Assembly (NCBI GenBank): GCA_013360595.1 | Contig: JABWBJ010000003.1 | Span: 1-32,929 of the forward strand | Length of the DNA: 32,929 nt | Origin: Gemmatimonadaceae bacterium | GTDB lineage: Bacteria > Gemmatimonadota > Gemmatimonadetes > Gemmatimonadales > Gemmatimonadaceae | Direction: 5' to 3' | Shown here: one piece after another, positions 1 through 32,929 of the stretch | How the letters are laid out: each line of letters begins with the position of its first letter | Numbering within the stretch: the first letter of the stretch is position 1 | Made by a program: the position numbers and the translations under genes | The notes under the pieces: generated by a model | What the model saw: only the letters and a program-made list of their open reading frames with translations | What the model was told of the DNA's origin: nothing | The model's database searches: none

Positions 1-1
1 T

Positions 2-1054
2 GCATTCCTCGTCCATCCCTGGACCTCCTTGCACCCGGCGCGACTCCGCGCCGTAATGAAATATCGGCAATCAAGCAGGTTTTGGGATAGGCTCTTAGCG
101 GTGCTCGGCGCCGCCATTTGTCTCCTTTCGACGGCCGGCATTTGGCGCTGGGTTCGCTGCCCAATTCGAGTACTCGTTGATTGCATGCGTTCCGTTCAAA
201 GAAGGCAACTCGGCACCCGCGCGCAGCCAACCGGCCCACCGGAAACGCGATTCCTCGCTGCGAGTTTCAATGAAATGATCGAGAGCCTCGATCGACACGA
301 ACGCGACCGAATTCAGGAATTGCAGCGCGCGCGTCAGATTCAGGAACGACTGCTCCCGACCACCAACATCGTGATACCCAATACGCGAATCACGTTTCAA
401 TATGCGCCGGCGGAGCCCATCGGCGGGGATTATTTGGACGTCTTTCAATCCGATGGCGGTCGGTGGTTGATCGCCATCGCCGATGTTTGCGGCCACGGTG
501 TTGCGGCCGCTTTGCTCGCAACCTTGTTCAAAACGCACGTACGTAATCAGGCCGCCGTACGTTCGTCTCCAAGTGACATCCTGCACGTGGTAAACAGCCA
601 GCTCTGCTCAATTATGTCTGACGGGGAATTCATAACATGCCTGCTCGGTTTCTACGATGCCCACGCTGGGACTCTTGATTACGTAAACGCCGGGCACCCT
701 CCTGGCCTCATCGTAAACACGGACGGCCGTCTTGTCTCGCACTTGGAAACTACATCATCCGTCTTGGGTGTGTGGCCCAGCACCGCGATCGAATCGGGTG
801 AGGCAATCCTTCGCGCAGGTGACCGACTAGTTCTCTACACAGATGGGCTGGTTGAGTGCCTCGACTCTTCTGAACGGCTATTTGGGAACGAGCGCCTCGC
901 CCAGGCCATTGCGCGGACGGCAACCGTCGATCCAATGGAACAAATCACGCAATTGTTGAGGGAGGCTCGCATCTTTTCAGCCGCCGGTCGGATGGTAGAT
1001 GACGTAACGGTCCTCATACTTCAGAGGAATCCAGATCCCCCATCTGCAGAATGA
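2..1054 (+). CDS. HAMP-linked PP2C/SpoIIE-type serine phosphatase (partial, 5' end outside window)
   Basis: The reading frame is open from the first complete codon of the window, so the gene starts upstream; the TTG at 29 is only the first possible start inside the window. The visible part holds a membrane segment (codons for LLAVLGAAICLLSTAGIW, about 90-155), a HAMP-like linker, a short coiled coil (RDRIQELQRARQIQERLLP) and a PP2C_SIG/SpoIIE phosphatase domain with the metal-binding signatures GGDYLDVF, ADVCGHG, AGHPP, LVLYTDGLVE and DDVTVLIL. Family knowledge: RsbU-like phosphatases dephosphorylate anti-sigma-antagonist proteins in partner-switching stress or developmental signalling. Here the lost N-terminus probably contains a periplasmic sensor. 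G+C is clearly lower than in the genes at 13-18 kb (33 of 60 bases at 61-120 against 47 of 60 at 15,721-15,780). No partner STAS or anti-sigma gene is visible. Confidence 0.9.
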   Translation, partial: AFLVHPWTSLHPARLRAVMKYRQSSRFWDRLLAVLGAAICLLSTAGIWRWVRCPIRVLVDCMRSVQRRQLGTRAQPTGPPETRFLAASFNEMIESLDRHERDRIQELQRARQIQERLLPTTNIVIPNTRITFQYAPAEPIGGDYLDVFQSDGGRWLIAIADVCGHGVAAALLATLFKTHVRNQAAVRSSPSDILHVVNSQLCSIMSDGEFITCLLGFYDAHAGTLDYVNAGHPPGLIVNTDGRLVSHLETTSSVLGVWPSTAIESGEAILRAGDRLVLYTDGLVECLDSSERLFGNERLAQAIARTATVDPMEQITQLLREARIFSAAGRMVDDVTVLILQRNPDPPSAE

Positions 1055-1268
1055 TGGATGATGTTGTGACCCCACTCGCCCTTCGGCGCCCCCCGTCTCT
1101 TAATGGGCGACCTGAAATCGCGCCCGCGTCGACGTCGACATGAATCATCTCGGACGTCACGCGCGTTCCGCCCGCGGCGCTGAGCAGTCGCGCCGCTTCG
1201 GCCACGGGCAGCGCCGTGGGATTCAGGGTCAACCTGTTAGGTTGGGTAAGGACATCTCCTGCCATCAT
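1014..1268 (-). pseudogene. Small element protein truncated at the left edge of the element
   Basis: Starts at ATG 1268 (second ATG at 1265), with a good GGGAGG ribosome site just upstream on the minus strand. The first 46 or so residues (MMAGDVLTQPNRLTLNPTAL, then PVAEAARLLSAAGG...VDVDAGA) look like a genuine small protein with a helix-turn-helix-like segment; I recall relatives beginning this way in planctomycete mobile DNA, but cannot verify it here. After DAGA the translation becomes Arg/Gly/Ser-rich and runs tail-to-tail into the end of the phosphatase gene, overlapping it by about 40 bp. This suggests that the natural 3' end was removed near 1,120. It could also be an intact unknown protein; the truncation is an inference. 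Confidence 0.5.
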
Positions 1269-1402
1269 GCCGCCTCCCGCCTGGCTGCCCGCCGCCGGGC
1301 CGCCCACACAGGCCCTTGACAACGCGATGCGTCGTCAAGGGCAGGCAGTCCGTGTGCCTGACATGGCCGAATCTCGCGTCGGTACATGGAAAAGAATCTG
1401 CG

Positions 1403-1418
1403 AATTCCGACCGGAATT
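1403..1418 (+). promoter_or_regulatory. Palindrome AATTCCG-ac-CGGAATT in the leader of the left HARE-HTH operon
   Basis: A perfect 7-bp inverted repeat with a 2-bp centre lies just upstream of the conserved leader at 1425-1462. A related palindrome, CGGAATTCCG at 10,860-10,869, occupies the same relative place before the second HARE-HTH gene. Same spacing and same core suggest an operator for a dimeric regulator; this is inference. Confidence 0.45.
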
Positions 1419-1424
1419 AAGGCC

Positions 1425-1462
1425 AGATTCGCTTGATCCCGTTCGCGGAACTTGCCCTCATG
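1425..1462 (+). repeat. Conserved 38-bp leader, copy 1
   Basis: This stretch contains CGCTTGATCCCGTTCGC and ends in GCCCTCATG. It matches the minus strand of 10,819-10,856 at 36 of 38 bases by eye. Both differences are synonymous if it is read as the peptide IRLIPFAELALM (GCG/GCC for Ala and CTT/CTC for Leu), and in both places the peptide is in frame with the downstream gene. In this copy a TAA stop lies immediately before it at 1418-1420. It is followed by GTACGC-gatgg-GCGTAC, a 6-bp hairpin. It may be a leader peptide, an N-terminal extension or a structured untranslated leader. Confidence 0.6.
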
Positions 1463-1504
1463 TGGGTGTACGCGATGGGCGTACCCAACGCGAAGGAGAA
1501 CGAA

Positions 1505-1714
1505 ATGACGCGAACGAACGAGATGACGACGGACCTTCGAAACCTGCCGGCGGGAACGCTGGTCGTATCCACGCTCGACGGCGAACCAGGGCGGGTCGTC
1601 GAGGCCTGCACGCAGAACCGCAGCCGCACCAAGGCGACGTCCTACGTCGTCCTGACCAACGACGGCCGCGAGATCTGGGATGTCGCGGACATCGTCCTGC
1701 CCCCGAACGACTGA
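1505..1714 (+). CDS. Hypothetical small element protein, 69 aa
   Basis: Not recognised. ATG 1505 was chosen because AAGGAG lies 5-8 bases upstream; an in-frame ATG at 1526 and a TTG at 1433 (which would add the conserved IPFAELALM peptide) are alternatives. The protein reads like a small beta-rich domain: 'LPAGTLVVSTLDGEPGRVVEAC...SYVVLTNDGREIWDVADIVLP', with alternating hydrophobic residues as in SH3- or KOW-like barrels. It is the first gene of a tightly spaced plus-strand operon running to 3390, 18 bp ahead of the next gene. Its leader carries the palindrome and conserved block described separately. No signal peptide or membrane segment is visible. Confidence 0.6.
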   Translation: MTRTNEMTTDLRNLPAGTLVVSTLDGEPGRVVEACTQNRSRTKATSYVVLTNDGREIWDVADIVLPPND

Positions 1715-1732
1715 ACAGAAGGAGCCCAGACC

Positions 1733-1978
1733 ATGACGACGAAGACCAGGAACTGGCCAGCCACGCACGCGTTCGTCGCCGAGGCGCGGTCGGTCGAGCA
1801 GATCCTCGAAGCGGCCCTTCGGACCGTTCGAGAGTTGCGACACGACGAGCTCACGCGGAGCGGCGAGCGAACGCAAACGCACGTCGAGGTAATGAACGCG
1901 GTCCTCGGCCATGTCCAGCTCTTGTGCGAAGCCCTGGCGCCGCTCGACGGCGGCAGGCTGGTGCGGGAGCAGTTGTAG
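1733..1978 (+). CDS. Hypothetical helical protein, 81 aa
   Basis: Not recognised. ATG 1733 has AGAAGGAG about 9 bases upstream. The protein is almost entirely predicted helix: 'ATHAFVAEARSVEQILEAALRTVRELRHDEL' followed by 'THVEVMNAVLGHVQLLCEALAPL', giving two amphipathic helices separated by a polar turn. That is compatible with a small helical-bundle or dimerisation protein. It is second in the operon and followed by a 60-bp leader containing a hairpin, so the next gene may also be separately controlled. Confidence 0.6.
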   Translation: MTTKTRNWPATHAFVAEARSVEQILEAALRTVRELRHDELTRSGERTQTHVEVMNAVLGHVQLLCEALAPLDGGRLVREQL

Positions 1979-1987
1979 TGAAGATCG

Positions 1988-2011
1988 CCGCGTCGCGTGG
2001 ACGCGGCAGAA
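1988..2011 (+). promoter_or_regulatory. Hairpin leader with GTCGCGTGGACGC motif, copy 1
   Basis: CCGCGTC (1988-1994) and GACGCGG (2000-2006) form a 7-bp stem with loop gcgtg, 28 bases before the ATG at 2039. The 20 bases 1992-2011 match the minus strand of 10,783-10,802 at 19 of 20 positions. There they lie 22 bases before the start of the second HARE-HTH gene. In both cases a GGCAGGAG/GCAGGAGG ribosome site follows. This is probably a shared 5' leader inherited with the cassette; a regulatory role is inference. Confidence 0.5.
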
Positions 2012-2038
2012 CAATGTCCTTGCAGGCAGGAGAAGCGT

Positions 2039-2914
2039 ATGAAGAAAGACCAGGTCCAGATTGGCGGGACGTATGTCGCCAAAGTCAGCGGCCAGCTCGC
2101 GCAAGTGCGAATCGATGCGGAGAGCCGGTTCGGTGGGTGGGATGCGACCAACGTCTCGACGCAGCGCAAGGTCCGCATCAAGAGCGCCCAGCGCCTGCGC
2201 CGAGAGACGGCGGCGTCGACGAACACCGAAGCGCCCGCCGCGTCCGACCTGCCACCGCAGGACATCGACGAGCGCATTGCCGCTGCGCCGCCCAGCATCG
2301 TGCCCTACGAACAGCGACGGGCCCGCGCCGAGGCGGCTCAAGTCGAAACGGCCGACGATGCTCCCCAATACGACCCAACCCGCTGCGCGACAAAGCGCTG
2401 CCGGGGTACGCCGGTCATGACCTACCTGGAGCGCCCGATGTGCCAGGCGTGCTGGGACCGGCACTGTGAAGAGGAACAGCCCAGCGAAGTCAGTGAAACG
2501 GCGGGCGACGCGTGTCGCCCGACCGAGGAACAGGAACCCCTTGAACAGGAGAACGCCATGTCCAAGAAGAAGACCAACAAGAAGCAGTCCAAGGCCCAGC
2601 CTGCGGCGGCGAAGGCCAAGCGCGAGAAGAAGGCCGCGACGCCCAAGGTGAAGGCGACGGGCGAGCAGAAGCCGAAGCGCGTCAGCGCCCTCGACGCTGC
2701 CGCGACGGTCTTGAAGAAGGCGGGCAAGCCCATGCACGCCCAGGAACTGATCGCCGCGATGGCCGAGCAGGACCTGTGGAAAAGTCCCGGAGGCAAGACG
2801 CCCCACGCGACGCTGTACGCCGCCATCCTGCGGGAGATCGGCGGCAAGGGCAAAGACGCCCGCTTCCGCAAGGTCGACCGGGGGCAGTTCCAGTTCGCCG
2901 GGAAGGGGAAGTAG
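2039..2914 (+). CDS. Four-cysteine and C-terminal HARE-HTH protein, 291 aa, with possible internal start
   Basis: ATG 2039 follows GGCAGGAG by 8 bases. Three parts are visible. Residues 1-54 (MKKDQVQIGGTYVAKVSG ... RKVRIKSAQRLR) form a small beta-rich domain. Residues 116-138 carry C116-x4-C121-x13-C135-x2-C138, plausible as a zinc-binding knuckle. After an acidic, then Lys/Ala-rich linker, residues about 210-291 form a HARE-HTH winged-helix domain (SALDAAATVLKKAGKPMHAQ, then LYAAILREI and a FRKVDRGQFQF end). HARE-HTH domains occur in RNA polymerase delta, ASXL proteins and restriction enzymes and are thought to bind DNA. An in-frame ATG at 2558 has its own ACAGGAGAA site, and the second copy of the gene (minus, 10,393-10,761) consists only of this last part, so the HARE-HTH part (118 aa) may also be made separately. 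Confidence 0.75.
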   Translation: MKKDQVQIGGTYVAKVSGQLAQVRIDAESRFGGWDATNVSTQRKVRIKSAQRLRRETAASTNTEAPAASDLPPQDIDERIAAAPPSIVPYEQRRARAEAAQVETADDAPQYDPTRCATKRCRGTPVMTYLERPMCQACWDRHCEEEQPSEVSETAGDACRPTEEQEPLEQENAMSKKKTNKKQSKAQPAAAKAKREKKAATPKVKATGEQKPKRVSALDAAATVLKKAGKPMHAQELIAAMAEQDLWKSPGGKTPHATLYAAILREIGGKGKDARFRKVDRGQFQFAGKGK

Positions 2915-2917
2915 CCC

Positions 2918-3199
2918 ATGAACGCCCGGCAACTCCAGGACGCACTCCGCGACCTGCTCGAGGCGGTCATGTTCGCCCGCGATGACGCCGACGACCCGGC
3001 CAATGAACTGGCCGAGCACGTCGAGGGCATTCGCCAGATCGCGACCTATGACGACGTGGGCACGCTCACGCGCGACAAGGGCCTGGTCATCGAGGCCCGC
3101 GACGGCGCGGAGTTCCAGTTGACCATCGTGCAGAGCCGTCCCGCCGCCTGCTCGCCCGCGTGCGACGCATCGGTCGGCGGCGAGGAGGACTCGCGATGA
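2918..3199 (+). CDS. Hypothetical acidic protein, 93 aa
   Basis: Not recognised. It begins 3 bp after the HARE-HTH stop codon, with GGGAAGGGGAAG as ribosome site, so it is translationally linked. The first half is helical and acidic ('ARQLQDALRDLLEAVMFARDDADDPANELAEHVEGIRQIATYDDVGT'), the second half beta-like ('KGLVIEARDGAEFQLTIVQSR'). The tail 'PAACSPACDAS' adds two cysteines. The end overlaps the start of the next gene by 4 bp (ATGA). Confidence 0.6.
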   Translation: MNARQLQDALRDLLEAVMFARDDADDPANELAEHVEGIRQIATYDDVGTLTRDKGLVIEARDGAEFQLTIVQSRPAACSPACDASVGGEEDSR

Positions 3200-3390
3200 A
3201 CGGCAACCACGACGAAGGTCCGGTCGACCCCGTAGCCCAGGAGGACGCCTGTCCGAACTGCGGCGAGCGGGAATCGGACGAACTCGTCTGGCTCGACGAC
3301 GAGCGCGTCGAATGCCAGCGCTGCCGTACAGTCTATCGCCCGGGCGCGCATGCATCCGAGGATGGGCAGACCGACGCATCGTCCGCGTAG
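3196..3390 (+). CDS. Small zinc-ribbon protein, 64 aa
   Basis: Start ATG 3196 overlaps the preceding stop (ATGA) and has GAGGAG just upstream. C19-x2-C22 (CPNCG) and C40-x2-C43 (CQRC), 17 residues apart, make a compact zinc ribbon flanked by acidic sequence. It resembles short zinc-ribbon adaptors common in mobile elements; no specific function can be named. It is the last gene of the operon, and a strong hairpin begins 21 bp downstream. Confidence 0.65.
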   Translation: MNGNHDEGPVDPVAQEDACPNCGERESDELVWLDDERVECQRCRTVYRPGAHASEDGQTDASSA

Positions 3391-3411
3391 CGCCCATCAC
3401 TTCTCCTCCCC

Positions 3412-3438
3412 CAACGCCTCGCAGGTTGCGGGGCGTTG
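3412..3438 (+). terminator. Strong hairpin ending the left small-gene operon
   Basis: CAACGCC-T-CGCA / GGT loop / TGCG-G-GGCGTTG gives a 12-bp stem with one T-G wobble, 21 bp after the stop at 3390. There is no T run, so it may be a transcript-stabilising or non-canonical terminator. The stem begins with CAACGCCTC, like the hairpin at 10,347-10,373 that ends the second HARE-HTH gene. The remaining 297 bp up to 3736 hold no gene I can support. Confidence 0.6.
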
Positions 3439-3735
3439 CTCCGCCATCACATCGCCTTGGATATCCCGCTTCAACAACAGTTGAAACCACCAGAATCATC
3501 GTGTTGTCCATCGCCGCCAGGCCGATCCCCGACGACGTAAGTCGTTGCGGTATGCCGCCTGCCCGCGTAGCCGCCGGTTTATTCCGTCTCCCGCCCGTGC
3601 CCCAAAACGCTGGGAAGGTCCGTAATGCCGAGGTAGAATCAGGACCAGCGGAGGCGCCCCTGGCCACGCCGAAGGGCGAAATCGTTGAGGGCTTGCCCGT
3701 ATCGGCTTCCATGGGGCGCGGGCAGGGGATGGTCG

Positions 3736-5031
3736 ATGCCAGAAAACCATACACACCCCAATGCGGACGAGTTGATGGAACAGCTTGAGGCGGACCTCGC
3801 CGAAGGACGAATCACGCTCGACCAGCTGCGGGAGCGGCTGAAGGCGGATGCAGAACGCCCGATTGACATGGACATGCTTCGCGATTTCTGCGACGCCTAC
3901 GAGCGGCGCGTGTGTGCTTACAGCTCTCTGCTGCGAAGCATCGTGGAAATCGCCACCGACCAGCGTGACTCCGACGCACGGGGCCGCCGCGAAACCGAGG
4001 TCGACGCGCACGTGACCCGCATGACCGCCAAGCTCCCGCTGTGGCAGGAACAGGTCCGCACCGTGCTGGAGTTCTTGACGGAGCTGCGGGCCGACTCGGC
4101 GCAAGGGCCGGTTCGAGTGGGCGACGTGTCACATTCCACGGCGCACCTGCTGGCGGCCTACGTCATGGACGTGGCGGCGCAGGCTTGGGAGAGTTGTAAA
4201 GGCATCGCCCATCGGAGTCGCACCGACCCGCGCTATCTGTACGCCGCCAGCGCGGCGAGGTTGTTTTTCGACGCGCACATGTCGGGTTTGCCCAAGCCGA
4301 ATGACCTGATGGGCTTGTTGCAACTGGAGCGGGCCGCGGCGAGGAAGGCGCTCGGCGACGGGCGCACGACTCGGCAGCGCAGGGCCGAGGATGCCGGCGG
4401 GGGCGTGACTATTCAGACGGAGACGGTAAACGTCACCGGCCAGTCCGTGAGCGTTGCGGCGGAGCAGATCGCGAAGAACGTCTCGATGCAGAAACCTCGC
4501 AAGGAACGCATGAAGCGGGAGGTCGCTGAGCCGTTGATTGCGCACCATCTCATGCAGCGTCCCCACGATACGGCCGCGCAGGTCGCGGAAAAGGTGGGGT
4601 GCAGCGTCGGCGTCGTGGGGGAATCGACGGCGTGGAAACTGAATCAGAGGCGGTTGGAGTTGGCCAGGAAGCAGGGCGTAGACCCGAAGGCGATTGATCT
4701 CACGTACCAGAAGGGCGGCGAGTGGCAGGACGGAATAGAGCTGCTTCCGGATGATCGCAGCGCCGATCCGTCGGACCTGGCCGCCGAACGTGAGCAGGAA
4801 CTCTTTCGGCGAATCGGCGAATACGCGCAGGACCATCCCGATGCCACGCCGGAACAGGTCGCAAGGGCACTGCGTGAATTCGGATGCACCGCAGGCGATG
4901 TGGAGCGTCGACAGGCCGAGCTGAATCGTTTGATCGCCCAGCAGTCCGACGACCATCAGGAAGACATCGACGTGGAAGACCCCGATACGAAGCACGGCAC
5001 ACGGCGAAAGTGGGTGCAGAAGCGCCCCTGA
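3736..5031 (+). CDS. Unknown 431-aa element protein with HTH-like segments
   Basis: Not recognised. ATG 3736 (MPENHTHPNADELMEQLEAD) was preferred because AGGGGAT lies just upstream; the longer frame from 3685 has no ribosome site. The protein is soluble and mostly helical. Residues about 8-140 are acidic helices. A middle part (about 215-250) is followed by a HTH-like unit at about 278-305 (DTAAQVAEKVGCSVGVVGES). A second, similar unit lies at about 375-400 (TPEQVARALREFGCTAGDVE). Both have the pattern 'A-QVA--(V/L)--GC--G-V', as if duplicated. This suggests a DNA-binding protein, perhaps for replication, partition or regulation of the element, but nothing in the sequence decides. It stands alone: a hairpin precedes it and a palindrome and terminator follow. 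Confidence 0.65.
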   Translation: MPENHTHPNADELMEQLEADLAEGRITLDQLRERLKADAERPIDMDMLRDFCDAYERRVCAYSSLLRSIVEIATDQRDSDARGRRETEVDAHVTRMTAKLPLWQEQVRTVLEFLTELRADSAQGPVRVGDVSHSTAHLLAAYVMDVAAQAWESCKGIAHRSRTDPRYLYAASAARLFFDAHMSGLPKPNDLMGLLQLERAAARKALGDGRTTRQRRAEDAGGGVTIQTETVNVTGQSVSVAAEQIAKNVSMQKPRKERMKREVAEPLIAHHLMQRPHDTAAQVAEKVGCSVGVVGESTAWKLNQRRLELARKQGVDPKAIDLTYQKGGEWQDGIELLPDDRSADPSDLAAEREQELFRRIGEYAQDHPDATPEQVARALREFGCTAGDVERRQAELNRLIAQQSDDHQEDIDVEDPDTKHGTRRKWVQKRP

Positions 5032-5037
5032 TCTGTC

Positions 5038-5057
5038 GTTCATGAATATTCATGAAC
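5038..5057. promoter_or_regulatory. Perfect 20-bp palindrome GTTCATGAATATTCATGAAC
   Basis: A fully symmetric 10+10 bp palindrome begins 7 bp after the stop of the 431-aa gene, in AT-rich sequence that stands out from the GC-rich surroundings. It lies 7 bp before a rho-independent terminator. Symmetry and base composition suggest a binding site for a dimeric HTH protein, a partition or resolution site, or a second transcript-end hairpin. Confidence 0.6.
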
Positions 5058-5063
5058 TCGGTG

Positions 5064-5096
5064 ACGGCCTTGGCGGCTGTGCCAGGGCCGTTTTTT
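5064..5096 (+). terminator. Rho-independent terminator
   Basis: ACGGCC-T-TGGC / loop GGCTGT / GCCA-G-GGCCGT followed directly by a six-T run (5091-5096). An 11-bp stem with one T-G wobble. It ends the transcript of the 431-aa gene. Confidence 0.92.
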
Positions 5097-5176
5097 ACCT
5101 CCTGACGTGAATGCCCGGCGATACGCGGAGAGGCGCGAAGGGGAATGGTCCCCTTCCCGGCGCGAGGGGCATTCCG

Positions 5177-5392
5177 ATGACCACCCAACCGCCGAAGCTG
5201 GTCACGGTCGGGGTGATCGCGGCCGAATTGGGCGTACCCGTGGATCGGGTCTGCCGCATTTTGCGGCTGCGAACGCATATCAAGCCGCGCGCCTACGCCG
5301 GCAACACCCGTCTGTTTGACAACGCGGCCATCGCACAGGTGCGGCATGAGCTCAACGCCATCGCCGCGCGCCGCGCCGGGGGCTGCCAATGA
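5177..5392 (+). CDS. MerR/excisionase-like HTH protein, 71 aa
   Basis: ATG 5177 was chosen with GAGGGG about 8 bases upstream. Residues about 8-60 follow the layout of a minimal MerR-type or excisionase winged helix: 'LVTVGVIAAELGVPVDRVCR' as helix-turn-helix, then 'AYAGNTRLFDNAAIAQVRHEL' as wing and closing helix (usually 'G-xx-RxY'). In an integrative element with a serine recombinase it is a natural candidate for a recombination directionality factor or a local repressor; that is inference. It overlaps the next gene by 4 bp (ATGA). Confidence 0.7.
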   Translation: MTTQPPKLVTVGVIAAELGVPVDRVCRILRLRTHIKPRAYAGNTRLFDNAAIAQVRHELNAIAARRAGGCQ

Positions 5393-5583
5393 CGACGGCC
5401 CCCGAGCCGGTAGAGACCGTTGCCGGGATGGCGCTGGGCATCGCTGTGGCAGAGCATTCGCGCGAGGCCGCCGAGCGCTGGGCGCGGCGCGCGGAACTCC
5501 TGGCCGGCTGGCTTTTCGCAGCGTGGCGCCGGGAGCAGGAGCAGGCTGGGGTGATGGTTGTCCAGGAGCACAACTTGAATTGA
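5389..5583 (+). CDS. Hypothetical helical protein, 64 aa
   Basis: Not recognised. Overlaps the preceding gene by 4 bp, so it is translationally coupled. One long predicted helix (ETVAGMALGIAVAEHSREAA then ERWARRAELLAGWLFAAWRR) with Trp/Leu on one face suggests a membrane-associating or dimerising small protein. No signal sequence. Confidence 0.5.
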   Translation: MTTAPEPVETVAGMALGIAVAEHSREAAERWARRAELLAGWLFAAWRREQEQAGVMVVQEHNLN

Positions 5584-5676
5584 TTCCGGTCGTTCACGGA
5601 ACCCGCCAACCGGCCCGCTGGCCGACCGGAAGGCGGGAAGTCAAGAGGCCAAGGTCAGCGAGGATGAGTGAGACCT

Positions 5677-6297
5677 ATGCACATATTCACGGACGAACCA
5701 CGGGACCTCAGGCTCCTCGATCTGCGCGGTCTGACGCCGCTAAACCCCGAGATGGCCGCGGGAGAACCGGAACTGCTGGCCATGATCGAAGGGCACAACG
5801 ACCGCTGTGGCCGCGCGGCGGCGCGGCTACGGCAACTGGCCGCCGATCGCCGCCGACTCTCCGATTTCGCCGCCTGCGAGCGCATGGGCGGCACAACGCT
5901 GCTGGCCGAGCGGGCGCGTCTGCGCGGCGAGAGCTGGGATGCGCTGTGGGAAGCCCGGCATGCACTCGAGGAGCGCGAGGACATGTTGCAACAGCTCGAG
6001 CATCGGCTGCGGGAGCAGTACGACGAGGCCGTAGGTCACCACGATCAGGCGGTCGAGACCGCAAAGCGGCGCTTGGTGAAGGAGCGCCGCGCGCTCCAAG
6101 CAGTCAATCCGACAAACGCGGAGGGGCACTTTCATGATTTCGTTGCCGCCGACGAGTCCGTTCGCGAGGCGGCGAGGCGACAAAGCGCCGCAGGCCAGGC
6201 CCTGAATGACATCGCCGAGGCGAAGCGCGGCGTCATCGCCGACCGCAGCACCGTCACCACGCGGCAGCGCGAGGTGTTCGCATTGCTGACGCGTTGA
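5677..6297 (+). CDS. Coiled-coil hypothetical protein, 206 aa
   Basis: Not recognised. ATG 5677 (MHIFTDEPRDLRLLDLRG) has GCGAGGATGAG upstream; GTG 5668 is an alternative three codons earlier. After a short non-helical start, residues about 30-205 are almost uninterrupted charged helix (LRQLAADRRRL, ALEEREDMLQQLEHRLREQ, AVETAKRRLVKERRALQ), a strong coiled-coil signature without membrane segments or cysteine motifs. It lies in the same transcript direction as the primase, about 70 bp ahead of the next gene. Confidence 0.6.
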   Translation: MHIFTDEPRDLRLLDLRGLTPLNPEMAAGEPELLAMIEGHNDRCGRAAARLRQLAADRRRLSDFAACERMGGTTLLAERARLRGESWDALWEARHALEEREDMLQQLEHRLREQYDEAVGHHDQAVETAKRRLVKERRALQAVNPTNAEGHFHDFVAADESVREAARRQSAAGQALNDIAEAKRGVIADRSTVTTRQREVFALLTR

Positions 6298-6368
6298 ATC
6301 AGCGCCTGGCTCGACAAGGCATTGGCCGGGGGACATCAACAAAACTGGTACATACACGGGAGGTAGTG

Positions 6369-6797
6369 ATGAAGAGTGGGTATCGCCTACGCAGCCACAC
6401 CGTGGCCATGCCGGCGCCACCAAGCGCGCCGCCGTCGTATGTTCTTTGGAAGGAGCGCAACGGGACGTGGCACGTTGATGGTCCGCATCCGGTCGCTGCA
6501 ATCCTGATCGGGTGCGAGGAACTCTCCGCTCCGGCTCGCCTTCGCGCATCTCAACGACGCACGCCCAGCGGAAAGGAAATCACGCACCGGGAGGTCGACT
6601 TCGAGGACGAGTTCGCGGAACGGCACTTTGAGGGCGCCCACTGGAGATACGTTCCAATTGCCTTCGTACTGCTGCCGGCACACTGCGCGGAGTGGGAAAG
6701 CATCATCGTGCCTCAAGCGGAAATCGCATTCTCCGAAGAGGCCGCAAAGGCCATCGCCGAACGGCGCAATTCTGAGCGCGGAAGGAATCATGGCTGA
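6369..6797 (+). CDS. Hypothetical protein preceding the primase, 142 aa
   Basis: Not recognised. ATG 6369 (MKSGYRLRSHTVAMP) follows a GGGAGG site. The mixed alpha/beta protein has Trp/Tyr-rich segments 'SYVLWKERNGTWHVDGPHPV' and 'RHFEGAHWRYVPIAFVLLP'. It overlaps the primase start by 8 bp, so the two are probably co-translated. It may be a partner of the primase, but no motif proves it. Confidence 0.6.
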   Translation: MKSGYRLRSHTVAMPAPPSAPPSYVLWKERNGTWHVDGPHPVAAILIGCEELSAPARLRASQRRTPSGKEITHREVDFEDEFAERHFEGAHWRYVPIAFVLLPAHCAEWESIIVPQAEIAFSEEAAKAIAERRNSERGRNHG

Positions 6798-9087
6798 ACT
6801 CCTCGAAAGAGCACTGGATTACCGCGAGGCGGGGTTGTGCGTCCTGCCAGCGATCCGCGATGAGAAACGCCCGGCGCTTCCAACCTGGAAGCAGTACCAG
6901 CATCGGCTCCCCACTCCCCAGGAATTGGCGACCTGGTTCCGCAATGGCAGCGCCGCCTGCCTGATTGCCGGCGCCGTCTCCGGCAATCTGGAGATGATCG
7001 ACTTCGACTTGGGGGGCGAGTCGTTCGAGCCGTGGGCGGACATCGTCCGCCAGCGCGCCCCCGGGCTGCTGGAGCGCCTGGTCGTCGAGCAATCTCAATC
7101 GGGCGGGCGGCACGTCGTCTATCGCTGCTCCGGTCGGGTCAATGGCAACCTGAAACTGGCACAGCGCGCCGTGGAGGCGCCCGACGACCGACCGGTTGTA
7201 CTTCATGGCAAATCCTACCAGCCGCGGCGATGCACTGACCGCTGGCTCGTGATCGTGACGTTGATCGAGACGCGCGGCGAGGGCGGGCTGTTCCTCTGCG
7301 CCCCATCGCCTGGATATGAGTTGATCCAGGGGGAATTCACGGCGCTGCCGGTGCTCACCGAGTACGAGCGGCTGACATTGCTTGACGCCGCGTGGAGCCT
7401 GAATGAGTGGGTTGAAAGGGTTGAGTCCCCGCAGAACGGGCGCGTCGCCGGCGATCGGCCGGGCGACGAGTACAACCGCCGCAACGACCCCCGCGAGGTT
7501 CTATGCCGCCACGGCTGGGCGCTCGTGCGCGAAGGCGAAAACGAGTACTGGCGTCGACCGGGTAAGACCGATGGCTACAGCGCGACGCTCAAGGACGGCG
7601 TCTTCTATGTCTTCACGTCCAACGCCCCGCCGTTCGAGCCAAACCGCGCCTACGCGCCGTTTGCGGTCTACGCGTTGCTGGAGCATGACGGGGACTTCGC
7701 CGCGGCTGCGATCGCGCTGCGTTCCCAGGGATTCGGCGATAACGGCGATGCGCCCGACGGCGGTGTCGACCTGAGCGCCCTCACAGGAAGCGATCCCGAC
7801 CTGCGAGAGCCGACGGCGCCGCCATTGCCAGATCCCGGCCCGCTGCCTGACGAGCTGCTGCGCGTGCCTGGCTTTGTCGGCGAGGTCATGGACTACTGCC
7901 TTGCGACCGCGCCGTACCCCAACCCGGTCATGGCCTTCTGCGGCGCGCTGGCCATCCAGGCGTTCCTGGCGGGCCGGCGAGTGCGTGATCCGGCGGACAA
8001 CCGCACGAACATCTACCTGCTCGGCTTGGCGCACTCGGCGGCGGGCAAGGACCACCCGCGTAAGGTCAATACGCGCATCGCCCACGAAGTGGGCGTGGCA
8101 GAATACATTGGCGACCGTTTCGCATCCGGTGAAGGCGTCCAGGATGCGCTGTTCGTTAATCCCTGCATGCTGTTCCAGACTGACGAGATCGACGGGATGC
8201 TCCAGTCGATCAACAAGGCCAAGGACGCCCGGCATGAAAACGTCATGAGCACGTTGCTCACGATGTACTCGGCGTCCAACAGCGTCTTCCCCATGCGCCG
8301 CAAGGCGGGCAAGCCGTCGCCGGGCGTGATCGACCAGCCCAACCTGGTCATATTCGGAACAGCCATCCCCAATCACTACTACGAGGCCCTGTCGGAGCGG
8401 ATGCTCACCAACGGATTCTTCGCCCGCATGGTGATCCTCGAATCCGGCCCGCGTACCAGCGGACAGGAGCCGCGAATCGCCGCTCTGCCCCCACGCGTCA
8501 TCGAGACGGCTCACTGGTGGGCCGACTTCCGACCGGGACGCGGCAATCTTCAGGATTGGCATCCAGCACCCGCCATCGTCGAAGCGACCGACGACGCAAT
8601 GACCCTGCTGGTCGAAACGCGCAAGGAAGCCGAGGCGGAATACAGCAAGGCCGAGGCTGGCAGCGATCCGGTTGGCACGACCGTGTGGGGCCGCGTCAGC
8701 GAGCAGGTCCGCAAGTTGGCGCTGCTGTACGCAATCAGCGAAAGCCACCGCGCGCCGCGCATCGGGTTGGAGGCAGTGGAGTGGGCCTCGCGTTTCGTGC
8801 TGCACCAGACGCGCCGCATGTTGTTCATGGCTTCCAGCCATGTTGCGGATAGCGAATTCGACGCCGACTGCCTGAAGGTAATCGGCAAGCTCCGTGCCTC
8901 GCCGAACCTGACGCTGAGCCACAGCAAACTCCTCAAGCGGATGAAACGCAAGAGCACGGAACTGGATGAAATCATGAAGACGCTGATTCTGCGTGGGGAC
9001 GTGGAACCCGTCTCCGATCAGCGTACCGGCCCCGGGCCGAAGGCTGTCAGCTACCGGCTGCGGGTGAATGGTTCCGGTGAAGAGTGA
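6790..9087 (+). CDS. Bifunctional Prim-Pol and DUF3987 primase-helicase, 765 aa
   Basis: ATG 6790 (MAELLERALDYREAGLCVLP) follows GGAAGGAATC. Residues about 5-200 are a primase/polymerase (Prim-Pol) domain: the catalytic D71-F-D73 in 'EMIDFD', the motif 'SGGRHVVYRC' and a later basic strand. Residues about 350-650 match DUF3987: a P-loop-like 'HSAAGKD' with K420, an acidic Walker B 'FQTDEID' (D465, E466) and the downstream 'LTNGFFARMVILE' with a possible arginine finger. The end (about 680-765) looks like a winged helix. Such fusions prime and unwind plasmid and phage DNA, so this is the likely replication initiator or helicase of the element. The iteron-like repeats start within its last codons, which supports a replication module. 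Confidence 0.88.
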   Translation: MAELLERALDYREAGLCVLPAIRDEKRPALPTWKQYQHRLPTPQELATWFRNGSAACLIAGAVSGNLEMIDFDLGGESFEPWADIVRQRAPGLLERLVVEQSQSGGRHVVYRCSGRVNGNLKLAQRAVEAPDDRPVVLHGKSYQPRRCTDRWLVIVTLIETRGEGGLFLCAPSPGYELIQGEFTALPVLTEYERLTLLDAAWSLNEWVERVESPQNGRVAGDRPGDEYNRRNDPREVLCRHGWALVREGENEYWRRPGKTDGYSATLKDGVFYVFTSNAPPFEPNRAYAPFAVYALLEHDGDFAAAAIALRSQGFGDNGDAPDGGVDLSALTGSDPDLREPTAPPLPDPGPLPDELLRVPGFVGEVMDYCLATAPYPNPVMAFCGALAIQAFLAGRRVRDPADNRTNIYLLGLAHSAAGKDHPRKVNTRIAHEVGVAEYIGDRFASGEGVQDALFVNPCMLFQTDEIDGMLQSINKAKDARHENVMSTLLTMYSASNSVFPMRRKAGKPSPGVIDQPNLVIFGTAIPNHYYEALSERMLTNGFFARMVILESGPRTSGQEPRIAALPPRVIETAHWWADFRPGRGNLQDWHPAPAIVEATDDAMTLLVETRKEAEAEYSKAEAGSDPVGTTVWGRVSEQVRKLALLYAISESHRAPRIGLEAVEWASRFVLHQTRRMLFMASSHVADSEFDADCLKVIGKLRASPNLTLSHSKLLKRMKRKSTELDEIMKTLILRGDVEPVSDQRTGPGPKAVSYRLRVNGSGEE

Positions 9088-9300
9088 AAAGTTGCCCCCA
9101 GTTGGACCGGTTGCCAGAGAACTATTCGGGAACTCTTCACCCCCGCGGGGTGAAAAGTTGGAGCGGCGAAAAGGGCAGGAAAATAAAGGAAAAACAACAA
9201 CTCTCTCTAACTATTCTACTTTTCACTCCGGCCCCCTCGCGCCACCCTTTTCCTGCCCGTATGCGCGTGTATGCGAGGGGGGGTGAAAAGTGAAAAGTTG
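9077..9300. repeat. Iteron-like repeat cluster, candidate origin of replication
   Basis: The 18-mer GTGAARAGTGAAAAGTTG occurs at 9077-9094 and 9283-9300 (one base different), each containing two overlapping units GTGAA(A/G)AG. A single unit, GTGAAAAGTTG, lies at 9150-9160. An inverted unit lies at 9218-9226 (ACTTTTCAC), and another inverted variant inside the hairpin at 9131-9141. The area between contains an A-rich tract (about 9178-9200) and a pyrimidine tract (9201-9224), unusual in this GC-rich DNA. Repeats, an AT-rich stretch and the position directly behind a primase-helicase gene are the classical makeup of an iteron-controlled origin; the assignment is inference. It is not a CRISPR array: units are short and spacers irregular. 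Confidence 0.65.
9131..9159. other. Hairpin in the iteron region
   Basis: AACTCTTCACCCC (9131-9143) and GGGGTGAAAAGTT (9147-9159) form a 13-bp stem with one mismatch around CGC. It incorporates two iteron units in opposite orientation. It may act as terminator of the primase gene, as part of the origin, or both. Confidence 0.55.
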
Positions 9301-9319
9301 CGAAAAGGATGGTTTACGC

Positions 9320-9685
9320 ATGGATGCACGGTGCTTCGATTGCCGGTTCTTCTGTCCCGGTGACTACAAGATGGTAGACGACCTGACGGAGCAGGATTGG
9401 GACGAAGGCCTCGAAGGTGAATGTCGCCGGAATCCGCCCTGCGTCGGGCGGTTTCGCGGGGAGGATGAACACCTCCAGTACGACTATGGGCAGTGGCCTC
9501 TCGTCCAAGCCGTCAACTGGTGCGGCGCATTTGAGCCGTGCCGCAGGGCGCTAAGTCTCAACGACGGACTCACGCGCACCCTGGGTCCAGATCGTGTTGT
9601 GGACAGCAAGGTTGCCGATGATCCGAATCCGTCGCCGCGACCTGCCGCGGATCAGCAGGACATCGCCACGACGGAGGAGACGTGA
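9320..9685 (+). CDS. Cysteine-rich small protein, 121 aa
   Basis: ATG 9320 (MDARCFDCRFF) was chosen, with AAAAGGA about 12 bases upstream. GTG 9290 would add ten residues, but its codons coincide with the last iteron. Cysteines are arranged as C-x2-C-x3-C, then 'ECRRNPPC', then 'WCGAFEPC', with 'WPLV' before the last group. I recall small phage and plasmid proteins with this 'C..C / RxPP / WP.V / WCGxF' plan and suspect zinc or iron-sulfur binding; the function is unknown. The last 40 residues are polar and probably disordered. No regulator motif is evident. Confidence 0.65.
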   Translation: MDARCFDCRFFCPGDYKMVDDLTEQDWDEGLEGECRRNPPCVGRFRGEDEHLQYDYGQWPLVQAVNWCGAFEPCRRALSLNDGLTRTLGPDRVVDSKVADDPNPSPRPAADQQDIATTEET

Positions 9686-9820
9686 ACCGCGCCATCTGTG
9701 CCCTTGATGGCATGGGTCCTACCAGGGCCAAGCGGCCGCCGAGGCCCGCGGAACCCACCACAAAACCCATTTGAGTTTATTTGTTGAAGCGCCGCATAGG
9801 TGGATGGGAGACACAAACGC

Positions 9821-10381
9821 ATGGAAACACAAGTAAAAGACCTCCCGATCAACCGCGACCGCAAGTTGACCGCCCCTGCGGCGCTGGACCGCCTGCTGGA
9901 CATGATGAAGCGGTGGTGGGAAGGCGAGAGCTTGGCCGATATTGCCCGCGCCTACGGCATCAGCCGCCAGCGGGTCGGGAGCATTCTGGCCAAGGTCGGC
10001 TGTACCGCCGCCCTTCGGCGCATGACAGACCAAGAGCGGCCCGATTCCAGCCGGCGTGGATGGCGGCACGGCATGGAAAAGGCGCGGAAGGCACTACTCC
10101 ATCCCTTGGCCCACCGCCTCACCGTTCGCCAGCGGGCAGCCCTGGCTTGGCAAGCCCAGAGCCTGGCGCTGCCGGATATCGCCCGGCGGATGCGGGCTAC
10201 CTCGCAGAATGTTCGTGGCCTTCAAGTGGCGGGGCATTGGCGGCTGGAGCGGCTGACCAAGCGGGAGATGCCGAACGACAGCATCGACATCGGGATGATC
10301 GAATGGGGCGAGGTCGCGCGATGGCCTGAAACGAACCCTGACCGGACCAACGCCTCCACAACGGAGGCGTTGGCGAAGTGA
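9821..10381 (+). CDS. Regulator with two sigma-region-4-like HTH motifs, 186 aa
   Basis: ATG 9821 (METQVKDLPINRDRK) was preferred over 9800; GGGAG lies about 11 bases upstream. The first HTH is at about residues 30-60: 'RWWEGESLADIARAYGISRQ' followed by 'RVGSILAKVG'. A second is at about 103-137: 'LTVRQRAALAWQAQSLALPD' followed by 'IARRMRATSQNVRGL'. Both have the sigma-70 region 4/LuxR-like 'I-A-----S---V' spacing, and the second begins with the 'LT-RQR' typical of that fold. This suggests a DNA-binding regulator of the element rather than a full sigma factor, since no region 2 is present. It is convergent with the second HARE-HTH gene, 11 bp apart. Confidence 0.7.
   Translation: METQVKDLPINRDRKLTAPAALDRLLDMMKRWWEGESLADIARAYGISRQRVGSILAKVGCTAALRRMTDQERPDSSRRGWRHGMEKARKALLHPLAHRLTVRQRAALAWQAQSLALPDIARRMRATSQNVRGLQVAGHWRLERLTKREMPNDSIDIGMIEWGEVARWPETNPDRTNASTTEALAK
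10347..10373. terminator. Hairpin between convergent genes
   Basis: CCAACGCCTCC (10347-10357) and GGAGGCGTTGG (10363-10373) form a perfect 11-bp stem with loop acaac, inside the last codons of the two-HTH gene and about 20 bp past the stop of the opposing HARE-HTH gene. There is no T run. The stem shares CAACGCCTC with the hairpin at 3412-3438. Confidence 0.6.
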
Positions 10382-10392
10382 TTGAGACGTCT

Positions 10393-10761
10393 CTAAGTGT
10401 TGAATTGGAACAGCCCGCGGTCAGTCTTCTTGAACCGGGCGGCGCTGCCCTTGTCCCGCGCCTCGCGGAGCATTCCGGCGTACAACGTGGCCCAAGGGGT
10501 CGCGCCTGCGGGGCTCCGCCACAGGCCCCGCTTCGCCAGCGCGGCGATCAGTTCCTGGGCGTGCATGGGCTTACCGGCCTTCTTCAAGACCGTCGCGGCG
10601 GCGTCAAGAGCGCTGACGCGCTTCGGCTTCGTCTCGCCGGCGGGCTTCTTCACCTTGGTCACCGTGGCGCTGGCTTTGGTCTTGGGCGTCGCCGCTTTGG
10701 TTTTGCCGACCGCCGCCTTGGCGGCGGTCTTCTTCGTCTTCGTTTTCTTCTTCGCGCTCAT
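10393..10761 (-). CDS. HARE-HTH protein, second copy, 122 aa
   Basis: ATG 10761 has a strong GCAGGAGG site. Residues 1-45 are a Lys/Ala-rich tail (MSAKKKTKTKKTAAKAAVGK and onward) like those of histone-like nucleoid proteins. Residues about 48-122 are the HARE-HTH winged helix (SALDAAATVLKKAGKPMHAQ ... FKKTDRGLFQF). It is closely similar, also at DNA level, to the last 118 residues of the protein encoded at 2039-2914. The frame stays open upstream of the ATG through the conserved IPFAELALM leader, so a longer product is possible. It is divergent from the serine recombinase, with which it shares a 187-bp promoter region. Confidence 0.82.
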   Translation of the reverse strand: MSAKKKTKTKKTAAKAAVGKTKAATPKTKASATVTKVKKPAGETKPKRVSALDAAATVLKKAGKPMHAQELIAALAKRGLWRSPAGATPWATLYAGMLREARDKGSAARFKKTDRGLFQFNT

Positions 10762-10782
10762 GGTTCGCCTCCTGCGGTACGT

Positions 10783-10802
10783 TTCTGCGGCGTCCACGCG
10801 AC
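10783..10802 (-). promoter_or_regulatory. Leader motif GTCGCGTGGACGC, copy 2
   Basis: 19 of 20 bases match 1992-2011. Its first bases also form the perfect palindrome ACGCGACGTCGCGT with the adjoining sequence. It lies 22 bases before the HARE-HTH ATG. Confidence 0.5.
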
Positions 10803-10818
10803 GTCGCGTTGTCAGCCC

Positions 10819-10869
10819 CATGAGGGCGAGTTCGGCGAACGGGATCAAGCGAATCTTGCCGGAATTCCG
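10819..10869 (-). repeat. Conserved 38-bp leader, copy 2, with GGAATTCC palindrome
   Basis: The minus strand of 10,819-10,856 matches 1425-1462 at 36 of 38 bases. Upstream of it CGGAATTCCG (10,860-10,869) corresponds to the AATTCCG/CGGAATT palindrome at 1403-1418. The peptide reading IRLIPFAELALM is in frame with MSAKKK at 10,761. Being in the divergent intergenic region, it could influence both the HARE-HTH gene and the recombinase. Confidence 0.6.
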
Positions 10870-10948
10870 CAGAAAAATGTGGCCCCAGCGGCCTTGACTT
10901 GGAGGGACCCTTGAGGGAAGGGAGTGGTCAGTGACGGAAGGACGAAAC

Positions 10949-12904
10949 ATGCATGCGAACGCCAAGGTGCCCGCCGTGGCCTACCTGCGAAGGTCAACCG
11001 ACCGGCAGGAACAAAGCATCGGCGACCAGCGGGCCGCCGTTCGTCGCTGGGCCGATGAGCACGGATATGAAATCGCCCGCGAATTCATCGATGATTCAAT
11101 CAGCGGGACTTCGGCGGACGAGCGCCCGGCCTTTCAGAACATGATCGCCGACGCGCAGCGTGGCGAGTTCAAGGCGGTGATCGTCTGGAACTCGGACCGG
11201 TTCTCGCGTGGCGACATCACTGAAACGGAATACCACCGCTACCTTCTTCGCAAGGCCGGCGTGGTGGTGCTGTCGGTCACCGAGGACTTCTTGGGCCGCG
11301 ACGGAATCGACGGCGATGTGCTGCGAACGGTCAGACAATTCCAGAATCGTCAATTCTCGGTTTCGTTGGCGCAGAATACGTTGCGCGGCCAGCTCAGCGC
11401 GGTGATGGCGAAATCGGACCCCGGCCGCGCTCCGCCTTTCGGCTACGACCGCGAGGTCGCTGCGCCAGACGGCTCGGTCATGTTCCGCATCCGCTTCTGT
11501 CCCGGCCGCGTGCGCGAGGTCTACGACAAGGACAGCAAGCTCCAGGCCTGCTACGCCAAGGGGCAATCGCTGAAGAAGCCGGGCAAACAGTGCCGGGCGC
11601 GGCTGGTGCTCTCCGACCCGCAGCGCGTGCAGGTCGTCAAGGACATCTTCCGCATGTGCCTGGACGGCGTGGGCTTCGCCTCCATCGCCGCCGACCTGAA
11701 TGCCCGCGGCATTCCCGCGCCCTGTCAGGACCATTGGAACTTCACGACGGTCAAGGCGATTCTTGAGAACCCGACGTATTGCGGCTGCCTTGTATGGAAC
11801 CGCCGGACCGAGGCGAAGTTCTTCAGGCTCCAGAACGGCCGGACCGAAGAGCGTCGGCGGCAGGCCAGCGAGGCCAAGGTGGTCAAGACGCCGAAGGCGG
11901 ATTGGATCGTCATCCCAGATTCGGTGCCCGCGATCATTCCGAAAGAGGATTGGGAGAAAGTCCAGGTGCTTGTGGCCAAGCGCCGGCGGGCGGTCGGCGG
12001 AGCCGGGCATCGCAATCGCCGCTGGCTGCTGACAGGCGTGATGGTCTGTGGCGACTGCGGCCACAAGTTCTGGGGCGCGCCCTGCCACAAGGGCCGCATC
12101 GAAGGCAGGGCTGCGGTCGTCACCAATTACTACAAGTGCGCCGGCCGAGGCTCACATGGCAAGACCATCTGCGCGACGCCATCGACCCTTCGCGCCGAGC
12201 CGTTGGAATCCTGGGTGCTGGGCAAGCTCCAGAAGATCGTCCTGGCCGACGAGGAGGCGCTTGACGAGGCCATCGAGCTGTTCGTCGAGCAGGCGGCGCG
12301 GAGGGATCACGGCGCCACCGACGCCGACCGGATCGCCCGCGAAATCAAGGAGGTCGGCGATCTGGTGACGGCGCTGACCATGAACATTGACGTGGCGAAC
12401 TTGTCGCTGCTCAACGATCGGCTGACGCAACTGCGGCTTCGCAAGGAATGCCTGGAACGCGAGCTGAACCTGGCCCGGCAGGAAAAGAGTCATCCCAATG
12501 TCGGTACGTTGCGGACGTGGGCGCGAAACCAACTGGCCGGCCTCCACGACGCGATGGCCGGCACGCGCAACGATCGGACGCGCGACGTGATGGGAACATA
12601 CGTGGATCGGATCATCGTCTGGCCATCGCAACGCCGAGGCGAGTTGCGCTTGAACCCCGCCGCCGCGCCGCTCTGGAAACAGCACGACCGCCCCGAAGGA
12701 CGGTCGCGTAATAACCCAATCGGGGCGACAGGACTCGAACCTGCGACCTTCTGCACCCCATGCAGACGCGCTAGCCAGACTGCGCCACGCCCCGGATTCT
12801 CCGCAACTATAGCCCGTGATCGGTCATGTAACAAGCTCGGGGGGCGAGGGACGCTGGATCGTTGCAGCGCGTCGCCGGCGGCGAGCGTCAATCCCGCTCG
12901 CTGA
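10949..12904 (+). CDS. Large serine recombinase (integrase), 3' end fused to host DNA
   Basis: ATG 10949 (MHANAKVPAVAYLRRSTDRQ) is preceded by GGAAGG. Residues about 8-150 are the resolvase domain: Y-L-R-R-S16 gives the catalytic serine, followed by 'DDSISGT' and 'WNSDRFSR'. Then come a recombinase domain (about 215-320, 'GVGFASIAADLNARGIP', 'ILENPTYCG'), a zinc ribbon ('MVCGDCGHKF' to 'KTICATPS', about 360-410) and a coiled coil (about 450-510). The natural C-terminus seems to lie near 'RIIVWPSQRRGELRLNP' (codons to about 12,660). The remaining 75-80 residues translate the tRNA-Pro terminator and the antisense of the tRNA ('GATGLEPATF', a familiar artefact) and have no protein-like character. 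It is likely responsible for integrating and excising this element, with the attachment site at or near its own 3' end. Confidence 0.9.
   Translation: MHANAKVPAVAYLRRSTDRQEQSIGDQRAAVRRWADEHGYEIAREFIDDSISGTSADERPAFQNMIADAQRGEFKAVIVWNSDRFSRGDITETEYHRYLLRKAGVVVLSVTEDFLGRDGIDGDVLRTVRQFQNRQFSVSLAQNTLRGQLSAVMAKSDPGRAPPFGYDREVAAPDGSVMFRIRFCPGRVREVYDKDSKLQACYAKGQSLKKPGKQCRARLVLSDPQRVQVVKDIFRMCLDGVGFASIAADLNARGIPAPCQDHWNFTTVKAILENPTYCGCLVWNRRTEAKFFRLQNGRTEERRRQASEAKVVKTPKADWIVIPDSVPAIIPKEDWEKVQVLVAKRRRAVGGAGHRNRRWLLTGVMVCGDCGHKFWGAPCHKGRIEGRAAVVTNYYKCAGRGSHGKTICATPSTLRAEPLESWVLGKLQKIVLADEEALDEAIELFVEQAARRDHGATDADRIAREIKEVGDLVTALTMNIDVANLSLLNDRLTQLRLRKECLERELNLARQEKSHPNVGTLRTWARNQLAGLHDAMAGTRNDRTRDVMGTYVDRIIVWPSQRRGELRLNPAAAPLWKQHDRPEGRSRNNPIGATGLEPATFCTPCRRASQTAPRPGFSATIARDRSCNKLGGRGTLDRCSASPAASVNPAR
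12685..12706 (-). terminator. Terminator hairpin of tRNA-Pro
   Basis: On the minus strand CGACCGTCC-TTCG-GGGCGGTCG is a 9-bp stem (one wobble) closed by a UUCG tetraloop, 14 bases after the tRNA 3' end. On the plus strand it lies inside the apparent recombinase frame, which argues that host sequence begins left of 12,685. Confidence 0.75.
12720..12794 (-). tRNA. tRNA-Pro (anticodon GGG)
   Basis: The full cloverleaf can be drawn on the minus strand. The acceptor stem CGGGGCG/CGCCCCG has 7 of 7 pairs with discriminator A (12,720). The D arm is GCGC...GCGC. The anticodon stem TCTGC/GCAGA encloses loop ATGGGGT (T33, GGG anticodon, G37). The T arm is GCAGG-TTCGAGT-CCTGT. The C1 start and GGG anticodon identify proline. 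No CCA is encoded. The gene is intact and directly abuts the integrated element. Confidence 0.96.
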
Positions 12905-13277
12905 CGCCTGCCCCCGCGAAGGCACGGAGCTTCGCGGCTCTGAATGACGCGCCGGTCGCGCCGATCGGATTCGCACGGGCTGGAACTCCGCGGCGCCGGG
13001 AGCCGTGCGATTGGCGACGGGCGGGATGCCCGTACCACCCGGAAACAGCCGGGGGACGCTGGGCCGCATCACTCATGCCCCGGGGCCACTCCCGGGGGAG
13101 CGACACGGCGTCACCGCCGAGGGCGGCTGTGCTAGATTTTCAGCCGGGGCCGGACTTGGCATCTATGGAACGCGGGCAAGCACGTGGCGGATGGATCCCG
13201 CTCGCTGACGCTTCGCGGCTCTGAATCGCACGGGCTGCAAGCCCGTGCCACGCGGACACAGCCGGGGGCGGCCAGGC
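12891..13277. repeat. Two copies of a palindromic interspersed repeat
   Basis: The gap between the tRNA and the desulfurase gene holds no gene. 'ATCCCGCTCGCTGACGC' followed by 'TTCGCGGCTCTGAAT' and 'CGCACGGGCTG' occurs in a longer, interrupted copy from 12,891 and a compact copy from 13,195. Each copy ends in a hairpin: ACGGGC-gggat-GCCCGT (13,017-13,033) and GCACGGGC-tgcaa-GCCCGTGC (13,228-13,248). In both a CCAC...ACAGCCGGGGG tail follows. Such 'CGGGC...GCCCG' units are, as far as I recall, frequent in planctomycete intergenic DNA, like REP or MITE-type repeats. Confidence 0.65.
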
Positions 13278-13284
13278 TACAGGG

Positions 13285-14457
13285 CTATCGCGGCGCGACG
13301 GCGGCGCTGACCTGCGACAATGCATCCAGGGCGCGATCGACGTCGCACTCGGTGTTGAACGCGCCGAAGCTCAGGCGCGTCGCGCCGCCCGTCTGGTGCG
13401 TACCGAAGGTCGCGTGCGCCAGCGGGGCGCAGTGGATGCCGCCGCGGGTCAGCAGGCCGAACTCGCCCTCCAGCAGCGCGGCCAGCTCCGACGGCTCGTA
13501 TCCGCCGACGCGAACGCTGAACACCGCCACGCGTTGCGACGGATCGCCCGGACCCAGCACCGTCACGTCGGGCATGTCACGCACACCGTCGAGGAATCGC
13601 ACCGACAGCGCACGATCGTGCGCCGCCAGCGACTCCACGCCGCGATCCAGTATCCACTCGACCGCCGCCGCTAGACCCGCCAGCCCGATGGCGTTGTGAC
13701 TGCCGCTCTCGTATCGGTCGGGCATGAACGACGGATGCGTCGCCTCCTCGCTGACCGAGCCGGTGCCGCCCTGCTTGAGCGGCCGGATGCGCGGCTCGAT
13801 GCCGCGCCGCACGTACAGTCCGCCGGTGCCCAGCGGCCCGAGCAACCCCTTGTGCCCGGGAAACGCCAGCAGGTCGATGCTCATGCCGCGCACGTCGATG
13901 GGCAGATGGCCGGCGGTCTGCGCGGCGTCGACGAGAAAGAGTATGTCGCGCGAGCGGGCGGTGCGGCCGATGTCGGCAATCGGCGCAATCGCGCCCGAAA
14001 CGTTGCCGGCGTGATGCAAAACGACCAGCCTCGTATTCGGCCGAATCGCGCCGATCACGTCATCGGCGCGAATCAGTCCGGTGTGCTGATCGGCCGGCAC
14101 GAGCGTGTGCGACACGCCGGTCGCTTCCAGCGCTTTCAGCGGGCGCAGCACCGAGTTGTGGTCCATGCGGCTGGCGACGACATGATCGCCGGGCCGCACG
14201 GCGCCCTGAATCGCCAGGTTGAGCATGTCGGTGCAGTTGAGGCCAAAGACGATCTGCTCGGGCGCTTCGGCGTTGAACAGCCGCGCCAGCAGCCGGCGGC
14301 AACGCGAGACGATCTCGCCGGTTTCCAGGGCTTCGCGATAGGCGCCACGTCCGGCCGATGCGCCCAGCCGTTCGGCGTAATCGCGCATGGCGTCGAAGAC
14401 GGCGGGGGGTTTGGGGAAGCTGGTGGCGGCGTTGTCGAGATACAGGCGGTCGCGCAT
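13285..14457 (-). CDS. Cysteine desulfurase family protein (class V aminotransferase, TIGR01977 type)
   Basis: ATG 14457 (MRDRLYLDNAATSFPKP) puts the 'YLDNAATS' motif where this family has it; ATG 14490 is an alternative. The 390 residues show the PLP fold of SufS/NifS relatives: 'HNSVLRPL', 'VLHHAGNVSGAI', 'FLVDAAQTAGH', the PLP lysine K203 in 'FPGHKGLLGPLGTG', and the persulfide-forming cysteine C343 in 'RGGIHCAPLAH'. The enzyme would move sulfur from cysteine to a carrier for Fe-S cluster, thiolation or selenium metabolism. The length fits the family (about 380). It is divergent from the glycosylase gene, with no suf or isc genes nearby, so the acceptor is unknown. Confidence 0.9.
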   Translation of the reverse strand: MRDRLYLDNAATSFPKPPAVFDAMRDYAERLGASAGRGAYREALETGEIVSRCRRLLARLFNAEAPEQIVFGLNCTDMLNLAIQGAVRPGDHVVASRMDHNSVLRPLKALEATGVSHTLVPADQHTGLIRADDVIGAIRPNTRLVVLHHAGNVSGAIAPIADIGRTARSRDILFLVDAAQTAGHLPIDVRGMSIDLLAFPGHKGLLGPLGTGGLYVRRGIEPRIRPLKQGGTGSVSEEATHPSFMPDRYESGSHNAIGLAGLAAAVEWILDRGVESLAAHDRALSVRFLDGVRDMPDVTVLGPGDPSQRVAVFSVRVGGYEPSELAALLEGEFGLLTRGGIHCAPLAHATFGTHQTGGATRLSFGAFNTECDVDRALDALSQVSAAVAPR

Positions 14458-14587
14458 GGGGTTGGTCCGTCGTAGTGGTTCAGCCGTCATTATAGGCGAT
14501 CCGGGCGGCACTCCCGCCATCGAGCATCGAGGCCAACGGAACCGTTCTCGCGTGGAAAAACAAGCTGATTTGCGGTATGAACACGTG

Positions 14588-15145
14588 ATGCCGACACGTA
14601 GCCGTAACACGCGCGGCGCTGCGCCGCCGCAGCTCGACGATCCGCGCCGCTGCCGCTGGGCGCGCGGCGATGCGCTGCTGGCGGACTATCACGATCGCGA
14701 ATGGGGCCGGCCGATCGACGGCGACGCCGGGCATCTGGAGCGCATGGCGCTCGAAATATTTCAGTGCGGCCTGTCGTGGAAGATTGTCCTGGTGAAGCGG
14801 CCGGCGCTGCGCGAGGCGTTCGAGGGCTTCGACGTGGCGAGTCTCGCAAAGTGGGGCGATCCGCACATAGCGCGGGTCATGACGCATCCGGGGGTGATCC
14901 GCAATCGCCGCAAGATTCAGGCCGTGCTCGACAACGCGCGGGCCTTTGCCGCGCTGGCCGAGGAACACGGCGGCTACGTGCGCTGGTTCGAGCGCCTGGA
15001 TGTCTCATCGCCCACCCGGCGGCGCGAGGTGTTTACGGAGTTCCGCGAGCGGTTCCGATTCATGGGGCCGGAAACGACCAAGTGCTATCTCTGGGGCACG
15101 GGCAAGATCGCGCCGCCGCACGAACGTCGCTGCTGGCTGTTTTGA
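14588..15145 (+). CDS. tag: DNA-3-methyladenine glycosylase I
   Basis: ATG 14588 (MPTRSRNTRGAAPPQLDD). The 185-aa protein starts its domain with 'RCRWARGDALLADYHDREWG', the Tag signature with the zinc ligands Cys and His of the N-terminus, and ends in 'PPHERRC', giving the His-x3-Cys that completes the zinc snap in E. coli Tag. Between them lie 'LERMALEIFQCGLSW' (base-flipping region, usually QAGLSW, here QCGLSW) and 'VIRNRRKIQAVLDNARAF'. The enzyme removes 3-methyladenine from alkylated DNA. No strong ribosome site is visible. It shares a 130-bp promoter region with the divergent desulfurase. Confidence 0.92.
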   Translation: MPTRSRNTRGAAPPQLDDPRRCRWARGDALLADYHDREWGRPIDGDAGHLERMALEIFQCGLSWKIVLVKRPALREAFEGFDVASLAKWGDPHIARVMTHPGVIRNRRKIQAVLDNARAFAALAEEHGGYVRWFERLDVSSPTRRREVFTEFRERFRFMGPETTKCYLWGTGKIAPPHERRCWLF

Positions 15146-15205
15146 CCGACGCGCGCCGGATGCCTACGCTTTGAATGGGGCGGCGGAGGCAAGCAGAAGG
15201 TAATC

Positions 15206-18154
15206 GTGCCCATGCCGCACATCAGAATGCGATCCGTCCCGTCTGCATTGTGCATCGCGTTCGCCGCCGGCGCGGCGCGTGGACAGGACGCTCCACCGCC
15301 CGATGCGTCACGCGATCCGGCCGCCACCTATCTCAACGAACGCCTGGCCGCCTATGAAGAACTGGACCGCGCCCGGCAGCTCGTCGATCGCGGCGAATGG
15401 GACCAGGCGGCGCAGCGATTTCAGTCGATCGTCGACAACCACGGCGACACGCTCATGCGCCGCGGCGCCGCGCCAGCGTCGCGACCGAGGAGCGACGATC
15501 TGGAGGGGTTCGTCAATCTGCCGGAGCGCGTCTTCGCCGAATTGATCGAAGGACCTCCAAGGCTGCTGGCCGAATATCTCCGTCGCTACGAAGCGACCGC
15601 CCGCGACGCCATCCGCCGCGAATCGGCCGAACAAATCGGCGTGCCTGCATCCGCATGGCGCTATTTTCCCACCGCCGCCGCGGCCGATGCCATCGAAGCC
15701 GCGGCCGATCGACTGATGGAGGCCGGCCGCCTGGCGGCGGCCGCGCGGCTGTATCGGCGACTGGCATCGTCGCATCCGCTGCGGGCGGCGCGTGAGTGGA
15801 ACTGGCAGGCCAAGCTGGCGTTGTGTGAGAGCTTGTGTGGGCGGCGAGATGCGCTCGACGCGCTGAAGGTCCGCCTGGCCGCGTCCGATCCCGCGCCGAC
15901 GGTGACGTGGGGCGGCAAGCAGCAGCCCTTACAGGCGTTTCTCGAGCAATTCGTCAGCGCTGCGCCGACGCCGAAGCCGTCGGTGACGCTCGGCCGGCAC
16001 CCCTTCGGCGGCGATTCCGACGGCCGCATTTCCCTCGCCGAAACGCCGGCAGCCCAGGCGACGCTGTGGCGATGCGCGTACGAGCGCCGCAAGCCCGGCA
16101 CTTCCGCCGATACGTGGGACGACGATGATCAGCCGCTCGACGACGCGACGCGCCGCACTCTGCGGTCGGGACGGCAGCTTTCGTCGTTGCCGCTGGCGGC
16201 CGACGGACTGATCGTGCTGGCGAACGGCCGCGACGTGTGGGCGGTCGATCCGGAATCGCCGGAATCTGCCGTGTGGCGTTTTGCGCGGCCGGTCGAAGCC
16301 GACGTCGAACTGGCCGAAGATCGCTGGTTCATCCAGGACGAGGCGGTTCCGCTGAACACGGTGACGCTGGGCAATGGCGTCGTGTTCGCCGCCATCGAGC
16401 GCTCCGACGACGACGCCGACACGCACGCGCGCGGCGATCCGGACGCGGCGCGGCTGGTGTGCCTCGACCTGCGCACCGGTCGATGCATCTGGCGCAACAC
16501 GCTGGACGAGCTGTCGAATCCGTTCGAGGAATGCCGGCTGGATGGCGCGCCGCTGGTGCTCGACGATCGCGTCGTCGCGGTGGTGCGGCGCCGCAAGCCC
16601 TTCGGCTTCGAGGCGTGCCTGCTGGCCTGCTTCGACGCCGCGACGGGCCGGTTGCTGTGGCGGACGCACCTGGGCGAAGCGGCGACCGGCGGCTACGGCT
16701 ACCACAAGCCGACGCAGTCGTTTCCCACGGCGATCGACGGGCGCATCTTCATTCACACGAACATCGGCACGATGGCCGCGGTCGACGCCGAGGACGGCCG
16801 CGTGGCGTGGCTGTGGCGATATCCGACGGCGTACGGTCGGGCGGCGTCGGACTTCGCGGCCGGCCGGCCGGAGCGCGCCTGCCGCGCGTGGCACTACACG
16901 TCGGCGATGATCTGGGGCGATCGCGTCGTATTCGCGCCGCTGGACGCGAGCGAGGCGTTCGTGTTCGCGCAGGATGATGGTGCGCCGGCGGAGCGAGTAG
17001 CCTACGAGCGGCTACGCCAGCCGCAGTCGTTTCTCGGCGTCGCGGGCGACCGCTTGTATTGCGTCGGCACGCGCATCGTGTGCTTCGACCTGGCCGCGCG
17101 CGAGATCGCCTGGGAGCGTCCGTTGGCCGACGGCAGCCTGCTGGGGCGCGGCGCGCTGACCGCCGACGCGGCGCTGATTCCGACCGACGTCGGGCTGTTG
17201 CGCTATCCGCTTGACGGCGGCGCCCCCGTGACACATGCCTGGTCGCCGCGCGCCGCCGGAAACGTCGCCGCTGCGGCCGGGCGCATTCTCGTTGCATCGG
17301 GTCAGTCGGTCTTCGAACTGGGCGACAAGGAGGCCGCCTGGGCGCGGCTGTCGAGCCGCGCGGCGGATCGCCCAACCGATCCGCGTCCGCTGCTCTCGCT
17401 GGCGGAGCTGGCGTTCGAGACGTCGGATTACGAGCGCGGCCTGGCGTCGCTCGATCAGGCGATGGAGCGCGGCCGGGCCGCACACGGCGCCGTGGATGAC
17501 GCGACGCGGGCGCGGGTGTATGGCCTGTGCCTGCGTTATGCGCAGCGTCTGCATCGCACGGCCCAGAGCGCGCGGGCCGCGCCGGACGAAGAACTCGACT
17601 GGGCACACGGCATGTTGGACCGCGCCGGCATGTGCGCGCCCGATGAAGACGCCCACGTGAGTTTCAGACTATTGCGCTCCGAATTGTTCCTGGCCGCCGG
17701 CCGACCCGCCGACGCCGTGGATGCCTATCAGCAGATCCTCACCGATCCCGCGCTGGCGCGACGCACGCTGACGACCGAGCGCAGCGGCGAAATCACCGCC
17801 GGCGGCTTCGCGCGCGACCGCATCGCGCGGCTGATCTTTGAGCACGGCCGCGCGGTGTACGCCAACGTCGAACAAAAGGCCGAGGAACGCCTGCGCATCG
17901 CCTGGGCCGAGCGCAACGCCGACGGGCTGCTGTCCGTCGCCGAGCGATATCCCAACAGCGCCGCCGCGCCGCAGGCGCTGACGCGCGTCTTCACGACCCG
18001 CGGCCCGGGCCGCGCCGAACCTTCCCTGGTCCGGCGCGACCTGGCCGGACTCAGGCCTCGGGCTGTGGTACGATGCGGATGTAGGGCCGCGGCGCTTCCC
18101 AGCCGTTCGGGTAGATCTTCTTCGCCTCGTCGTCGGACACCGAGCCGGCGATGA
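15206..18154 (+). CDS. Exported PQQ-propeller/TPR protein, 3' end lost
   Basis: GTG 15206 has AGAAGG 6 bases upstream; ATG 15212 is possible. A signal peptide (SVPSALCIAFAAGAARGQDA) precedes TPR-like helices (about 40-230). A PQQ-type beta-propeller (about 330-710) shows repeats such as 'LVCLDLRTGRCIWRNTLDEL', 'LLACFDAATGRLLWRTHLGE' and 'MAAVDAEDGRVAWLWRYP'. Further TPR helices (about 725-930) follow. This plan is common in planctomycete secreted proteins of unknown function. Meaningful sequence ends at about 17,985 ('RYPNSAAAPQAL'). The last 55 or so residues are an Arg/Ser-rich translation of the antisense of the neighbouring peroxiredoxin gene and its hairpin. The real gene therefore continued elsewhere, and the stop at 18,154 is accidental. 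Confidence 0.8.
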   Translation: MPMPHIRMRSVPSALCIAFAAGAARGQDAPPPDASRDPAATYLNERLAAYEELDRARQLVDRGEWDQAAQRFQSIVDNHGDTLMRRGAAPASRPRSDDLEGFVNLPERVFAELIEGPPRLLAEYLRRYEATARDAIRRESAEQIGVPASAWRYFPTAAAADAIEAAADRLMEAGRLAAAARLYRRLASSHPLRAAREWNWQAKLALCESLCGRRDALDALKVRLAASDPAPTVTWGGKQQPLQAFLEQFVSAAPTPKPSVTLGRHPFGGDSDGRISLAETPAAQATLWRCAYERRKPGTSADTWDDDDQPLDDATRRTLRSGRQLSSLPLAADGLIVLANGRDVWAVDPESPESAVWRFARPVEADVELAEDRWFIQDEAVPLNTVTLGNGVVFAAIERSDDDADTHARGDPDAARLVCLDLRTGRCIWRNTLDELSNPFEECRLDGAPLVLDDRVVAVVRRRKPFGFEACLLACFDAATGRLLWRTHLGEAATGGYGYHKPTQSFPTAIDGRIFIHTNIGTMAAVDAEDGRVAWLWRYPTAYGRAASDFAAGRPERACRAWHYTSAMIWGDRVVFAPLDASEAFVFAQDDGAPAERVAYERLRQPQSFLGVAGDRLYCVGTRIVCFDLAAREIAWERPLADGSLLGRGALTADAALIPTDVGLLRYPLDGGAPVTHAWSPRAAGNVAAAAGRILVASGQSVFELGDKEAAWARLSSRAADRPTDPRPLLSLAELAFETSDYERGLASLDQAMERGRAAHGAVDDATRARVYGLCLRYAQRLHRTAQSARAAPDEELDWAHGMLDRAGMCAPDEDAHVSFRLLRSELFLAAGRPADAVDAYQQILTDPALARRTLTTERSGEITAGGFARDRIARLIFEHGRAVYANVEQKAEERLRIAWAERNADGLLSVAERYPNSAAAPQALTRVFTTRGPGRAEPSLVRRDLAGLRPRAVVRCGCRAAALPSRSGRSSSPRRRTPSRR
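18025..18055 (-). terminator. Hairpin at the end of the peroxiredoxin gene
   Basis: CCTG-GTCCGGC (18,025-18,035) pairs with GCCGGAC-t-CAGG (18,044-18,055), an 11-bp stem with one bulged base, overlapping the peroxiredoxin stop codon. No T run. To its left a 16-bp perfect palindrome, CGCGGCCCGGGCCGCG, spans 17,999-18,014. Confidence 0.5.
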
Positions 18155-18713
18155 TGACCTTCTCGCCCTGCTTCCAGTTGACGGGCGTGGACACCCGGTG
18201 CCTTGCCGTGAGCTGCAGCGAGTCGATCACCCGCAGCACCTCGTCGAAGTTGCGCCCCGTGGTCATCGGGTAGACCAGGATCGTCTTGATCTTCCGGTCG
18301 GGGCCGATGATGAACACGTTGCGCACCGTCTGGTTGTCGGCCGGCGTGCGCACGAGCGGGTCGCCGGACACGCTGGCGGGGAGCATCCCGTACAGCTTGG
18401 AGACCTTGAAGTCGTCGTCGCCGATCATCGGGTAGTTCGGCGCCGTCCCCTGGGTGTCGCGAATATCGTCCGCCCACTTGGCGTGCCGGTCGATGGGATC
18501 CACCGAGAGCCCGATGATCTTCACGCCCCGCTTGTCGAACTCCGGCTTGATCCGCGCCATGTACCCGAGCTCGGTCGTGCAGACCGGGGTGAAGTCCTTG
18601 GGATGCGAGAAGAGAACGCACCACGAGTCCCCGATCCATTCGTGGAAGCGGATCGTGCCTTCGGTGGTCTTCGCCTCGAAGTCAGGGGCGATGTCGCCCA
18701 GAGCCAGCGTCAT
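18051..18713 (-). CDS. 1-Cys peroxiredoxin (Prdx6/AhpC-TSA type), 220 aa
   Basis: ATG 18713 is preceded by GGAGGAAGG. 'FTPVCTTE' contains the peroxidatic C45. The only other cysteine is C32, and no C-terminal resolving cysteine exists, while a long C-terminal domain ('HRVSTPVNWKQGEKVIIAGS', 'YPNGWEAPRPYIRIVPQP') is present. Both features and the 220-aa length define the Prdx6-like 1-Cys subfamily, which reduces hydrogen peroxide and organic hydroperoxides with an external thiol. It is divergent from the helicase gene. Its 3' end faces the suspected junction at about 18,000. Confidence 0.95.
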   Translation of the reverse strand: MTLALGDIAPDFEAKTTEGTIRFHEWIGDSWCVLFSHPKDFTPVCTTELGYMARIKPEFDKRGVKIIGLSVDPIDRHAKWADDIRDTQGTAPNYPMIGDDDFKVSKLYGMLPASVSGDPLVRTPADNQTVRNVFIIGPDRKIKTILVYPMTTGRNFDEVLRVIDSLQLTARHRVSTPVNWKQGEKVIIAGSVSDDEAKKIYPNGWEAPRPYIRIVPQPEA

Positions 18714-18818
18714 GGCCTTCCTCCAGTGGCTGAGGGGTGGACCAACGAAGCTCACCGGCCGGCGCCCGCGGGTCAAGTCGCCCCCGCCGTCACAGTCCCC
18801 GCGTACCTTTCCGCCGGG

Positions 18819-21728
18819 ATGCCCTTCACGCCAACGCCCTCACAGCGCGCCGCCATCGAGGCAGACCTCGGTCCGGCGCTCGTGCTCGCCGGTCCGGGGG
18901 CCGGGAAGACGTTCTGCCTCATCGAACGGATCCGGCACCTGATCGAAGTGAAGCGCATGGATCCCGAACGGATCCACGCCTTCACCTTCACCAACAAGGC
19001 GGCCGAGGAGATCGGGTCGCGCCTCGATGACCTCGGCGAGAAGGCGCATCTCGTCAGGCGGGGGACGATCCATGCCTTCTGCGCCGATCTGCTGCGCCAG
19101 CACGGGCATCACGAAGGGCTCGAGCGGGGCTTCGGAATCGCCGACGAGCACTACCAGCAGTCGGTCCTCTCGCGGCTTGGCCAGCCGGCGCGATTCCACG
19201 CCGCCATCCTCAAGTCGTTCACGCTCCACCGGCTCCGGGGATTCGAGCTGAGCGAGCGCGATGCCCGAACGTACGCCGAGTACGTGCAGCGGCTTGCGCG
19301 CAGGAACATGGCCGACTTCGACATGCTGGTGGTGAAGGCGGCCCACCTGCTGGAGTCCGTGCCCGAGGTCGCGCGTGAGGTACGCTCGCGCTGGGACTGC
19401 ATCCTCGTGGACGAGTTCCAGGATCTGAATCCCCGCCAGTACGAGGTGGTACGGGCGCTGGCCCGGGAGCACCGCAACGTCTTCGCCGTCGGGGACGACG
19501 AACAGTCCATCTTCTCGTGGACCGGCGCCGACCTGACGCTCTTCGCCGCGCTGCAGAACGACTTCGGCATCGTGAGGGCCATCACGCTGCGCGACAACCA
19601 CCGGTGTCCGAGTCAGATCTTCGATCGGGCGCGGGCGCTGGTGCGGCGGAATCCGGCGGGTCTGTGGACGAAGGAGGAGATCGTCGCCACGCACGAGACG
19701 CCGCATCCGGTCCGCGCCCTCAACTTCGGCGACGACCTGCACGAGGCGGACTGGCTCCTCGAGGATCTGCGCGCGGACCGGGAACGGCATGGCCTGCGCT
19801 GGGGCGATTACGCCGTGCTCTACCGCCGGCACGAGATCGGCGATGCGCTGGAGGCAACGCTGATCGGTGCCGGCGTCCCCTGCCGGCTGGCCCAGGGCCG
19901 CGCGGTGGCCGACGATCCGGTCATCGCCTACGCGGTGGCCGCGCTCAAGGTCATTGCCGACCCCGCCGACGACGCGCACCAGGAGGCGTTTCTGCGGGTC
20001 GTCCTGCCGCCCAGCCTGCTCGACCTGCTGCGAACGAAAGTGGAGGCGGGCGTCGACGGGCTCCGCGCGCAGATGGAGGCGCATGCCCGATCACTGCCGC
20101 GGCGCGCGCCCGGCGCGTCGAAGCTGTGGCGCGCGCTGTTCGCCCTGAGGAACCTGGAGTCGCTCGGACGGAAGCACGACGACCTCACCGCCCTGGTGGA
20201 GGAACTGCTGTCGCAGCGCGTGGGGGTGTATCGGACGATGCTGGAGGAGCGGCACGAGGACCTGTCCGATCCGGCGAACCATCCGGAGGTCGTGCAGCTC
20301 GCCGACCGGCTCGGCGCCGCCCTCGACGCGGGGCGGATGGTCTGGGTGGAGCCGATGGCGGGGCTCGAGATCCCGCTGCGGGCCATGCTGCACGGCATCG
20401 GGTTCACGCGATTCGGGGTCGGCCCCTCGCCGCCTGACGACGCCGAGCCGGTGCGCGCCGGTGATGTCCCGACCCTGGGGATCGCGCTCGGCCTGTTCAA
20501 GGTGCTGCAGCTCGTGGCGACCCGGCGCGAGGCGCCCTTCGGCGACTTCGTGGCCGTGGACATCGAAACCACGGGCCGCGACGTGGAGCGGGCCGAGGTC
20601 GTGGACCTGGCGGCGGTGCGCGTGCGGAACGGCCAGGTGGTGGACGAGTGGTCCTCGCTGGTGAAGCCGCGCGTGCCGATCCACGCCGCGGCGGCGGCAG
20701 TCACCGGGATCACGGAGGCGATGGTTGCCGGCAAGCCGCACTTCGAGGACGTGTGGCCGGGCTTTCGAGACTTCTGTGGCGACGACGTCGTGGTGGCCCA
20801 CAACGGGTACCGGTTCGACTTCCCCATCCTCGAGCGGATGAGCGCCCCGCTCGGTGGATACCGGTTCACGACGTACGACACGCTGGTGCTGGCCCGCGAG
20901 CTGCATCCCGGGAGCCGCAAGCTCCACGATCTGGCGGTCCGGTTCGGCGTGGACACCGGGCACGAGCACCGCGCGCTCGACGATTCGCGGGCACTGGCCC
21001 GCGTCTTCCTGCGCCTGGATGCCGAACGCGTGACGCGGTCGCGCAAGACCGCGCTGGCGAACCTGCTGGACCAGCTCGGGATCGCCCTCGCGCTCTGGTC
21101 GGCGCCTGACGAGAGCGCGGAGGCGAAGATGCTGCGGCAGGCGGCCGCGATCTACGCGCTCGGCCGGTACAGCGACGCCCTGGAGCACTACCGGGCGCAG
21201 CGGGAGCTGGCCGGCGACCCCGCGATTCCCACCGCGGACGACCTCATCGAGCGGCTGGGCGGGAAGGGACTGATGGAGCGGTTGCGCGCCGAGAAGACGG
21301 CCGATGAGCGGTATCCACAGGCGATGGCCCGGTTGCGCCGGCTTCTGCAGCGGTGCGAGGCGCCGACGCTCGACGGCCAGGTCCGTGAGTTCCTCGAGCT
21401 GGTGGCGCTCTCGAAGCATGATGGGAGCACGGTGCACCAGGATCGGGTGAGCCTGCTGACGCTGCACTCCACGAAGGGGCTGGAGTTCTCGCGCGTGTAC
21501 ATCGTGGGCGTGGAGGACGCCGAGATCCCCGGCGGGACGCAGCACAAGCCGGCGATGAAGGCCGAGATCGAGGAGGGGCGCCGGCTGCTCTACGTCGGGA
21601 TGACGCGCGCGAAGGACCGCCTGGTGATGACGCGCGCCGCGAAGCGGAACGACCTGCCCACGGGCGGGACGCAGTTCCTGAGCGAGATGGGGCTCACGCC
21701 GGAGCCGGTGACCTCCCGCCGGGCGTGA
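18819..21728 (+). CDS. UvrD-type helicase with an internal DEDDh exonuclease domain, 969 aa
   Basis: ATG 18819 (MPFTPTPSQRAAIEADLGPA) starts just before the Q motif; no strong ribosome site is visible. Helicase motifs: Walker A G25-PGAGK-T31, 'TFTNKAAEEI', DEFQD at 198-202, 'GDDEQSIFSWTGAD' and 'LRDNHRCPSQIF' in the first part; 'LTLHSTKGLEFSRVYI' and 'EEGRRLLYVGMTRAKDRL' near the end. Between them, residues about 575-735 form a DnaQ-like 3'-5' exonuclease with D581/E583 ('DIETTG'), D667 ('YRFDFPIL') and H717/D722 ('HRALDD'), a complete DEDDh set. One chain thus combines unwinding and proofreading-type nuclease activity, suited to repair or end resection. No nuclease subunit of AddAB or RecBCD type is nearby. 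Confidence 0.9.
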   Translation: MPFTPTPSQRAAIEADLGPALVLAGPGAGKTFCLIERIRHLIEVKRMDPERIHAFTFTNKAAEEIGSRLDDLGEKAHLVRRGTIHAFCADLLRQHGHHEGLERGFGIADEHYQQSVLSRLGQPARFHAAILKSFTLHRLRGFELSERDARTYAEYVQRLARRNMADFDMLVVKAAHLLESVPEVAREVRSRWDCILVDEFQDLNPRQYEVVRALAREHRNVFAVGDDEQSIFSWTGADLTLFAALQNDFGIVRAITLRDNHRCPSQIFDRARALVRRNPAGLWTKEEIVATHETPHPVRALNFGDDLHEADWLLEDLRADRERHGLRWGDYAVLYRRHEIGDALEATLIGAGVPCRLAQGRAVADDPVIAYAVAALKVIADPADDAHQEAFLRVVLPPSLLDLLRTKVEAGVDGLRAQMEAHARSLPRRAPGASKLWRALFALRNLESLGRKHDDLTALVEELLSQRVGVYRTMLEERHEDLSDPANHPEVVQLADRLGAALDAGRMVWVEPMAGLEIPLRAMLHGIGFTRFGVGPSPPDDAEPVRAGDVPTLGIALGLFKVLQLVATRREAPFGDFVAVDIETTGRDVERAEVVDLAAVRVRNGQVVDEWSSLVKPRVPIHAAAAAVTGITEAMVAGKPHFEDVWPGFRDFCGDDVVVAHNGYRFDFPILERMSAPLGGYRFTTYDTLVLARELHPGSRKLHDLAVRFGVDTGHEHRALDDSRALARVFLRLDAERVTRSRKTALANLLDQLGIALALWSAPDESAEAKMLRQAAAIYALGRYSDALEHYRAQRELAGDPAIPTADDLIERLGGKGLMERLRAEKTADERYPQAMARLRRLLQRCEAPTLDGQVREFLELVALSKHDGSTVHQDRVSLLTLHSTKGLEFSRVYIVGVEDAEIPGGTQHKPAMKAEIEEGRRLLYVGMTRAKDRLVMTRAAKRNDLPTGGTQFLSEMGLTPEPVTSRRA

Positions 21729-21965
21729 CTGCCGCGATTCCGGGAGGCGTTCGGGCCAACGTGGACCGAGCCTGATGGGATCAGGGACAGGAAGTCTGCT
21801 CCATGATCCCGAGGATCGGATACAGTGACACGAAATCTTCGGTGCGCGAACGGGCACGAGCCGCGGGACGTGTCCGCAGCCCGGCCAGGGCCGCTACGGC
21901 GCGGCGAATCGGAAAGCGGGCCGGACGACCGCGCCGGCCAGCGGTATCCGGCCAGTGAGGCGACG

Positions 21966-23294
21966 TCAGCGACGCTGTATCCGGAAGATCGCCACCGTCT
22001 GAACGTCCAGGCTGTCGCGCTGCACGACGACGACCCGGTCACCGCGGACATCCTCGAGACGGGTGAGCGCCGGCAGCCTCAGCGTGGCGACGGGGGCCCC
22101 GTCGGCTTCGAGAATCGTCCAGCGATCGCCGGGCGTCTGGAGCGCCGTGCCGAGGCGGACCGGCTCGAACCGCTCCGCCCAGAGACGCCCGTCGGCGCCT
22201 GCGAACACCCGGCCGATGGCCGGCCGCTCGTCAGGCAGGATCTCGGGCGCGAACGACTGGTTGAGCGCCGTCCGTGGCCCGGGAGGCACGTTCTGCTGCA
22301 CCAGGAGCCGGTCCAGTTCCGCCTTGAGGCGGGCGATCTCCCCGGGCTCCAGCGGCTCCGACTGCGCCGGCCATCGAATGATGCCAGCCGGCCGGAACGC
22401 CGTGTCGAGGGACGTGATCTCGAAGACCGACCCCGATCCGAAATGGACGCGATCCCGCGAAACGGCAACGAAGGGCCGGTTCGCGAACGGAAGCCGCACG
22501 TCTCCATTCTCGACGAGGCCCGAATACGGACCGTCGAAGCGCGCCGACTCGATGAGCGTTCTGCCGCTCGTGTCCCGCAGGGCAAGCTGCGCCCGCGTGG
22601 GCCAGCGGCGAACGCCCGATCCGGCGGGCACGGAATCCAGCGGTACAAGAGACAGCTGGAACACGACGACGGCGCCGCGCCACAGCCACGCGTCCGCCGG
22701 CCACGAATCGAACGAACCGTCGCCGGCGAGGTTCATGCTCCGAACGAGTCCCGTGTCCGGATGCCAGACCGACAGTCGCCGCTGCCGCGGGTCGAACGTG
22801 GTCAGCGTGTCGCCCGGCCATACCGCGAGGCCGTCGAGTCTGCGGAACTCCCCGGGTCCATCGCCTCGCCGTCCCAGCGTCCGGACCAGCCGGCCACCGG
22901 CGTCAAAGACCAGCAGGCGCTGCGAGCCCGCATCGGCCACGACCAGTCCGCCGTTCGACAGCCACCGGACCGGACCGACCTGCGCGAACGCCGTCGAGTC
23001 GCCGGTCTCGGCGCCGTTCAGGACCAGCTCGGCTGTCGGCGCCAGCGTCCAGATCCGAAGCGAGGACGGCGGCAGGCCGATGGTCGCGATCCGCACTCCT
23101 GCCGAGTCGACGACCCTGACTGATGCGCCACCCGTCGTGTCGCTCGTGCAGCCGCCCGGCACGGCGAGGATCGCCGCGATGGCGATGGTCCTGAGGCTGA
23201 TCCAGTCCTCGCGCCACGCCCTCGGTGGCGATGACGGACACCGATCCCGGACTCCCCCCGTGCCCGCCGTGCCCCGCGTGCCCCCCGCGCTCAA
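21966..23294 (-). CDS. 6-bladed beta-propeller lipoprotein, hypothetical
   Basis: The frame opens with TTG 23294, and no better start is available before the signal sequence, so the true start is uncertain and may lie nearer 'SLRTIAIAAILAVPGGC' (lipobox cysteine at about residue 49). The mature part begins 'VRVVDSAGVRIATIGLP', an opening I associate with Gemmatimonadota propeller proteins. It continues with NHL-like blades ('GGLVVADAGSQRLLVFDAGG', 'RRGDGPGEFRRLDGLAVWPG', 'TTFDPRQRRLSVWHP'). The role is unknown; it is probably anchored to a membrane and exposed to the periplasm. It starts within 4 bp of the DUF72 stop, in the same direction. Confidence 0.7.
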   Translation of the reverse strand: MSAGGTRGTAGTGGVRDRCPSSPPRAWREDWISLRTIAIAAILAVPGGCTSDTTGGASVRVVDSAGVRIATIGLPPSSLRIWTLAPTAELVLNGAETGDSTAFAQVGPVRWLSNGGLVVADAGSQRLLVFDAGGRLVRTLGRRGDGPGEFRRLDGLAVWPGDTLTTFDPRQRRLSVWHPDTGLVRSMNLAGDGSFDSWPADAWLWRGAVVVFQLSLVPLDSVPAGSGVRRWPTRAQLALRDTSGRTLIESARFDGPYSGLVENGDVRLPFANRPFVAVSRDRVHFGSGSVFEITSLDTAFRPAGIIRWPAQSEPLEPGEIARLKAELDRLLVQQNVPPGPRTALNQSFAPEILPDERPAIGRVFAGADGRLWAERFEPVRLGTALQTPGDRWTILEADGAPVATLRLPALTRLEDVRGDRVVVVQRDSLDVQTVAIFRIQRR

Positions 23295-23998
23295 TGGTCC
23301 GCCAGGAGCCGGAGGAACGCATCGACGGCTGGCGGGCCCGAGCCGACGCCCTCATCGTGCTTGAAGTAGACATACGCCTCCGACCACGCCTGCTCCCGGA
23401 TGCGCGCCGCCCAGTCGCCTAACGCCCTGGCGTCATAGTCGAACCGGTGCAGACGGACGTACCCCCAGGACGCGCTCGCAACGGGCGGGGTGGCGAAGTC
23501 CTCCTGGTCGATGATCGTGAGCGCCACGTCCTTCGCCCGCAGCGCCTCGACCACGTCCTCCTCGAACCAGCTGGAGTGGCGGAACTCCACGGTGAACTTC
23601 CGGCCGTCCGGGAGCAGTTCGAGGAAGGCCTTCAACCGGTCGAGGTCCTTCTTCAGGTTCGGCGGCAGCTGGAAGAGCACCGGCCCGAGCTTCGCCCCCA
23701 GCGCCGCGGTGTTCTTCAGCAGGTAGCCGACCAGGTCGGCGGACTCGGGCTTGAGCCGCGCGTGGTGGGTGATTCGCTGGCTCGCCTTGAGCGCGAAGGT
23801 GAACCCGTCCGGCACCTGCGACGCCCACTCGAGGATCACGTTCTCGCGCGGCATCCGGTAGAACGTGTTGTTGATCTCCACCGTCGGGTACCGCGTGGCG
23901 TAGAAGCCGAGCATCCCGTCGGGCTTGATGTCCTCGGGATAGAACGACCCCTTCCATTCCTTGAACGCGTAGCCGCTGGTGCCGGCCCGGATCCTCAC
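23291..23998 (-). CDS. DUF72 (YecE-like) protein, 235 aa
   Basis: GTG 23998 overlaps the Ku stop codon (GTGA), so the gene is translationally coupled to ku. The TIM-barrel family is recognised by 'RAGTSGYAFKEWKGSFYP' at the N-terminus, 'PTVEINNTFYRMP', 'FALKASQRITH', 'LFQLPPNLKKD', 'FTVEFRHSSWF' and 'YVYFKHD'. The biochemical role of DUF72 is not established; it often accompanies DNA repair genes. Coupling with Ku suggests a function in the same repair process, which is inference. Confidence 0.93.
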   Translation of the reverse strand: MRIRAGTSGYAFKEWKGSFYPEDIKPDGMLGFYATRYPTVEINNTFYRMPRENVILEWASQVPDGFTFALKASQRITHHARLKPESADLVGYLLKNTAALGAKLGPVLFQLPPNLKKDLDRLKAFLELLPDGRKFTVEFRHSSWFEEDVVEALRAKDVALTIIDQEDFATPPVASASWGYVRLHRFDYDARALGDWAARIREQAWSEAYVYFKHDEGVGSGPPAVDAFLRLLADH

Positions 23999-24801
23999 GA
24001 GGCCTTCCGTTCGGCTCCTTCCTCCGCGCCGCGCGCCAGGCTGGCCTTGAGGGCTTCCATGAGGTCGATGATCTTGCCGCCCCCGTCCTGCGCCGGCTCG
24101 GTCGTGATCTCGTGGCCGTCCACCTTGCCTTGGATGGCCTCGAGAACGCGGTCGCGCACCGTGTCCTTGTACTTGGCGGGCTCGAACGTGTCGGTCGCAC
24201 CCTGCTCGATGAGCTGCTTGGCCAGCTTGAGCTCGGTGTCCTTGACGTCGCCTTCGGGGATCGGCACCTCGGCGGGCGGCTTCATCTCGTCGGCGTAGTG
24301 GAGCTGCTCCATCACGATCACGCCGTCGCGCGGCCGCAGGAGGACCAGGTACTGCTGCCCGCGTGAGGCGAACTGCCCGAGCGCGGCGCGCCCGGTCTCC
24401 TGGAGCGCCTTGGCGAGAAGGCGATAGGCCCGGTCGCCGCCCTTGTCGGGGCCGAGGTAGTACACCTTCTCCAGGTACTCCCGGTCCACCTCGGCCAGGG
24501 GGACGAACTCGGCGATGTCGATCGTGCCGGTCGCCTTCTCCTCGAGCGCCTTCAGTTCGTCAGGCGTGAAGGTGACGTACTGGTCCTTGGCGAACTCGTA
24601 CCCCTTCACCATGTCCTCGCGGGGGACGATCTCGTTGTTGTCCTTCGGGCAGACGTACTGCTGTTTGACGCGCGTGCCGCACTTCCTGTGCAGCATGTTG
24701 AACGAGATCTGCGCGCGGGACTCGGCGGACGAGTAGATGTGCACCGGGACCGAGACGAGCCCGAAGGAGATGGTGGCGGTGCCGGTTGAGCGGGCGGGCA
24801 T
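23995..24801 (-). CDS. ku: Ku protein of bacterial non-homologous end joining, 268 aa
   Basis: ATG 24801 (MPARSTGTATISFGLVSVPV) is typical for the family start. 'RSTGTATISFGLVSVPVHIYSS', 'HRKCGTRVKQQYVCPKDN', 'EFVPLAEVDREYLEKVYYLGPDK', 'LRPRDGVIVMEQLHY' and 'KYKDTVRDRVLEAI' cover the complete homodimeric Ku core plus a short C-terminal tail ending in Ala/Lys/Glu residues. Ku binds double-strand ends and recruits LigD, encoded 2.8 kb away on the other strand. The length is normal (260-300). Its 5' region contains a short tandem repeat. Confidence 0.97.
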   Translation of the reverse strand: MPARSTGTATISFGLVSVPVHIYSSAESRAQISFNMLHRKCGTRVKQQYVCPKDNNEIVPREDMVKGYEFAKDQYVTFTPDELKALEEKATGTIDIAEFVPLAEVDREYLEKVYYLGPDKGGDRAYRLLAKALQETGRAALGQFASRGQQYLVLLRPRDGVIVMEQLHYADEMKPPAEVPIPEGDVKDTELKLAKQLIEQGATDTFEPAKYKDTVRDRVLEAIQGKVDGHEITTEPAQDGGGKIIDLMEALKASLARGAEEGAERKAS

Positions 24802-24808
24802 GGGTGGT

Positions 24809-24834
24809 GAGCGATGAGCGATGAGATGAGCGAT
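24809..24834. repeat. Short tandem repeat GAGCGAT upstream of ku
   Basis: Three copies of the heptamer GAGCGAT (24,809-24,815, 24,816-24,822, 24,828-24,834), interrupted once by GAGAT, lie 8 bp upstream of the ku start codon. Copy number could change and so alter the ribosome-site context. Confidence 0.7.
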
Positions 24835-24976
24835 GAGTCGTCGGACGGACGTGTCGCTGGGTGCGTATTCGTCTGAGCCTCACTCCGAAGGGCGGGCCGG
24901 CGCAAGGGGGTGAGAGCGCTTCGCCGTCGGCTGGTGCCGGCCCCGGCGGGTCGTGGCTCGTGCGCGAACCCGATCC

Positions 24977-26881
24977 TTACCAGCCGGGCGACGCTTCCGG
25001 AGGCGCCGTCCTGACCTGAAACACCCGCCATCCACCCTTCTGCACGCGCCGTGCGACGGCGTCTGCGGCGGCCCGGCCGTCGAGCACGATTCCCGCCACC
25101 GAAGCATGGCCTCCGATGGACACGCCGGTGTCCGGTGGCGAGACCGTCAGCAGCATGGTCCGAAAGCGGCTCTCGCTCCCGTCCGGGTTGGTGACGGAGC
25201 GGGAAAGCCGGGATGTCCCGAGCATCTCGGCCCCTGTGGTCGTCACCACCCTGGTGGCCAGTTCCCGATCTGCCGGGATGCCGCACACAAAGAAGGCGCC
25301 GTCCGTGTTCGCTCTGGTGGCGACGGTCGTTTCGACGGCTCCGCCTGGCGATCCGTCCGTCCAGCTGAGGCGAACGTCGGCGCTGGGGACCGGCGCGCTG
25401 TCGGGCGTCATGACGACGCCCATGACGAAGAAGCGGGGTTCACCTTCGTGCACGCCGCACCCCGGCACGACCTCCCGCCAGGGCAGCCGGACCTCGAGCG
25501 GCGCCGTCGTGGCCGCGCGGATCTCGACGCGGCGAGTGGCGACGCGCATGACCATCTGCTGCAGGCTGCTGTCCGGAAGCACGAACGTCGTGGAGTCCGC
25601 GATGCGAACCCTGATGGCCGTCGTGTCCACGATGCGGAGCTGGTGCGGCCCCGGCAACAGCTCGTGGAACACGAAATGGCCCGCGCTGTCCGTCACCGCC
25701 CGCTGGTCCGTCGAGTCGAACGTGACGACGGCCCCGACGACCGGTGTTCCCGTGCGCATCGTCAGGACCACGCCGCCCTGCGTCGCGAGCGGCGCCGACC
25801 AGGTCGTGCCGTCCGCGAGCCGTCCGGACACGATCAGGCCGCCCGTTTCGTAGATCTCATGAATCGTCGAGACCTCCCGCTCGCGCACCGCGCGTCCGCG
25901 CAGCATGGTGCCCGCGGGGAGGTACGCCAGCCGCGGCGAGCGGACGAGCCACGACGTGATCGTGGGCACGCCGTTCGACAGCGTCGCGAACTCCAGGCGG
26001 CCGCCGCCCCGCATGTCGATCACCGACTGGTCCACGCCCCGGTACTCGAACTCCAGCGTCTTCAGCGACAGCGGCTCCCGCGAAAGCCAGAGCACGCCCG
26101 CGATATCACTGACCGCGCGATCCCGCGGCGGCGCAAAGGCCACGCCGATCTGGCCGGGCCGCCCGCGCGCGTCCGACCGGATGGACAGGCAGTGCGTGGC
26201 CGCGAAGGAGGAGTCCAGGAGCACCATCGCGTCCGGTCCGTAGTAGGTGCTCACGTCGCCGCGTTGCACCACATAGCCGGAGTCCACGAACGCGGCCGGC
26301 GGCCGGTCGGCGCGAATGGGGGCGATGTTGCCGGTCACCACTCGCCGGGACGACTGATGCGCGATCCGCCGACCGCCCGGCTCCATCAGCCGGTTGTACA
26401 GGAGCTGCGTAACGGTCCCGCTGGTGGACGCCTCGGTGTTCGCGACCACCATGGCCAGGAACGCGTCGGTGGCCGCGGACCAGAGCGCCAGCGCCTCGCG
26501 CTGATCGGCGCGCCGGGGACAGACCGGGTTCGCGCGCACGGCGATCCGATCCATGATCCGGCCCAGGAGCGTCATGGAGATCGTCACCGGCGACGGGGCG
26601 AGCCTGGCCAGCGGCGCCTCGAACGGCGCGAAGCCGATCCGGATCACACGCAGCGTGATGCCTGACGAGACCGGGAGCCGGAAGGCGCCGCCGGTCGATG
26701 TGAGGCCTCGGGCGACCGTGGCGCGCGTGGCGTCGAGGACCATGACGACGGCGCCGGGGATCGGGGCTCCCGTCGTCGCGTCCCGAACGAACCCGCTGAC
26801 GTCCTGGGCGCCGGCCGGCCGCCCCACGAACGGGCCGACGAGACAGAACAGCGCGAGCAGCTTCAGGGCGGTTCGACGCAT
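24977..26881 (-). CDS. Exported protein with carboxypeptidase-regulatory-like domains, 634 aa
   Basis: ATG 26881 (MRRTALKLLALFCLVGPFVG) with GGAAGG about 11 bases upstream; a signal peptide is evident, cleaved near 'GRPAGAQDVSG'. The first domain 'VSGFVRDATTGAPIPGAVVM ... GAFRLPV' is a carboxypeptidase D-regulatory (transthyretin-like) fold. A second copy is at 'TQGGVVLTMRTGTPVVGAVV ... GHFVFHELLPGPHQLRI' and a third, weaker one is in 'MGVVMTPDSAPVPSADVRLS'. No TonB plug or barrel follows, so it is not a receptor. Such proteins are numerous in Gemmatimonadota; the function is unknown. Confidence 0.82.
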   Translation of the reverse strand: MRRTALKLLALFCLVGPFVGRPAGAQDVSGFVRDATTGAPIPGAVVMVLDATRATVARGLTSTGGAFRLPVSSGITLRVIRIGFAPFEAPLARLAPSPVTISMTLLGRIMDRIAVRANPVCPRRADQREALALWSAATDAFLAMVVANTEASTSGTVTQLLYNRLMEPGGRRIAHQSSRRVVTGNIAPIRADRPPAAFVDSGYVVQRGDVSTYYGPDAMVLLDSSFAATHCLSIRSDARGRPGQIGVAFAPPRDRAVSDIAGVLWLSREPLSLKTLEFEYRGVDQSVIDMRGGGRLEFATLSNGVPTITSWLVRSPRLAYLPAGTMLRGRAVREREVSTIHEIYETGGLIVSGRLADGTTWSAPLATQGGVVLTMRTGTPVVGAVVTFDSTDQRAVTDSAGHFVFHELLPGPHQLRIVDTTAIRVRIADSTTFVLPDSSLQQMVMRVATRRVEIRAATTAPLEVRLPWREVVPGCGVHEGEPRFFVMGVVMTPDSAPVPSADVRLSWTDGSPGGAVETTVATRANTDGAFFVCGIPADRELATRVVTTTGAEMLGTSRLSRSVTNPDGSESRFRTMLLTVSPPDTGVSIGGHASVAGIVLDGRAAADAVARRVQKGGWRVFQVRTAPPEASPGW

Positions 26882-26901
26882 GCGCCACGTCCTTCCGACC
26901 G

Positions 26902-27450
26902 TCAGGGCCGCAGGACCGACGCCAGCTCGACGACGAGCGGCTCGGTGGCGCCCGGCCCGATCCATGAGACCCGCTCGGTCTCCACGCGCGGAAAGGGCGC
27001 CTCCGGCGACCAGACTTCCACCAGGCAGCCCTCCGGATCAACCACCCAGTACTCGTCGGCGCCGACGTCCTGGAACAGGCGGCGCTTGGTGAATCGATCC
27101 TGTCTCGCGGTCGATGGACTCAGGATCTCGATCGCGAGCAGCAGGCGACCGACGGCACTCCATTGGGTGAACGACGCGTCCTCGGGCCTGAGCACGAAGA
27201 TGTCCGGCTGCACCAGGACGTCGTCGCGGCCGAAGGAGAGATCCGCCGGTGAGTACAGCACCAGGGGCCCGGGATTCGCTGCGAGGTAGTTGAAGATCGC
27301 AGCGAAGAGGCGCCCGCCAACAATCTGGTGCCGTGGCCGGGGTGACGGGCTCACCAGCAGTTCCCCGTAGACGGTCTCGTACCGGTTCCCGTCGTCGGGG
27401 AGGTTCCGGACCATCTCCGCGGTGTAGAACTGGCGCGCGTGCATGTGCAT
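26902..27450 (-). CDS. Uma2 family (DUF820) PD-(D/E)XK-type nuclease, 182 aa
   Basis: ATG 27450 (MHMHARQFYTAEMVRNLPDD); ATG 27444 is equally possible. The core follows the Uma2 pattern: 'YETVYGELLVSPSPRPRHQI', 'VLVQPDIFVL' (catalytic Asp), 'LLLAIEILSPSTARQD' (catalytic Glu before the LSPS motif), then 'KRRLFQDVGADEYWVVDPEG'. Family function is predicted endonuclease; biological role unknown, many paralogues occur in cyanobacteria, Chloroflexi and Gemmatimonadota. It is divergent from ligD across a 150-bp interval and 20 bp from the next minus-strand gene. Confidence 0.9.
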   Translation of the reverse strand: MHMHARQFYTAEMVRNLPDDGNRYETVYGELLVSPSPRPRHQIVGGRLFAAIFNYLAANPGPLVLYSPADLSFGRDDVLVQPDIFVLRPEDASFTQWSAVGRLLLAIEILSPSTARQDRFTKRRLFQDVGADEYWVVDPEGCLVEVWSPEAPFPRVETERVSWIGPGATEPLVVELASVLRP

Positions 27451-27601
27451 ACGTTGGCCTCGGCGAGTACGCGTGAGCAAGGGAGCATCCCGCAACGTGC
27501 ACCAGCCGCCGCCGAGTTCCTTCATCCTGGCAACGCACCCCCGGTCACCGGAACGCAACCGCCGTCCTCGCGGTAACCCGTCCGTCCTCGCACTTTGCAG
27601 C

Positions 27602-30253
27602 ATGAGCGCGGATGACGCTACCTCGCCGCCAACCCCCCCCGCACCGGACTCGCTGAGCACCTACCGCGCCAAGCGGTCGGCCGACACGTCCCCGGAGCCG
27701 GTCGGTCACGTCTCTCCCGTGCCCGGGCGCCTGTTCGTCGTGCACAAGCACGCGGCCACCCGGCTGCACTGGGACCTGCGGATCGAGATGGACGGCGTGC
27801 TGCGCTCGTGGGCCGTCCCCAGAGGCCCTTCGTATGACCCCGCCGACAAGCGCCTGGCGGTCCGCGTGGAGGACCATCCGCTGGAATACGGCGACTTCGA
27901 AGGGGTCATCCCCGAGGGGAACTACGGCGCCGGCGGCATCATCGTCTGGGATCGCGGCGAGTGGGTGCCGCTGGAAGACTGGCGCGCCGGTCTCGAGAAG
28001 GGGAAGCTCCTCTTCGAGCTCAAGGGGTACAAGCTCCACGGCCGCTGGACGCTCGTGAAGATCAGGAAGGCCGAGAAGGAGTGGCTTCTCATCAAGGAGC
28101 GCGACGCCCATGTGCGCGTCCCCGGCGACGTCTTCCCCCAGGAGTCGGTGCTCTCCGGCCTCACGGTGGATGAGGTCCGCTCCGGCGAGCGGCGCAGTTC
28201 ACAGGTCCGCCAGGCGCTGGAGGCGGCGGGTGCCGCGCGGGCGCACCTGGAGATCGCGACCACCGGGCTGATGCTGGCCGAGTCGCGCGATGCGGCATTC
28301 ACGAGGGACGACTGGATCTTCGAGCTCAAGCTCGACGGCTACCGCCTGCTGGCCGCGAAACGCGCCGGGGACGCGACGCTCATGACGCGGAACGGGAACG
28401 ACTACTCCGAGGTCTTCCCGGAAGTCGCACGCGCCATCAGGGCGATCCCGCTCGAGGAGTTCATCATCGACGGCGAGGTCGTGGTCCTCGACGACCAGGG
28501 GAAGCCGAGCTTCTCGCGCCTCCAGCAGCGCGGCGCACTGCATAACGCGCACGAGATCCGTCGCATGGCGGTGGAGCTCCCGTCCACCTTCTACGCGTTC
28601 GATCTGCTGGCGGCGGAAGGTTTCGATGCCCGGGCGCTTCCACTCCTCACGCGCAAGGAGATCCTCAGGCTGGCGGTCCCGTCGGTGGGCGCCGTGCGGT
28701 ACCTGGACCACATCGAGGCCCAGGGCGAGGAGTTCCTGCGGCGGGTGACGGCGCTGGGGCTTGAGGGGATCATCGCCAAGAAGGCGGATTCCGCGTACCG
28801 GGCCGGCCGCACCCCGGCCTGGCTCAAGATCAAGGCCGAACGGACGGCCGACTTCGCCATCGTGGGGTTCACCGAACCGAAGGGGAGCCGCGTGGGCTTC
28901 GGCGCCCTGCAACTGGCCGACCTGGTGGGCGGCCGGCTCTGCTACGCCGGGCGCGCCGGCACCGGCTTCACCGAGCAGATGCTGGAAGAATGGCACGAAC
29001 GGTTGCTGGCGGATGTCAGGGCCGAGCCGCCGTGCTTTGGACCCGTCACGGCGCCTGACGCGGAACCGCTGCCGTCGGAGCGGATTCCCGAGGCGCAGAC
29101 GACCACCTGGGTGCAGCCCAAGTACGTCTGCGAGGTGCGGTACACGGAGTGGACCCCGGACGGGTTGCTGCGACATCCGGCGTTCCTGCGGATGCGGGAC
29201 GACAAGCGGGTGGACGAAGTCGAACGGCAGTGGGCGAGCGCCGAGCGCCAGGCGTCGAGCGCCGACGATGCCGTGCCGGGTCACGAGTCACGAGTCACGA
29301 GCCCCGAGCCCGCCGCGTCCCCGCCCCATTCCGCATTCCCCGTTCCCGATGCCCGTCGTGAGGTCCAGCTCTCGAACCTCACCAAGGTCTTCTGGAAGGA
29401 AGAACGCTACACCAAGGGAGACCTGATCGAGTACTACCGGTCGATCGCCCCCTGGCTCCTGCCATACCTGCGGAACCGGCCGCTGGTGCTGACGCGATTC
29501 CCGGACGGGATCGACGGAAAATCGTTCTACCAGAAGGACGCGCCCGAGTTCGCGCCGGACTGGATTCGCACCGTGCCGATCTGGAGCAACGACACGCAGC
29601 GGGACATCCGGTACTTCGTCTGCGACGACGTCGATGCGCTCGTCTACATCGCCAACCTGGGGACCATCCCGCTGCATGTCTGGCAGAGCCGCATCGGGTC
29701 GCTGGAACTGCCGGACTGGTGCGTGATCGATCTCGACCCGAAGGACGCGACCTTCGCCGACGTCATCCGCTGCGCCCGGGTCCTCCACCGCCTCTGCGAG
29801 GAGATCGGCCTGCCCAACTACGTGAAGACCACGGGAAAGACGGGGCTCCACATCATGATCCCCCTGGGACGCCAGTGCACGTACGAACAGTCGCGCCAGA
29901 TCGGGGAGCTGCTCGCCCGGCTCGTCATCCGTGAACTGGGCGCAGTCGCCACCATCATGCGGACGATCAACAAGCGGGGCGAGAAGGTCTACATCGACTA
30001 TCTCCAGAACCGGCACGGCCAGTTGATCGTGGCGCCGTTCAGCGTCCGGCCGCTTCCGGGGGCGACGGTCTCGATGCCGCTGACCTGGGAGGAGGTCGAC
30101 GATGGACTGGACCCGAGGCACTTCACGATCCGGAACGCAGTGGACCGGATGGAACGCCTGGGAACCGATCCGGTCGCTCCGGTATTGGAAGCAAGGCCGG
30201 ACCTGGGGAGCACGCTCGCGCGGCTCTCCGCGATGTTCGCCCGGGACCCATGA
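27602..30253 (+). CDS. ligD: Multifunctional ATP-dependent DNA ligase D, 883 aa
   Basis: ATG 27602 (MSADDATSPPTPPAPDSLST) begins a short disordered lead. Domain order is phosphoesterase - ligase - polymerase. Residues about 35-180: 3'-phosphoesterase ('HKHAATRLHWDLRIEMDG', 'EGNYGAGGIIVWDRG'). About 220-530: ATP-dependent ligase with nucleophile K243 in 'ELKLDGYRL', 'IIDGEVVVLDD', 'EGIIAKKADSAYRAGR', 'WLKIKAERTADF', and OB fold. About 600-880: AEP-type polymerase with D710/D712 in 'VIDLDPKD' and 'KTTGKTGLHIMIPLGR'. This order is that of the Pseudomonas enzyme, not the mycobacterial one. It fills gaps and seals ends held by Ku. The linker at about residues 560-585 contains a tandem repeat. Confidence 0.97.
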   Translation: MSADDATSPPTPPAPDSLSTYRAKRSADTSPEPVGHVSPVPGRLFVVHKHAATRLHWDLRIEMDGVLRSWAVPRGPSYDPADKRLAVRVEDHPLEYGDFEGVIPEGNYGAGGIIVWDRGEWVPLEDWRAGLEKGKLLFELKGYKLHGRWTLVKIRKAEKEWLLIKERDAHVRVPGDVFPQESVLSGLTVDEVRSGERRSSQVRQALEAAGAARAHLEIATTGLMLAESRDAAFTRDDWIFELKLDGYRLLAAKRAGDATLMTRNGNDYSEVFPEVARAIRAIPLEEFIIDGEVVVLDDQGKPSFSRLQQRGALHNAHEIRRMAVELPSTFYAFDLLAAEGFDARALPLLTRKEILRLAVPSVGAVRYLDHIEAQGEEFLRRVTALGLEGIIAKKADSAYRAGRTPAWLKIKAERTADFAIVGFTEPKGSRVGFGALQLADLVGGRLCYAGRAGTGFTEQMLEEWHERLLADVRAEPPCFGPVTAPDAEPLPSERIPEAQTTTWVQPKYVCEVRYTEWTPDGLLRHPAFLRMRDDKRVDEVERQWASAERQASSADDAVPGHESRVTSPEPAASPPHSAFPVPDARREVQLSNLTKVFWKEERYTKGDLIEYYRSIAPWLLPYLRNRPLVLTRFPDGIDGKSFYQKDAPEFAPDWIRTVPIWSNDTQRDIRYFVCDDVDALVYIANLGTIPLHVWQSRIGSLELPDWCVIDLDPKDATFADVIRCARVLHRLCEEIGLPNYVKTTGKTGLHIMIPLGRQCTYEQSRQIGELLARLVIRELGAVATIMRTINKRGEKVYIDYLQNRHGQLIVAPFSVRPLPGATVSMPLTWEEVDDGLDPRHFTIRNAVDRMERLGTDPVAPVLEARPDLGSTLARLSAMFARDP
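29281..29301 (+). repeat. Heptamer repeat TCACGAG x3 in the ligD linker
   Basis: Three exact copies of TCACGAG in the codons for the ligase-polymerase linker ('GHESRVTSPEP'), followed by a stretch with near-repeats of CCGCATTCCC/CCGTTCCCG type up to about 29,350. Seven bases is not a multiple of three, so any change in copy number would shift the frame. Confidence 0.75.
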
Positions 30254-30278
30254 GCGCTTTCGGTGACCCTCGAATCCC

Positions 30279-30827
30279 ATGCTGCCAATGCGACGCTTCC
30301 TGTTTGCGCTGCCGGCCTTGACCGTGCTTGCGGCCGCCGTTGCGACGACCGATGCCCAGGGCGTGCCCTTCAGCCAGCACGGTTCAGTGGCTCAGCGCGT
30401 GAGCCACACGCTGATCGAGATCGGCTACAACCGCCCGGTTGCGCGGGGCCGCGTCCTCTTCGGGGCGCTCGTGAAGTGGGACTCCGTTTGGCATCCCGGC
30501 GCCGATTCCGCGACGGTCATCCGCTTCGACAAGGATGTCCAGGTGGCGGGCCGGCGGCTCCCGCGAGGCGAGTACTCGCTCTGGGTGATCCCCCGGCAGC
30601 GCGCTCCGTGGACGCTGATCTTCAATGCCCAGGCGCGGGTATTCCACTCGCCGTACCCGGGGCCAGCCTCGGACGTGCTCCGGGTCGACATCCCGCCGGA
30701 GGCCGGCGCTCACATGGAAACGATGGCCTGGTACTTCCCGGTCGTCGGCCGCGATTCCACGGTGCTCCGGCTGCATTGGGGTGAGACCATCCTCCCCGTT
30801 CACATCCGGGTCTCCCGCGAGCCGTAG
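30279..30827 (+). CDS. DUF2911 exported protein, 182 aa
   Basis: ATG 30279 or 30288 (MRRFLFALPALTVLAAAVAT) starts a signal peptide cleaved near 'TTDAQG'. The mature protein shows the DUF2911 pattern: 'IEIGYNRPVARGRVLFGALV', 'VWHPGADSATVIRFDKDVQV', 'LPRGEYSLWVIPRQ', 'WTLIFNAQARVFHSPYP' and 'VLRLHWGETILPVHI'. The family is a periplasmic or secreted beta-sandwich of unknown function found mainly in Bacteroidota and Gemmatimonadota. It follows ligD by 25 bp but has no clear functional relation to it. Confidence 0.9.
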   Translation: MLPMRRFLFALPALTVLAAAVATTDAQGVPFSQHGSVAQRVSHTLIEIGYNRPVARGRVLFGALVKWDSVWHPGADSATVIRFDKDVQVAGRRLPRGEYSLWVIPRQRAPWTLIFNAQARVFHSPYPGPASDVLRVDIPPEAGAHMETMAWYFPVVGRDSTVLRLHWGETILPVHIRVSREP

Positions 30828-30883
30828 CGTCGCGGCAGGGCACGGTGGACTGAGACCGTCTCCGCGTCAGGCCGGCGTTCGGC

Positions 30884-32929
30884 TCAGCCGCCGGGCCGAC
30901 GCTCCACGTCAGCCAGCCGCGACAGTCGCCGGCGAGCGTCCTCGACCTTGGGTTGAAGCCGGGGATCCGCCCGGTCCCAGAGTGACAGGAACTCGCGGTA
31001 CCTGAGGGCGGCCTGCTCGGCGTTCCCCCGGGCCTCGTACAGCTCGCCCAGGCGTTTGAGAATGAGCGGCCGACTCCCCGCGTCGAACCCCTGGCGTCCG
31101 AAGAACGGCGTGTTCAGGTACTTCTCGAAGTAGAAGATGGCGGAGTCGGTCTGTCCCGCGCGCCAGTGGATGGTGGCGATGTCGTCCAGCACGCACACCT
31201 CGCAGTTCCCGTTCGGGCCGTCGTAGGTGGTGTCTGCGCTCCACACGTTGCGCAGGGCCTCGGCGTACTTCCCTTCGGCCAGGTCGATCGCCCCCTGGAT
31301 CGCGCGGCGGTCTGCGGCGCGCACCCGCCGTGTGATGCTGTCCGTCATCTCATTGTCCCAGCGCGCCAGCATGGCGCGGGCCTTCGCAGGCTGGCCGGCA
31401 TTGGCGTAGAACGCGGTCAACCCGAGGTACGGTCGCTGCTCGAACGGCATCGCGCGGAAGTTCGTGCGCGCCACGACCCGGTCCATGCGCGCCACCGCAC
31501 TCGCGGTGTCGTCAAGGAACCCGAGTTCGAGCTGCGAGAGCTGCATCGAATCGTTGAACGCATTGGGCGGCTGGCCCAGCCCCTGCGCCAACTGCTGCGC
31601 CTGCGTGCCGTATCGCCGCATGTCCTGCAGGCGGCCGCGGTACAGCGCGTAGTTGGCGAGCCCGCCAGCTCCGTTCACCTTCACGATCGGGTTCGGGTCC
31701 GCCAGCATCTGCTTCAGGTACAGTTCCACGGAGTCCAGTTTGCCGCGCGCATAGAGGAAGTTGAGCGGCACCGTCTTCGTGAAGGTCGTGCCGGGAAAGC
31801 GCTCGGCGTACGCCGCCACCAGCCGCTCCGCCGCTTCGATCTTGCCCTGATTGAACAGGACGGGAACGAGATTGGTGTACTGCTGGGAACTGGCCCTTCC
31901 GGCGTCGATCTGCGCCTGGTACAACGACTCGGCGCGGGCGTACTCCCGGCGACCATTGAGGATATTGGCGAGGTTGTTCGCCGCCCCGGTCTCGGTCGGA
32001 TCGAGCGCCAGCAGGGCCTCGTAGGCGCGGATTGCGCGCTGCCGGTCACGCCCCGGACCCAGTTGGAAGTAGGTGCCCTCGGCCAGGAGGCGCTCCCGTT
32101 CGGTCAGCCGGTCGCGTAACAGGTACGCGCGCTCCAGGGCGCTGTCGATCTGCGGCCGCGGGAGCCCGGCGTTGTTCAGTGCCACGCCGAGCTTCCGCCA
32201 GGCCATGGCGAACGCCGTGTCGAGCCGAACCGCCTCGCGCAACCGCCCGGCGGCGGCGATCGGATTCCCACCCATGTCGATCGACCGTGCAGCCTCGGCG
32301 TACACGCGCAAGGCCTCCAGTGACGGCGTCGTGACCTGCTCCAGTGGCGGGCTCTCGCGCACGTCCTTCAGCGACTCGCCGATCTTCTCGCGGAGCTTTC
32401 GCGTGACCTTGTCGATCTTGGCGAGCAGATCCGGCGCGCCGCCGGCCGTTTCCTGGTACAGGACCAGGTCGCGGAGCGAGTCCGCGGTCACCAGCCGGAT
32501 CGTCAGCGCGTACGCGTCTCCAACCGTGCGGACGGTTCCGTCCACGATGACCTTGACGCCCTCGCGCAGGGCGATCTCCTGCGCCAGTTCCAGCGTCAGC
32601 GGGGTCGCGCGCGGCCGCTGCATGCGGTCGAGCGCGGCGGCGATGGCGACCGGCGGCATCACTGACACCACGCGCGACTGACCCAGGTGTGTCCGAACGG
32701 CCTCGGTGACGAGCAGGGCGAGCGATGAATCGGCCGACGGAAAGGCGGTGACGATCAGCTGCCCCCGGTCCTCGATCCGCCCCGCCGCCAGCAGCGACCC
32801 GGCCGGGCCGATCCCGAGCATCCTGAGCACCATGTACCCCGCGACCAGGAGCACGAACGCCCCGAGGGCCGCGGCGCCGCCGAACCAGGCCCGCTGCCAG
32901 CTCAGCCGCGGCGCCGCCCTGAGGGCGAG
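30884..32929 (-). CDS. Membrane-anchored TPR protein, C-terminal part (5' end outside window)
   Basis: The frame stays open to the window edge, so the N-terminus is missing; a GTG at 32,854 is only an internal codon. After a membrane segment ('WFGGAAALGAFVLLVAGYMV') come a receiver-like alpha/beta domain ('QLIVTAFPSADSSLALLVTE' ... 'VKVIVDGTVRTVGDAYALTI') resembling the FlgO/adenylate cyclase-associated region, and then at least eight TPR-like helix pairs to the end. This is the standard C-terminal half of Gemmatimonadota serine/threonine kinase-TPR proteins, so a kinase domain upstream is likely, though not seen. Confidence 0.8.
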   Translation of the reverse strand, partial: LALRAAPRLSWQRAWFGGAAALGAFVLLVAGYMVLRMLGIGPAGSLLAAGRIEDRGQLIVTAFPSADSSLALLVTEAVRTHLGQSRVVSVMPPVAIAAALDRMQRPRATPLTLELAQEIALREGVKVIVDGTVRTVGDAYALTIRLVTADSLRDLVLYQETAGGAPDLLAKIDKVTRKLREKIGESLKDVRESPPLEQVTTPSLEALRVYAEAARSIDMGGNPIAAAGRLREAVRLDTAFAMAWRKLGVALNNAGLPRPQIDSALERAYLLRDRLTERERLLAEGTYFQLGPGRDRQRAIRAYEALLALDPTETGAANNLANILNGRREYARAESLYQAQIDAGRASSQQYTNLVPVLFNQGKIEAAERLVAAYAERFPGTTFTKTVPLNFLYARGKLDSVELYLKQMLADPNPIVKVNGAGGLANYALYRGRLQDMRRYGTQAQQLAQGLGQPPNAFNDSMQLSQLELGFLDDTASAVARMDRVVARTNFRAMPFEQRPYLGLTAFYANAGQPAKARAMLARWDNEMTDSITRRVRAADRRAIQGAIDLAEGKYAEALRNVWSADTTYDGPNGNCEVCVLDDIATIHWRAGQTDSAIFYFEKYLNTPFFGRQGFDAGSRPLILKRLGELYEARGNAEQAALRYREFLSLWDRADPRLQPKVEDARRRLSRLADVERRPGG

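Follow-up and report, generated by a model that had tools for sequence, protein, structure and literature searches.

A conserved 38-bp block at the head of HARE-HTH operons in planctomycete prophages, a probable phage-family-specific promoter

Introduction

Two leaders in the window (the whole stretch of 32,929 nt analysed here) share a short block of DNA that is nearly identical between them. A first inspection made from the letters alone, the sequence-only reading, had proposed that this block is translated, as a leader peptide or a shared N-terminus, that selection acts on the DNA or RNA itself, and that it may be a regulatory leader. This raises the question of what is being conserved, and for which genes the block might work. 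Here, we address it by comparing the window copies with those found in related prophages.

Results

Two copies in duplicated gene cassettes

The reported 36 of 38 shared bases were recovered by comparing 1425-1462 on the plus strand with 10856-10819 on the minus strand, with mismatches at block positions 23 and 29; the chance expectation of such a pair in the window is ~1e-10. Copy 2 is inverted (minus strand), which the sequence-only reading had left unstated, and the two cores (Table 1) are 9.4 kb apart. Homology extends beyond the cores and resumes in two further stretches, one of 26 nt ahead of the HARE-HTH genes (1986-2011 / 10808-10783, 88%) and one of 247 nt within these paralogous genes (2650-2896 / 10648-10402, 78%). 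Since the similarity runs on into the HARE-HTH genes, the two places are paralogous, duplicated gene cassettes. The block is more conserved than the genes themselves (P ~0.005 for at least 36/38 given 77.8% identity), and a search of the same genome with an 18-mer, allowing up to two mismatches, returned only these two copies.

Table 1. Features of the window around the two copies of the block.
Feature	Position	Strand	Remarks
TerS-like ORF, truncated, divergent	1119..1322	-	start codon probably 1268; truncated at residue 68
57-nt extended homology, copy 1	1412..1468	+	88%; CGGAATT just 5' of core
Conserved core, copy 1	1425..1462	+	AGATTCGCTTGATCCCGTTCGCGGAACTTGCCCTCATG; CTTGAT 1432-1437, TTGCCCTCATG 1452-1462
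Hairpin A, GTACGC-GATGG-GCGTAC	1468..1484	+	directly 3' of core; stem in 14/14 aligned copies, loop variable
Shine-Dalgarno AAGGAG for ATG at 1505	1493..1498	+	read from sequence
p69, 69-aa small protein	1505..1714	+	first gene of copy-1 operon; no Pfam match
81-aa protein	1733..1978	+	second operon gene; weak DUF6894, E 0.0011, below Pfam cut-off
Hairpin B, GCCGCGTC-GCGTG-GACGCGGC	1987..2007	+	before HARE-HTH gene; seen there with or without core
HARE-HTH protein 1, 291 aa	2039..2914	+	PF05066, E 6.2e-12
Prim-Pol/DUF3987 primase of the element	6790..9087	+
Protein with two weak Sigma70_r4-like HTH stretches	9800..10381	+	homologues in L079, L015
HARE-HTH protein 2, 122 aa	10393..10761	-	directly 3' of core copy 2; PF05066, E 4.2e-09
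Hairpin B equivalent	10787..10807	-	between core copy 2 and HARE-HTH 2; one A-C mismatch
57-nt extended homology, copy 2	10813..10869	-	88%; partner of 1412-1468
Conserved core, copy 2	10819..10856	-	upstream of second HARE-HTH gene; divergent from integrase
Large serine recombinase (integrase), divergent	10931..12904	+	75 bp from core copy 2; Resolvase, Recombinase, Zn_ribbon_recom
tRNA-Pro(GGG)	12720..12794	-	overlaps 3' end of recombinase ORF; probable right end of element

A planctomycete prophage in a chimeric contig

Window positions 714-17989 are 99.99% identical to the planctomycete contig WYBU01000067, whereas 18900-21700 match G001, a relative from the assigned genus (79% over 2.8 kb), in which 13285-17980 has no match. 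A PQQ-type ORF is broken off at the joint, and WYBU01000067 continues it. These alignments show a chimeric contig with its joint at 17,989/17,990, the left part corresponding to WYBU01000067 and the right part to G001, and the block pair thus falls in the planctomycete part. This chimerism accounts for the lack of any copy in the 59 other relatives of the assigned genome that were searched.

At 1119, midway through the terS-like ORF, the similarity of all relatives to the window ends; homologues of this gene are intact in relatives, for example at locus L081, and its missing part was not found within the window. No structural genes were recognised from 1119 to the serine recombinase, and we read the stretch from 1119 to ~12720 (~11.6 kb) as a mosaic prophage, defective or of satellite size, that holds two HARE cassettes. 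Placed near both ends of the element and facing inward, the cassettes probably derive from two related phage lineages; the first is divergent from the truncated terS-like gene and the second from the integrase. Close to the tRNA-Pro gene, on its right, are imperfect direct repeats (12959-13277).

Two fixed boxes and a free spacer

Further copies were gathered by exact and relaxed pattern scans of IMG/VR contigs, planctomycete MAGs and whole genomes reached from those. The resulting comparison set, from IMG/VR contigs and planctomycete MAGs (one such MAG source carries a Nevskiales label), comprises 27 copies with 21 distinct 38-mers; one further copy was read beyond these 27. A Nevskiales-labelled contig, WYBE01000031.1 (L023/L080/L081), bears two planctomycete-type prophage leaders and is probably misbinned.

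The motif CTTGAT (block positions 8-13) is invariant in 21/21 distinct copies, as are positions 28, 30-34 and 36-38 of a second box, T-N-GCCCTCATG. Position 35 has a single variant (CCCTGATG in L062), the box being otherwise fixed as T-N-GCCCT-[C/G]-ATG. Positions 17-19 (GTT) are almost invariant, and the 8-nt spacer at positions 20-27 varies freely at a constant box-to-box distance. There are no indels among the 27 copies, although the search patterns themselves favoured indel-free copies. Two fixed boxes, a free spacer and the lack of indels bear out the suggestion that selection acts on the DNA or RNA itself. The earlier suggestion of a regulatory leader is supported as well.

A weight matrix run over ~288 kb of related DNA returned 26 sites. 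All of them score at least 36, the range from 14 to 36 is empty, and after shuffling the highest score is 0.1; these sites also served to train the matrix, and a few loci among the ~288 kb overlap. Each phage locus has one site and the window has two. A host-wide promoter was rejected on the ground of these counts, with only two sites in the genome itself and one per phage elsewhere. In a class-wide genome sample the block was present in 5/397 genomes (up to three mismatches), and in a phylum-wide sample G062 alone matched the relaxed pattern exactly, so that the element seems limited to a narrow group. Searches of plasmid and phage collections gave no relevant DNA match; one record, Virus Rctr197k, was hit at the protein level, by the HARE protein and within its N-terminal domain only.

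A non-coding block

As the sequence-only reading had stated, both window copies translate to IRLIPFAELALM, their differences being silent, and the block is in frame with the following start (ATG 1505 for copy 1, ATG 10761 on the minus strand for copy 2). The wider set does not bear out translation. Codon differences from copy 1 in this frame, counted over the 21 distinct copies, are 22 synonymous and 60 replacing, compared with 26:82 for random single changes, and thus show no bias to silent changes. Third codon positions are fixed within the two conserved boxes, and the spacer varies at first and second ones. Further copies also break the reading frame: L062 has a TGA in frame within the block, L012 and L048 have a TGA at most five codons past it, and in L061 the block and its gene are in different frames. 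Taken together, the lack of silent bias, the stops and the frame shift of L061 indicate that a peptide is not what selection keeps.

What follows the block is instead a start codon with a Shine-Dalgarno-like sequence, 39-72 nt 3' of it in 26/27 copies; in the remaining one a contig end cuts the sequence. The distances are 39, 42, 57, 63, 69 or 72, all multiples of three, in 25/26 copies and 56 in the exception (L061); the copies being related, these distances are not independent.

Constant downstream genes and changing upstream modules

A HARE-HTH-family gene lies downstream in 24/25 copies with at least 700 nt available; L086 has the block and no HARE gene within the next 3.5 kb. Two small genes separate the block from the HARE-HTH gene at copy 1 and none at copy 2. 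Homologues of p69 occupy the same place at L010, L079, L080, L081, L084 and L085, and p69 is the first operon gene in many relatives. Both window HARE genes belong to PF05066, scoring 46.2 and 37.1 bits against a gathering threshold of 25.9.

The tailed prophage at L081 shows the complete arrangement. One side encodes a TerS-like protein and, in an overlapping gene, a gpA-type terminase large subunit, together with the portal, the head protease and decoration proteins; the other has p69, HARE, ParB/methyltransferase, primase and helicase. Between these divergent sides, in the intergenic region, is the block, which points to the p69/HARE side. Among the loci the upstream neighbours vary: a terS-like gene with gpA-type TerL, a Zn-ribbon/HNH/Terminase_4 module, another divergent gene, an integrase or genes in the same direction, several loci being too short upstream for their module to be classified. 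Within one host genome, G368, an identical core and downstream gene stand behind different upstream packaging modules, and the block therefore belongs to the downstream operon and not to a cos site. Upstream of the core, only a short GGAATT is conserved across the swapped modules.

A separate stretch of ~70 nt 5' of the core, at 1342-1411 (GGCAGTCCGTGTGCCTGAC...CGAATCTCGCGTCGGTACATGGAAAAGAATCTGCG), is conserved only in loci with a terS-like gene. It may serve as a cos/packaging site or in the control of terS, and is a better cos candidate than the core.

Leader hairpins

In 14/14 aligned copies of one class the order is core, GTACGC-5 nt-GCGTAC, Shine-Dalgarno-like sequence and ATG. The stem of this hairpin A is practically invariant in them, with one G-U change and zero double changes; because it never covaries, it could be a DNA operator (palindrome) instead of an RNA hairpin. 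Hairpin B precedes the HARE gene where that gene directly follows the core, and also inside the copy-1 operon. In its alignment 92.5% of the cells are paired, G-U changes are tolerated and the pair 15-31 is swapped from C-G to G-C in two copies. Double changes occur at three pairs, two of them fed by row L088; since this row is probably misaligned, only the swap at columns 15-31 is solid.

Some leaders carry additional hairpins. L011 has an extra one within the leader hairpin loop, L042/L037 have a hybrid leader, and REP-like small hairpin repeats (CCTGCC...GGCAGG) are inserted in the leader hairpin loop at L011:1000-1045(-), L019:1900-1960(-) and L078:8710-8770.

Two structural ideas about the core were rejected. 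Its pairing with the Shine-Dalgarno region (GTTCGC with GCGAAC-like complements, in the window copies) is lost, by eye, in L015, G368 and L050, and a common fold of core and leader is contradicted by RNAfold structures that differ between copies, with mostly weak z-scores. An Rfam search of 1000-13000 with E up to 1 returned tRNA only and no structured-RNA family, and no terminator-like T-run follows the copy-1 hairpin.

Comparison with known promoter classes

No site of the sigma-70 consensus (TTGACA - 16-18 nt - TATAAT, at least 9/12) was found in 1100-2100 or 10380-11000, and the block read as TTGATN-N17-CCTCAT matches the sigma-70 second box in 3/6 only. The sigma-32 promoter consensus is CTTGAA-N13-17-CCCCATNT (PMC4263515). 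The first box of the block, CTTGAT, is one base off and its second box is C-rich with CAT; however, that second box is CCCTCATG, the spacing to CCTCAT is 18, outside 13-17, and there are no heat-shock genes downstream, so that this is a resemblance only. The Sigma70_r4-like protein at 9800-10381 was rejected as an obligatory activator, being absent from 3/5 leader-bearing genomes (E 0.001; the MAGs are incomplete).

Discussion

Two boxes that keep their spacing, stand where an operon begins and have little conserved upstream of them across swapped modules are best explained by a promoter. We thus propose that, in a family of planctomycete tailed temperate phages, the 38-bp block probably acts as promoter of the HARE-HTH operon and possibly includes an operator; that it is cis-regulatory in a wide sense is very likely. 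RNA polymerase, alone or with a putative phage-specific factor, would read CTTGAT and GCCCTCATG, 17-18 nt apart, and transcription would start a few bases past the second box. The mRNA would then open with the hairpin leader, and after it would come the Shine-Dalgarno sequence and the small gene that heads the operon. Each gene comes with a hairpin of its own: small first genes have type A, the HARE gene has type B. As the sole protein that accompanies the block almost always, the HARE protein would be the best candidate for feedback on it. Some features sit uneasily with a promoter. Its second box lacks TATAAT, conservation as strong as this is unusual and atypical of an ordinary promoter, and the multiple-of-three start distances in 25/26 copies are odd for an untranslated leader, although the copies are related.

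Part of the same evidence could be read differently if the block belonged to a transcribed 5' leader RNA, an attenuator or a protein-binding RNA, with the promoter further upstream and translation or termination as the target of core and hairpin. Hairpins do lie between core and Shine-Dalgarno sequence in nearly all copies, and type B, whose pairing survives G-U changes and a double change, also occurs at 1987-2007, a probably transcribed site within the operon. The core, however, has no consistent fold, neither an Rfam match nor a T-run 3' of the copy-1 hairpin points to such an RNA, and, with upstream conservation limited to GGAATT, no conserved upstream promoter remains; we regard this alternative as unlikely. 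A translated leader peptide or shared N-terminus would fit the silent differences of the window pair, the frame open into the next gene and the multiple-of-three distances, and is made highly improbable by a synonymous to replacing ratio like that of random changes, by the stops in or shortly after the block and the out-of-frame copy, and by the unrelated families among the downstream proteins.

The position of the block suggests two further explanations, in which it would serve the DNA itself. Phages with a TerL of the lambda gpA type have cos upstream of terS. The block likewise adjoins terS/terL in many loci, lying between these genes, with a TerL of this very type, and the divergent operon, one copy per phage locus; a cos/packaging site or other cis site of DNA processing is nevertheless a poor candidate, as the core is kept with the unrelated gpA/TerS-like and HNH/Terminase_4 modules, occurs without an adjoining terminase in copy 2 and L025, faces a nearby start codon to which it is tied, and has little dyad symmetry. 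The last point also weighs against terminal inverted repeats or recombination sites of a mobile element, for which the inverted copies near both element ends and the proximity of copy 2 to the serine recombinase could be invoked. Here the similarity extends into paralogous genes, pointing to a duplicated gene cassette, and other phages have one copy with no recombinase found beside it, which leaves this explanation the faintest of those considered.

The promoter reading agrees with what is found in phage-family-specific promoters: a short two-box site at an operon head with constant spacing, followed by hairpin and Shine-Dalgarno sequence, and confined to one phage family. It differs from them in that its boxes, CTTGAT and GCCCTCATG, are not the sigma-70 consensus. 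We file the block as a phage-family-specific promoter-leader, ordinary in kind and new as an example; the literature searched held no such promoter or regulatory element of planctomycete phages. Owing to its sharp signature at the start of one operon, with no scores between 14 and 36, it is a tool for finding these prophages.

HARE-HTH proteins (PF05066) include the RNA polymerase delta subunit. Both window downstream genes score above the family cut-off, whereas in these phages an action of the HARE protein on the block is a candidate role. We raise as a tentative and rather doubtful extension that a phage-specific transcription system recognises the block, with the HARE-HTH protein binding or redirecting host RNA polymerase at its own promoter. 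The block offers a defined DNA target for testing the role of the HARE-HTH protein and, if true, such an action on the host polymerase would be a form of phage control not described before, in a phylum whose phages have been studied very little.

Follow-up and report, generated by a model that had tools for sequence, protein, structure and literature searches.

A contig in a public Gemmatimonadota genome that is almost certainly an inter-species chimera of planctomycete and Gemmatimonadota DNA

Introduction

De Bruijn assemblers of metagenomes are known to produce chimeric contigs when genomes share k-mers (PMC7299287). The window analyzed here (the whole stretch of 32,929 nucleotides) resembles the inter-genomic chimeric contigs of short-read assemblies described there in two respects: each of its parts agrees with a different genome, and it joins unrelated genomes without a repeat, an integrase or a conserved gene. 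It differs from typical chimeric contigs (PMC7299287) in three ways: its planctomycete parent contig is publicly available and matches the left part exactly, the bin contains another joint at the same assembly hole, and k values can be inferred from the contig ends. The window is also like a genomic island or a horizontally transferred block in that its composition and gene repertoire change abruptly. Unlike a genomic island, however, it has a joint in mid-gene with no mobile-element boundary, zero donor divergence and an intact donor locus. The window makes up the entire contig C17 of bin G000 (3.07 Mb, 568 contigs, 72% complete, 1.4% contamination). Its features are listed in Table 1.

Table 1 Coordinates of the features discussed, in positions of the window.
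Feature	Position	Strand	Remarks
Planctomycete block	1-17,986	.	Identical to WYBU01000067.1 from 20713 down to 2728, reversed
Contig-end repeat	1-98	.	Part of a multi-copy PLA4 element; present on several PLA4 contigs
Likely integrated element	1000-13250		In the planctomycete part
Inverted repeat pair	1412-1468/10813-10869		88% over 57 bases
Inverted repeat pair	2643-2896/10402-10658		78% over 257 bases
Prim-Pol/DUF3987 primase	6,628-9,087
Large serine recombinase	10,931-12,904		ORF as called overlaps tRNA-Pro
tRNA-Pro(GGG)	12,720-12,794	-	Beside the element
Dispersed repeat	13108-13283		Copies of ~60-90 bases
PQQ/BamB-like beta-propeller + TPR gene, 5' part	15,206-17,986	+	Truncated by the breakpoint; ORF translation and PLA4 comparison
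Inter-genome breakpoint, planctomycete/Gemmatimonadota	17,986..17,987	.	Base-by-base comparison with WYBU01000067.1
Gemmatimonadota block	17,987-32,929	.	Native to the host bin's lineage and not present in PLA4; synteny with genus-mate
Perfect palindrome, 16 bp	17,999-18,014	.	CGCGGCCCGGGCCGCG
GC-rich hairpin	18,005-18,044	-	17-nt arms, 82% complementary; directly downstream of the Prx stop; single copy in bin
1-Cys-type peroxiredoxin (Prx)	18,051-18,713	-	Complete; 88% identical to genus-mate orthologue
UvrD-type helicase with exonuclease domain	18,819-21,728	+	Complete; adjoins Prx, as in genus-mate
Beta-propeller	21,966-23,294
Ku, DUF72, LigD neighbourhood	23291-30253		Bacterial NHEJ

Results

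The left block is identical to a planctomycete contig and ends within a gene

The PQQ/TPR protein, used as a query against public genome contigs, returned a single locus, at 100% identity, on WYBU01000067.1 ("MAG: Planctomycetaceae bacterium isolate PLA4 k127_264065"). In an exact base-by-base comparison, positions 1-17,986 of the window showed no mismatch to this PLA4 contig, and the first mismatch was at 17,987. To the right of 17,986 the two sequences agreed no better than by chance, 756 of the following 1,008 positions being mismatched. A DNA search of the PLA4 genome matched positions 1-17,989 of the window as a single piece. The initial annotation had described an abrupt switch near 18,000, with the PQQ/TPR protein coherent to about 17,985 and planctomycete-like genes to its left; the comparison bears out both and places the switch at 17,986/17,987.

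The breakpoint interrupts the PQQ/TPR gene without any biological boundary signal. In PLA4 the gene is intact across this point and ends at a TGA (L015 14,379-14,381); hence the PLA4 version is coherent and the C17 version is broken. In the window the frame continues antisense through the Prx gene until 18,154, in agreement with the run-on that had been read from the sequence at the outset. No att site, repeat, integrase or target duplication was found at 17,986 in the window sequence and the bin comparison. That the joint sequence might be a repeat within the bin was also considered and ruled out, since it is single copy in G000.

Composition differed between the two sides, as the tetranucleotide check proposed with the initial annotation was meant to reveal. 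When neighbouring 5-kb stretches were compared, their tetranucleotide distance peaked locally at 18,000 (0.341), and the tetranucleotide z-score correlations were 0.685 within the left part and 0.630 within the right part, compared with 0.30-0.46 between left and right. A bigger composition step in the window, at ~13,250, has planctomycete sequence on both sides and does not mark another inter-genome junction.

The right block is native to the genus of the host bin

Positions 17,981-32,929 had no counterpart in a search of PLA4, which gave just three short matches at 67-82%. A matching neighbourhood, with gene order kept, was present on contig C62 of the genus-mate G001, with identities of 88% for Prx, 90% for Ku, 78% for DUF72 and 73% for LigD. 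Among plasmid records, the best match of LigD was to Gemmatirosa kalamazoonensis (64%), and the next reached ~37%. The Gemmatimonadota-like character first ascribed to the right side thus holds, on genus-mate synteny and the Gemmatirosa-like LigD. The synteny is imperfect, since the beta-propeller did not match the ORF at the corresponding place in G001. The assignment of G000 to the phylum Gemmatimonadota rests on the Gemmatirosa-like LigD and on the gene content. Separately, the Gemmatimonadota neighbourhood of Ku, DUF72 and LigD is conserved with the genus-mate.

The native Gemmatimonadota flank downstream of Prx was sought in bin G000 and not found. As a candidate cause of the joint, a dispersed repeat downstream of Prx was rejected: the 56 matches of the genus-mate flank in the bin were mostly low-complexity CCCCAG repeat.

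The palindrome that the initial annotation had set exactly at the switch does exist, but it starts 13 bases into the right block. The importance hinted at for it found no support, as the window contains three perfect 16-bp palindromes against ~1.7 expected under an order-1 model. By eye, the Prx stop of the genus-mate is likewise trailed by a GC-rich inverted sequence, for which reason the larger hairpin at 18,005-18,044 is probably the Prx gene's own terminator. Palindrome and hairpin were ruled out as the cause of the joint, being 13 bases off the breakpoint, within one parent and present in chance number.

A second chimeric joint lies on the other side of a 541-base hole

Of the 2,724 PLA4 bases beyond the breakpoint, bases 540-2,696 matched C120, another contig of G000 (5,168 bases), at 100%. 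Positions 3,012-5,168 of C120 are identical to PLA4, resuming at L015 13,324, 541 bases beyond the C17 breakpoint. At position 3012 of C120 (L040), a Gemmatimonadota FkbM gene, truncated at this joint, switches to the PLA4 PQQ/TPR gene. The genes in C120 1-3,011 are a PfkB-like kinase, a ROK glucokinase, a TauE-type exporter and the end of the FkbM methyltransferase; the PfkB-like kinase (no family match) and the TauE-type exporter were assigned by our own reading. ROK and TauE are adjacent, and their order is kept in contig C57 of G001, where TauE is 79% identical. A search of the bin showed that the 541-base stretch between the C17 and C120 joints is absent from G000. Since the two joints flank this hole, both of its sides are joined to Gemmatimonadota DNA. 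On the reverse strand, the sequence of the C120 joint, AAGEVPAPDVIKIDVEGAE, agrees with the conserved end of FkbM proteins; the first ~16 bases on the PLA4 side may therefore also be native FkbM, and the candidate stretch shared by the two genomes at this joint may be ~16-20 bases long.

Contig ends point to two assemblies with different k

The PLA4 contig extends 28 bases beyond base 1 of the window and, at its opposite end, 28 bases beyond the end of C120. At the contig-end repeat, PLA4 contigs overlap by ~126 bases, and one contig begins with ~126 bases of the repeat. As 28 = 127-99 and 98 = 99-1, these lengths point to two de Bruijn assemblies with final k values of 127 and 99. Both look like de Bruijn assemblies of one community that end at identical repeats. 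We infer the value of 99 for G000 from the contig-end lengths, and that of 127 agrees with the k127 in the PLA4 contig name. The repeat itself looks like the end of a putative insertion sequence: the element begins GAGCCTATCCCAAAA, and what may be the start of a transposase, MDEECISEDWRIPD, comes next on the reverse strand.

A proposed mis-assembly and its alternatives

The initial annotation had left a choice between a chimeric contig and a large rearrangement or transfer, and the PLA4 identity, the genus-mate synteny and C120 together select the former. We are highly confident that the assembler fused DNA of two species into the window contig, which was subsequently sorted into the Gemmatimonadota bin. 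Its two parts match two genomes, and the PLA4 parent is continuous through the breakpoint. We prefer this reading because of the absence of mismatches over 17,986 bases, the intact PLA4 gene, the native right half, the joint in C120, the 28-base contig ends and the composition break. In a de Bruijn assembly with k of about 99, the PQQ/TPR gene would have had a hole of ~541 bases; both planctomycete ends at this hole would then have been mis-joined, via short shared sequence, to low-coverage Gemmatimonadota ends, and the resulting chimeric contigs would have been binned with the Gemmatimonadota genome.

The same two joints could also be produced by a very recent real transfer, in which a Gemmatimonadota segment entered the PQQ/TPR gene in part of the PLA4 population with a 541-base deletion. 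The orientations of C17 and C120 are compatible with the two ends of such an insert, and the gap would be the deletion. In the genus-mate, though, the two flanks are on separate contigs (Prx on C62, ~112 kb; ROK and TauE on C57, ~8 kb), so that the insert would exceed 100 kb if gene order were kept. Both flanks are furthermore ordinary chromosome, one of them cut within a gene, neither an integrase nor a repeat nor a target duplication marks position 17,986, and the PLA4 assembly holds only the uninterrupted gene. We therefore regard such an insertion as very improbable, and give equally little credence to a large and very recent exchange between planctomycete and Gemmatimonadota within one community, of which C17 and C120 would carry the two ends.

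Transfer in the reverse direction, with a planctomycete segment of at least 18 kb integrated into a Gemmatimonadota chromosome, would account for the binning of the contig with Gemmatimonadota and could draw on the serine recombinase and tRNA gene carried by the left block. These two genes are 5 kb away from the joint, within planctomycete DNA, and the segment stops in mid-gene rather than at either of them. Its divergence from PLA4 is zero across 17,986 bases, and its other end is the place where the PLA4 assembly itself breaks, at a repeat of that genome. A search for PQQ/TPR homologues among 40 relatives of the host gave weak generic propeller matches only, and none in the genus-mate; nor was a PQQ insertion found in other members of the lineage, the genus-mate and the 39 other relatives lacking the PQQ protein apart from those weak generic matches. 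This absence also stands against acquisition by the host lineage, which we consider even less probable than the insertion into PLA4. Chimeric DNA formed by ligation or amplification during library preparation, rather than by the assembler, would be expected to give the same two-genome contig. Two joins beside one hole in one gene, however, point to an assembly gap and not to random ligation. Assembly contigs rarely follow single chimeric molecules, which again argues against an origin in the library, and we judge its chance to be as slight as that of the reverse transfer.

Consequences for the public genome

With C17 and C120, this public Gemmatimonadota genome contains at least two part-planctomycete contigs (~20 kb) despite its estimated contamination of 1.4%. 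Studies of gene content or gene transfer that use G000 would report false inter-phylum transfers. As an assembly artefact, the junction would tell nothing on biology but flags a contaminated public genome. The PF07596 family is present in PLA4 and absent from bin G000, a weak negative for wider planctomycete contamination.

Element and repeats in the planctomycete part

The planctomycete part contains a likely integrated element, at whose right-hand limit, ~13,250, composition steps sharply. Besides the recombinase and the primase, it carries a HARE-HTH protein and several unknown ORFs. Two diverged inverted repeat pairs face each other across the element, and the 257-base repeat is found again, at 75-81%, on a further PLA4 contig. 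The short dispersed repeat near the composition step has dozens of copies in PLA4, some as inverted neighbours, and is a REP-like family.

Follow-up and report, generated by a model that had tools for sequence, protein, structure and literature searches.

A UvrD-type helicase with an internal DEDDh exonuclease domain linked to ku and ligD in Gemmatimonadota

UvrD-type motors travel 3'-5' on single strands, DEDDh enzymes start at a 3' end and degrade DNA in the 3'-5' direction, and UvrD and DEDDh exonucleases cooperate in mismatch repair. In AddAB, AdnAB and RecBCD, which are multi-subunit enzymes, the nuclease is a PDDEXK domain, and human WRN carries a RecQ/SF2 helicase and an N-terminal DEDDy nuclease, i.e. 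a DnaQ-superfamily exonuclease, in one chain. To our knowledge, mycobacterial UvrD1 is devoid of a nuclease domain.

According to excerpts of the literature, bacterial non-homologous end joining (NHEJ) usually comprises Ku and LigD, and it is an open question which further proteins clean the ends (PMC3656841, PMC12658125). UvrD1 is described as a Ku partner whose unwinding of 3'-tailed duplexes is Ku-dependent, and recruitment of end-cleaning proteins has been suggested for Ku from B. subtilis (PMC3656841, in part). Excerpts from other sources state that WRN binds Ku80 (PMC12658125) and that the 2B arm is a regulatory element of UvrD-family helicases (PMC13238157). The window analyzed here, a stretch of 32,929 nucleotides from a Gemmatimonadaceae bacterium, encodes a protein, P0001, that combines features of several of these systems.

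Architecture of the helicase-exonuclease

The gene and its parts are arranged as follows:

18819..21728, + strand: UvrD-DEDDh fusion gene encoding P0001 (969 aa), an open frame with ATG 18819 as putative start
18819..20003, + strand: helicase motor, residues 1-395, comprising 1A, 1B and the beginning of 2A (PF00580, PcrA alignment)
18891..18911, + strand: Walker A, G25-T31 including K30
19410..19424, + strand: Walker B/DEFQD, residues 198-202
20004..20537, + strand: remodelled 2B part 1, residues 396-573, with a small alpha/beta element at about 489-570
20538..21053, + strand: DEDDh 3'-5' exonuclease domain (activity predicted), residues 574-745 (RNase_T over the whole profile; predicted fold)
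20559..20567, + strand: DEDDh motif I, D581-x-E583
20817..20819, + strand: DEDDh motif II, D667
20967..20984, + strand: DEDDh motif III, H717-x4-D722
21054..21434, + strand: remodelled 2B part 2, residues 746-872, helical in models
21435..21725, + strand: remainder of 2A, residues 873-969, carrying motifs V and VI (UvrD_C)

Pfam assigns residues 6-249 to UvrD-helicase (PF00580, E 2.8e-64), 578-730 to the RNase_T exonuclease family (profile positions 1-164 of 164, E 3.3e-26) and, as the best stretch, 832-939 to UvrD_C (E 9e-33). Among 38 aligned members, that of the window included, the motor residues G25, K30, T31, D198, E199, Q229, R262, G887 and R930 are identical throughout, and so are D581, E583, D667, H717 and D722 of the nuclease. 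P0001 thus has the SF1A motifs and the 1A/1B/2A motor fold of a UvrD/PcrA-type helicase, and a D-x-E, D, H-x4-D catalytic set on an RNase_T fold makes the insert a DEDDh domain with predicted exonuclease activity. An earlier note on this DNA had proposed exactly such a nuclease inside a UvrD-type helicase with intact motifs, two enzymes in a single chain, and the open frame, the Pfam matches, the conservation of both active sites and the predicted folds bear it out. Since frame, matches and invariant residues agree, the fusion is neither a chance product nor a frame artefact. Long minus-strand frames at the locus were considered as an antisense reading and rejected; they look like a high-GC effect, and the Pfam matches lie on the strand of P0001. 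Scores against the NCBIfam equivalogs for PcrA, Rep and UvrD (308, 296 and 289 bits) stay far below the cut-offs of 911, 951 and 1144, and a match to dinG_rel is limited to the exonuclease stretch 577-734 of a protein whose motor is UvrD-type.

The same note had placed the nuclease between the two helicase halves. It is indeed nested within the chain, but not simply between the motor domains: homology to PcrA ends around residue 395-476 and is taken up again around 785-944, so that the insert sits in subdomain 2B, which is itself inserted in motor domain 2A. The region that houses the nuclease is larger by about 300 residues than 2B of UvrD, PcrA and Rep. At E<=1, Pfam yielded no match in remodelled 2B part 1 (residues 396-573) and no PDDEXK domain anywhere in P0001. 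The GIG duplex-contact motif of 2B, sought as G[IVLA]G at residues 380-425, was found in only one of 38 fusion members; a looser, different GIG-like pattern is present in 12 of 25 viral UvrDs.

In an AlphaFold2 model of P0001 the core is that of a UvrD helicase (Z 43 against solved UvrD), the best solved matches being 4c30, 1uaa, 3pjr and 2is4, with further matches to AdnB, AddA and RecB. The structural check on the nuclease came out in favor of a confidently predicted DEDDh fold resembling Pol III epsilon (2gui, Z 23.9, 1.7 A over 161 residues). Block means of pLDDT are 78-97 up to residue 360, 50-74 for residues 361-400 and 79-98 in the exonuclease (residues 581-740, similar in a second model); values fall below 50 at residues 821-873, and 2B part 1 has low to moderate confidence in both models. 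The first model (pTM 0.59) was built from alignment A4, which aligns 2B of ordinary UvrDs against exonuclease columns, and does not fix the placement of the nuclease relative to DNA. In the second (alignment A8) the motor is poor (mean pLDDT 55) and the exonuclease agrees with the first; alignments A5, A6 and A7, with misplaced helicase fragments, were set aside before folding.

Distribution and association with Ku and LigD

Of 395 genomes from the phylum Gemmatimonadota, 97 have a match to the fusion, which in 94 of them extends across the exonuclease; the matches in G049, G050 and G059, counted among the 97, do not span it. Our searches covered Gemmatimonadota genomes, phages, plasmids and viral contigs and hardly reached other bacterial phyla. 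A scan of genome contigs returned one locus, from a same-genus relative and identical with the gene G001/L006. Among the best 30 and 15 matches in plasmids and phages, no record had one place covering 80% of P0001, and with the exonuclease as the only query no UvrD-labelled entry appeared among the matches listed (60 of 147 in phages, 40 of 350 in plasmids), many of which lack annotation; those listed for phages include DinG-type helicases. In viral contigs, the family alignment led to no match-strand frame of at least 250 aa that the exonuclease profile matched (best 80 of 94 loci), and the exonuclease alignment to no frame of at least 100 aa with the helicase half (best 80 of 167 loci plus L133 and L134); a scan with the exonuclease of the window alone gave two loci. 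Two long viral helicases (L069, L096) have an insert at motif III that by eye looks like an intein, and the structure library offers two viral proteins as possible leads for the fusion elsewhere. We found no paper reporting a UvrD with an internal DEDDh exonuclease in the literature searched.

Downstream of the fusion gene lie three genes that matter for its interpretation:

23291..23998, − strand: DUF72 gene (PF01904, E 1.1e-58), with a 4-base overlap at the end of ku
23995..24801, − strand: ku, convergent with the fusion gene (PF02735, E 4.1e-50; synteny)
27443..30253, + strand: ligD, with phosphoesterase, ligase and primase-polymerase parts (PF13298, PF01068, PF04679, PF21686); the true start is maybe further in

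The distance to ku is about 2.3 kb and that to ligD about 5.7-8.5 kb, close to the 3-9 kb noted before. Among 79 genomes that encode both Ku and the fusion, 25 have Ku within 10 kb of it, in 24 cases downstream and convergent, and this close linkage spans 16 genera from families f1 and f2. By chance about 0.4 genomes would be expected (estimated as 79 draws of 20 kb from about 3.8 Mb). Of the 86 genomes encoding both, 79 entered the count; the genome of the window was left out, as were six in which the fusion match is partial or split. Among the 25, G135 and G366 depend on fragmentary Ku matches, and in 46 of the 79 Ku sits on another contig than the fusion. Of 41 neighborhoods, the window included, 16 show Ku and LigD in this layout, 15 of them with DUF72 as well; these are the most recurrent neighbors identified. 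Peroxiredoxin (2/41) and ORF 30279 (3/41) are rarer, and three other neighbors were seen in the window only. The first 20 neighborhoods were 20 of 23 other hits, three contig-edge or partial hits being left out, whereas seven of the second 20 were chosen because Ku had already been seen on the contig (G129, G146, G174, G332, G374, G368 and G321, the last with Ku about 15 kb off); among the 20 sampled from the hit list and not chosen by Ku, eight have Ku and LigD. Fusion and Ku genes are far apart in all four one-contig genomes of family f9, and Ku-LigD clusters without the fusion also exist. The linkage may largely be a single inherited arrangement.

Co-occurrence points in the same direction as linkage. 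Within the order, Ku was detected in 81 of 92 genomes with the fusion vs. 55 of the 137 without it (p 8e-14, and p 0.011 in a within-genus shuffle), and at a completeness of at least 95% in 37/42 vs. 22/63 (p 4e-8). When genera of this more complete set are scored by majority, Ku is present in 21/21 vs. 13/22 (p 0.0014); when a genus counts as positive if any member is, the link weakens in the order (31/34 vs. 24/34, p 0.06; f2 and f3 alone, p 0.04). The fusion gene is linked to ku/ligD and co-occurs with Ku, but not universally. Ku went undetected in 11 of the 97 fusion genomes, and the fusion is thus not strictly Ku-dependent; three of 15 members of genus g19 have the fusion and none has Ku, and 147 Ku genomes are without the fusion. 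The incomplete genome of the window suggested that the fusion exonuclease could be the sole proofreader. This was ruled out: 19 of 20 fusion genomes examined contain a second RNase_T match, and the nuclease therefore need not be the replicative proofreader.

Possible functions

The repeated adjacency to ku and ligD may indicate that the fusion is a missing end-trimming part of NHEJ. That it is a single-chain helicase-exonuclease preparing double-strand-break ends for Ku/LigD end joining has, judged from sequence and models, a roughly even chance of being correct. It is conceivable that Ku loads or activates the enzyme at a DNA end, similar to reports on mycobacterial UvrD1, that the motor unwinds the end or clears it of proteins, and that the nuclease, placed where 2B normally restrains the helicase, trims the 3' end of the strand tracked by the motor. 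The outcome would be a fillable, ligatable end for the polymerase and ligase of LigD, possibly a functional parallel to human WRN reached by convergence. Excerpts from PMC12658125 place the contact of WRN in the vWA domain of Ku80, a domain that bacterial Ku lacks, and this counts against the parallel. More tentatively, and with chances that we place a little short of even, the fusion could, in some of the Gemmatimonadota, join Ku and LigD as a third core component of NHEJ, derived from a single-origin insertion of a DEDDh domain into the autoinhibitory 2B arm that would have made the nuclease part of the regulatory arm, and convergent on the helicase-exonuclease-Ku combination of WRN. The interpretation in the earlier note, processing of ends before Ku/LigD, is partly supported as a whole: recurrence of the linkage in two families and co-occurrence with Ku speak for it, the Ku-less fusion genomes against a strict form of it.

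Those same genomes would fit a general repair excision enzyme, e.g. a one-chain equivalent of UvrD plus ExoX or ExoI acting in mismatch repair or at stalled forks, with Ku nearby incidentally. Cooperation of separate UvrD and DEDDh enzymes in mismatch repair agrees with this proposal, but we regard it as rather unlikely in view of the patchy presence of the fusion in the phylum, its association with Ku and the convergent synteny.

That the fusion replaces AddAB/RecBCD in lineages lacking AddAB, degrading or resecting broken ends to serve homologous recombination or to clear DNA, appears less probable still and is in our opinion quite unlikely. The idea draws on the scarcity of strong PDDEXK_1 matches (E<=1e-18, a cut-off chosen after the table was seen) in fusion genomes: 3/92 vs. 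28/137 others in the order (p 1e-4; within-genus shuffle p 0.006), 0/43 vs. 20/98 in family f1 (p 5e-4) and 1/42 vs. 13/63 at a completeness of at least 95% (p 0.007). Five of seven checked PDDEXK matches coincide with AddA- and/or AddB-like proteins (G030, G090, G212, G242, G359), all below equivalog cut-offs, but two do not represent AddAB: the match in G251 belongs to a UvrD that carries a Cas4-like nuclease, and no NCBIfam model matched at the frame in G022, which has strong PDDEXK and no fusion. G251 and G359, the latter with an AddB-like protein, are joined by G175 and G277 as the four strong-PDDEXK exceptions among the 97 fusion genomes; an AddB model gave no match on two genomes. The contrast is weak elsewhere (f2 and f3 alone, p 0.055; genus level, p 0.45 and 0.24, not significant), and both the fusion and strong PDDEXK are missing from 109 of the 229 genomes in the order. 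Furthermore, a 3'-5' nuclease acting on the tracked strand would destroy the 3' tail needed by RecA. For strong PDDEXK, mostly AddAB-like where checked, no association with Ku was seen (20/31 vs. 116/198, p 0.56), a contrast with the fusion that speaks for end preparation in NHEJ.

A role as anti-phage defence helicase-nuclease, for which PADLOC matches to GajB-type UvrD helicases and a CRISPR-associated DEDDh and the recombinase and Prim-Pol genes left of the fusion gene in the window could be counted, is very improbable, as such matches are expected from shared membership of helicase and nuclease families, no defence partner is found among the recurrent neighbors (identified without defence profiles), and the gene tree of the fusion tracks host family, with f1 as one clade.

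End preparation for NHEJ, as the reading we prefer, would give the question of bacterial end cleaning a concrete candidate in a conserved helicase-exonuclease gene found repeatedly beside ku and ligD, and a nuclease housed in the 2B arm bears on how this arm controls unwinding.

Comparison with described helicases and helicase-nucleases

With UvrD, PcrA and Rep of SF1A the fusion shares the motor motifs checked and the 1A/1B/2A fold; it differs in its nuclease-bearing 2B, in the rarity of a GIG-like pattern and in its sub-cut-off equivalog scores. AddAB, AdnAB and RecBCD likewise have a UvrD-like motor working with a nuclease, and resemble the model in AdnB, AddA and RecB, but P0001 shows no match to their PDDEXK domain. 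WRN also unites a helicase and a DnaQ-superfamily exonuclease in one chain, yet its motor is of the RecQ type whereas the fusion is an SF1A, UvrD-type protein with an internal DEDDh nuclease. ExoDinG, as outlined in part in PMC11981726, is likewise a DEDDh exonuclease fused to a helicase; there the helicase is an SF2 DinG protein and the nuclease N-terminal, in contrast to the UvrD-type motor and internal nuclease of the fusion. Mycobacterial UvrD1 is, like the fusion, a UvrD-family helicase tied to Ku (PMC3656841, PMC3102665, both in part), the tie consisting, for the fusion, in gene linkage and co-occurrence.

Exonuclease within helicase subdomain 2B

Two features of the window concern the protein itself:

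18819-21728, plus strand: open frame of 969 residues encoding the UvrD-DEDDh fusion
20283-20534 (residues 489-572): small alpha/beta element immediately before the exonuclease

A complete RNase_T/DEDDh domain (residues 578-730) is flanked on both sides by UvrD motor in Pfam, bearing out the earlier note, which had proposed an exonuclease nested inside a UvrD-type helicase. Its statement that the nuclease lies between the helicase halves holds insofar as motor is present on either side, but needs refinement: in the alignment to solved PcrA, the motor covers residues 8 to about 476 and resumes at 785-944, and the extra material thus sits in subdomain 2B, itself inserted in motor domain 2A. The stretch replacing 2B comprises about 477 residues and corresponds to roughly 165 residues in PcrA. 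The helicase motifs that were checked are intact, as had been claimed, with G25, K30, T31, D198, E199, Q229, R262, G887 and R930 each identical in 38/38 aligned members; the same is true for the DEDDh residues D581, E583, D667, H717 and D722 (38/38, window included). Compared with 36 other members, sequence identity averages 0.56 in the exonuclease; the motor reaches 0.54 in its first part and 0.65 in its last, and the parts of 2B on either side of the exonuclease reach 0.41 and 0.48.

The AlphaFold2 model (45-row alignment) has a mean pLDDT of 79.4, with block means of 78-97 for residues 1-360 and 79-98 for residues 581-740 and lower values over 2B. It matches Deinococcus radiodurans UvrD (Z 43.0, 5.5 A, 548 residues) and Escherichia coli Rep (Z 42.8, 2.2 A, 448 residues), and Foldseek agrees on the motor match. 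Residues 574-735 superimpose on Pol III epsilon (Z 23.9, 1.7 A, 161 residues). With a pTM of 0.59, the model does not reliably show how nuclease and motor are placed relative to each other, nor hence which way the nuclease site faces. The element at residues 489-572 looks alike in both structure models (pLDDT block means about 52-83) and has no Pfam match. Two viral structural matches, BFVD A0A6J5QNL6_3 and A0A3G4ZXM9, are named 3'-5' helicase or helicase/exonuclease and are possibly helicase-exonuclease fusions of independent origin.

Distribution and gene neighbourhood

The host is placed near Gemmatimonadaceae: the one match with a name, a protein 78% identical to the fusion, stems from a Gemmatimonadaceae MAG. 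With the window genome included, fusion matches occur in 24 of 60 close relatives (E<=1e-100) and, phylum-wide, in 97 of 395 genomes (E<=1e-80), spanning the exonuclease in 94 of the 97; G049, G050 and G059 are counted although their partial matches miss it. All 97 belong to families f1, f2, f3 and f9, and no match is listed for f4-f8, f10 and f11 among the 395 genomes at E<=1e-80. In a tree of 52 members with PcrA as outgroup, f1 and f9 each form one clade (support 99 and 100), f9 being placed among f2 rows at support <=94, with a very long outgroup branch. The tree is read as a single ancient fusion that was lost many times and perhaps transferred once.

In the window, the fusion gene is followed by a convergent pair of ku and DUF72 and then by ligD. 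Two further stretches are noted:

23291-24801: DUF72 gene and ku, with a 4-base overlap at the end of ku
1997-12904: genes for a HARE-HTH protein, a Prim-Pol/DUF3987 protein and a large serine recombinase, possibly a mobile island on the left side of the repair genes

Ku and LigD lie near the fusion in 16 of 41 neighbourhoods (the window and 40 from relatives), with DUF72 in 15 of these; in 16/16, LigD is encoded on the strand of the fusion and Ku on its complement. The share is 8/20 in the set drawn from the hit list of close relatives, the second set of 20 having been chosen partly because Ku had already been seen. When all frames were clustered, the larger groups were fusion, LigD and Ku, each with overlapping frames, and kinase paralogues; groups were assigned by eye or by locus sets, and smaller ones (up to about 6 loci) only partly identified. 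Ku resides within 10 kb of the fusion in 25 of 79 fusion genomes with Ku, in 24 of the 25 downstream and convergent, and these cases span 16 genera of f1 and f2, two of them (G135, G366) resting on fragmentary Ku matches. Overall, 28 of the 79 have Ku within 30 kb, 5 further away on the same contig and 46 on another contig. Among 20 neighbourhoods of Ku taken from genomes that lack the fusion, LigD was found in 18 and DUF72 in 8, showing that such genomes can have the Ku cluster too. DUF72 accompanies Ku in many relatives, fusion present or absent. Several genomes have two to four Ku matches (for instance three in G016 and four in G295), and a divergent type is seen among the Ku-LigD pairs (L271, L272, L279, L283, L285).

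Co-occurrence with Ku and PDDEXK nucleases

Co-occurrence of the fusion with Ku or with strong PDDEXK matches (PF12705 at E<=1e-18, mostly AddAB-like where checked); the tests model the tree only in part.
Comparison; both; fusion only; partner only; neither; p
Ku, 395 genomes; 86; 11; 147; 151; not given
Ku, order (229 genomes); 81; 11; 55; 82; 8e-14
Ku, genomes of the order >=95% complete; 37; 5; 22; 41; 4e-8
Strong PDDEXK, order (229 genomes); 3; 89; 28; 109; 1e-4

By genus, Ku is present in 35/38 with the fusion versus 63/100 without (395 genomes; p 6e-4, hand count). Within the order, the association persists in a within-genus shuffle (p 0.011) and stands at p 0.06 when a genus counts as positive if any member is (31/34 versus 24/34). 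Genus majority among genomes at least 95% complete gives 21/21 versus 13/22 (p 0.0014). By family, p is 5e-12 for f1 alone and 0.04 for f2+f3 alone. Strong PDDEXK is unrelated to Ku (p 0.56) and tends to exclude the fusion (p 5e-4 in f1, 0.055 in f2+f3 and 0.006 in a within-genus shuffle), a tendency that is not significant at genus level (p 0.45; p 0.24 in genomes at least 95% complete). At the looser limit of E<=1e-3, PF12705 is found in 18/97 fusion genomes versus 216/298 others.

Proposed role and comparison with known systems

UvrD-type motors travel along one strand in the 3'-5' direction, and DEDDh nucleases shorten a strand from its 3' end. With both in a single chain, their natural substrate would be the 3' end of the strand tracked by the motor. 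2B is described in part of PMC13238157 as the regulatory, autoinhibitory arm of UvrD-class helicases, its GIG motif touching the duplex; in the fusion this arm has been remodelled and houses the nuclease. Passages of PMC3656841 present Ku as partner of mycobacterial UvrD1, whose unwinding of 3'-tailed duplexes depends on it, and suggest recruitment of end-cleaning proteins by Bacillus subtilis Ku. Human WRN is named among the binders of the Ku80 vWA domain in a section of PMC12658125 that also describes this domain as absent from bacterial Ku, so any contact between fusion and Ku would differ from that of WRN. Taken together, these points make a Ku-associated helicase-exonuclease that trims 3' ends, presumably in NHEJ, the best-supported reading. 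What the analysis shows directly is the architecture, the fold, the invariance of the active sites, the gene linkage and the co-occurrence with Ku; the polarity of the two activities, their coupling, contact with Ku and a part in NHEJ are inferred.

A further helicase-nuclease is encoded at L181:5030-7807 (genome G251); it joins a UvrD motor to a C-terminal stretch that resembles Cas4. In the UvrD helicases of viral contigs L069 and L096, motif III is split by a long insert that, judged by eye, looks intein-like; similarly split profile matches occur in L092, L097-L099, L110, L120 and L121.

Among the open-licence PMC papers listed by searches on the fusion architecture, no title or abstract start reports it. 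By equivalog cut-off the protein falls outside PcrA, Rep and UvrD alike. It is set apart from the AddAB type by having no PDDEXK match, is not of the ExoDinG kind and differs from WRN by motor family. The fusion is a new variety of UvrD-family helicase-nuclease.
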